DNA of 33,079 nucleotides from a virus. Position 1 is the stretch's first letter. Every line of letters starts with the position of its first letter. Shown here one piece after another: positions 1 to 33,079 of this stretch. The notes beneath the pieces are model-generated. The model did not search any database. It saw only the letters and a list, made by a program, of their open reading frames with translations, and was not told where the DNA came from. Both the position numbers and the translations under genes were made by a program. The DNA lies in IMG/VR virus record IMGVR_UViG_3300022745_000117, positions 1 to 33,079 of that record. One strand, written 5' to 3'.

Positions 1-229
1 CAATAGGCTCCTGCCCGTCAATATCTACCCGTGCCCATTTGAATCCCGTATCCTGCGACGCGAGCATATATTCCATGAGCGTTACCCTTGCTTCCTCTTT
101 GCTCATGTCATCAGGTAGCGCCAGTGCCCCGAAATGCTCAGAGTTGATGGCGTAATGAAGAGTACGCCTGCCATTAGTAAGAGGAAGCCGCGCCGCATTT
201 TGTCGCAACTTATCCTGAGTGTCGCTCAT
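1..229 (-). CDS. Hypothetical protein, 3' end cut by the window edge
   Basis: I do not recognise this protein. About 76 codons are visible from an ATG at 229 and no stop is reached before the window ends. The sequence begins MSDTQDKLRQNAARLPLT and is mixed polar/helical, with no signal peptide or membrane segment in the visible part. The start ATG overlaps the TGA of the upstream gene (ATGA), so it is the third gene of a leftward unit that begins at 733. The overlap fixes the start with fair confidence. Function unknown. Confidence 0.6.
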   Translation of the reverse strand, partial: MSDTQDKLRQNAARLPLTNGRRTLHYAINSEHFGALALPDDMSKEEARVTLMEYMLASQDTGFKWARVDIDGQEPI

Positions 230-525
230 TCGCCTCTCTCCTCCCTCACGTAGTCCGCACCACCCAGAGAGCGTCGTACCCGCTCCGATTCGTCGCCCTC
301 TTCCCCGTCGTGGGCGTAGTTGGGCACGGCGAGCATTGATAGTGCATACCGATTCGCGTCAGTGGATTCCTCCGCCATCTTTACCCGTGCCTGATAGTCC
401 GCCACCGCCGTACACACCTCCGCCGCCGTCACCTTTGCCCCCTGTGGGTCTCTATCCGCAGTGGCAGATATACTCCACATCGCACGTTTCACGCTGTTCA
501 GCAGTTCGTTCAGTTCTCTATTCAT
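226..525 (-). CDS. Hypothetical protein, 99 aa
   Basis: Unrecognised small acidic, largely helical protein starting MNRELNELLNSVKRAMWSIS. No cysteine cluster, membrane segment or known motif is visible. The ATG at 525 is preceded by AAAGG at a workable distance and lies inside the 3' end of the HTH gene upstream (8-base overlap). Its TGA overlaps the ATG of the next gene. Tight coupling to the HTH gene suggests a common early or regulatory transcript, but nothing in the protein shows its role. Confidence 0.6.
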   Translation of the reverse strand: MNRELNELLNSVKRAMWSISATADRDPQGAKVTAAEVCTAVADYQARVKMAEESTDANRYALSMLAVPNYAHDGEEGDESERVRRSLGGADYVREERGE

Positions 526-733
526 CGCTCTTTACCTTTCTAGGTCTACCTGTAGGTTTCCCGCCGCCTTGTTGGGTTCGCGCCTTGTATGCCTCTGCCG
601 ATTGCCTCTTTAGCACCTTCTTCCCTGCTATAGAGACGTACTCAATTCTACCCTCACGAATCGCACTCCACACCGTTTGCGTCGCTACCCCAATGATTTT
701 AGCCGCATCTCTCACACTGATATAATCCTCCAA
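518..733 (-). CDS. Small helix-turn-helix DNA-binding protein, excisionase/MerR-like
   Basis: The N-terminal part (about residues 4-45) has the layout of an excisionase or MerR-type winged helix: ISVRDAAKIIGVATQTVWSA as helix-turn-helix, followed by a GRIEYVSIAGKKV-type wing. The C-terminal tail is basic (GRPRKVK). Such proteins (71 aa here, usual for the family) act as DNA-bending or small regulatory proteins in phages. The start is TTG, chosen because AAAGGAG lies 8 bases upstream and no ATG or GTG fits. It is the first gene of the leftward unit and faces the rightward operon across an AT-rich gap, which fits a regulator. Whether it is an excisionase or a transcription factor cannot be told. 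Confidence 0.7.
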   Translation of the reverse strand: MEDYISVRDAAKIIGVATQTVWSAIREGRIEYVSIAGKKVLKRQSAEAYKARTQQGGGKPTGRPRKVKSDE

Positions 734-868
734 AAGCCTTCTCCTTTATCGCTTTCACCTAGTATGCACCAAATCAATAAAAATTACTACTTATTTTTAT
801 AAAAGCCTTCCTTTCTATTGCTTTATGTGGTAGTATATAGGTATCAAACCAACAAGGAGTTACCCGAA
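734..868. promoter_or_regulatory. AT-rich divergent intergenic region
   Basis: This 135-base gap separates the leftward HTH gene from the rightward SWIM gene and must carry the promoters of both. It is clearly more AT-rich than its surroundings. It contains a short palindrome, TTTTATAAAA, near 797-806, and TATATA-like sequences near 833-840 that could be a rightward -10 element. No consensus -35/-10 pair stands out on either strand, so exact promoters are not assigned. An activator-dependent or operator-controlled pair is possible. Confidence 0.4.
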
Positions 869-1208
869 ATGAATACTAACATCCAACCCCGCAACGCAAG
901 CGAAGCCCACCGAGTCCACTCCCTCCTATGTCATTAACCTCTCGAATAGCACCGACTTCTACCCAGAAGGATGCTCCTGCCCCGACTTCCAAAATCGCGG
1001 TAGTTACTGCAAACACGTCTTAGCATGGGAGATATGGAAAACGACGGTAGCAGGATGGAAGCGTACCTTTGAGGCAACCACACGAACCTATACCCTACAG
1101 AAGTTCACAGAAGACGAACTAGAGGCAGAGGCGTGTGAGATGGATTTAGCCTCTTACCTCCGATGGAAAGAACTCTCTGAAGACCCGTTTGCAAAAATCT
1201 TCGCCTAA
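869..1208 (+). CDS. SWIM zinc-finger protein, reading frame broken near the start
   Basis: The reading frame that is open from 873 to the TAA at 1206-1208 encodes CSCPDFQNRGSYCKHVLAWE, a clear SWIM zinc finger (C-x-C ... C-x-H). This domain occurs in DNA-associated proteins and is frequent in phage recombination modules. The open frame has no ATG, GTG or TTG before the domain. The good start (ATG 869, AAGGAG 9 bases upstream) is in another frame and stops after 22 codons. A +1 shift or one-base deletion joins them, most simply at the CCCC run at 887-890 (CAA CCC C), giving a protein of about 112 aa. The explanation could be sequencing error, mutation or recoding. It lies upstream of a Gam-like gene, consistent with a recombination/DNA-protection operon. 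Confidence 0.6.
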
Positions 1209-1213
1209 ACAAC

Positions 1214-1251
1214 AAAAAGGGACTAGGGGAGTCATTACCTCCTCTAGCCCC
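1214..1251 (-). terminator. Hairpin with minus-strand T-run between SWIM and next gene
   Basis: Positions 1219-1231 pair with 1239-1251 (13 positions, one mismatch and one G-U on each strand) around a 7-base loop. On the minus strand the stem is followed directly by five T residues (1218-1214), the form of a rho-independent terminator. On the plus strand there is no T-run. It could stop leftward read-through from the late operon, or act on the plus-strand mRNA only as an intercistronic hairpin. Confidence 0.45.
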
Positions 1252-1275
1252 TCACCTCCCGAAGGAGTTACCAGC

Positions 1276-1566
1276 GTGACAACATTAGCCAAACATGAAC
1301 CGATTTCCTGCTTCTACGTAGAGTGTCATATCACCTACCCAGACGGGGAGACCCTTATTTGCAACTACGCACCGTTCGCAACCCGTGAGGAAGCCGTCAA
1401 GTACATCGCCTTCCGTGAGACGCTTGGCACGAACGTCTGCAACCGTTACAAAGTCCTTGAAACCGAGAACGTCAATAGGATACCTAACGTCCTAACCGTG
1501 AATCCAAATTACACCCTATCGAGTGCCGCCTTTTCGCGCAAGATGAGATGGGAGAGAGAAGCCTAA
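1276..1566 (+). CDS. Hypothetical protein, 96 aa
   Basis: Unrecognised protein of the rightward operon. The GTG start at 1276 is chosen because AAGGAGTT sits just upstream, whereas the longer frame beginning at 1189 runs through the preceding hairpin and gene end. The protein contains CYS/aromatic-rich beta-like stretches (CFYVECHITYPDGETL) followed by a helix (REEAVKYIAFRETLG), which resembles small phage proteins with one mixed alpha/beta domain. There are no membrane segments. The Gam-like gene starts two bases after its stop. Function unknown. Confidence 0.65.
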   Translation: MTTLAKHEPISCFYVECHITYPDGETLICNYAPFATREEAVKYIAFRETLGTNVCNRYKVLETENVNRIPNVLTVNPNYTLSSAAFSRKMRWEREA

Positions 1567-1567
1567 C

Positions 1568-2065
1568 ATGGAAACCACCTTAGAACAAGAGACCCGTGAA
1601 GAGTTCCACATCGACAACGAAGCCGCCGCCCTCTGGTATCTTCGCAAACTCGCCAATATCGAAGCCGAGCAGAAGCGCGTCAAACGTCAAGCGCAAGCCC
1701 TCCTCGACTCCCTCAACGCCGATGCCGAGTCCCTCAAACGCCTCTACCAGTCCGAACTGGAGCACTGGGCGCGGGGCGAGATGGAAGCACGACGCAAGAA
1801 GACCCTCCACACATTGCAGGGTACACTCCGTTTCCGAACCGTCCCTGCCCGTCTCGCCATCGAAGACCCGTCGGAAGCGTTTCTAGCCTGTCTCGAAGAG
1901 CAGTGGGAGGGCTGCATCGAAACGAAGGAGGCACTCATTCCCTCCGAGTTCTTGAAACTGGCACAAGAGCGACTCGAAGCACATGGGGAACTGGTGCGCG
2001 GCGTGGTCATGGTTCCCGAACGCGAATCGTTTAGCGTTTCGTTCGCCAAAGAGGAAGAGAACTAG
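1568..2065 (+). CDS. gam: Host-nuclease inhibitor, Mu Gam-like
   Basis: The 165-aa protein has the architecture of Mu Gam-family proteins: a long N-terminal coiled-coil (about residues 18-75, EAAALWYLRKLANIEAE onward), then a conserved-type block KTLHTLQGTLRFRTVPA (about 78-94) and a C-terminal alpha/beta end. Gam proteins bind double-stranded DNA ends as dimers and shield linear phage DNA from host exonucleases such as RecBCD. The length matches the family. The ATG follows the previous stop by one base and uses a GGGAGAG site inside the end of that gene. Its place next to a SWIM protein fits a recombination/protection operon. Assignment is by pattern, without a database search. Confidence 0.75.
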   Translation: METTLEQETREEFHIDNEAAALWYLRKLANIEAEQKRVKRQAQALLDSLNADAESLKRLYQSELEHWARGEMEARRKKTLHTLQGTLRFRTVPARLAIEDPSEAFLACLEEQWEGCIETKEALIPSEFLKLAQERLEAHGELVRGVVMVPERESFSVSFAKEEEN

Positions 2066-2071
2066 CGATAG

Positions 2072-2096
2072 AGGGGAGGGGCGAAACTCCTCCCCT
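2072..2096 (+). other. Intercistronic GC-rich hairpin
   Basis: AGGGGAGG (2072-2079) pairs with CCTCCCCT (2089-2096), with a further G-U pair at the loop end. No T-run follows on either strand, so it is not a normal terminator. It lies between the Gam-like gene and the ribosome site of the next gene and may affect mRNA stability or translation. Confidence 0.5.
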
Positions 2097-2111
2097 AGAA
2101 AGGAAAGAGAG

Positions 2112-2366
2112 ATGGGATATTTAGTTTTAACGCAGTCTCAATTCTGGGCACTCCCACCCACTGCCCGAAGGCTCTTGCAGTGTTATGGAACAGAACGCCC
2201 TCAGGGGTGGGGAAAGCCCACCGTCATCGAGATAGACGAGGCGCGAATTAGGCAGATAGAGCAAGCGATTCGGGAAGAGCAGTCGAAAAACAGGTGCAAG
2301 GATTGCGGGCGCGAGTTATCCTATGGGGGTTGTGACTATTGTGAGGACGTGTTTGAAGATGATTGA
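2112..2366 (+). CDS. Small zinc-ribbon protein, 84 aa
   Basis: The protein starts MGYLVLTQSQFWALPPTARR and ends in a zinc ribbon, CKDCGRELSYGGCDYC (about residues 63-78), with an acidic tail. The middle has a helix (RIRQIEQAIREEQ). Start at ATG 2112 is set by the AAAGGAAAGAG site. A longer in-frame extension to 1983 overlaps the Gam-like gene and is rejected. Proteins of this size with one CxxC-CxxC ribbon are common in phage early operons and often bind nucleic acid, but this one is not recognised. Confidence 0.65.
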   Translation: MGYLVLTQSQFWALPPTARRLLQCYGTERPQGWGKPTVIEIDEARIRQIEQAIREEQSKNRCKDCGRELSYGGCDYCEDVFEDD

Positions 2367-2378
2367 TACTTCCTAACA

Positions 2379-2410
2379 TTGGGGGCGCAGTATGTTAAAA
2401 ACGCCCCCAA
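2379..2410 (+). other. Intercistronic hairpin, 9-bp perfect stem
   Basis: TTGGGGGCG (2379-2387) pairs perfectly with CGCCCCCAA (2402-2410) around a 14-base loop that contains TTAAAAA. Neither side carries a proper T-run, so it is not a classic terminator. It fills the gap between two small genes of the rightward operon, like the hairpins at 1219-1251 and 2072-2096. Confidence 0.5.
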
Positions 2411-2434
2411 ATTAACACAAGAAAGGCTAAAGTG

Positions 2435-2686
2435 ATGCACTATTTCGGAAGTTCGAGAGAACACAAGCCAGACGGCTTCACAGCGCAAGATGTTGCACTT
2501 CTTCTTGATAAAGAATCGTGGTATAAGCCCGAAGACGAAATGCCCCTAGTCGCCGCTGTCGTATGGATGGAGAGCAAAGGGATTCAGGATAAAAACAACC
2601 TATACCCAAAACTCAAAGTATTGGTTGCAATAGCGGAGACAAGAGAAGGAAGGGAATATAGAGAGTGCCTAAGTTTTTCCTTATAG
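2435..2686 (+). CDS. Hypothetical protein, 83 aa
   Basis: Unrecognised. The sequence begins MHYFGSSREHKPDGFTAQDV and has two predicted helical stretches, with no Cys cluster and no membrane segment. The ATG at 2435 directly follows an in-frame GTG at 2432. ATG is preferred because AAAGG then stands 8 bases away. Its end overlaps the next gene by 22 bases, suggesting coupled translation. Function unknown. Confidence 0.6.
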   Translation: MHYFGSSREHKPDGFTAQDVALLLDKESWYKPEDEMPLVAAVVWMESKGIQDKNNLYPKLKVLVAIAETREGREYRECLSFSL

Positions 2687-2889
2687 ACGGCATGGTTCAC
2701 GAGGTGGGCAATGGCGCGAACTGTTGCCTCGGATTTGAGGAACCCTGCACTAAGGAGCGTTGTGATGGTATAGTCCATCATGAACCCGTATACAATGGCA
2801 TCGCCTATGTTTGCGACAAATGCGGGCTTTCCGAGAGCCGATTGCTAGAGTACGAATCGTTTGAAGTCGCTTGCCTTGCCAACCCCTAA
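2665..2889 (+). CDS. Small Cys-rich protein, 74 aa
   Basis: The protein begins (GTG) PKFFLIDGMVHEV and contains CC-x6-C-x4-C followed by CDKCG near residue 51, enough to bind one or two zinc ions. It is the last gene of the rightward operon and overlaps its predecessor. The ribosome site is weak (GAAGG about 13 bases away), consistent with translational coupling. Not recognised beyond the zinc-binding pattern. Confidence 0.55.
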   Translation: MPKFFLIDGMVHEVGNGANCCLGFEEPCTKERCDGIVHHEPVYNGIAYVCDKCGLSESRLLEYESFEVACLANP

Positions 2890-2890
2890 G

Positions 2891-2920
2891 CAAAAGCCCC
2901 CTGCCAGTTCGGAGGGGGCT
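2891..2920 (-). terminator. Rho-independent terminator at end of the late operon
   Basis: AGCCCCCT (2895-2902) pairs perfectly with AGGGGGCT (2913-2920) around a 10-base loop. On the minus strand the stem runs into TTTTG, so it should stop leftward late transcription about 90 bases after the last late gene (3008). It also follows the last rightward gene directly, but the plus-strand side (GTATTCC) lacks a good T-run, so termination there would be weaker. Confidence 0.7.
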
Positions 2921-3007
2921 GTATTCCTGAATCCCGATATTCCATATTTCAGGATTTCACGAAATGTAACGTGTGGCAAACGTGTTTACTATGGAAACGG
3001 AGAAGGT

Positions 3008-3313
3008 TCACGAATCCCATTCTGGAATCTCTACTGTCTGACCTGCCAGTTCGTGAGTGCAGTCGGAAAGAAACTCTATGCGCCCCTCGCGGATGTACGA
3101 ATGACACGTTACAGTCCCGCGAACCAGTAGCGAAGGCTCTACAGTCGGCTTTTCGGGGTCGTTGTTCCACTTCCACACGGGAAGCGAAAAGCCGAGATGG
3201 TTTTTCCTACCGTCATCCTCAAATCGCACGAAGTGGCAACAGTGACAGCCGGGACACCTAAAAAGCCAGTATTTTCCTAAATCTTCACTGAACGTCTCTC
3301 GAAATTTCGGCAT
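3008..3313 (-). CDS. DUF6527-like zinc-binding protein
   Basis: The 101-aa protein shows the pattern I associate with DUF6527: CPGCHCCHFVRF near residue 20, then a KWNNDPEKPTVEPSLL block, then CHSYIREGRIEFLSDCTHEL and a closing AGQTVEIPEW. The paired Cys/His positions suggest a zinc site. The biochemical role of this family is not known to me. It is common in phages, often near lysis or tail genes. Start ATG 3313 has a strong GGAGGAGGAG site. It is the last gene before the late terminator. Confidence 0.75.
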   Translation of the reverse strand: MPKFRETFSEDLGKYWLFRCPGCHCCHFVRFEDDGRKNHLGFSLPVWKWNNDPEKPTVEPSLLVRGTVTCHSYIREGRIEFLSDCTHELAGQTVEIPEWDS

Positions 3314-3372
3314 CTCTCCTCCTCCATATGTTCATTCCACCCCGCCAAAATAGACACGTTTCGGGGATATGT

Positions 3373-3729
3373 TTACCGCGTGACTATATATTTTACCACT
3401 GCCTCTACTGCGTTGATACTCCAGTCCATCGACTGAGACACACTAAAACCCGCCTGTTCCTTGTCAGCAGGTATCTCTCCCAACGCCTTCTCAATCCGTT
3501 CTACCGCCTCCGTGCAGTTCGTTACCACGCCCTCTATCTGTTCTACGTGGGGGTTGTCGGGCAGGGAGACAGGAGGAACCGTCAGCCCCATCTCGTTTAG
3601 GATTCGCAGTGCGTCGGGGTCTATGGGCTGTGGCTTCAGTCTCTCTGCCGCCGTCGCCAGCACCTCCTGCTGAGACTGTAGTTCCGCTTTCCGTGCCTCC
3701 AATATCGCCCTTAGTTCGTTGTTTGTCAT
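3373..3729 (-). CDS. Coiled-coil hypothetical protein, 118 aa
   Basis: The N-terminal third (NELRAILEARKAELQSQQEV onward) is a strong coiled coil. A proline-rich middle and a second helical part (VERIEKALGEIPADKEQ) follow. It lies downstream of the SGNH esterase gene, at the end of the tail-fibre region, so a structural or accessory tail role is plausible. No catalytic motif or membrane segment is visible. The ATG follows TAGGAGA closely. Not recognised. Confidence 0.55.
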   Translation of the reverse strand: MTNNELRAILEARKAELQSQQEVLATAAERLKPQPIDPDALRILNEMGLTVPPVSLPDNPHVEQIEGVVTNCTEAVERIEKALGEIPADKEQAGFSVSQSMDWSINAVEAVVKYIVTR

Positions 3730-3733
3730 TCTC

Positions 3734-4783
3734 CTAATTTCCTTTCAGGTACGAAGTCCAAGAAGACCCGCCGTAAGTTGCCGTGTTGATAGCGTCTGCA
3801 ATGATATTCGCTACTACCGCATTACCCACCGCCCCTAAGTGGTTGTCGGAGGTATTGGGGTAGTACGAAAAGTCGGCTTTCGGTTGTCCTGCCGTTACCA
3901 TCTTATCCATAGCCGCCCATGTGTCTACATAGATAACTTGACCCGTGTACACACCTCCCGATACCGCCAGTAAGTCCGTAACGGCTTGCTGTTGCCCTGC
4001 CCGTAGTGTCTGTAACGAGGAGGAGGGGCTACCCCCGCTCTCGGACTGGTAGAAGTGTAGCCCCTCTACTACCCACAGGCGTACTGTTGGGGTGAACGTG
4101 CCTCCTGCTCCTACAATATCTTCCTCGTTGTAGGTTCTGTACCAACCGTTCGCACCTGCCGAGCCGTTTACAGAAATCCATATCTGATCGGTAGAACTCG
4201 CTCCGCTCATCGTTTTGCGGTTTCCTGCCCCTACGGTGCCACTGGTAGGCGCGTTCCCGCTTGGGTACGTAGCATTGATACCGTCGCTCCCCCCTGTGTC
4301 GTTCTGCACCAAGAACTTAGCACCGATTGGCATTCCCGCAGGGAGGTTCGTATAGTTGTCTACTATCCCATTCGTCCACACTTGAGAGGTGTTCATGCGC
4401 CCCCCATAGACCCCGTTACGTCCTGCCCTAATCATGCTCTTGATGTTCTTAGTCGTACCCGCCGCGTTTATCGTAGGGCTTGCCGCCACGTCGTTCGCAC
4501 CTATCTCCACAATACAGAGAGTAGGTACGCTGTACTGCGCCCATGCCTTCGTAACCCGCTCCATGAGGTTGCCACCTGCGGGGTTCGCTAGTCCCGATGT
4601 ATCTCCACTCCTCCCGAAGTGTCTACACAGAGCGTTACACCCATAGGTGCTGTTAAGGGCTTGTTCTAGTTGCGCCATCAGCCCATCGTAGCCGCTAACC
4701 CCTTTGCACTCCATGTGCGAGTCGCCTACCCCATGCACCCAAACCTGCCCAGAAAGGGGCATATCCTTGTACTGTCTGCTCAC
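3734..4783 (-). CDS. SGNH/GDSL-family esterase, tail-associated
   Basis: SGNH hydrolases remove ester groups, often O-acetyl groups from surface sugars. Block I is GVGDSHM with the nucleophile Ser near residue 22. Block III is IGANDVA near 94-100. The C-terminal His is in SDNHLGAVG near 312-320. The usual block V is DxxH; here Asp is only two residues before His, so the acid is uncertain. The 349-aa length suits a phage virion esterase. The GTG start overlaps the stop of the preceding gene (TAGTG). Position at the distal end of the tail genes suggests it sits on the tail tip and modifies the host glycan receptor. Confidence 0.8.
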   Translation of the reverse strand: MSRQYKDMPLSGQVWVHGVGDSHMECKGVSGYDGLMAQLEQALNSTYGCNALCRHFGRSGDTSGLANPAGGNLMERVTKAWAQYSVPTLCIVEIGANDVAASPTINAAGTTKNIKSMIRAGRNGVYGGRMNTSQVWTNGIVDNYTNLPAGMPIGAKFLVQNDTGGSDGINATYPSGNAPTSGTVGAGNRKTMSGASSTDQIWISVNGSAGANGWYRTYNEEDIVGAGGTFTPTVRLWVVEGLHFYQSESGGSPSSSLQTLRAGQQQAVTDLLAVSGGVYTGQVIYVDTWAAMDKMVTAGQPKADFSYYPNTSDNHLGAVGNAVVANIIADAINTATYGGSSWTSYLKGN

Positions 4784-5685
4784 TACGTTGCCCCCTTCCC
4801 GTACACCGCCAAGTCCGCCTTATTCGCGGACTGCGCCTGAAACTGTAACGCACCGAGTGAAACCGGGTAAGCAGACTCCCACACGACTCTGCTATCCGTG
4901 TTGGTTCCTGCCGCTGGGAGGTTGTACTCTCCTGTCATCGTGCTACTATTGTTAATAGCCCATTTCAAGAGACACGCTACCGTATCTCTGTTTACCGCCG
5001 TTATTTTGGTAATTGCGGTAGGGGTCTGCCCTCCGTTGTTCCATGAACTAAACGAGGTCATACTCGTTGGCACGTTGGAGAGTACTGCCGTTATCACTGA
5101 GTTGCCCACATTCGCCAGATACGAACTCTGAGGAATCATAAACCCGAATATCGTGAATCGGTTCTGGGTTCCACTCCCGGTATACGCCCTGTCTCCCGCG
5201 CAGGTTATCAGTACGTGGTGCGTCCCGTCTCCAAAACCCCGCCATACCCACTGGTATTGAGAGATGCTGTTAGAGGCTTGGAACGGGGTTATTGTGTTAG
5301 AACGCTCGTTGGAGACGTTTAAGGGTAGGTTCCCTCTCCCGTCTACCTGTATCCCCACCGGGAGGAACCCCGCCGTAGACACCACCGACTTGTCCCCCAT
5401 GTCGATAGTCCCAACAATCCCGAAAGCGTCGCCCTCAAACCACATCTCTAAGGTAGAGGGGCTACTAGGGTCGGTGGCTTGCATCTGCAATCGGTACGGC
5501 AGTCCAAGCGGGTTGGGTACGGCAAAGTTATTCGTCTGTGCTGATACGTTTGAGGTTTTCGTGCTGTTCTTAGGGGGCATATACGCCACCATTAGCCCCG
5601 TATCGCGGGTGATGATACGCCCTGTATAGAAGGCATGGTTCTCCCCACCAAAGGGGTTTGTGTCATAAGGGTATACGATTCCCAT
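4783..5685 (-). CDS. Tail-tip or fibre-associated protein of unknown fold, 300 aa
   Basis: The protein is rich in Ser, Thr, Asn, Gly and aromatic residues and almost free of charged helices, the composition of beta-rich phage adhesins. It begins MGIVYPYDTNPFGGENHAFY. The ATG overlaps the upstream stop (TAATG) and its stop overlaps the start of the SGNH esterase gene, so the two are translationally coupled. A receptor-binding or carbohydrate-binding role is inferred from composition and place only. I recognise no specific domain. Confidence 0.6.
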   Translation of the reverse strand: MGIVYPYDTNPFGGENHAFYTGRIITRDTGLMVAYMPPKNSTKTSNVSAQTNNFAVPNPLGLPYRLQMQATDPSSPSTLEMWFEGDAFGIVGTIDMGDKSVVSTAGFLPVGIQVDGRGNLPLNVSNERSNTITPFQASNSISQYQWVWRGFGDGTHHVLITCAGDRAYTGSGTQNRFTIFGFMIPQSSYLANVGNSVITAVLSNVPTSMTSFSSWNNGGQTPTAITKITAVNRDTVACLLKWAINNSSTMTGEYNLPAAGTNTDSRVVWESAYPVSLGALQFQAQSANKADLAVYGKGAT

Positions 5686-6017
5686 TAGGTTAGTTCGCTC
5701 CCGGATAAATTGAAAGAGACGTTGGCAGTGTCAGCCTGTACTTTTACAACGTCCGTCGTTGCGAGTGGAACCCCGTGCATAACCTCAATCGGGGGCATAT
5801 TGGGGGGTATTCTCGTATCATAGCAGATATACTGCTTGGTATTTAGAGACGCGCCCCCTACCGCTATCCAAACACGCACCTTGACTGAGGTAGAGTTTTG
5901 GTTGCAGATGGCAAGGGCAGAAGTCACCGCAGAGGTAGCACCGGGAACAGTATAGAGAGTGACAGGCGAGTTTGCCGTAGGACACTGTTGCCCTAAAATT
6001 TTTAGTGTTTCCGTCAC
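5685..6017 (-). CDS. Small tail accessory protein, 110 aa
   Basis: Beta-rich protein with the pattern of small phage structural proteins (TLYTVPGATSAVTSALAICN, then NMPPIEVMHGVPLATTDVV). Such proteins are found among tail fibre and tip genes and may form a small beta-sandwich. The GTG start at 6017 has AGGAGG six bases upstream. Its TAA overlaps the next ATG. The exact role is unknown; structural rather than enzymatic is inferred from context. Confidence 0.6.
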   Translation of the reverse strand: MTETLKILGQQCPTANSPVTLYTVPGATSAVTSALAICNQNSTSVKVRVWIAVGGASLNTKQYICYDTRIPPNMPPIEVMHGVPLATTDVVKVQADTANVSFNLSGSELT

Positions 6018-6020
6018 TGC

Positions 6021-6467
6021 TTACCTCCTAAAATACCGTGTATAGATACAACCACTTACCGTTATCGCCTGACCTGCTTCCGAGAGCGTGATACCTGTTC
6101 CACTCACCAGTTGCACATCGCCCGTGATTTTCGCCCCACTGTCGGCTTTTAGACTGTTTACTCCACTGGTGGTAATCGTACCTGTGGAGTTCTGCCCCCC
6201 GATTGCAGAGCCGCCTACGGTTGGCTGGTACGGGGTTAAGTCGCTGTAGTTAAGCGCAATCACATCCCCTATCTGTGGGGGGCTGGTAGGCAGATAGGCA
6301 ATTCCTATAAGATAGCCCGCGTTTCCGTTCGTGTCGATATGCCCCACGTCTAGGGTCATGGTGTGATTCGTACTGTTCACGCTTCGCACAATGCCACTGC
6401 GCGGGCGTATCTGCGCCTGTCGCAACGCACTCCCCTGTATTACATCTCTCGTTACCTGTGGTTGCAT
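6021..6467 (-). CDS. Tail-tip/baseplate accessory protein, 148 aa
   Basis: The N-terminal half contains an OB-fold-like stretch (SGIVRSVNSTNHTMTLDV ... IAYLPTSPPQIGDVIAL, about residues 24-75), as in spike or baseplate hub proteins. The C-terminal half ends with VSGTGITLSEAGQAITVS, a motif often seen in phage tail fibre and tip proteins. The ATG overlaps the stop of the large tip gene (TAATG), so the two proteins are probably made together. Likely a component of the tail tip; not assigned to a named protein. Confidence 0.6.
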   Translation of the reverse strand: MQPQVTRDVIQGSALRQAQIRPRSGIVRSVNSTNHTMTLDVGHIDTNGNAGYLIGIAYLPTSPPQIGDVIALNYSDLTPYQPTVGGSAIGGQNSTGTITTSGVNSLKADSGAKITGDVQLVSGTGITLSEAGQAITVSGCIYTRYFRR

Positions 6468-9208
6468 TAGCCGAATGTCCAGTACGTTTTATTAGACCCA
6501 AAGAAGTAGTCCCACCTCGTAGTCTCGTCAGTAGTCCACATCTTAAAGTAAATCCTCTGCTTGTAGTTCGCGGTTATCGTGCCCGTAGCAGGGGTAGCAG
6601 GGCTTCCGCTTACGTTGTAGGTGAAGGTATTCGCGTCAGGTACTCCTGTGATGGTCTTCGCCCCGTTGTACTGCGACTGCGCCGCCCCCGCTATCGTTAC
6701 GGTGTCGCCTATCTGGAACCCGTGATTTGTAAGCGTTCCCGTCGCCGTTGTACCGCTCCGTGTAAGGCTTGTCACGTTAGAGGTCAGGTTGCCACTGTTG
6801 AAGTTTGTCGATGACGAATAGGCTAGCCCCCAAGTGAGTTGTCCCGGTGTCACCCTGTCCCAAGCCAGACCGGGAGGAACCCTGTCACCATGCCACTCTG
6901 CCCCGTCGTTCGTTATGAGCCAGTTATCCGAAATGGTATCTACCGTAGGAGGCGCGAATGGGTTTGCCCATATCCGAAACCGCATCGTGCCGCAGTTGTA
7001 ATCCGCTCCTATCGTTCCCGGTGAAGTCCATGCGAACTGGAACCGATAGGTATAGAGACCGCTCACACTATCGTAAGAGTCCGTCTCGGCAGTACAAGAG
7101 AAGTCGGTCACTGTCCAACCGCTATTATCTGTCGCCGTCCCGCCTACGACGCAAGAGAGGGAGTTAGAGGGTACGCTCTCCACGCCCCGATAGTCTTTCG
7201 TTTTGAGGTACACAAAGTACCGTACCCCATTGGTAAGCCCTGTTGCGTCTATCGTTGTGGGGCTTCCACTGTTACTAATCGTGTTGTTTAGCACAAAGGG
7301 GAAAGCGGGGTCGTTCTGCGCCGTAGATACCCACACCTCAATAGAACTGACCTTCGAGTTAGAAATCGCGGTGAAGGTTGCTCGCAGTGAGGTGCTTGTC
7401 GGGCTAGATACCGAAGCCAGAAACGGCGCGTCCTGCCCTCCTGCGTAGTATGGTATCAGTTGCGCGTCTGCCTTCCAGTTCCCATAAGAGATTTCATGCT
7501 CAAGCCGCGTTATCTGCCACAGTTCGCCTAACCTTCTGCTCCCCATCGTGGTATTTGCTTTAGGGTACACAGACGGGCGCAACGAGGCGCGAAACCCATA
7601 CACACGCTGTACAAAGGTGTCGAAGTCGGGGCGCACCTCTGCGGTTGCCGTTTGGTCACGCCATGCGTAGTCCCTCAGTATCCGACCTGCCATCTTGCTC
7701 AGGAGGGGAGGAGTACCCGCCAATATCGGGTCTGAGGCAACAAACGTTACCACCCCGAAGCGGCTCTGGCTTGCGGTATCATCCAACGTAATACCACCCC
7801 CACCTGCCGCTACCTGACCCGTAGTCACCTTGATACGGTTCCGCAGACTCCTGCCGATTCCGTTTCTCTCAAACTGCCTAAAATCGTAGTTCCCGTCATT
7901 ATCTGCAATAAACACCCTATCGGGCAGGAGTTGGTCTTGCAAGAGGGGAGAGGCTTGGTACTTCCCGTTCCCGTCGCCGTACAGGTTGTATCCCACACCC
8001 TGCCATAGCCCTTGCACATACGCCAGCATACTCCCTGCACTTCCTTGCCAGAATGGGAACGTAAGCCCTACCGTCGTGCCGTACCAGCCAATATCCGAAC
8101 TACTTACCACGCCATCGTATCCACTCGCCGCCTGTCTGCCCCATAGCCCCGTAGAGGTCAAGAGGGTTTGTGTGATGTAGGCAAGGTCTTTACCGCCGCT
8201 ACTATCCTGCACGAAAGCGGGGGTTACATAGGCGTTAAAGTTGTCTGCTAACTTCTTCAGAACGTCCGTCAATCGGAGGTCTACCGTTCCATCGGGGGAA
8301 ATCCTTGTATCATCTCCCACGTACCCACAAAACAGGTTCCTGCCCGTCCATGTGAAGGCTTCCGAACCGTAGACGACTATCTGGTCAAGTACAAAGGTCT
8401 GCGCCGCGCTACAGGCTACCGTGAACCGCACGTACCGCGCCGAAGGGCTTGCGCCGTGTTCGTTTAGGTCGCACACAATCGCCTCTACCGATTGCCCGTC
8501 GTAACTATCGTCATAATCCCCACTCAGGGGGCGCAGGGGCTTCTTTGCCGTCCAAGTGGAGTTATCGGGCGAAGTCTCTACTAGCACCGAAGTCGGCAAG
8601 GTGTAGGTTCCTATCTTTGTACCAAACCGCGCAACGGCATGACGTATAGTGTAGGAGGCTCCCAAATCTACTTTTATCCATACCGAACCCGCACTGCCGA
8701 GCGTCCACTTCGCGATATCTGTAGGGCTTCCTGTAAAGTCGGCAAAACTCCCGTCAGTAAGGTTCGCCAGTGCGCCCGATGTGACTGCCGTGCTTGCGGT
8801 GGGTGTTATCCCTGCCGAGAGGTTGGTAAAGCACTTCACACCTACCCGCAAAAGCATCTTGCGGTTTACGTCTAGGAAGGGGTCGTAAGCACCGCTCCCG
8901 TTGTAGTTGTAACTGCTCTCTTGGTTCTGTATCGTCAAGTACCCGTTGTTGTCTTGCAGTTGTATCTCGCACGATGCCGCAACGTTCACCTCTTGAGCAA
9001 TCCGTATCGGTGGGTTCATGGTGGGCTGAAAATCGCTCAAACTCCACGCCGAATCGCGGTAGTACCACAGTTCAGGCAGTATCTCCTGCTGTACTGCCCG
9101 ACGATGCACACGCGCCGCAAGTGCCAGTATGTCGGTACTTGTCTCCGTTATCTGTGTGCCCGTGAGGGTAAAGGCGTTCGTGCTAGTGCTGTAAGGGTTG
9201 TTTGCCAT
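6467..9208 (-). CDS. Large tail-tip protein with discoidin (F5/8 C) and fibronectin III modules
   Basis: This 913-aa protein directly follows the tape measure gene, the usual place of distal-tail/tip proteins. An inserted discoidin-like domain spans about residues 145-282 (ALANLTDGSF ... VWIKVDLGASYTIRHAVARF ... TSPDNSTW ... ARYVRFTV). This fold commonly binds carbohydrate. A fibronectin III domain lies near 590-690 (LRATFTAISNSKVSSIEVWV ... GVRYFVYLKTKD). Near 815-885 is the widespread phage tail module VTSLTRSGTTATGTLTNHGF ... DTVTIAGAAQSQYNGA. No peptidase motif was seen. The ATG is separated from the tape measure stop by one base. Likely role: tip structure plus glycan recognition. Confidence 0.8.
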   Translation of the reverse strand: MANNPYSTSTNAFTLTGTQITETSTDILALAARVHRRAVQQEILPELWYYRDSAWSLSDFQPTMNPPIRIAQEVNVAASCEIQLQDNNGYLTIQNQESSYNYNGSGAYDPFLDVNRKMLLRVGVKCFTNLSAGITPTASTAVTSGALANLTDGSFADFTGSPTDIAKWTLGSAGSVWIKVDLGASYTIRHAVARFGTKIGTYTLPTSVLVETSPDNSTWTAKKPLRPLSGDYDDSYDGQSVEAIVCDLNEHGASPSARYVRFTVACSAAQTFVLDQIVVYGSEAFTWTGRNLFCGYVGDDTRISPDGTVDLRLTDVLKKLADNFNAYVTPAFVQDSSGGKDLAYITQTLLTSTGLWGRQAASGYDGVVSSSDIGWYGTTVGLTFPFWQGSAGSMLAYVQGLWQGVGYNLYGDGNGKYQASPLLQDQLLPDRVFIADNDGNYDFRQFERNGIGRSLRNRIKVTTGQVAAGGGGITLDDTASQSRFGVVTFVASDPILAGTPPLLSKMAGRILRDYAWRDQTATAEVRPDFDTFVQRVYGFRASLRPSVYPKANTTMGSRRLGELWQITRLEHEISYGNWKADAQLIPYYAGGQDAPFLASVSSPTSTSLRATFTAISNSKVSSIEVWVSTAQNDPAFPFVLNNTISNSGSPTTIDATGLTNGVRYFVYLKTKDYRGVESVPSNSLSCVVGGTATDNSGWTVTDFSCTAETDSYDSVSGLYTYRFQFAWTSPGTIGADYNCGTMRFRIWANPFAPPTVDTISDNWLITNDGAEWHGDRVPPGLAWDRVTPGQLTWGLAYSSSTNFNSGNLTSNVTSLTRSGTTATGTLTNHGFQIGDTVTIAGAAQSQYNGAKTITGVPDANTFTYNVSGSPATPATGTITANYKQRIYFKMWTTDETTRWDYFFGSNKTYWTFG

Positions 9209-9209
9209 G

Positions 9210-12200
9210 TTAGGGTACGTTTAACAAGTTCTGGGTCGTGTAGGTCGTGCTTGCGCCGCGAATGGATTTCGTTATCTGGGAGTCCATCGCTTTCCTACCG
9301 TCTATATTGATAATCACCGTTGGGGGCTGGTAGTTCGTGGTGGTTAGCCCTAGTTGTGCCGCCGTAGGCATCTGTCCTGTCACACGGAAACGGTACGCCT
9401 CGTAAAAGAACCTATCGGGCGCGTTCTGGGTTCCAAAATGCCAGTTTCGGGTATTCTCCATCGGGTCTTGCTTCTTCTTGTGAAACAGGCTCCCTAATAA
9501 ATCTAGCCCTATCCCTGCAATCGCTCCCCAAGCCCCTAGCCCTTTGAAGAGTTGGCTTCCTGCCATTCCTGCCCCCAATAGCCCCCCTGCTGTAACACCG
9601 TTCTCCTGCCCTTGTGCAAACAGGGAGTACGCTCCTGCCGCCTGTCCTAGCCCGTTCTGATAAGAGGCTCCGTGTTTGGCAGAGAGTTTCGGGGGTGTCC
9701 CTCCTTTTCCGTCTGCACCCCCAAAAGCACCCGTAACCCCTGCCGCTACTCCTGCCGCTACAAGGGAGGGTATTCCGTTTCCTGCCGATATTCCACCTCC
9801 TGCCGAGCCGCTTCCTGTCATTACGCTCTGCATCTGGAGAGGGAGTGCCGTCAATGCCGCCGTGTTTGCATCGAGCGCGGTTATCTGGTTGGTTACAGAG
9901 GTAACGAGGGGATTCGTCCACTTCTCTACCATGCCCTCTAGTGCTTTGTTGACTACCATATCCCCTACACCGCGCACCGCACCCCCAAGACTCCCGTTCC
10001 CTCGTAGCCAGTTCACAATACCGCCGTTAAGGGTCTGTGCCACGCTATCACGTGTCTGTATGTACCGTTGCAAAGGCAGGTCTGCCAGTTCCTTAGAGGC
10101 GCGTCGGAAGTCTTTCACCGACTCTTTGAAAAGGTTCGCGTTCGATTCGCGTTCACTCTCAGGGGAGAAGACAAACGCCATTGCGCGTTCTGCCATCTCC
10201 TTCCGATAGATACCCACTCTAGCATGTGCCGCCGAAAGGGACTGCCCAAACGCACCGCTAGAGCCTACTACGCCCTGCGACATCTCCAACTCGAAAAGCG
10301 CGTCGTTCCTTCTCTCACCGATAGCCGCTATCCCTCTCTGGTACGCCTGTTTCTCAAGGTTGTCCTTGAAATCGACTATCGCCTTGTTTGCGTTCTCAAG
10401 AGCCTCCGTAAATCGCTTAAAGTTCTCTGTACCCCTTGTTTCCTGTGCCAGTGCCTCTTGTGCCAGTGCCTCTTGTGCCACTGTGCGTTTCTGTTCCAGT
10501 AAGGCGAGTTCGCCCCCCTGTGTCGCCGTGAGTGCGTTCCCTCTGTACCCCAAGTCAAGCCCTCGTATTCGGCTGTCGTAGGCACTCATACGGTAGTTTG
10601 CGGTAATGTCACTCCAGTTATCTGCGGTGTTAAAAGGATTTTCGCCCATCTGCTCGTAAATTTTGGCAACACCTATCGCAGTTTTCTTGTTCTGCCAAAT
10701 CTTAACGAGGTTCACTCTGTCCGCAAAACTCAGCCCTTTTTCTTGTAGCCCAGTACGCATTTCGTCAAAAGCGTCTGTTACCTCCCCGCCATCCGACATC
10801 TTGCGGCGTATCTCATAAGACCTATTGGCGCGAGATTGTCTCTCTTGCGCATTCTCCTCTACCTCGATCTGTTGCTTTTCGGTACGCCGTTCACGTAGGG
10901 CTTTCATATCTGCCTCAAACGTCTCTCTTGCCAATCGGGGGCTTCGCGTTTTCGCCTCGTTGTAGTTAGCACGAATACGGGCTTCCTCTAAAGCGTCCTC
11001 GCCTTTGGTAGCCCGTAGCCATTCAAAATAGTCCGACTGCTTCTGCCGAGCCATGTCTTCCGCTAATCGCTCTGCCTTATTTCCTGCGTTCTTGTCGGGT
11101 TTGGTGCCTAGACCGCCCATTGCAGGGGGGCGAGGTGTAGCCAGCGCGCTCGTAGGCGGTAAAGAAGGTTTTATTCGTTCTTCTCTCTGAAACTCTTTGA
11201 GAATATCCGCCATGCCTTGCGCCGTAACAGAAGAACCCTTCCAAAAAGGACCAAACCCTGACGGGGCAGTATAGGCACCTTTCACTTTTGCTTTTGCCAT
11301 AACTTTATCAATAATGGCAGGAGGAACTCCCGCGTCTTCCATGTCTTGATAAGTGTGAACGCCTTCCGTGATCGCTCCTACTCTATTGGCGAGGTAAGAA
11401 CCTAAATAGACGCTTCCTGCCGCCGCCGACTGCCTCCCTGAAAGGTTGTTGACAAACGAATTTGCCTCTTGTTTTTGTTTCTCGAAACTCAGAAATTCTT
11501 GATTTACAAGTGCAATATCCCCTAAAAGTTGACTTAGCCCCAAAGTTTTAGAGAATTGGCTCCACTTGATAGACATAACGCTTAGAGTACTCTCCCACGC
11601 GGTAGCAATTTTATTCGAGAACGTGTCTTTCATCTCTTTTGCAAGTTCTTCGGCGTAGCGGGTTCCCCCTGTATGAAGCGATTCACCAACCTTTTTCTCT
11701 AGTCCAAGTATATCGTTCATGGCTTCTTTTAGTGCCGCAATAGCACCTGTAAACCTGAAACTGCGCTCCGAACCCGAAACCGTTTGCAGAAATTTCTCTG
11801 CCTTAGAGGTATCTGTTCTGCCCAAGCGTTCCGCTACAGAGATGATGTTTTGCAGGGTCTTGATAATGTCAAGCCCACCTTGTGCGTTGCGCTCACGGGT
11901 AAACGTGGCAAGGTTCTTGCCCTTCGCCACTCCTCCTAAAGAGTCGTCGTACTTGCTAATGAGGTTAGAGATAAACTGCGCGGAACCTGTTCCTGCCATA
12001 CTCCCGCGTATCCCTGCCTTATCCAACGCCCCCACCATAGCAAAAACTTGCTCCGGCGCAACGTGCGCGGCGGCGGCAATGGGGGCGAGGTATTTAAGCG
12101 ACTGCGTGAGTTCATTTACCTCCGTGTTTGTCAGTTTGTAGGTAATCGCGATTGCGTCCCCGATACGCCTAAAGTTTTCGACTTTGCCCGACGCTTGGTC

Positions 12201-12998
12201 AAGGCTCCCCGAAAACTCGTAGTAGATTTGACTGAGTGCGCGAGTGGTTCCCGTCATGTCCGACTCTGTGCCAACGACAAGATTCATTGCCGTCTGCATC
12301 GCCCCCGACGCTTCCCTAACGTTACCCATTTGAGTCGCGAGTTGGTAGTAACCCTCCCCTACCGTTTTGTAGTCAAGCCCGGACGTAGCGGAGTCGGCGG
12401 CAATGCTTGCGGCGGCGTACTGCCTGTCTCCATGACCTGTAACACGCGCCACACGTGCCGACTGCTTGTCAAGTTCAATGGTCGCTTGTATCGTCTCCCC
12501 AATCGCCCGTGTCACCTCCCCAAACACGCGAGAGAGCAACTGATACCGCAAAAAGGAGGTGAAGAAGTTGTCACCATGCGCTTTGCCTTGAACTAAAGCA
12601 GAACTTAGCGAGTTTACAGAGGTAACTGCCGCTCTTGTATTGCCGCCCAATGCAGAGAGGGAGGTGCTCGCACTGGTAGCACTTTGGGAGTACGCTTTAA
12701 GGGATGTCGATGCTTGCGCGGTTGTATTGGCGTAGTTGCGCGTGGATTGGTTTGCGGTTTGCGTTAGGGAGGAGAGAGCAGAGAGTTGCACCCCCGCAGT
12801 ACGCGCCGCAATGGTAAAATCACCTAAACTCTTAACCGCTTTGTCGGCACTTACGGAGAGGGTATCAAACGCTTTAGAGGCACTACCGAGAGAGGGTACA
12901 AGTGCGTCTACTGCCCCCTTGTTCTTCTTCATTTCGGCAGTGAGGGCTTTTATATCCTCTAAGCCTACCACCTGTATCTCTATTTGTCGGTTTGCCAT
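9210..12998 (-). CDS. Tail tape measure protein
   Basis: At 1,262 aa this is the longest gene in the window and follows the tail chaperone genes, as expected of a tape measure. The N-terminal region is a long Ala/Ser/Thr-rich coil. About residues 160-450 resemble the TP901-type/PhageMin tail domain (AIGETIQATIELDKQSARVA ... LAPIAAAAHVAPEQVFAMVG). Hydrophobic segments lie near the C-terminus (GIPSLVAAGVAAGVTGAFGG and GLGAWGAIAGIGLDLLGSLF). ATG 12998 is chosen over an upstream start because it overlaps the previous stop (TAATG). By the rule of about 1.5 angstrom per residue the tail would be near 190 nm. It contains a short 15-bp tandem repeat. Confidence 0.93.
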   Translation of the reverse strand: MANRQIEIQVVGLEDIKALTAEMKKNKGAVDALVPSLGSASKAFDTLSVSADKAVKSLGDFTIAARTAGVQLSALSSLTQTANQSTRNYANTTAQASTSLKAYSQSATSASTSLSALGGNTRAAVTSVNSLSSALVQGKAHGDNFFTSFLRYQLLSRVFGEVTRAIGETIQATIELDKQSARVARVTGHGDRQYAAASIAADSATSGLDYKTVGEGYYQLATQMGNVREASGAMQTAMNLVVGTESDMTGTTRALSQIYYEFSGSLDQASGKVENFRRIGDAIAITYKLTNTEVNELTQSLKYLAPIAAAAHVAPEQVFAMVGALDKAGIRGSMAGTGSAQFISNLISKYDDSLGGVAKGKNLATFTRERNAQGGLDIIKTLQNIISVAERLGRTDTSKAEKFLQTVSGSERSFRFTGAIAALKEAMNDILGLEKKVGESLHTGGTRYAEELAKEMKDTFSNKIATAWESTLSVMSIKWSQFSKTLGLSQLLGDIALVNQEFLSFEKQKQEANSFVNNLSGRQSAAAGSVYLGSYLANRVGAITEGVHTYQDMEDAGVPPAIIDKVMAKAKVKGAYTAPSGFGPFWKGSSVTAQGMADILKEFQREERIKPSLPPTSALATPRPPAMGGLGTKPDKNAGNKAERLAEDMARQKQSDYFEWLRATKGEDALEEARIRANYNEAKTRSPRLARETFEADMKALRERRTEKQQIEVEENAQERQSRANRSYEIRRKMSDGGEVTDAFDEMRTGLQEKGLSFADRVNLVKIWQNKKTAIGVAKIYEQMGENPFNTADNWSDITANYRMSAYDSRIRGLDLGYRGNALTATQGGELALLEQKRTVAQEALAQEALAQETRGTENFKRFTEALENANKAIVDFKDNLEKQAYQRGIAAIGERRNDALFELEMSQGVVGSSGAFGQSLSAAHARVGIYRKEMAERAMAFVFSPESERESNANLFKESVKDFRRASKELADLPLQRYIQTRDSVAQTLNGGIVNWLRGNGSLGGAVRGVGDMVVNKALEGMVEKWTNPLVTSVTNQITALDANTAALTALPLQMQSVMTGSGSAGGGISAGNGIPSLVAAGVAAGVTGAFGGADGKGGTPPKLSAKHGASYQNGLGQAAGAYSLFAQGQENGVTAGGLLGAGMAGSQLFKGLGAWGAIAGIGLDLLGSLFHKKKQDPMENTRNWHFGTQNAPDRFFYEAYRFRVTGQMPTAAQLGLTTTNYQPPTVIINIDGRKAMDSQITKSIRGASTTYTTQNLLNVP
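10444..10481 (-). repeat. 15-bp tandem repeat in the tape measure gene
   Basis: About 2.5 copies of a 15-base unit (TGTGCCAGTGCCTCT on the plus strand) encode ALAQE repeats in a helical coil of the tape measure protein. Repeats of this kind can change copy number by slippage and so alter tail length slightly. Confidence 0.8.
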
Positions 12999-13435
12999 TA
13001 GCCAATAGCCTCCAAAGCACACGCAAGCAAAATATCTGCCAAGCGTTCCTCTCCCACCGTCGCAAAGCCTTTTTCAAGAAACTGGGAGAGTTCTTCTTGG
13101 TGCGAAGCGTAGTCAAACCCCTTCTCGCTCACTCCATGCCCTTCTGCCACTCCCACAAACACCGAAGAGCCTTCCTGCCTTACCTCAATATGGTCGTACA
13201 TATCGCCGCTTAGAATCTCAGGTTGGTCAAAGGCTTTCCCTGCGTACCTCTTAAATCTCTTTAGTGAGGGCTTTCGTTTAGAGTACTCAGGAGAGAGCGT
13301 GTACGCCTCCTCCGTACCCAACACAGAGCGGACACCCTCTTGCACGGCTTCGCCTCCCCGTCTCGCAAACTCGGAGAGTATCTCTTGCGGCGAGTTTTCA
13401 GAGGGTATATCTGGTGCTTGCAGGGTCATCTTCAT
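12998..13435 (-). CDS. Hypothetical tail-region protein, 145 aa
   Basis: Unrecognised. It lies between the chaperone pair and the tape measure gene. The ATG at 13435 overlaps the stop of the upstream frame (ATGA) and is preferred over a GTG 21 bases earlier. The sequence has an amphipathic N-terminal half (SPQEILSEFARRGGEAVQEG), a basic centre (SKRKPSLKRFKRYAGK) and a short C-terminal helix. No membrane segment or zinc site. A tail-assembly role is inferred from place only. Confidence 0.6.
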   Translation of the reverse strand: MKMTLQAPDIPSENSPQEILSEFARRGGEAVQEGVRSVLGTEEAYTLSPEYSKRKPSLKRFKRYAGKAFDQPEILSGDMYDHIEVRQEGSSVFVGVAEGHGVSEKGFDYASHQEELSQFLEKGFATVGEERLADILLACALEAIG

Positions 13436-13731
13436 ATCTTCAAACTCTTCCCCCACTCCTCATAAATCGCGTGTATCTTTTGAGGGGTACGCTTCTTGAG
13501 TGCGTTCTGCACGGATTGGTGGTACGCCTGATGTGCCTTAGAAGTGCCGTCGCCCATAATGGCGCTGTATTTCGTAATCCATCCTAGAATCGCCATACCC
13601 CAATGGGGTATCTCTGCCTCTTTCGCTATCCAGCCAGCCACTACGAGCGGGTTGCCTAGCGCGTACTCTTTGGCTAGGTGCGCCGTCGTTATCAGCCGAC
13701 TGGCTAGGTAGGGATTTCGTTCACCTGTACG
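13432..13731 (-). CDS. Tail assembly chaperone C-terminal extension (T frame, probable frameshift product)
   Basis: This frame is open from 13731 to the TGA at 13432 and lies -1 to the preceding chaperone gene, overlapping its end by 28 bases. It encodes RNPYLASRLITTAHLAKEYA followed by NPLVVAGWIAKEAE, continuous well upstream of the first usable start (GTG 13641), so most of the conserved-looking part would be lost without fusion. In lambda-like tails the second chaperone is made by programmed -1 shifting from G to GT. The shift must fall between the T-frame stop at 13734-13732 and the G stop at 13706-13704. I see no canonical X-XXY-YYZ heptamer. CCT (13712-13710) slipping to CCC is one candidate. 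Confidence 0.65.
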   Translation of the reverse strand, partial: RTGERNPYLASRLITTAHLAKEYALGNPLVVAGWIAKEAEIPHWGMAILGWITKYSAIMGDGTSKAHQAYHQSVQNALKKRTPQKIHAIYEEWGKSLKI

Positions 13732-14366
13732 CTATCTAGTGACCGATACGCCTTCAAAATCTCTGTCTTTGCCTCTTCTGTGAAGTCAAGGTACTCCTCA
13801 ACGGTGAAGGCACTTCTTGAGTGGTCGTAGCCCAATCGAAACGCTCTCGCCAATATCTCCGCATTCTGGTACTTGTACTCGATGTTCTGCTCAAGCAGGG
13901 CGCGGTAAGACCTCATGCAGAGTTTAAGCCGATCTGTCTCCGAGAAGGCGAGAATACGCGCCGTCGCCTCTTTCTCTCTGCCCTCTATGAACTCTCTCTG
14001 CTTCTGCTTCGCCTCCTCTGCCTCTTTTTCGTGCTGCGCTTGTAGTTCGTCATGGTCGCCGGGCTTGTCGGCAGGTTCAGGAGGGTAGGGGTCAGGGTAT
14101 CGGTTTCGGGCATCTCCCCACCACTCGAAGTAGGCACTCGCAATGACCGACTGCGTTTGTTCCTCTGGGGTCATGCTTGCAAACGCTTGGTACTGTGCGT
14201 CGTAGAGCGAACCCTTCGGCATCTCCGAATAGTTAGCAGTGGCTTCATGGGTACGCACCTTTGCGGCGTTCAATGCCGCGTCCATCTCATGCGCGTTCAG
14301 GGTCTTCACCCAATAGGACTCCCCAAAGAAGGTTATCTCTTTAGCGGGGATGGTAGGTATCGGCAT
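13704..14366 (-). CDS. Tail assembly chaperone (G-type)
   Basis: The 220-aa protein lies between the tail tube and tape measure genes, the place of tail assembly chaperones. It begins MPIPTIPAKEITFFGESYWV and has a proline-rich loop (about residues 90-105), then a highly charged coiled coil (HEKEAEEAKQKQREFIEGRE) and a helical C-terminus. Such proteins coat the tape measure during tail polymerisation and are absent from the mature virion. ATG 14366 follows GAGGAG. Its end overlaps the -1 frame extension described separately. Identification is by position, size and overlapping-frame architecture rather than by a diagnostic motif. Confidence 0.75.
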   Translation of the reverse strand: MPIPTIPAKEITFFGESYWVKTLNAHEMDAALNAAKVRTHEATANYSEMPKGSLYDAQYQAFASMTPEEQTQSVIASAYFEWWGDARNRYPDPYPPEPADKPGDHDELQAQHEKEAEEAKQKQREFIEGREKEATARILAFSETDRLKLCMRSYRALLEQNIEYKYQNAEILARAFRLGYDHSRSAFTVEEYLDFTEEAKTEILKAYRSLDSVQVNEIPT

Positions 14367-14403
14367 TTCGTCTGCTCCTCGTTGCAGGGAAATAGTCTCC
14401 CGT

Positions 14404-14431
14404 CGCCCCTACATCGAGGGTTGTAAGGGCG
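14404..14431 (-). other. Intercistronic hairpin after the tail tube gene
   Basis: Positions 14404-14413 pair with 14422-14431 (nine pairs, one mismatch) around an 8-base loop. It sits in the 85-base gap between the tail tube gene and the chaperone gene. No T-run follows on the minus strand, so it may protect or separate the abundant tail tube message rather than terminate it. Confidence 0.5.
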
Positions 14432-14451
14432 AACGGAAGGCGGGAAGGGGA

Positions 14452-15657
14452 TTAAGAGACGGTGATTCCGCCCATAGAACCCGAATAGGTTCCTGCTACG
14501 TCCCCAAGAGCGGCGGCGGTAAGAGAGTTCCAAATCGAAACCTTAAAGTCTTGCCCTGCCGAAGCGTCGTATATCGCGTCAAATTCGAGCGAAACCATGA
14601 GCATGGTGTCACTTACACGCACGGGCGCACTGTTTACGCGGGCGTTGGGAATGTAGAACTCTATCGCGTAGTAGATTCCACTGGTTCCTATCTGAGAGCC
14701 GATGTACTTCACGTTTACCGCGAGTTTCTTGTGTCCGAGCGCGGCAAGTACAAGGTCGCTCGCCTCAAAGGTGAAGTTAAGCGTACCTGTCACCATGCCT
14801 TGAGTGCAGACAAGTGCCTCTGGGTCACGCCCCGAACCCCCTACAGGGTTGCTTACCAGTGTGCGTACCGAATCGATTTTGCTTCCCTCAAGGAACTTGT
14901 GATTCGTGAACGAACTGCCGTTAATGGTGAGGATAGTAGCACCGAACCCGCTCTCTGCACCGTATGCCTGACCTGCAAAGGCAAGCGCACCGTTCCCCTG
15001 ATTCCCCTGTGCAATATCCACAAACGAGGGGCTTGTCGTAGTCTTGGTAGACGCGCCTCCCATGCGAGAGGGCAGGTTTGCCGCGCTACTGGTAAAGTCG
15101 TAGTCAGTCTTCACTCCTGCACTGTCGTAGGTGTTGGGTACTTGCGCGTGTCCCGTAACCCCAAACTCATAGCCCAATACGTCCCCTAAAGTAAAACTCA
15201 TGCGGTCAAATACACACCCTGCGGTAACACGCCCGTAGTCGCCGTCTTCAAACTTCTCCTCTATCACGCAGGTTGCCGTTTTGCGTACAGGGGTAAAAAC
15301 GTGCTTATAGGCGGCACTTAGCAGGGTCGTAGCGGCTTGCGCGGTAGTCTGTACCGCTCTGCCAAAATGCGCCCGCATAGGATAGTACATCACCTCTGGG
15401 TCTATAAACCCGCTGAACCCGCCCTTGTACTCGTTCGCTAGGTGGAAATGTTGGGTAGGGACGTAGTTCGCGTCAATCACGCTCGGCTTTTGTGTCTTGG
15501 GGGTAGGAATGATACCGCCGCCCGGCAGAACGTTGCCAAATCGGGCAGGGTTGGTAGTCGCAACCCCAATTTGAGTACTCGTTACAGGCACGGTTAAATA
15601 GGTAGATTCGGGGGTAATCCCAATCGCGGAAACGCTCCCCGCTAGCGGTCTAGTCAT
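14452..15657 (-). CDS. Major tail (tube) protein
   Basis: A 401-aa beta-rich protein with few charged helices, starting MTRPLAGSVSAIGITPES. It contains repeated beta-type blocks such as VIEEKFEDGDYGRVTAGCVF and a central MVTGTLNFTFEASDLVLAAL stretch, and ends in an Ig-like Gly/Ser-rich region. It lies upstream of the chaperone pair and tape measure, the conserved place of the tube protein. It is longer than minimal tube proteins (about 150-250 aa), so it probably carries an extra surface domain. SD is GGAGTAAAGAGAG. Confidence 0.8.
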   Translation of the reverse strand: MTRPLAGSVSAIGITPESTYLTVPVTSTQIGVATTNPARFGNVLPGGGIIPTPKTQKPSVIDANYVPTQHFHLANEYKGGFSGFIDPEVMYYPMRAHFGRAVQTTAQAATTLLSAAYKHVFTPVRKTATCVIEEKFEDGDYGRVTAGCVFDRMSFTLGDVLGYEFGVTGHAQVPNTYDSAGVKTDYDFTSSAANLPSRMGGASTKTTTSPSFVDIAQGNQGNGALAFAGQAYGAESGFGATILTINGSSFTNHKFLEGSKIDSVRTLVSNPVGGSGRDPEALVCTQGMVTGTLNFTFEASDLVLAALGHKKLAVNVKYIGSQIGTSGIYYAIEFYIPNARVNSAPVRVSDTMLMVSLEFDAIYDASAGQDFKVSIWNSLTAAALGDVAGTYSGSMGGITVS

Positions 15658-15663
15658 CTCTCT

Positions 15664-16272
15664 TTACTCCTTTGGTAAATCTGCGCCGCCGTTCGCATGG
15701 AGTACAAGCGGGCGCGTTCCGGTGAGGGTGTTTATATAGATACCGTTTTCTCGCTTCACCCACTCCCCTGCCCTAAAAAGGCACTGGAAAAGCCTACACT
15801 CAGTATCTAACGTGAAGGCGTTCGGGTTTGCTAGGTAGTACTCGGTGAAGATGGCTTGGTCGTTCACCTCTGCGGGGATACGGTCAACCCGCATAGCGTC
15901 AAACAGTTTGCGAATCTCTCCTGCGGTTCCGATGTAGCAACCACTATTCACAAATCGGAACGGTGTGTCCCCTTCGGGGTAGTCTGCCTCTCTGTCTGGG
16001 TATGGGAAGCAGTTCGCCTCCGCGTTCATCAGTACCCCCGATACCCCCAAACTTCTGTACCGTGTCTCTATCACGGGTACACTTACCTCTAGTTGCACGT
16101 CGTAGCCGTCCACAAAGCAGACAAGGCTCTCTGGGGCTACCTCGTAAACAAACCTCTGAACCGCGTGTATCTTCTGCATTAGCCCGATGTAAGGCTCACC
16201 ACCCCACAGGTTCAGAACAGGTTCCCGAAACGAAATCCGAGAGGGGTCAGAGGCGTAGGTAACGAGGAACAT
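15664..16272 (-). CDS. PLOD-like (collagen lysyl glycosyltransferase type) glycosyltransferase
   Basis: The 202-aa protein carries the ordered motifs of the glycosyltransferase domain found in procollagen lysyl hydroxylases (PLOD/LH3) and related viral enzymes: CFVDGYDVQL near 52-61 (metal/sugar-nucleotide Asp), NAEANCFPYPD near 83-93, RFVNSGCYIG near 106-115, NDQAIF near 137-142, TLDTECRLFQ near 154-163 and LVLHANGG near 189-196. It should transfer a sugar from a UDP-sugar. The substrate is unknown. ATG 16272 overlaps the stop of the upstream glycosyltransferase (TAATG). An upstream in-frame extension is rejected. Placed among head/tail genes, it may glycosylate virion proteins. Confidence 0.8.
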   Translation of the reverse strand: MFLVTYASDPSRISFREPVLNLWGGEPYIGLMQKIHAVQRFVYEVAPESLVCFVDGYDVQLEVSVPVIETRYRSLGVSGVLMNAEANCFPYPDREADYPEGDTPFRFVNSGCYIGTAGEIRKLFDAMRVDRIPAEVNDQAIFTEYYLANPNAFTLDTECRLFQCLFRAGEWVKRENGIYINTLTGTRPLVLHANGGADLPKE

Positions 16273-17060
16273 TAGAGTCGCTTCTCCCGTAAAACCGTTA
16301 CCTCTCTTGCCCAACCGTGCCAGAAGTCGTAGTTCAGGGTATCCGCATTTTCTTGCGCTATCGGGACAGGCACACCCTTCACAAAATGCCCGTAGCGGTT
16401 CGTAACGTGCCCCCCGCTCCCGATGTAGGACGCGCTATAGACCTGACCACCCACTTGAGGGAAGTTTGCCCAACCGTCCGAATCCACGTGCCAGCAGGGT
16501 AGTGTCAAGTCTATCAAGGGCTTTTGGAACCCCGATTCCACTGCGTCAAGGCAAAACTGGTAGTCTTCGGCGGGTCTATCGTGCGTGTAGGTGGCAGGTT
16601 CACGGAAGCCCACTTTCTCAAGCACCTCTCGCCGAATGAGCATACAGCCCATGCCCACACCTAAGACCTCTTGTGTATCACCTTCCGTAAAGATTCCCGC
16701 CTGTCCGAGATGTATCCCCTTCCTGCCCTGCTGTACCTCTAGCATGACAGGCGCAAGAGGCTCCGAATGGGTGCGTATGAGGTAGAATCCGCTCGCAATA
16801 TCCCGATTGTGTGCCAGTAGCCGCGTAACGATGTCGGCAGGAGGAACCATATCGGAATCGTGAAAGTAGAGGTGGGTGCATCCTGTTTTCAGAAACGCGA
16901 GTCGCATCTCTTCCCGTGCTTGTGCGATTCTTGGCACGACCTCACACTCTTCAGGGGCGGTATCGTGAAAGAGTGCCACCTCAAAGGGGAGTGCTTCCAG
17001 AAGAGGGCGGCAGTACTCTTTGCTTGCCCCTATCGGGGAGGCGATAAACACACTAGGCAT
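16272..17060 (-). CDS. GT-A type glycosyltransferase
   Basis: The 262-aa protein begins MPSVFIASPIGASKEYCRPL, has the helical AQAREEMRLAFLKTGCTH segment and then the DXD-type motif FHDSDMVPP (residues 66-74) that binds metal and the nucleotide sugar. GFYLIR and GVGMGCMLIRREVLEKVG follow, typical of a GT2-like acceptor-side region, then HDRPAEDYQFCLDA (catalytic acidic region). ATG 17060 overlaps the end of the upstream gene by 8 bases. It is paired with the PLOD-like enzyme. Sugar and acceptor are not known; a virion protein is the likeliest acceptor from position. Confidence 0.8.
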   Translation of the reverse strand: MPSVFIASPIGASKEYCRPLLEALPFEVALFHDTAPEECEVVPRIAQAREEMRLAFLKTGCTHLYFHDSDMVPPADIVTRLLAHNRDIASGFYLIRTHSEPLAPVMLEVQQGRKGIHLGQAGIFTEGDTQEVLGVGMGCMLIRREVLEKVGFREPATYTHDRPAEDYQFCLDAVESGFQKPLIDLTLPCWHVDSDGWANFPQVGGQVYSASYIGSGGHVTNRYGHFVKGVPVPIAQENADTLNYDFWHGWAREVTVLREKRL

Positions 17061-17589
17061 TACTGCTTGGGGTGTCGCTGTAGATGATTTTGACTTCAAT
17101 GACAATCCTCGATTCCGATATGTCAGGAGAGCCGCTTCCGGTTCCGCTCTCCGTCTCTCTCATGTTCTCCACACACAGACTAATGTAGGGTAGACTGCCC
17201 CCCGCACGGTTCTGCATGAGGGTACTCTTCACGTTTCGGGCAAGTTGTTCTGCTTGGTTCTCGGCACTGGTAAGCGTTGTCGCCCGTGCCACTACGATAA
17301 GGTACGCCGTCAACTCTCGAAACTGGGTTCCAACGGGGTTTATGCTCCCCCTGTAGACCCTATCCGTCCACTTTAACCCCTTTGTGCCACAGTAGACCGC
17401 AGGACGTGCGCTATCGCTCTTTTCTGCCGTTTTGTGCAGGTTTACGCGCCCATCTACCGCCGAAGAGCCACTGTACACACTCACCACGCTAGTCCAACCC
17501 GCCGAGTAAGCGTTACCTCCTGACCACACATAGGGAGAGGTCGAAGCCGCGAGTAGGTCAAGCAGTTTTTTCGTGATGGTGTAGCGCAC
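17053..17589 (-). CDS. Tail-completion/terminator-like protein
   Basis: The 178-aa protein lies after the connector genes and before the tail tube (interrupted by two glycosyltransferases), where tail terminator or completion proteins are normally encoded. It has an N-terminal helix (ITKKLLDLLAASTSPYVW), an Ala/Glu-rich helix in the middle (TSAENQAEQLARNVKSTLMQ) and a C-terminal strand (ESRIVIEVKIIYSD), similar in layout to tail terminators. GTG start overlaps the preceding stop (TAGTG). Identification is from place and layout. Confidence 0.55.
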   Translation of the reverse strand: MRYTITKKLLDLLAASTSPYVWSGGNAYSAGWTSVVSVYSGSSAVDGRVNLHKTAEKSDSARPAVYCGTKGLKWTDRVYRGSINPVGTQFRELTAYLIVVARATTLTSAENQAEQLARNVKSTLMQNRAGGSLPYISLCVENMRETESGTGSGSPDISESRIVIEVKIIYSDTPSSNA

Positions 17590-17897
17590 TATTCACCCTC
17601 CACAGGAACCGCAAGGCACAACCAATAGGCAAGCGTACCTGCCGCGTACTGAGGTGCAACCGCCTTCAATGTCATGCTTTGCCCACTTCGCGCAATCGTC
17701 TGCCCATTCACGGGGCTATAGGAGGGCAATACCCACACGTCATAGCAGACTTGACCCCAACTCGATTCACTCACGAACTGTTGTACTCGGTTCAGGTTCG
17801 CTTGCTTCCACAACGCTTTACCCACAGAACTCCCATTGATGATGGTGGTGTCGCCGTACTTGTTGATAAGATTCGTAGGTGTGCTTGAGAGGCTCAT
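17589..17897 (-). CDS. Hypothetical head-tail joining region protein, 102 aa
   Basis: Unrecognised protein in the connector block. It starts MSLSSTPTNLINKYGDTTII and is beta-rich, with hydrophobic end LAYWLCLAVPVEGE. ATG overlaps the stop of the gene before (ATGA), and its stop overlaps the next start, so it is translated in a coupled series with the connector genes. Size and place suit a head-closure or minor tail component, but no motif proves it. Confidence 0.55.
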   Translation of the reverse strand: MSLSSTPTNLINKYGDTTIINGSSVGKALWKQANLNRVQQFVSESSWGQVCYDVWVLPSYSPVNGQTIARSGQSMTLKAVAPQYAAGTLAYWLCLAVPVEGE

Positions 17898-18148
17898 TCA
17901 ATCACCTCTAACCTGCTGTAGAGGGGTTCCCATATCGGCGGCGTTGCGCCCTCTGGTAGTTCGTCAAACGAATCGCTACGAACTAATATCTCAAACACCC
18001 TCCTAAATGGCAGATTTCGAACCTCTACAATCTCCATATCGCTAGGCATATTTGTCGACGCAATATGACAGCACGGAGCCATTCCGCCGAGTTTCAGAAA
18101 CTCTTCAAAAAACGGATACCCCATCTCAAACCTGCGTAGTCGGTTCAT
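17894..18148 (-). CDS. Hypothetical protein, 84 aa
   Basis: Unrecognised. It begins MNRLRRFEMGYPFFEEFLKL and contains a CC pair (APCCH) plus a strand-rich end (EIVEVRNLPFRRVFEILV). Coupled by ATGA overlaps to genes on both sides within the connector block. No further motif. Possibly a minor head-tail joining factor by place. Confidence 0.5.
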   Translation of the reverse strand: MNRLRRFEMGYPFFEEFLKLGGMAPCCHIASTNMPSDMEIVEVRNLPFRRVFEILVRSDSFDELPEGATPPIWEPLYSRLEVIE

Positions 18149-18843
18149 GAAAATATCGTCCTTCCAAACCTGCTAAGTGCCTGTTTGAATATCCCGTTAA
18201 AAGCCTCGCCGTAACGGGATAGTGTCTGTAGGTCGTACTTCTCCGTTACCGCGCCCTCTAACCGCATTTCACTGACTCCCCCGCCTGTTGCAAAGCCGAG
18301 TAGTTGCCCTAATGCAACCTGTGCCCCCTTTGCGAGAATGGCGTTTCTCTCACTAGCAAGGAGTGTTGACCTGTAGCCTCGCTTCCCCACCACCTTGATA
18401 CTGTTCACATCCTGCCCCGTTATGCCGTAAGTCGGGAACCCGTAAAAAACGTTAGTGAACTGAATACCCGTGTAGGTGCTTGCGTCTACCGCAACGAGGG
18501 TATAGTCTTTGTTTAGTGTTAAGACCGTTCCGCCTGTCCCGTTCTGTAGCCCGACCGTTACAGAGGTTACGCTTACCATGCCCGCCGCCGCACCCTGATT
18601 CCCAAACTCCAAAATAGGGTACTCGTTAGGTATCATCATGATTTTTCGGGGGCTGTAGTAGAGGGTTTGGTCACTCGTATCTGCCAAAAACGGGATATAC
18701 CCGCTCTGACTCTCCCACGCTTGCACCCCTGCGTCTGCCGCTCCGTCAAAATCTACGAGCGTACCGGGCGAGGTGGTAAAGTCCAAATAAGGGAACGCCC
18801 CCTGAACGTAACTCTTTAAGTCGCTACCAGTCGGGTAAGCCAC
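18145..18843 (-). CDS. Head-tail connector/adaptor protein
   Basis: The 232-aa protein starts (GTG) AYPTGSDLKSYVQGA and has the usual adaptor layout: an N-terminal helical part (DAGVQAWESQSGY), a beta-rich middle carrying YSPRKIMMIPNEYPILEF and a C-terminal helical part with ASERNAILAKGAQVALGQLL. This pattern is common in HK97 gp6-like or related phage adaptors that bind the portal from below. GTG start has AAGGAG 8 bases upstream. It follows the capsid block, as expected. Assignment is by layout and position. Confidence 0.6.
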   Translation of the reverse strand: MAYPTGSDLKSYVQGAFPYLDFTTSPGTLVDFDGAADAGVQAWESQSGYIPFLADTSDQTLYYSPRKIMMIPNEYPILEFGNQGAAAGMVSVTSVTVGLQNGTGGTVLTLNKDYTLVAVDASTYTGIQFTNVFYGFPTYGITGQDVNSIKVVGKRGYRSTLLASERNAILAKGAQVALGQLLGFATGGGVSEMRLEGAVTEKYDLQTLSRYGEAFNGIFKQALSRFGRTIFS

Positions 18844-18847
18844 TGTT

Positions 18848-19039
18848 TTACTCCTTGTCGCCGTCCTTCAAAACAGGCTTACCCCTACGCGGGGATTGGG
18901 GTACAGAGAGGTGCTTGTCACGCACCCAAATTTCCGTACCATTTACGGTCTGTATCTGGATTCTGTAATCGTCACCCTCTATGTGGTCAACAAGGGTTAC
19001 TTCCCCTTCAATCTGCACTTTGTCGCCTACTTTGTACAT
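18848..19039 (-). CDS. Small hypothetical beta-rich protein, 63 aa
   Basis: The protein begins MYKVGDKVQIEGEVTLVDHI and continues with strand-rich YRIQIQTVNGTEIWVRDKHL, the pattern of a small SH3-like barrel. The ATG at 19039 has AAAGGAG just upstream and overlaps the end of the preceding gene by 13 bases. An upstream extension to 19114 has no such site. Function unknown; similar small barrel proteins are frequent in phage genomes. Confidence 0.6.
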   Translation of the reverse strand: MYKVGDKVQIEGEVTLVDHIEGDDYRIQIQTVNGTEIWVRDKHLSVPQSPRRGKPVLKDGDKE

Positions 19040-19515
19040 GACACACTCTCCTTTACGCTTTGGGCTGTCTGCGCGTAATCTTGAAACGATTCGAAGAGTG
19101 TGTCTAGCATCCACTCTTTCGCCTCTTCGATAGTGTCAAATTCTCTACTTCCGAGCGCGTCAGTACTCACGATGTAGCCAATCCATCGGTTTTCTGCTAA
19201 TACAGAAGGCTGTGCCGTGCATAGATAACCGCCAATACAGAGTATCTCGGTGCGGCAGTCCCGTAACTGTTGCCAGCCTATCGGTTCGTCTCGCCATGCG
19301 ATATTATCATCTAGCCTATCCGAGACGTAGGGCTGAATATCTGCGTTTAGGTCTACTTCCACATACACACGCAAACCCTGCAACCGTGTTGAATGTAGCC
19401 CAAACACGCGGCTTGACGGGACAAGTCGTATTAAACTCTGAGCGGGGCAACCGTCGCCCCCTTTGACCGTTGAATAAGAGTAACGCCCGTCTTTAGATTT
19501 TAGTAAGCACTGCAT
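19027..19515 (-). CDS. Hypothetical protein, 162 aa
   Basis: Unrecognised. It begins MQCLLKSKDGRYSYSTVKGG, has several Cys residues without a clear zinc pattern and ends in a helical region (TIEEAKEWMLDTLFESFQDY). It is located between the decoration-like protein and the connector genes, unusual for an obviously structural block. ATG 19515 follows GGGAG. It could be a moron-type accessory gene or a minor head protein. Confidence 0.6.
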   Translation of the reverse strand: MQCLLKSKDGRYSYSTVKGGDGCPAQSLIRLVPSSRVFGLHSTRLQGLRVYVEVDLNADIQPYVSDRLDDNIAWRDEPIGWQQLRDCRTEILCIGGYLCTAQPSVLAENRWIGYIVSTDALGSREFDTIEEAKEWMLDTLFESFQDYAQTAQSVKESVSCTK

Positions 19516-19551
19516 TTTTCAACTCCCTCGATGTTGTTTCTGCCCTCAAGC

Positions 19552-19575
19552 AAGGGGAGGTGTTACGCTCCCCTT
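19552..19575. other. Intercistronic 8-bp hairpin downstream of the capsid genes
   Basis: AAGGGGAG (19552-19559) pairs perfectly with CTCCCCTT (19568-19575) around an 8-base loop. It lies in the gap after the decoration-like gene. Neither flank has a full T-run (plus-strand side has TTTG), so it is more likely an RNA-stability or partial termination element after highly expressed head genes. Confidence 0.5.
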
Positions 19576-19594
19576 TGTTCAGAGCAGGTCGTTA

Positions 19595-19969
19595 CTACTG
19601 CTTGCGATATCGTAGATTCACGATACCGCCCACGTTCCCACCTGTTGCAGGGGAACCCGTCACCGTGTAGACCATGCGAATATAGCGCAGTTTCCCGATG
19701 TACGAGATGTCCTGCAATGTGTTCGCGGTCATTGCGCTGAGGGCTCCAATCTGGTCAGCCGCCGCCACATCCGTATAGGTCGAGTTGTCGCTCGACTCTT
19801 GGAGTTTGGGCGTAAACGTTCCGTCCGTAATGGCTCCTGCGTAGAAAATGACCTGATTGCCGTTGGTGTTGGCAAGGTCTATTCCCGTTCCGTTCACCGT
19901 TGCGGTTCGCAGGAGTGGCACAACGGAAGATTTCGGTGTAAAGTCGGGTGAAAATGCTCTTTGACTCAT
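19595..19969 (-). CDS. Capsid decoration-like / minor head protein, 124 aa
   Basis: A beta-rich protein directly downstream of the major capsid gene. It contains NQVIFYAGAITDGTFTPKLQ and ESSDNSTYTDVAAADQIG followed by ISYIGKLRYIRMVYTVTG, a pattern common in small phage structural proteins encoded after the capsid gene. Its position, size and lack of enzymatic motifs suggest a head decoration or fibre-like protein. The gap to the capsid gene is only 18 bases. Confidence 0.6.
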   Translation of the reverse strand: MSQRAFSPDFTPKSSVVPLLRTATVNGTGIDLANTNGNQVIFYAGAITDGTFTPKLQESSDNSTYTDVAAADQIGALSAMTANTLQDISYIGKLRYIRMVYTVTGSPATGGNVGGIVNLRYRKQ

Positions 19970-19987
19970 GGTGTGTTAATCCCCTTC

Positions 19988-21301
19988 CTATGCCAGAACT
20001 AGGCGAGAGAACGCCTCTTCGAGTACGGGCTGTCCGTCCGTCTCTTTGCGGAGAATGTAGCCGTTTTGGTTGGTATCGGCGTATTTTTCGAGAAGAACTT
20101 GCAAGTCCATCTCTAGCGAGTCCACTATCCAGTAGTAGGACATATTGCCAAACGCCATCACGTACAATCCTGTAGTGAGAGTGTTAGGCGCGTACTCAGA
20201 CTCGCATACAGGGCGATTCATGAGAAGTTCGGAAAGCCCCTGCAAACCACCGCCGGGACCCGTAACCATTCCAGACTGACCTGCCGCACCGATTGTCCAC
20301 AGGTAGTTCCCGTTGGAGTCTTTGATTTGGCGCACGTTGCTGACAACGTCACGATGTAACACCCAAACACCTTGAGACCGATACGGAGCCTTGCACTTCA
20401 TAAAGGTCTTGATGATGTCGTTTCCTGCTATGGTGGTGCTAGATGCCGCCGTCACGTCGCGAGAGGTCGAAATCCCGTTCGAGTCTGCGGTATAGATGCC
20501 AAGCGGTTGGTTTGCACCGTTCCCTGTAAGAAACGCCTTCTCTTCGGCAATCGCCGCCTTGTACGCAAGACGGTCTAGCATTACGTCCACGATGTTGGGA
20601 GATTTGCGTACAAGGGTTTTAGAGACCTTGAGCAGTTTAGCCAAAGGAGAGGGACGCATTTCGCGTTTGCCCGTCGCCATCGTGGTCTCTTCATTCCCTG
20701 TAGAAATCTCGTTCGTCCAGTCCGAGTCGGAGGGGTCGGTATCCACTGCCACCACGCCAAGCGAATCCGCGTGAAGCATGGGCGGTTGTACGCCCCCCAA
20801 TTGACGCATCCAAACCTTATCTTTAACGAGGGTCAGGATGGTATTGGATAACTCCTCTGAAAGCACCGCAAATCCACCACCAGTCGGGTTGTCGGCTTGG
20901 TATGCCTTTACCTCGCGCAGTTTCTTCGCCGCGTCTTGCAGGTTGTACTTGGTAGTCTCCCCTTGCAAAAACTTGTTGAAGGTCTGCATATACTCACGGT
21001 TTGCGGCTTTCAGTGCCGCGTCGGAGTTGCCACCTGCATCTCTTTGTTGAGCAGGGCGCGAGTCGGAGGGAATGCCGTCTGCCCACGCTTTGAGGTTGTC
21101 GGCGGCTTTTGCCACGCGGTCTTCATGCTGGAGGTCTTCAATCTCTTTTTTGAGCGAGTCGGCGACATCGAACGCTTTCTCAATCTCAGCGAGTGTCAGT
21201 CCCGTAGGGTTTTCTGCCCGTCCGTCAAACTGTTTGCGTAGGGTCATCGCATGACCTAGCGCATCATTAAACGCTTTCTGTCGTTCAGCCAGTAGGCTCA
21301 T
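19988..21301 (-). CDS. Major capsid protein, HK97 fold
   Basis: The 437-aa protein has an N-terminal coiled-coil scaffolding region (delta domain, about residues 1-75; EIEKAFDVADSLKKEIEDLQ) and a linker, then the mature capsid beginning near residue 100. TGGGFAVLSEELSNTILTLV (about 140-159) is the classic start of the HK97 core. The C-terminal part contains NGNYLWTIGAAGQSGMVTG and LYVMAFGNMSYYWIVD, typical of the A-domain/P-domain end. Length is normal for uncleaved HK97-type proteins. The adjacent protease presumably removes the delta domain. SD AAGGAG sits 8 bases before ATG. Confidence 0.92.
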   Translation of the reverse strand: MSLLAERQKAFNDALGHAMTLRKQFDGRAENPTGLTLAEIEKAFDVADSLKKEIEDLQHEDRVAKAADNLKAWADGIPSDSRPAQQRDAGGNSDAALKAANREYMQTFNKFLQGETTKYNLQDAAKKLREVKAYQADNPTGGGFAVLSEELSNTILTLVKDKVWMRQLGGVQPPMLHADSLGVVAVDTDPSDSDWTNEISTGNEETTMATGKREMRPSPLAKLLKVSKTLVRKSPNIVDVMLDRLAYKAAIAEEKAFLTGNGANQPLGIYTADSNGISTSRDVTAASSTTIAGNDIIKTFMKCKAPYRSQGVWVLHRDVVSNVRQIKDSNGNYLWTIGAAGQSGMVTGPGGGLQGLSELLMNRPVCESEYAPNTLTTGLYVMAFGNMSYYWIVDSLEMDLQVLLEKYADTNQNGYILRKETDGQPVLEEAFSRLVLA

Positions 21302-21313
21302 AGTTTTGTCTCC

Positions 21314-22111
21314 TTAACGGGAGGCAAACTCCCGTAAACGTAGAAGTTTAGAATCAAGTTGCGCCAGTCGCGGGTCTACCGCTTCCGTCACTGTTGGCTC
21401 TGCCTCCGCGTCCCGCAGGAGTCCTTTGAACCCTTCACGCGCAATACGCTCCGCCTGTTTTCGAGTAAAGCCCGCTTCCCGCAAGGCTCCTTCAAATTCA
21501 CGCAGAGTCGGAACGGGCGCGTCTCCGTCCCCATCCATCCCCTTCGCCTCCGTCGCAAGTGCGAGCGGGTTGGCGGGTATGCTAACAATCGAAAATTCAA
21601 CCAGTTCCGCCACTTTGGTAATGGCGCGGCAACGGTCTTTACAAGCGTTTATGCCTCTTGTGTCAAAGAGGCTCATGTCGTAGCCGTTATCTTTGGCGTA
21701 CTGCAAGAGGAGTTTGCCGTTGTCAAAATAGTGCGTCCCCTCCTCGTAATCGAGAAAGAAGCCGATAGAAAGCCCGACATTCAGCCCCTTCGCGAGCCTC
21801 TCCATGCAGACGGTGCGAGCATCTTGCGCCGCTTGGTGAGAGTGGAACTCCGCTTCGCAAAGCAGTTGGTTCCCCTTCTCCGTCGCACTGGTGGGCATCG
21901 CCACAGGAAGCGAACTCCAATCGTGCCCCACAGGTACAAAGCCGTTCTGACGAAAATCTTTGAGGCAGGATTTGAACGCGCCGGGAAAGATAACGTCATT
22001 CCACCAACTCCTATCCATCACGCCCGTCACGGAAGCCGCGCCTTTCAGGAGGTTCTCTTCAAACGCCGCGTCTTTCAGTGCAAACTGCTTCGCTACTGGG
22101 TTACTCTTCAT
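21314..22111 (-). CDS. HK97-family prohead protease
   Basis: Serine protease that matures the prohead by cleaving capsid delta domains. Motifs: VGHDWSSLPV with catalytic-type His at residue 63, LNVGLSIGF with Ser at about 115 and the closing VEFSIVSIPANPLA near 170-183. The C-terminal third (REFEGALREAGFTRKQAERI) is a separate helical, acidic/basic region, possibly a scaffold-like tail. Length (265 aa) is slightly above the family minimum for that reason. The ATG lies 11 bases inside the end of the portal gene, so translation is coupled. Confidence 0.88.
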   Translation of the reverse strand: MKSNPVAKQFALKDAAFEENLLKGAASVTGVMDRSWWNDVIFPGAFKSCLKDFRQNGFVPVGHDWSSLPVAMPTSATEKGNQLLCEAEFHSHQAAQDARTVCMERLAKGLNVGLSIGFFLDYEEGTHYFDNGKLLLQYAKDNGYDMSLFDTRGINACKDRCRAITKVAELVEFSIVSIPANPLALATEAKGMDGDGDAPVPTLREFEGALREAGFTRKQAERIAREGFKGLLRDAEAEPTVTEAVDPRLAQLDSKLLRLREFASR

Positions 22112-23363
22112 TTTCTTCCTCCGCGTCCGTTTCGGTATTCTCTTCCGCTACGTCTGCCGTCGTTTCGCGTATTTCGTCGTACTCTGCACCAAGCGGGGCG
22201 AGATTTAGTTTCCGCCGTGCCTCGTTCACGCTCATAACCGCGCCGCCTGTTGCAAGCACAAGACGCTTGACAAGCGCGTTCATGTCTTCTTGTAGTGCCA
22301 GCACCCGCGAAACGTCGTAAGCCGCGAACTCGGAGGGGTCTTGCGAAAACTCGGGCAGGAGGGCAAACGTTAGCGCGTCTGAAATCACGCCCATTAGCGG
22401 GAGTACCGCGTTCTGCCATGCCGCCCGTCGCGCCTCCTCGTAGTTGCTGTAGGTCTTGTTGGGGGTAGATAGCCCCGCGACCATCATGTCCAGCCCCATC
22501 GCCGCAAAAATGCGCTCCGCTTCGAGCATTGACATCCTATCAAGCATGAGTTCTTGAGGTGAGTACCCGATAGGCGTAATATCTACAGGAGAGCCGAAAA
22601 CACTTGGCTTACCGCGTTCGTCTCCACTCATGCGGGCGTGTAGTTTGGTCTTAATCCGCTCCGCTTCCGTCTCGCTCGAAATCGTCGTCCCATCTTTCGG
22701 CGTGATAATCAGCCCCGGTACGCCAAAGTTTTCCAGTACCGCCCCGTGATAGGTGGAAATCTCGTTATCAGAGAATATCTGCCTATCCTGTTGTGCAAGA
22801 GTAGATAATCCCCGCCGTACAAATCGAGGGTCTATGCCGTGTCGGATATGAACAATATCCTCTACATCGTAGTAGGTGGTCTGTCCGTTCACCGTGTAGG
22901 CGTACCTCGTTATGTAGTCCGTGTCGGTGTCCCACTGTGCGGTTATGTTAAAATGGGGCAGATACCATAACTCACCCACTCGCCCCGAATTGTTCCGTAT
23001 TTTTACGAGGTAGGCGTTACCGTCTACAACCAGAGACAAGACCACGCCCGCAATAAGCGTTTTGTACCCGTAGTAGGGCGTAGGACGGCGCATAAATAAG
23101 GCGAGCGGGTGATTCGGGATAATTACATCTTCGTCACCCTGTTCGCGCTTCACGCACAGTCGCGCCTCTGGAAACGAATCGACAATCCACTTTATCCCAA
23201 TCGAGACGGCACTAGACCGCCATCTGTCACCAACTTTGAGCGCGTAGTCGAGCCGAGTACCGGGCAGGATAGTGGAGTACCAACCGATATTGCGCCCGCC
23301 CGCTAACAAAAAGCGAACGCGCTCTTTTATCCATGCCCCAGTGTCTCTGAGTAGGTTCGGCAC
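22101..23363 (-). CDS. Portal protein, HK97 type
   Basis: The 420-aa protein forms the dodecameric portal ring at one capsid vertex. It has the classic sequence features: NHPLALFMRRPTPYYGYKTL (about residues 83-102), SLVVDGNAYLVKIRNNSGRV, ELWYLPHFNITAQWD, DVEDIVHIRHG and a C-terminal helical stem with MLEAERIFAAMGLD. The C-terminus is strongly acidic. GTG start overlaps the terminase stop (TAGTG). It lies between terminase and protease, the standard HK97 order. Confidence 0.92.
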   Translation of the reverse strand: MPNLLRDTGAWIKERVRFLLAGGRNIGWYSTILPGTRLDYALKVGDRWRSSAVSIGIKWIVDSFPEARLCVKREQGDEDVIIPNHPLALFMRRPTPYYGYKTLIAGVVLSLVVDGNAYLVKIRNNSGRVGELWYLPHFNITAQWDTDTDYITRYAYTVNGQTTYYDVEDIVHIRHGIDPRFVRRGLSTLAQQDRQIFSDNEISTYHGAVLENFGVPGLIITPKDGTTISSETEAERIKTKLHARMSGDERGKPSVFGSPVDITPIGYSPQELMLDRMSMLEAERIFAAMGLDMMVAGLSTPNKTYSNYEEARRAAWQNAVLPLMGVISDALTFALLPEFSQDPSEFAAYDVSRVLALQEDMNALVKRLVLATGGAVMSVNEARRKLNLAPLGAEYDEIRETTADVAEENTETDAEEENEE

Positions 23364-24784
23364 TAATACATCCTCATCTCTGTACCACGTGTCAGTTTCG
23401 TATAAGCATCACTCGCGCCGTCCACTTGGTCATCGTGTTTCCCAAGAGGGAACCCTCTCAACTCCTCGATAAAGGCGCGGTTCCAAGCCCCTCTCACAAC
23501 CCGCACATTCCCCGCGTTCACCTGCGAGGAGAACGGTTCGGCGCGAGTCACCTTGTCACCACTCACCCTCACCGCCTCAAACCGAAATCCGTTAAAGACT
23601 TTCTGCCCCAGATAGCGGCTCTGGTCTTTTCCTGCACTGCCGGGATCTTCTGCGTAGCGTACAAACACACCCGCCCCATCTAGTTCGGCGGTCTGTCTCA
23701 TGGTTGCGTTTCGGTAGTCGGTGCTCCACTGTCCACGCACCACGTCCACAACGTAGGTGTAGCCATCCTCACCGATACCCACCTTCACCCCTGCCGTGTA
23801 GTCGCCATCGCCTTCCGTTGCCGCCGTATCCCATGCACGTACCAGCCGTAACCCCGCAGGAGCCGCATCTACGATTTCGATTTTACCGACCTTGAAGAAC
23901 GCGCCCTCTCTTGGGGTAGGATGACCTTGATATAGAGCGTCAAACGAGTAGCCGCCCTGCGTCGCCTTAATGTCTTCCAGTGCCGCAACGTCGTACCGCT
24001 CAGGGCATAACGCCTCGCCCTCTTTACGACCTAGTGGGTCGTTCTCTTCTGCCAGCGCAGGGAGGTTGATTACCTCCCACTCAGAGCCTTTTTCGCTTGC
24101 GAGTATACGACCTGCCAAATCGTCTTCATGCCAGCGTGTCATAATCAAGATGACTGCGCCGCCGGGCTCCAGTCGCGTGTAGAGGTCGTCTGTGTACCAG
24201 TCCCAACATTTGTTCCGATACGCTTCCGACTCTGCCTCTTCGCGACTCTTCACAGGGTCATCAATGATAATCAAATCACCGCCCTGCCCCGTGATACCAC
24301 CACCGACACCGACTGCCCTCATGCCGCCGCCTTGTGCCGTCTCCCAATCGTCTACCGCCGTTCGGTCATGGGCTAAATCTAGCCGCTTCTCGGCAATCCG
24401 CCGCGCTTTGCGTCCTAATTTGGAAACAAACGTCGCGTTATACGCCCCCAGTATCACCCTCAGAGTCGGGTCGCGCTCTAGTCTCCACACCGCATACCGT
24501 ACCGTGACCATCTCCGATTTACCATGACGCGGCGGCATATTCAGCATGAGACGCTTACATTCACCACGCGAAACGCGGTCTAAGACCTCCTGCACATAGC
24601 GGAGGTGCGCCCAATTCCAATTCCATCTCGGCGTAACGTCGTGTAGCCATTCGGAAAAGTCAAGGCTACTCCTCCTCTCCCTCGATTGCCCCCGCCGCTT
24701 CGAGAAGTCGAACCGAGTGGGCTTGACAGACCTCAAGTAACGCCGCGACATCTCGAGCATTTTGGGTTCGTAGGTAGCCCGCAT
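23363..24784 (-). CDS. terL: Terminase large subunit
   Basis: Packaging ATPase/nuclease. Numbering from ATG 24784 (473 aa): Walker A MPPRHGKSEM near 83-92, Walker B DLIIIDDPVK near 170-179, motif III LIMTRWHEDDLAG near 213-225, then an RNase H-like nuclease with RAWDTAATEGDGD (Asp near 319) and HDDQVDG near 450-456. The order and spacing match TerL proteins. Start is uncertain: ATG 24784 has GAGGTG upstream and overlaps the small subunit gene by about 120 bases; ATGs at 24760 or 24751 are alternatives. It heads the packaging block with the HTH-bearing small subunit. Confidence 0.93.
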   Translation of the reverse strand: MRATYEPKMLEMSRRYLRSVKPTRFDFSKRRGQSRERRSSLDFSEWLHDVTPRWNWNWAHLRYVQEVLDRVSRGECKRLMLNMPPRHGKSEMVTVRYAVWRLERDPTLRVILGAYNATFVSKLGRKARRIAEKRLDLAHDRTAVDDWETAQGGGMRAVGVGGGITGQGGDLIIIDDPVKSREEAESEAYRNKCWDWYTDDLYTRLEPGGAVILIMTRWHEDDLAGRILASEKGSEWEVINLPALAEENDPLGRKEGEALCPERYDVAALEDIKATQGGYSFDALYQGHPTPREGAFFKVGKIEIVDAAPAGLRLVRAWDTAATEGDGDYTAGVKVGIGEDGYTYVVDVVRGQWSTDYRNATMRQTAELDGAGVFVRYAEDPGSAGKDQSRYLGQKVFNGFRFEAVRVSGDKVTRAEPFSSQVNAGNVRVVRGAWNRAFIEELRGFPLGKHDDQVDGASDAYTKLTRGTEMRMY

Positions 24785-25043
24785 CTGCACACACCTCGTA
24801 CACGCTAGTTTGCATTTTCAAGCATTTAGAGAGCGAGTCTAGCAACAGCGCATCTATGCTTTCGCGTTGCCGCTCCATCGCCTCGCTAACAGGAGGTGTT
24901 GCATTCAGCTTAGACCCTGCCAAATTCTCAACTATAGAGCGGACGGTATTGCGACTTAGCCTGTATTCGCGGGCGGCTTGTGCTTGGCTCATGCCCCCCA
25001 ATACTGCCGCCACCACCTGCGCCTGAATGTCTGGTGATATCAT
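24666..25043 (-). CDS. terS: Terminase small subunit-like HTH protein
   Basis: The 125-aa protein has an N-terminal helix-turn-helix (GGMSQAQAAREYRLSRNTVR, about residues 16-35), a linker and a long helical oligomerisation region. TerS proteins bind the packaging site (pac or cos) and load DNA into TerL. Its gene overlaps TerL and lies just upstream of it, as usual. ATG 25043 follows AGGTGG. Three phased repeats lie just before the start and are a candidate binding site. Confidence 0.8.
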   Translation of the reverse strand: MISPDIQAQVVAAVLGGMSQAQAAREYRLSRNTVRSIVENLAGSKLNATPPVSEAMERQRESIDALLLDSLSKCLKMQTSVYEVCADAGYLRTQNARDVAALLEVCQAHSVRLLEAAGAIEGEEE

Positions 25044-25051
25044 TTGACCAC

Positions 25052-25080
25052 CTGCTCAAAATCTGCTCAAAACTGCTCAA
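25052..25080 (-). repeat. Three phased 8-bp repeats ahead of the small terminase gene
   Basis: CTGCTCAA occurs at 25052-25059, 25063-25070 and 25073-25080 (spacing 11 and 10), that is TTGAGCAG on the coding strand, and is followed by a short T/A run. The copies recur at about one helical turn and lie between the stop of the holin-like gene and the ATG of the small terminase gene. They could be the terminase recognition site or an operator. Confidence 0.6.
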
Positions 25081-25265
25081 TTTTTTGGTGGCAGTGTCAC
25101 CTGCAACGCTCGTAGTACCGCCACCACCATTGCGAGACCTGCGCCCCACCGAGCAGGAACCAGTGCGCGAATCGCCTCCTCATGGGAGAGCAGGAAGAAA
25201 CCCACTACCGAGAGGGCGTACTGCGCTTGAATAATCTGCCGTTGTCGTTTTAGTTGCTGTCTCAT
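25077..25265 (-). CDS. Holin-like small membrane protein, 62 aa
   Basis: A short protein with two hydrophobic segments, YALSVVGFFLLSH (about residues 16-28) and WGAGLAMVVAVLRALQVTL (about 40-58), joined by a charged/proline turn, and a basic N-terminus (MRQQLKRQRQ). This matches small two-helix phage holins. The ATG overlaps the stop of the preceding membrane/coiled-coil gene (ATGA). Together they form a probable lysis cassette placed before the terminase genes. Confidence 0.65.
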   Translation of the reverse strand: MRQQLKRQRQIIQAQYALSVVGFFLLSHEEAIRALVPARWGAGLAMVVAVLRALQVTLPPKN

Positions 25266-25534
25266 TTGCCACCGTCCAGTTTGCGCTCTATGCGCTGGAG
25301 TCTGTCTTTGATGTCGGAGAGGGCGGTCTGCACCACACTAGAGGTAGATTCCACCCCGCGAATCCGCGTTTCGTGGTCAGCCTCTCGCGATATCAATTCT
25401 GCAAGTTTGCTTTTGGTCTCTTGGCTACTTGAGACCACCCCCGCCCCCATAACGAGGATAGTTATTAGCAGTGATACCGTTGCCACGTAAAAATTGCCAC
25501 GTGTGATAGGTGTGTCTGTGTTACGAGTTGGCAC
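25262..25534 (-). CDS. Single-TM coiled-coil protein, lysis-associated (XhlA-like layout)
   Basis: The 90-aa protein has one membrane segment (FYVATVSLLITILVMGAGVV, about residues 15-34) and then a long coiled coil (AELISREADHETRIRG ... ALSDIKDRLQRIERKLDGG). One-TM proteins with a coiled coil are often found next to holins, sometimes as spanin- or XhlA-like partners, but the order TM-then-coil here differs from XhlA, where the membrane segment is C-terminal. The GTG at 25534 is chosen for its GGAGG site 7-8 bases upstream; the longer reading frame runs into the terminator. Confidence 0.6.
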   Translation of the reverse strand: MPTRNTDTPITRGNFYVATVSLLITILVMGAGVVSSSQETKSKLAELISREADHETRIRGVESTSSVVQTALSDIKDRLQRIERKLDGGK

Positions 25535-25559
25535 GTACCGACCTCCGAGATAGGGTAAA

Positions 25560-25614
25560 AACGACAAAAGCCCACCAAATCCCCCTGCAAAAGCAGGTAG
25601 AAAATGGTGGGCTT
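25560..25614 (-). terminator. Strong minus-strand terminator just after the late promoter
   Basis: AAGCCCACCA (25568-25577) pairs perfectly with TGGTGGGCTT (25605-25614). Inside it, CCTGC/GCAGG (25584-25588/25593-25597) forms a second small stem. On the minus strand the outer stem is followed by TTTTGTCGTTTTT. The promoter at 25663-25692 lies about 50 bases upstream, so most transcripts should end here unless antiterminated. Confidence 0.8.
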
Positions 25615-25662
25615 AATGTGCCTCTATGGGCGTAGGTAGCCCTGAATAATTCAGCTGTGATT

Positions 25663-25692
25663 ACTATACGACAATTCGAGATATTTTGTCAA
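25663..25692 (-). promoter_or_regulatory. Near-consensus sigma70-type promoter (probable late promoter)
   Basis: On the minus strand: -35 TTGACA (25692-25687), 18-base spacer, -10 TATAGT (25668-25663). Transcription should start near 25656 and run left toward the holin/terminase genes, first meeting the 5-bp hairpin CTGAA/TTCAG (25642-25654) and then the terminator at 25560-25614. This promoter-leader-terminator order is like the lambda late promoter region. Confidence 0.75.
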
Positions 25693-25718
25693 GTTTTTTG
25701 AAAATAGGGGGGTGAAAA

Positions 25719-25935
25719 GTGAAAAAATCGCTTGACATACGAACTAATCGGGAGTATCAAGTCTCCTGCAAAAACCGCCGCCGCCCGTGCCGACGCTCAG
25801 TCCAACGTCGGCAAATACAAAACAGAGATTGAATGCACCTGCGGGCGGACGGACGGGACGCATTCCTCAAAATGCAGGGTCTATTTCACACAGAAACAGA
25901 GGGAGCGTCGAGAGAGATTGCGTAACCTCTCCTAG
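25719..25935 (+). CDS. Small Cys-rich plus-strand ORF, frame broken near the start
   Basis: The frame open from 25723 to the TAG at 25935 encodes TEIECTCGRTDGTHSSKC followed by a basic helix (FTQKQRERRERLRNLS), which looks like a small zinc-binding protein. It has no good start except TTG 25732. A GTG at 25719 with GGGGGGTG upstream is in the neighbouring frame. Losing one A from the A6 run at 25722-25727, or a +1 slip there, would join them to give about 71 aa. A plus-strand terminator follows at 25962-25993. Coding status is uncertain; a non-coding transcript is the main alternative. Confidence 0.35.
25732..25760 (+). promoter_or_regulatory. Possible plus-strand promoter
   Basis: TTGACA (25732-25737), 17-base spacer and TATCAA (25755-25760). 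If used, transcription would begin near 25767 and end at the plus-strand terminator near 25993, giving an RNA of about 225 nt. It overlaps the start region of the small Cys-rich ORF, so promoter and ORF start cannot both be right as drawn. Confidence 0.4.
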
Positions 25936-25951
25936 ATTCGATTCCTGAAAA

Positions 25952-26152
25952 CTATTTTTGAGCCTCCTGCCCTGAGTTGGCGGGAGGCTTTTGTACCTCT
26001 GTTACCTGCATTTTGCCCTCCGAAACCGAGACCTCGTACCTCGTACCGCAAGCACGGCACTCTATCAGCACCCCCGAAGCGTGGGTAAAAACAGAGAGTA
26101 TCTGAGCGTCGTACCAGCATCGCAAAATGATTCGTTTCGGCAGGGCTGTCAC
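25952..26152 (-). CDS. Small Cys-containing protein, 66 aa
   Basis: The protein begins (GTG) TALPKRIILRCWYDAQILSV, contains CRACG (about residues 32-36), a single zinc-binding half-site, and ends in a Gln/Lys-rich tail. GTG start overlaps the TGA of the gene before it (GTGA). The last ten codons coincide with the hairpin of the plus-strand terminator at 25962-25988. It is the final gene of the early block. Not recognised. Confidence 0.55.
   Translation of the reverse strand: MTALPKRIILRCWYDAQILSVFTHASGVLIECRACGTRYEVSVSEGKMQVTEVQKPPANSGQEAQK
25962..25993 (+). terminator. Plus-strand terminator, overlapping the end of a minus-strand gene
   Basis: GCCTCCTGCC (25962-25971) pairs with GGCGGGAGGC (25979-25988), ten pairs with one G-U on the plus strand, around a 7-base loop, followed by TTTTG on the plus strand. 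On the minus strand the hairpin is followed by TCAAAAATAG, which is not a T-run. It therefore best fits the end of a short rightward transcript from the control region. Confidence 0.65.
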
Positions 26153-26439
26153 TTAGATTCCTTTCCCAGTAGGGCATACTTTCCAGAGGGTGCGTCCGAG
26201 AACTGGATGGGTTTCTTCCCTTCAAACACCTCGCCCCTCTGTACCTTTGTCACCCCGACTATCTCAATCGCAACCCCTAAAGCCTCTTGGAAGGCAGGAG
26301 ATTCACGCCCCTCTTTGCAGAACAGTCCCCACACAGTCATTTGTGAGGCGAGGGGCAGTAAATCCCAATGGGGCTGACACATCACAGTAGTCGCGGCGAT
26401 TCTCGCTTTACATCCTGTGCAGGGGCACGTGTTAGCCAT
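26149..26439 (-). CDS. Small phage zinc-type protein, 96 aa
   Basis: The N-terminus CPCTGCKARIAATTVMCQPH (about residues 5-24) holds four Cys and a His, a probable zinc site. LWDLLPLAS-type sequence follows (HWDLLPLASQMTVWGLF). Phage proteins with a CxxC ... MCxxHW pattern are common but their role is not known to me. The ATG has GGAGG six bases upstream. It is coupled to the next gene by a GTGA overlap. Confidence 0.65.
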   Translation of the reverse strand: MANTCPCTGCKARIAATTVMCQPHWDLLPLASQMTVWGLFCKEGRESPAFQEALGVAIEIVGVTKVQRGEVFEGKKPIQFSDAPSGKYALLGKESK

Positions 26440-26441
26440 TT

Positions 26442-27008
26442 CTAACCTCCGTGCCTATTGCAGAATTTCTCGCCAGGTGGTACGAGGCGCGCACATTTTG
26501 GGCATTGTGTCTGCTGTAGCGTGGGGAAACGAAGGTAACTCCGCGCATCTTCTAATCGACGGAACCTGTCGGCACACTCATCCGAACAGAACGACCGCCC
26601 CTTAATTTGGGGCTTACTCTGACACACAATACACATGACTACGACGTATGCCTCTGCTTTTGGGGGGACATTTTTACGCTCTGATTTTAACCTATCGCCG
26701 CACTCTCTTGAGCAGGTTTCCCGCACATCCCAGTTCAATTTGCTTTCGTCGTCGCGGGGTGTCATCTGCTGGTTGCAGTACGCGCACTGTTTCCGCTCAG
26801 TGCGCCACTCGCCAGCCCCCTCTTTGCTATAACGCACCCTCTGCGCCTCCTGCATGGTACGCAAGGGTATCCCCGACTCTCTCATCCATTTACGAATGAG
26901 GGGAGGTGAAAAGTTTGCTTTCCGCGCTATATCCTCTGCCGACATCTCCTGATTGCAGTACATATCCCGTAGTTGCTCCACCGAATAGGGGCATGGAATT
27001 TTAGCCAT
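26442..27008 (-). CDS. HTH plus multi-zinc-ribbon protein, 188 aa
   Basis: N-terminal HTH (VEQLRDMYCNQEMSAEDIAR, then SPPLIRKWMRESGIP; about residues 10-47) followed by three Cys4-type groups: CAYC ... CSREC (about 75-101), CIVC ... CSDEC (about 125-144) and CPKC ... FCNRHG (about 168-187). This resembles HTH-containing phage DNA-binding proteins with zinc ribbons, including some homing-endonuclease-derived proteins, but no HNH or GIY-YIG catalytic motif is visible. Function as a DNA- or RNA-binding regulator is inferred. The ribosome site is weak. Confidence 0.65.
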   Translation of the reverse strand: MAKIPCPYSVEQLRDMYCNQEMSAEDIARKANFSPPLIRKWMRESGIPLRTMQEAQRVRYSKEGAGEWRTERKQCAYCNQQMTPRDDESKLNWDVRETCSRECGDRLKSERKNVPPKAEAYVVVMCIVCQSKPQIKGRSFCSDECADRFRRLEDARSYLRFPTLQQTQCPKCARLVPPGEKFCNRHGG

Positions 27009-27059
27009 TGTTCACCGTCCCATCTGGTTTTGCCCACTGGATTGCCGATTCTCTGTGTG

Positions 27060-27446
27060 TCATGGGTTCTCTTCCTTAAAGTACTCAAGGCACTCTTCCC
27101 ATGTGCCGAAATGATTGGCTAACCAGCAGAAAATGTTGGCTTTTCTGCCTACAAGGAACACAGGTATCCCGTGTCCCATTGCAAAGCCATACTCCACAAA
27201 ACACCCGCCAGTAACAGCCCGGAGCGGGTCTTCCAGTGTGAATAGGATTAGGGCATCTGCAATAGATACATCCGCAAGGTCTTTTTTAGCAGTGTCGAAT
27301 AAGACCTGCACAGGGGACTCAAATGTTAGCCCATCATCCCCTGCCAGCCATGATGATGTAATATCATGCCCTAACTCTTCTAATTGACAGGCATACCCCG
27401 CTATTTCGGTCAACCTCTGGTATCCTGCCGCAAGATATATTTTCAA
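27060..27446 (-). CDS. Nucleoside 2-deoxyribosyltransferase-like protein
   Basis: The 128-aa protein matches the small Rossmann-like fold of nucleoside 2-deoxyribosyltransferases and DUF4406-type relatives: KIYLAAGYQRL at the start, DLADVSIADALILFT near 56-70 and GGCFVEYGFAMGHGIPVFLV near 80-99, where the Glu (about 85) is the usual catalytic nucleophile position. These enzymes exchange bases on deoxyribosides, useful in nucleotide salvage or in making modified nucleotides. TTG start at 27446 is chosen for the AAAGGA site 7 bases upstream; no ATG is available. The exact substrate is unknown. Confidence 0.7.
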   Translation of the reverse strand: MKIYLAAGYQRLTEIAGYACQLEELGHDITSSWLAGDDGLTFESPVQVLFDTAKKDLADVSIADALILFTLEDPLRAVTGGCFVEYGFAMGHGIPVFLVGRKANIFCWLANHFGTWEECLEYFKEENP

Positions 27447-27584
27447 GCCTGTTTCCTTTCTGTTTTCAAATCTGCCCGACAACCCACAATGCCCCGATTT
27501 CGCGTTTCACGCCTGTTTACGGGCGGTATGGTGCGTTTTGTGTATATTTCGTTTGGCACAAAACACGTGCTAGAAATGCCAAGT

Positions 27585-28058
27585 TTAGGCATACGCCATA
27601 AAACTACCGAGCGGGTCTTCCGCAGGTGTTTCTACGCTCCCGATTACCGCCGCCCTTCTGTCCATTTTTGCGGTTGCGGTTCGGATTTCGGCTCTAATCT
27701 CTGCCAGTATCGCCTGTCCCTCTGCGTCGTTCAGGTGGTAAATCCCATTCCAGTAGCGCACTGCCAGCCGCCGCCATCGGCACTCTGCGAAGTGTCGGAA
27801 ATAGTCTCCCATTTTCGCCCGATCATGCTTGCACCATGCCCCGTTACGGTCTGCAATTTCGGCAGGGGAGCGGTACTCAATCGCGCAGTTTGCGAATGGC
27901 ACTGGGTTCGTCATGGCGGGTATGTCCGTCCAGTAGCCCACCAAAATCACCCATTCACGGGGGCTAACGGCTCCGTTCCGGGAGAGCGAGTCAAGAGCGT
28001 CGTCAATATCCCGCCTCACTTGGGAGTATTTTTCACAAAGTTGCTTCGTTGTTGTCAC
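27585..28058 (-). CDS. Hypothetical protein, 157 aa
   Basis: Unrecognised protein in the replication block. It begins (GTG) TTTKQLCEKYSQVRRDIDDA and is mostly helical with a Trp/Arg/Tyr-rich middle (FRHFAECRWRRLAVRYWNGI). No zinc pattern or enzymatic motif is clear. GTG 28058 has AGGAGG six bases upstream and overlaps the previous stop (GTGA); the longer frame to 28202 lies inside the preceding gene. Being coupled to replication genes, it may assist replication. Confidence 0.6.
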   Translation of the reverse strand: MTTTKQLCEKYSQVRRDIDDALDSLSRNGAVSPREWVILVGYWTDIPAMTNPVPFANCAIEYRSPAEIADRNGAWCKHDRAKMGDYFRHFAECRWRRLAVRYWNGIYHLNDAEGQAILAEIRAEIRTATAKMDRRAAVIGSVETPAEDPLGSFMAYA

Positions 28059-28645
28059 AGTTTGCCTCCTATCCGTTCTCGCTCTACCCCGCCGATTGCA
28101 GGGAGTTCGGTCATGGGTCGCACCGCCTCTTTTGCCAGTACGCTCTCTGCCGCCTTGTTGACATGCCCTATCAAAACGCCTTGAGGTGTCTCCGATTGGC
28201 ACAGGTCAATCCACCCGCCGAGTGCCTTTACCACCTCTAAGGCAGGGAGAGAAAGCGGAGGTGCGCCCTGTGCGTAGTAGCCGCCTTTTGTGCCGTCATC
28301 ACGCTCGTACTCCACCCACACGCCGCAGGAACCGTAACTCGAAATCTTGTCGAAAATCTCCTGCGCTATGTCTGCCACAGTGGTCTGCCCCTGAACCGTG
28401 AACCGTTTCGCGATTGCCAGCACGTCCGACGGCTCCGGGACGTAGTGAACGAAATCGCCGCTCTGTGCGGGCTTGAATAGCATCTCGCGAATCACGGCAG
28501 GAATGAACTCGACGGGTATCATCCTGAGTGCATCGAGGAAATGTCTGCTCGTTCGTGCCGAAAACTCGCGTCGGTTCCTCTCGAAAATCGCCTTGATGTC
28601 TGCCAAAGCGTCTAAAATTATCTCTTCGCCCTCTTGTTGTGTCAT
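28055..28645 (-). CDS. Possible helicase-loader-like replication protein, 196 aa
   Basis: The gene is coupled to the replisome organizer gene by an ATGA overlap and has AGGAGG upstream. The N-terminal half is helical: FSARTSRHFLDALRMIPVEF, then VHYVPEPSDVLAIAKRF (about residues 66-82), a layout reminiscent of SPP1 G39P-type helicase-loader/inhibitor proteins. The C-terminal half has a possible beta domain (SCGVWVEYERDDGTKGGYYA). No Walker motifs are visible, so it is not an ATPase loader of the DnaC kind. The assignment rests on place and weak similarity. Confidence 0.45.
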   Translation of the reverse strand: MTQQEGEEIILDALADIKAIFERNRREFSARTSRHFLDALRMIPVEFIPAVIREMLFKPAQSGDFVHYVPEPSDVLAIAKRFTVQGQTTVADIAQEIFDKISSYGSCGVWVEYERDDGTKGGYYAQGAPPLSLPALEVVKALGGWIDLCQSETPQGVLIGHVNKAAESVLAKEAVRPMTELPAIGGVERERIGGKL

Positions 28646-29511
28646 CAGTACGCCTCCTGTAACAACGCCCTTATTGCGTCGCGGTCATCCTGCAACGTTT
28701 TGCCCCGCTTTTCAGGGGGTAGCCAGTCTTTGCCAACACTCTTGTCCATCACCGATTTGAGGTAGTTCCCCATCGAGCGGGCAGAAAATCGGGCTATTTC
28801 GTCCGGGCTTCTCGCTTTGCGTAGCACCTCTACCGCCGCGTTAATCCGCTCTGGGGCATAGCCGAGCGAAACCAGTTCTGTGTACCACGCTTCGCCCTGC
28901 ATAGAACCGCCCTGTATCACTGCCCTACCTGCCGCATTACGCCGCTCTTGGGCAGGAGTGACAATCTCAGAGGGGAGGAGTGTGTGTGTGGCGTTGTCGG
29001 CAGTTGCGTCGCCGCTTGCGCCCGCGTCTCCCACACACTCTGTATCTCTCTCTGTATCTACATCTTTATCTCTATCTACATCTACATCTATGCTTGTTAC
29101 ATTTGTTTCACTTGTTACATGGCTTGTTTCACTTGTTACAAGGGGGTTGCTTCCCTGTTCTGTAACAAGTTTTTTGTCTGCCCTGTGCCTTCTTACGCGC
29201 TCACGGTTGGATTCGGGAGACCATGAAGGATAGTCAGGAGTACTCTGCCATGATGTCCAGTTGTGGGGCGACAAACCCTCTTCGTGGCTATCTATCAAGT
29301 GTCGCTTTGCCAGTTCGGATATTGCCGATTCTGCATCCTCTTCACTAATTCGCAAGCGGAAGGCAATGGTCTCCATGTCTGGCAATAACCCCCGATGCTC
29401 ACTTTTATTAGCCAGACAAAGCAGATTAACCCATATTTTGAAAAGTGGTGCAGGTAGTTTCTGCACCTTCGGGTCATCTATCACATCGTCTGACAGTCGT
29501 AGCCACTTCAT
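28645..29511 (-). CDS. Phage replisome organizer (replication initiation) protein
   Basis: The N-terminal region (about residues 1-90) begins MKWLRLSDDVIDDPKVQKLP and has LISEEDAESAISEL-type winged-helix layout, as in phage replisome organizer proteins that bind the origin. The centre is an unstructured, repeated linker (VTSETSHVTSETNVTSIDVD, then Asp/Arg-rich), and the C-terminal region (about 180-288) is helical, probably for helicase/loader contact. The gene contains the 9-bp repeat array described separately, as in lambda O and many Gram-positive phages where the origin is inside the initiator gene. SD GGGGTGAGA precedes the ATG. Confidence 0.8.
   Translation of the reverse strand: MKWLRLSDDVIDDPKVQKLPAPLFKIWVNLLCLANKSEHRGLLPDMETIAFRLRISEEDAESAISELAKRHLIDSHEEGLSPHNWTSWQSTPDYPSWSPESNRERVRRHRADKKLVTEQGSNPLVTSETSHVTSETNVTSIDVDVDRDKDVDTERDTECVGDAGASGDATADNATHTLLPSEIVTPAQERRNAAGRAVIQGGSMQGEAWYTELVSLGYAPERINAAVEVLRKARSPDEIARFSARSMGNYLKSVMDKSVGKDWLPPEKRGKTLQDDRDAIRALLQEAY
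29041..29169. repeat. Iteron-like 9-bp array and adjacent simple repeat: candidate replication origin
   Basis: CTTGTTACA occurs at 29093, 29111 and 29132 and inverted (TGTAACAAG) at 29161. Closely related 9-mers, TTTGTTTCA at 29102 and CTTGTTTCA at 29123, fill the places between, making back-to-back 9-bp units. Just beside them (29041-29092) is a 6-bp-type simple repeat of TCTACA/TCTATC that could unwind easily. All lie in the linker region of the replisome organizer gene, matching the lambda O/ori arrangement. Confidence 0.7.
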
Positions 29512-29512
29512 A

Positions 29513-29701
29513 CTATCTCACCCCTTCCTTAAACAAGTTCCCCACGATAAAACCCCTCACATCCTCCCCAGAGTAGTGAGGCTCCTTGAGGCTGTAGGTC
29601 TTGAATCGAATGCGTCCTGCACGTTGCGAGAGCCAGTGTTTTGCGTCCGGTACAGAACACCCTAGTAGTTGCGCCACCTGTGCTATCGTGAGCCATTCCA
29701 C
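29513..29701 (-). CDS. Small excisionase-like HTH protein, 62 aa
   Basis: The N-terminal (GTG) EWLTIAQVAQLLGCSVPDAK (residues 1-20) is a MerR/excisionase-type helix-turn-helix, followed by a wing-like FKTYSLKEPHYSGEDVRGF. Such proteins bind and bend DNA or regulate early genes. GTG start is one base after the helicase-methyltransferase stop (TAG A GTG), and the stop is next to the replisome organizer start, so it belongs to the replication operon. No specific role can be given. Confidence 0.65.
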   Translation of the reverse strand: MEWLTIAQVAQLLGCSVPDAKHWLSQRAGRIRFKTYSLKEPHYSGEDVRGFIVGNLFKEGVR

Positions 29702-29702
29702 T

Positions 29703-31952
29703 CTATGCCTCTGCTCCGAAAAGTGTCTCTAGTGATTGCTGTCCTGCGCTAATGGTTGCGCTCTCTAGGTTCCGTTTCGCTATCTCAAAATAGGAGGGCT
29801 TCAACTCTATCCCTGTGAACTTCCTGCCCATTTTAAGAGCCACGTACCCCTCGCTACCTATCCCCGCAAATGGTGAGAGTACGTTGTCGCCCTTGTTTGA
29901 CCATAGCGCAATACACCGCTCTATCACATCCAGTTGCAGGGGGCAGAGATGCTTTTCGTCTTTCTCGCCTTTCGCAATTTGATAGTTCAAAACTTTAGTC
30001 TGGTCTATATCCATCCATACAGGAGAAGCCCACTTCTGCCATTGGTCAAGAGGGAATTCAGATTCCGTGTGATACACTGGGTTCTCTGTAATAGAGTTAG
30101 CCATCCCGTCCCATTTGCGGAAAACTACCACGTAGTCCGCTTTGCCCTGCCTCGAAACGCAGGAGTTTTGCTTGAGGTTTTTGTAGAGAAGCCCGTGATT
30201 CTTAGTGCGAACCATCTCGGTTACGGGGCTTTTCCATATCGTAACTTTGGAATGGTATACCCATCCTTCTTCAACGAAAAGACGGGTTATCATGCCGGGA
30301 AAGTCTACCAACCCCGTTACCCCGCTATTGGCGCGATTGAGCGACAAGTCTTGACAATGCACCGCCGCCAATCTACCTTTCATGGTTACTCTTCTGAGTT
30401 CTCTCACAAGAAAACGAAAATGCTCTATAAACTCATCCGTGTTGGCGCAATTCCCCATGTCTGCCAGAGCGTCGCTATACACGAACAGGTTGGCAAACGG
30501 TGGCGAGAATACAGACAATCCGACGCTTTCAGTTTCGATGCCATTGATAACGTCGCAAGAATCGCCATTCCAGAGTTCCCAATTGCATCCTCTGTAAACA
30601 GATTGAGGGTATTCCATTAAGGACTTGCGCCCCTTTCTTGTGAGTTCGTGTTCTCCCATTGCTTGCCTCATGTGCGTTGTCAACTCCTTATGTCGAATTT
30701 GTTTCTGGTTTATGGCTTTCCACATATCCTGCTCGCCGTCGGCAATTACCACATGGCAACGAACTTCATTCTGTTGACCGTATCGCCAACACCGTCGCAG
30801 TGATTGATAGAACGATTCGTAAGAGTAGGAAAGTCCCATAAATACCACGTTGCGGCAGTGTTGCCAGTTCATTCCGAACCCCGCTATTTTGGGCTTTGTT
30901 ATGAGTTGATGAATAGAACCATCCGAAAACCCTACGAGCCGCGACTCTTTATGAGTAGTGGTATCGCTCCCCTTTACCTCAACGGCACGTGGTAAAACTC
31001 TTCTGAGTTCATTCGCTTCATATTCCGTGTTACACCAAATCAAAACTGGCTCATCCCCGAAACTCTCCACAAGTTCCGCCACCTTCTCGGCGCGAAATGG
31101 AGCGGATGCTCGCGCTACGTCATGGAGTTTAGTCGCGCTCAAACTTCCCATATTAAAAAGCACGTCCGTTCGAGTTTGGGGAACATCCACAACATGACAA
31201 TTCATTTCAAGGGGTATAGAATCATATCCCTGTTTGGGGTATCCTAAATCAGCGGGAGAGGTTAGAGAGACTGCCCACGAGCAAACCCACGCCCAGAAAT
31301 CACCTTGCCCGTGATTTTTGAGTCTAAACTCCCCCGCATTGAATGTGTCGTTTATGAACCATCTCGCAAGCATTTCGGCGGCGGGCATAATCCCTAGAAA
31401 ATCGGAGTGGTTGCCTATTTCAGTATGGTCATTGGGAGAAGGGGTCGCCGTCCATGCGCTTTTATACGGGGTGGCGCGAAACATTTCCGTCAATGCCATC
31501 TTAGTGGAGCCGTTTTCCGATTTCAGGATAGAGGACTCGTCGAGCGCAACCGCAATAAACTGCGACGGGTCGAATTTATCAAGCATCTCGTAGTTCGTGA
31601 TATTGATACCGGGCTTTACATCCTCTTGGGTTCGGCAAACTGTGACATTACGCCCGAACTTCTGCCCCTCTCGGTAGGTCTGATGTGCAACGGCGAGAGG
31701 GGCTACTATGAGCGCATTCCCTCCTGTAGCGTTGCATACCTGCCAACACCACTCTAGTTGCATCGCGGTCTTGCCTAGCCCGCAGTCAGCGAAACAGGCA
31801 AACTTGCCGAGTTCTAACCCCCATAGAACGATGTCTTTTTGGAAGTCAAACAGTAGTGGGCTGATGTTAGAGGGAGATACATCTACTCCCTGAAACGTTG
31901 GGGAAGGTTGCTTCCCTCTCAAAAACTCTTTGTACTCTAATGCTGTAGTCAA
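29703..31952 (-). CDS. SNF2-like helicase fused to a beta-class DNA methyltransferase
   Basis: The 749-aa protein has two enzymes. Residues about 30-440 form a superfamily 2 ATPase: Walker A ADCGLGKTAM near 55-64, DEXX-type ALDESSILKS near 136-145, TATPSPND near 168-175 and motif VI YQSLRRCWRYGQ near 382-393. Residues about 455-735 form an amino-DNA methyltransferase with motif IV FSPPF (482-486) before motif I PFAGIGSEG (694-702), the beta-class order, for N6-adenine or N4-cytosine. Such fusions occur in phages and probably protect or mark phage DNA. No nuclease domain is visible. TTG start at 31952 is supported by AAGGAG 7 bases upstream. Confidence 0.85.
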   Translation of the reverse strand: MTTALEYKEFLRGKQPSPTFQGVDVSPSNISPLLFDFQKDIVLWGLELGKFACFADCGLGKTAMQLEWCWQVCNATGGNALIVAPLAVAHQTYREGQKFGRNVTVCRTQEDVKPGINITNYEMLDKFDPSQFIAVALDESSILKSENGSTKMALTEMFRATPYKSAWTATPSPNDHTEIGNHSDFLGIMPAAEMLARWFINDTFNAGEFRLKNHGQGDFWAWVCSWAVSLTSPADLGYPKQGYDSIPLEMNCHVVDVPQTRTDVLFNMGSLSATKLHDVARASAPFRAEKVAELVESFGDEPVLIWCNTEYEANELRRVLPRAVEVKGSDTTTHKESRLVGFSDGSIHQLITKPKIAGFGMNWQHCRNVVFMGLSYSYESFYQSLRRCWRYGQQNEVRCHVVIADGEQDMWKAINQKQIRHKELTTHMRQAMGEHELTRKGRKSLMEYPQSVYRGCNWELWNGDSCDVINGIETESVGLSVFSPPFANLFVYSDALADMGNCANTDEFIEHFRFLVRELRRVTMKGRLAAVHCQDLSLNRANSGVTGLVDFPGMITRLFVEEGWVYHSKVTIWKSPVTEMVRTKNHGLLYKNLKQNSCVSRQGKADYVVVFRKWDGMANSITENPVYHTESEFPLDQWQKWASPVWMDIDQTKVLNYQIAKGEKDEKHLCPLQLDVIERCIALWSNKGDNVLSPFAGIGSEGYVALKMGRKFTGIELKPSYFEIAKRNLESATISAGQQSLETLFGAEA

Positions 31953-31963
31953 TCTAGTTCTCC

Positions 31964-32401
31964 TTATCTCTCTAGTGCTTCCAGTGCCTCTTCCACACTG
32001 TAGACCGCCACGCTCGCCCCAATGTCAATAATCTCCTGTTGTTCCGTCGTGGGCGTGTTGGGGTGTACTTTCGCCTCTAGCAGTCGTATAATCGCAGTGT
32101 GCGGGGGTGCGGCAGGATAGATACAGAGCAGGTCAGGTACTCCCGCGTCGGAGCCGCTCCCCTTCACGATGTGCTGTCCGATTCTGTACACCCGCCACCC
32201 CCTTGCCTGTACTGCCTCCCGAATCGCTTGTACCAGTTCCGCCTCATTCTTCCACTGCGCGGGTTGCAAGGGCTTCTCTCGCCTTGCAGGTGGGGCAGAG
32301 GGTTGGGAGGGTGTCTCTACTAAGACGTAACACGTTCGGCAGAACAGTCCCATGCTAGAGGTCATGAGTTCAGTTTTGCAAGATCGGCAGTGTGTCTCCA
32401 T
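31964..32401 (-). CDS. VRR-NUC nuclease with N-terminal zinc ribbon
   Basis: N-terminal zinc ribbon CRSC ... CRTC (residues 5-24), a proline-rich linker, then a VRR-NUC domain (about 50-145): WKNEAELVQAIREAVQARGW, GSGSDAGVPDLLCIY with the Asp of the catalytic PD motif near 90, then LLEAKVH (Glu/Lys, about 108-113) and TTEQQEIIDIGASV. VRR-NUC enzymes cut branched or structured DNA and are common in phages for recombination or Holliday-junction resolution. ATG 32401 has AAAAGGAG five bases upstream; a longer frame to 32437 is rejected. Adjacent to the helicase-methyltransferase gene, 11 bases apart. Confidence 0.85.
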   Translation of the reverse strand: METHCRSCKTELMTSSMGLFCRTCYVLVETPSQPSAPPARREKPLQPAQWKNEAELVQAIREAVQARGWRVYRIGQHIVKGSGSDAGVPDLLCIYPAAPPHTAIIRLLEAKVHPNTPTTEQQEIIDIGASVAVYSVEEALEALER

Positions 32402-32523
32402 ACGTCTCCTTTTCACAGGGGGCGAGTCCCCACCCACCCCCTGTACTCTCTATGTTAACTCAGTTACTCTATACCGACTCCGTTTCGGGAGTAGAGGGCA
32501 GTACGGCGTTTTGGTTTATGCTC

Positions 32524-32638
32524 TCTATTGAGCGCACGCTGTAGGCTTCGCTCGGAGCAACGACTGTAAGGTGGGTTGTTTCATCCACATATTACAATCA
32601 GCCTTGCTACTGGTTTACCAATCCATGCGCTCAATGGA
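32524..32638 (+). ncRNA. Candidate structured RNA/intergenic element (four-helix junction)
   Basis: In the 246-base non-coding gap 32402-32647, 32524-32536 pairs with 32626-32638 (13 pairs, one G-U). Inside are three hairpins: GCTTC/GGAGC (after 32540), GTGGGT/ATCCAC and AATCAG/CTGGTT (32596-32601/32610-32615). Every wobble pair is G-U when read on the plus strand, which would favour a plus-strand RNA. It is not a tRNA: loop sizes and T-loop do not fit. The rest of the gap (32438-32523) holds a smaller hairpin ACTCC/GGAGT near 32477-32492. Chance pairing cannot be excluded. Confidence 0.35.
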
Positions 32639-32647
32639 AGGCACTAT

Positions 32648-32914
32648 TCAAAAGCAGTTTTCCTTAATCCACTCCACGCAGTCAGCATCGGTATACTCTC
32701 CGTTGTTCATTGCCGTTAGAGTTAGACCGTTCATAGCCGCGTAAATCTCTGTAGGGGATAACCCGCCGCGTTGTGCGAGTTTTTCAAGCGACTGTGAATG
32801 GTTTCTAATCACTTGCCGCTCGAAGGGTGCTATCTTTGCCCAATCTATCCACTTGGGGCAATTCTCACCTTTTCGGGTATGGCTAAATGGGCGCAATACA
32901 GGAAACTTGTCCAT
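32648..32914 (-). CDS. Small conserved-type phage protein, 88 aa
   Basis: The protein begins MDKFPVLRPFSHTRKGENCP and contains WIDWAKIAPFERQVIRNHSQ followed by LEKLAQRGGLSPTEIYAAMN, a pattern I recognise from small phage early proteins of unknown function. It has no zinc pattern or membrane segment. ATG 32914 is preferred because AAAGGTGGGG lies just upstream. A TTG 60 bases earlier would overlap the preceding gene. Function unknown. Confidence 0.65.
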   Translation of the reverse strand: MDKFPVLRPFSHTRKGENCPKWIDWAKIAPFERQVIRNHSQSLEKLAQRGGLSPTEIYAAMNGLTLTAMNNGEYTDADCVEWIKENCF

Positions 32915-32942
32915 CACTCCCCACCTTTCTGTTGGCACAGGA

Positions 32943-33077
32943 TTACTCTTCGTCACAGTAATAAGCATCCGCAATCGCGTTTTTTATCCTGTCTATGAGG
33001 TCGTCAGTATAAACGCCTATGCGTTCCATTATCTCGGTTGCTACTTGTTCAATCTCCGATTCTTCGCAATCTTCCGC
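32943..33077 (-). CDS. Hypothetical acidic protein, 5' end cut by the window edge
   Basis: Forty-four codons are visible, from the window edge to a TAA at 32943-32945. The sequence ends IMERIGVYTDDLIDRIKNAI then ADAYYCDEE. It is acidic and helical with no recognisable domain. The frame is open at the right edge so the start is outside. The next gene begins 29 bases later. Function unknown. Confidence 0.5.
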   Translation of the reverse strand, partial: AEDCEESEIEQVATEIMERIGVYTDDLIDRIKNAIADAYYCDEE

Positions 33078-33079
33078 CG

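Follow-up and report, generated by a model that had tools for sequence, protein, structure and literature searches.

A recurrent promoter-terminator pair at the early/late junction of a tailed phage suggests control of its late genes by read-through

The late genes of the phage presented here are probably controlled by read-through of a promoter-proximal terminator, in a way that would resemble the working of lambda PR'-tR'; as read from the sequence, we put the chance of this at about 65%. It is the best explanation because the promoter-terminator pair recurs in related phages at the same early/late junction and is almost absent elsewhere. The window, that is the whole stretch of DNA analyzed, is the complete IMG/VR virus record IMGVR_UViG_3300022745_000117 (33,079 bases) and belongs to a tailed phage whose host is probably found in the Armatimonadota. 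To our knowledge, late-gene antitermination is known almost entirely from lambdoid phages of enterobacteria. Most genes of the window are coded on the minus strand. The early block (about 33 to 26 kb) codes for a helicase fused to a methyltransferase, for a DnaD-like helicase loader and for several small proteins, while the late block (25.5 to 3.7 kb) contains the lysis, terminase, portal, head and tail genes. The promoter, leader and terminator are placed between the two blocks, on the minus strand as well:

26149-26439 and 26442-27008, minus strand: two small early genes with Cys/HTH motifs, the candidates of an earlier note on this DNA
25952..26152, minus strand: last early gene, 66 aa, zinc-ribbon-like, candidate antitermination factor
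25663..25692, minus strand: sigma-70-like promoter TTGACA-18-TATAGT, putative late promoter (11/12 match; promoter at the equivalent place in relatives)
25615..25656, minus strand: leader of about 42 nt (sequence and folding)
25557..25614, minus strand: predicted intrinsic terminator (sequence, folding and counterparts in relatives)
25262..25534, minus strand: first late gene, 90 aa, membrane/coiled-coil, predicted holin- or Rz-like (weak PHROG matches to lysis families)
25077..25265, minus strand: second late gene, 62 aa, rich in TM segments and, by inspection, holin-like
24666..25043, minus strand: small terminase-like protein with HTH (L002, L220 and others have TerS homologues next to TerL)
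23363..24790, minus strand: large terminase
22101..23363, minus strand: portal protein
3734..22111, minus strand: remaining late genes (head protease, major capsid and tail genes including the tape measure)

The first late gene starts with GTG at 25534, is preceded by the ribosome-binding site GGAGG and begins 23 nt past the terminator tail. A similar small protein is found in the same block of L046 (L-numbers denote the related loci compared with the window, drawn from viral contigs and bacterial genomes). A Pfam search with the second late gene gave no match. Upstream, about 260 bp separate the last early gene from the promoter, and within this gap lies a divergent 67-aa ORF (25732-25935, plus strand) with a CxCG..H..C motif; it has no relatives in phage records and is possibly an inserted gene or a product of chance. 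Past the distal end of the late genes, the plus strand codes for a Mu Gam-like end-protection protein at 1568-2065.

Read from the minus strand, the promoter consists of the -35 hexamer TTGACA (25692-25687), an 18-nt spacer and the -10 hexamer TATAGT (25668-25663), as the earlier note had described it. No second promoter of at least 11/12 exists on either strand of the window, and from 25.7 kb to the end of the late block no other minus-strand promoter reaches even 10/12. Transcription would start near 25656, at the beginning of a leader with the hairpin AGC-UGAA-UUA-UUCA-(GG)-GCU (25656-25638) and a GGGC/GCCC pairing. The terminator that follows has a 10-bp outer stem formed by AAGCCCACCA (25614-25605) and TGGTGGGCTT (25577-25568), a nested inner stem of CCTGC (25597-25593) and GCAGG (25588-25584), and the tail TTTTGTCGTTTTT (25569-25557). 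Both the leader of roughly 40 bases and the nested stems had been noticed before; the interval then assigned to the element (25560-25692) stops just short of the tail end at 25557. The predicted terminated transcript is about 95-100 nt long, in agreement with the RNA of about 95 nt expected earlier. Its 101-nt RNA folds at -45.2 kcal/mol, against -25.0 +/- 3.3 in dinucleotide shuffles (z = -6.1), and shuffling the whole window 60 times by dinucleotides gave no comparable promoter/terminator pair; promoter and terminator are thus far above chance. Rfam returned no riboswitch or other known RNA for the element, either at gathering score or at E-values up to 5, and comparison of the region with named phages at the DNA level gave chance matches only. 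Two smaller sequence features were considered after the fact. The motif TGTCG, forming an inverted repeat with the GACA of the -35, occurs in the promoter/start region of 4 of 13 elements (25692-25669 of the window, L046, L185 and L285) and may be bound by a regulator. The tails of the window (25569-25557), L254, L185, L046 and L220 have in common a U-tract split by CG; this feature has a background frequency of 19/206 (9%) and was missing from the later-fetched elements of L369, L374, L385 and L386, so the idea was dropped.

On the reading that we prefer, a near-consensus promoter for the host sigma-70 placed after the early region would be constantly active in a cell that contains the phage DNA, and an intrinsic terminator would halt its transcript at about 95 nt. 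The lysis, packaging and structural genes would thereby stay off early in infection or in the prophage. Late in infection, a phage factor encoded in the early operon would allow RNA polymerase past the terminator and into the 22-kb late operon; less probably, the leader RNA itself would have a property that permits such read-through. Constant transcription of the lysis and head genes from so strong a promoter would be damaging, and the terminator would avert that. Late transcripts would have to cross it because no other good promoter was found, and also because the next gene begins only a few tens of nt past the terminator, as is the case in the window, L254 and L369.

Relatives were found through the terminase, portal, head protease and capsid proteins, in viral contigs as well as in bacterial genomes. 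Single-sequence scans with 26149-26439, the holin-like protein and the portal found no homologues, and alignments were required to find homologues where such scans failed. Of 291 genomes in the phylum of a Fimbriimonadaceae assembly (Armatimonadota), 37 contain a portal relative, and for this reason a host in that phylum is likely, not proved. Many of the related phages are prophages in Armatimonadota genomes; L185 and L220, for instance, lie inside genome assemblies of the same phylum as a Fimbriimonadaceae MAG. Exact TTGACA-17/18-TATAAT sequences occur 10 times in three Armatimonadota genomes, while the reversed-pattern and wrong-spacing (24/25) controls gave 0, and hosts of this type therefore use such hexamers.

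The relatives were oriented and scanned in the same way as the window, for a strong promoter followed by a strong terminator within 125 nt. In the carriers the pair follows the last early gene and precedes the lysis/terminase genes, with a common order of last early gene, promoter, short leader, terminator and lysis/TerS/TerL. The promoters are TTGACA-17-TATCCT in L046, TTGACA-17-TATAGT in L185, TTGACA-17-TAGACT in L220, TTTGCA-17-TATAGT in L187/L226 and TTGACA-18-TAGAAT in the L250/L252/L254/L329-L341 clade; the L369/L374/L386 clade and L385 also have a promoter-terminator pair at the junction. Within a first set of 18 loci, which includes the window itself, a promoter of at least 10/12 with a terminator was present in the 4.2 kb before the portal in five (the window, L046, L185, L220 and L232), compared with 0.03 expected from shuffles and with 2 matches in 518 kb elsewhere. 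The criteria were fixed after the window had been seen and before a second set was fetched, for which a slightly less strict tail rule and an energy cut-off of -16 instead of -18 kcal/mol were used, in the shuffles likewise. There, 3 of 25 clusters have the pair before the portal (the L329/L250 clade, the L369 clade and L385), the first of them, L329 and its kin, being the same clade as L250/L252/L254 that had earlier been found via the capsid; 0.05 were expected from shuffles, and elsewhere a single match occurred in 576 kb. Under these criteria 13 of the 18 loci and 22 of the 25 clusters lack a pair despite having the junction in view, and the layout is therefore common, not universal. As judged from these sequences, it is real and recurrent at the same junction of diverged relatives. 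The earlier comparison with the PR'-6S-tR' layout, in which the late genes would need read-through, is thus well supported by the relatives as an arrangement.

The surroundings of the pair vary. In L185, L187/L226, L220 and the L254 and L369 clades, the end of the last early gene lies no more than about 35 nt from the -35: the gene extends through the -35 in L254 and L220, and stops within about 12 nt of it in L185, L226, L369 and L386. Spacers between -35 and -10 are not conserved between clades, nor are any promoter or leader elements beyond the hexamers conserved between the window and its relatives. In L185 (7400-7835) and L187 (10350-10900), the first late gene is set apart from the junction terminator by about 400-550 bases in which no clear gene is seen, and L187 has a second terminator directly ahead of the late genes. 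L232, with its portal on the plus strand, bears two promoter-leader-terminator cassettes (about 8900-9045 and 10847-10970), both with TTGACA-17-TATAAT and the shared leader AATTTCATAGATTTTGGCTCTTGGGAAGCCCGTTA; one precedes a holin-like gene and the other the terminase, and the gene upstream of the first copy resembles a host gene. A leader of about 57 nt is conserved in L369 (5015-5096), L374 (1143-1225) and L386 (2998-3081) despite different neighboring genes, and is possibly an RNA switch before TerS. In L066-L068 and L072, a promoter-like site and a terminator follow an early gene that has no Pfam or NCBIfam match, and consequently these loci could not be used as a confirmed Q control. In the prophages L066 (3237-3380), L067 (3611-3750) and L072 (3700-3815) this is an unannotated gene of 150-160 aa, and several hundred bases separate the terminator from the terminases; possibly this is another unrecognized late switch.

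The earlier note had recognized no antiterminator gene, and our searches agree: no known antiterminator was found among the upstream genes with Pfam, PHROGs or NCBIfam, and 26149-26439 and 26442-27008 matched no antiterminator family. The lambda/21 Q families (PF03589 and PF06530) had no match in the records of the window, L046, L254, L252, L369 and L386, while the controls (E. coli and others) were matched. The Q82 family (PF06323) had no match in the record of the window, but its positive control had none either; Pfam revealed no Q82-type protein among ten early and junction proteins. A -10-like AATTAT at 25651-25646 of the window fits NANNAT, but by inspection no such pause element is seen in L254, L046, L220 or L185, and no conservation is apparent. 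No Q binding element could be recognized in the window, there being no candidate protein of known specificity. With no lambda/21 Q match, no conserved pause element and no Rfam match, the former assignment to Q- or Put-type control is not supported. The suggestion that small zinc proteins are the candidates stands in part. Most lineages have a small early gene whose end lies close to the promoter, and its product is Cys-rich in four of the nine lineages examined (the window, L220, the L250/L252/L254 clade and L187/L226), though not in L185, L046, L369, L385 and L386. Between the zinc-ribbon-like protein of the window (25952..26152) and its L220 counterpart the similarity is marginal (E = 0.028). 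On the preferred reading, a protein would bring about the read-through.

Several other explanations could account for such an element. One is a switch of RNA only, or of RNA binding, in which alternative leader folds or a put-like element on RNA polymerase would act in place of a Q-like DNA-bound protein. The L369/L374/L386 clade offers the best argument for it, as its leader is strongly conserved in sequence and the 3' strand of its 5' hairpin is the same as the terminator arm, with two compensatory pairs (AGC/GCU to GAC/GUC) that keep the terminator pairing, which is what a switch between alternative structures would be expected to produce; this covariation is nevertheless a single event in one lineage of three sequences. 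In the window, GGGCU (25642-25638) is able to pair with the AGCCC of the terminator arm, and in L254 GGCGGCUU stands opposite AAGCCUCGCC, but such leader-to-arm pairing does not exceed that of shuffled leaders (p = 0.07 for the window, 0.31 for L254 and above 0.4 for most others). Since the Rfam search and the comparison of the window's leader with that of the L369 clade also speak against it, we consider this explanation unlikely. Three related ideas were rejected: homology of the two leaders (AGCTGA..CAG.GGCTAC) was not significant by shuffled alignment, additional matches in a leader motif scan of viral contigs were due to chance, and attenuator pairing as a general rule was not enriched over shuffles across the set. 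No close relative of the window fit for a covariation test was found.

Terminators commonly separate early from late operons, and the pair could serve insulation only, with early transcription ending there, an incidental or weak promoter, and a phage activator or sigma factor acting at a late promoter of unrecognized type. Several relatives indeed have a junction terminator with no good promoter before it; yet an 11/12 promoter stands directly ahead of the terminator in the window and pairs recur far above expectation, which leaves this explanation very improbable. Alternatively, the transcript of about 95 nt could be a small regulatory RNA in its own right; the late genes would then be transcribed from elsewhere, and the terminator would merely end the RNA and insulate the late block. 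The high stability of the transcript would suit such a role, and transcripts of this kind can yield prophage small RNAs, as is reported for IsrK of Gifsy-1 (PMC4825925). Against it, the leader and terminator sequences are wholly different between clades while the position is kept, unlike a conserved trans-acting RNA, and both the lack of an alternative late promoter of at least 10/12 and the closeness of the next gene to the tail argue the same way, so that a small RNA seems a rather doubtful account.

We tentatively propose that phages of Armatimonadota and neighboring lineages achieve late read-through by an antitermination factor or leader RNA unrelated to Q, N and put, possibly by small zinc-ribbon proteins whose genes lie at the promoter, and that the switch is PR'-tR'-like but independently evolved. 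A recurrent junction cassette in the phages of a little-studied phylum would mean, if true, that the strategy is much wider and that further antiterminators remain to be discovered. Transcription attenuators work with alternative antiterminator and terminator hairpins; the possible leader/terminator pairing in the window and the covariation in the L369 clade are reminiscent of them, while the chance level of the pairing in the window and most relatives is not. The put RNA of HK022 acts on early operons, is about 70 nt long with two stem-loops and resembles other put RNAs (PMC9378689). Like put, the element of the window has a structured leader right after the promoter and a terminator downstream, but its leader is 42 nt long with short hairpins only and shows no detected similarity to put. 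In the Gifsy-1 IsrK region, as is reported (PMC4825925), a phage promoter likewise gives a short RNA linked to longer read-through transcripts; its sequence is unrelated and the role of IsrK was defined experimentally. In lambda PR'-tR', Q bound near the promoter loads onto a paused polymerase (PMC6606751; PMC7171158), and in Q-type systems a -10-like element in the initially transcribed region causes the sigma-dependent pause (PMC6606751). The window differs from lambda and phage 21 in having no PF03589 or PF06530 protein, no conserved -10-like pause element and no identifiable Q binding element, as well as in a probable host phylum very distant from E. coli, and membership of that family is without support. 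What it shares with PR'-tR' (PMC6606751; PMC7171158) is a strong sigma-70 promoter after the early genes, with an early gene directly upstream, closely followed by a terminator ahead of the late operon, as is typical of Q-type control; a short terminated transcript, predicted here; and lysis, packaging and structural genes that would be reachable by read-through only. By analogy, the element would work like lambda PR'-tR'.

Follow-up and report, generated by a model that had tools for sequence, protein, structure and literature searches.

In phage lambda the iterons of ori-lambda lie within the gene of the initiator O and adjoin an AT-rich unwinding region. The lambda iterons are longer than the repeats described here, and O belongs to another protein family. 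Further parallels are the lactococcal phages TP901-1 and Tuc2009, in which the initiators (ORF13 and Rep2009, respectively) bind direct repeats located in their own genes, and these repeats are the phage origin (PMC8965321). A note in the Tuc2009 sequence record likewise supports origin repeats within the initiator gene. Plasmids with RepA_N initiators offer another parallel: in pSK41 the origin lies midway along the rep gene and encodes a dispensable linker; RepA has a winged-helix N-terminal domain, which itself contacts DNA, and shows similarity to DnaD (PMC5703833).

The window, i.e. the whole stretch of DNA analysed, comprises 33,079 bases (53% G+C) and is a virus record of IMG/VR. It meets the criterion exemplified by TP901-1 and Tuc2009, direct repeats within a replication initiator gene, and here too the repeats encode the region between the N- and C-terminal parts of the protein. 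The repeated 7-mers of TP901-1 and Tuc2009 differ, however, from GTTAC, and their initiators have no match to PF09681. We consider it likely that the array represents the iterons of an origin embedded in its own initiator gene, and that it is read in part by a basic helix of the latter. The relevant features are the following.

28645-29511, minus strand: replication initiator / replisome organizer gene, 288 aa (PHROG and PF09681 profiles)
29275-29511, minus strand: N-terminal winged-helix domain, residues 1-79 (AlphaFold, pLDDT 61-94 by block)
29182-29208, minus strand: putative recognition segment NRERVRRHR, residues 102-110 (tracking of motif classes)
29155-29217, minus strand: isolated basic helix, residues 99-119 (AlphaFold, pLDDT about 70)
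29161-29169, minus strand: inverted iteron copy (TGTAACAAG on the plus strand), read as LVT (sequence match)
29132-29140, plus strand: iteron CTTGTTACA, third copy, part of the 11-bp odd palindrome CTTGTTACAAG at 29132-29142 (sequence match)
29123-29131, plus strand: iteron variant CTTGTTTCA (sequence match)
29111-29119, plus strand: iteron CTTGTTACA (sequence match)
29102-29110, plus strand: iteron variant TTTGTTTCA, two changes (sequence match)
29093-29101, plus strand: iteron CTTGTTACA (sequence match)
about 29039-29091, no strand assigned: GAT/GTA-repeat tract (TCTACA/TCTATC), candidate unwinding element (low stability)

The initial annotation had described five tandem 9-mers, three identical and two variant, in two blocks three bases apart, plus one inverted copy. 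All were found in place, the blocks being divided by TGG at 29120-29122. The exact 9-mer occurs four times in the 33,079 bases, always in the array (three direct copies and the inverted one), and none of 100 dinucleotide shuffles of the window gave three TGTWACA separated by short gaps. One lone extra TGTAACA is located at 28658-28664, 430 bases away from the array, near the 3' end of the initiator gene and in another frame (TTG TTA CAG).

The location of the array inside a likely initiator gene also held, since the product matches DnaD-like replisome organizer families. PHROG profiles of DnaD-like helicase loaders / replisome organizers match its N-terminal half; phrog_10469 is the best (E 2.2e-15), and phrog_2447, phrog_186 and phrog_4880 match as well. 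The protein alone scores 20.2 bits against PF09681 (Phage_rep_org_N), for which the curated cut-off is 23.3, and 23.7 bits when in-frame neighbouring sequence is included; judged from these scores, membership in the family is marginal. In the tree, the protein is found with L162 on a long branch, and its placement is uncertain. The Pfam matches of the protein include neither lambda O nor bZIP, and RepA_N is absent from those at E 0.1.

In the AlphaFold model the winged helix (about 1-77) gives way to disorder and then to the basic helix 99-119. Next comes a disordered linker, encoded by the array together with the GAT-rich tract, and the C-terminal domain is helical. The mean pLDDT is 60, low overall; therefore, only the winged helix and the existence of the basic helix have been used. 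A distant member, L407, was modelled as well, with similarly low overall confidence; its winged helix is likewise followed by an isolated basic helix (106-128) and a disordered linker. The best structural matches of the modelled winged helix are themselves winged helices, LexA and RepA_N N-domains among them, at Z 6.4-7.3, with no family standing out. RepA_N N-domain structures (4pql, 4pt7, 5kbj, 4pta) are thus among the matches, but at Z 6.4-6.9 they are tied with unrelated winged helices, and the protein lacks a Pfam RepA_N match. Foldseek returned nothing at E<=0.001, and a search of one copy of the PDB revealed no solved structure of a relative. The initial annotation had also noted that a repetitive protein linker is entwined with the DNA repeats, and indeed the iterons encode the linker joining the winged helix to the C-terminal domain. 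R110, the last residue of the putative recognition segment, is the sole invariant residue in an alignment of 20 sequences.

A small HTH_17/excisionase-like protein is encoded immediately upstream of the initiator gene (29513-29701, minus strand). A DNA N6/N4 methyltransferase fused to a helicase is encoded at 29703-31952 (minus strand), and has hundreds of relatives in viral contigs, the best at 45-53% identity. Searches for RNA families and tRNAs found none.

Repeats in coding DNA may simply mirror a repeated peptide. According to this explanation, the 9-mers would be a by-product of slippage in a linker rich in VTSET units and written in AT-rich codons, and the DNA as such would have no function. 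The linker peptide is itself repeated, and the four exact 9-mers of the window are all in one frame (VT), so that evidence from reading frames must come from relatives. To assess chance, amino acids were kept fixed, synonymous codons were reshuffled, and the occurrence of four copies of one 9-mer was scored. The probability was 0.0002 when codons were shuffled gene-wide, 0.0016 with the codon usage of the window, and 0.037 when shuffling was restricted to the linker, the strictest null. Under the latter the probability for TGTWACA was 0.24, and to this extent the by-product explanation is accommodated. The inverted copy, in contrast, reads LVT and not VTS.

The simple repeat reported beside the array is present as well. 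It codes for the acidic part of the linker, D-V-D-V-D-R-D-K-D, and windows of 40-60 bp in the 29039-29091 tract fall within the least stable 0.1% of the record. In relatives, GA/TA-rich repeats after the array exceed the synonymous expectation. The GC-skew analysis proposed by the initial annotation was carried out, and yielded a monotonic skew; as almost every gene lies on the one strand, this carries no information.

No close relatives of the initiator protein were found in viral or genome contigs, and the helicase-methyltransferase and terminase loci led to a single recognisable homologous initiator fragment (L013); the array of the window is therefore not directly comparable. The nearest relative found, with 37% identity across 39% of the protein, is encoded by the Bradyrhizobium phage ppBjS10J-1, which carries at the same place GCGTTACG ... 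GCGTTACGTAACGGTGTTCGTAACGGCGTTACA, then AGATACAGATACAGATATA. The linker peptide is different, and the GTTAC/GTAAC core is read in three frames, as L-R, R-N and V-T. What the two phages have in common is thus the DNA motif, not the peptide.

Viral contigs were then scanned for TGTWACA clusters. Many coding clusters are low-complexity repeats (e.g. VTGNVTGD), and a cluster by itself is therefore not diagnostic. The matches include initiators of three N-terminal Pfam families, namely PF09681 (L187, L240), DUF1376 and Lin1244_N. In the DUF1376 (L168, L223) and Lin1244_N (L234) initiators the TGTWACA arrays lie right behind the N-domain, and in L168 and L223 an acidic or DR-repeat tract comes after the array. 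Genes of the PF09681 type were collected from viral contigs and Firmicutes genomes, giving a set of 64 non-redundant genes which includes the window and L162. The lactococcal TP901-1, Tuc2009 and r1t initiators fall outside the family defined by this profile. GTWAC was found 101 times in the linkers of the 64 genes, against 53.6 +/- 4.5 expected under synonymous shuffling, and the best repeated hexamer of each gene was significant (p<=0.05) in 25 of them. Linker motifs could be sorted into four related classes, GTWAC, GTTGC, GTSAC and GGACA, represented by 96 classified family genes. The definition of these classes rests on the very data from which they were first proposed, and roughly one quarter of the first 64 genes remained unclassed.

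The motif occurs in at least two reading frames in 93 of the 96 classified genes, the window being one of the three exceptions, which indicates that the DNA is under selection. The condition set by the initial annotation, that the 9-mer be kept while codons drift, was satisfied strongly in relatives for the motif core, peptide and frame both changing around it. The pair formed by L393 and L394 shows a switch of all copies. Their N-domains are 95% identical, but the motif classes differ (GTTAC and GTTGC, respectively), and the base change is found throughout the array: TTA CAA TGT AAC .. GTA ACA in L393 corresponds to TTG CAA TGC AAC .. GCA ACA in L394. The substitution is silent in two frames and replaces Val by Ala in the third. 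As read from these sequences, the pattern is what selection on a DNA site predicts, and not what selection on a peptide predicts; whole arrays change in concert and the peptide follows. Motifs read in two or three frames, and arrays switching base in concert over these frames, already contradict the by-product explanation at the family level, and for the window we deem it very unlikely. Selection on the array as DNA is demonstrated for the family by this comparison, which is one of sequences only.

Changes of motif class are many on the N-domain tree. The alignment used to look for correlated residues was made blind to class, and fixed columns were compared. A class-blind comparison of whole tails had been dropped because the motif itself encodes linker residues within them. 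In related pairs, the two columns that best separate the classes are both in the basic segment behind the winged helix. At the column of V106, 20 of 25 GTWAC genes have V, as does none of the 35 others (Fisher p 1.3e-11). The five GTTGC genes all have S there, and K is found in the majority of GTSAC and GGACA genes; the latter two classes tend to differ three residues further on (Q/E and Y/A/Q, respectively). Accordingly written as patterns, RVxx(H/Y/F)R pairs with GTWAC and RSRK(H/S)R with GTTGC. The segment ERVRRHR of the window predicts GTWAC, matching its array, but the window was part of the training set. Most of the uncertainty of the residue-motif relation resides in the small classes GTTGC and GTSAC.

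The relation was evaluated in several ways. Among six phylogenetically independent pairs joined by supported branches, 5.5 agree on average and none is opposed (median p 0.03). In leave-one-out prediction the segment assigned the correct class to 42 of 48 genes and the rest of the domain to 25; barring neighbours with more than 60% identity, the figures were 42 and 20. These numbers are somewhat optimistic, since reference segments were picked by class-specific patterns. In an initial hold-out of 12 genes the result was weak, mainly for GGACA, with 7 correct predictions from the segment versus 5. A prediction rule was subsequently fixed in writing, and new genes were fetched and scored. Of the new genes, 27 were both classed and called by the rule, and 24 of these calls were right (binomial p 1.1e-5 versus the commonest class); assignment by nearest neighbour, judged from the remainder of the domain, was right for 17. 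The rule was silent on nine classed genes; four of these, as well as L416, have N at the V106 column together with GTSAC. This pairing of N (R-N-x-x-Y-R) with GTSAC arrays, seen in L416, L518, L519, L521 and L526, was not part of the pre-written rule. Counting motifs only downstream of the segment left the class unchanged in 96 of 96 genes, and tracking is thus not due to overlapping codons. In the genes compared, it is established that motif class follows residues of the basic helix. No published account of such a relation was found in the open-access literature.

Segment and motif may travel together for another reason. The codons of the segment directly adjoin the array, and class switches are frequent on the tree; neighbouring tracts could be exchanged jointly by recombination, the actual specificity residing in the winged helix or elsewhere. 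The same pairing of residues and motif is, however, found in clades in which the preceding residues differ (SESxSA and KIREQT), for which recombination would have to break within the span of a few codons. The poor predictions obtained from the rest of the domain, in both the leave-one-out set and the 27 new genes, also speak against joint exchange, which we hold to be rather unlikely without discarding it.

Since motif class tracks residues of the initiator, the initiator is indicated as the binder. Short direct repeats are common binding sites and binding data are lacking, so one may imagine that some other protein, for instance a transcription factor or the DnaA of the host, recognises the array. 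A scan for DnaA boxes gave one match in the window, against 1.6 expected, about 1 kb from the array, and tracking with residues of the initiator would not be expected if another protein were bound. Recognition by a different protein appears very unlikely. The initial annotation had indicated the N-terminal domain as the binder; the initiator's residues do track the motif, but the tracking ones are in the basic helix, not in the winged helix as a whole.

The basic helix recalls the basic region of eukaryotic bZIP proteins. In Pap1, residues N86, A89, Q90, F93 and R94 contact a TTAC half-site (PMC7261193), and sites of NFIL3 and C/EBP include TTAC and TTGC (PMC10941009). The window residues N102-x-x-R105-V106-x-x-H109-R110 have the same spacing as the five Pap1 residues. 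The corresponding segment of ppBjS10J-1 is N-A-E-R-Q-K-N-F-R, and the array of this phage holds CGTTACGTAACG. The bZIP signature NxxAxxx(S/C/F)R is nonetheless not met, as the window has NxxRVxxHR, with Arg for Ala, and the Asn of the segment is not kept in all clades. No leucine zipper is found after R110: ADKKLVTEQGSNPL lacks a leucine heptad, and the modelled helix stops at 119. By analogy, the segment may function in the manner of a bZIP basic region, but it is not a bZIP and no descent is claimed.

It is conceivable, though we would not yet favour it, that a large family of phage initiators uses a single bZIP-like basic helix, endowed with a switchable code between residues and bases, to recognise sites located in its own linker in any frame. 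The code would then associate V/Q with TTAC, S with TTGC, K/N/M with TGAC, and K plus another partner residue with GGAC, an assignment as tentative as the reading it belongs to. If true, prokaryotes would have converged on bZIP recognition, and phage origins and replication incompatibility would be predictable from few residues.

In the origin model that we prefer, the N-terminal module, made of the winged helix and helix 99-119, would bind TTGTTACA sites, the DNA of which doubles as code for a flexible linker. The basic helix, through N102, V106, H109 and R110, would account for at least part of the base readout. Several initiator copies would gather on the array and the GAT-rich tract beside it would open, with the C-terminal domain assisting in the loading of the replicative helicase. 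Binding, melting, helicase loading and origin activity are only inferred, in the absence of experiments. The candidate origin suggested by the initial annotation has therefore gained support from selection on DNA and from the tracking of classes by residues, whereas origin activity itself is inferred from the precedents of TP901-1, Tuc2009 and pSK41.

None of the data reported here shows where replication starts. The array lies within a transcribed gene, and bound initiator could block transcription; the role of the bound protein could thus be to regulate its own expression or the copy number, replication beginning elsewhere. Yet the window does not contain a second array, the adjoining melting tract is kept in the family, and origins are known within genes of this kind. 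The two roles are moreover compatible, and we regard control in place of replication as unlikely.

Origins are unmapped in most environmental phages. Provided that iteron class tracks the helix for functional reasons, sequence data would allow origins and replication incompatibility groups to be inferred in an initiator family that is common. Natural pairs such as L393 and L394 are a direct experimental handle on changes of initiator specificity.

Two additional observations emerged from the contigs searched. At the initiator-like locus of L371 (794-2235) the stretch carrying the linker (DDVTSQKRHRNGDVTPPETETETETETDIN) is duplicated in tandem, in overlapping frames. Dense TGTWACA clusters in two orientations, devoid of long open frames, are found in the unrelated viral contigs L180 (1751-1854), L165 (5652-5726), L166 (660-726), L174 (3037-3103) and L191 (3511-3800), and possibly are further origins or operators.
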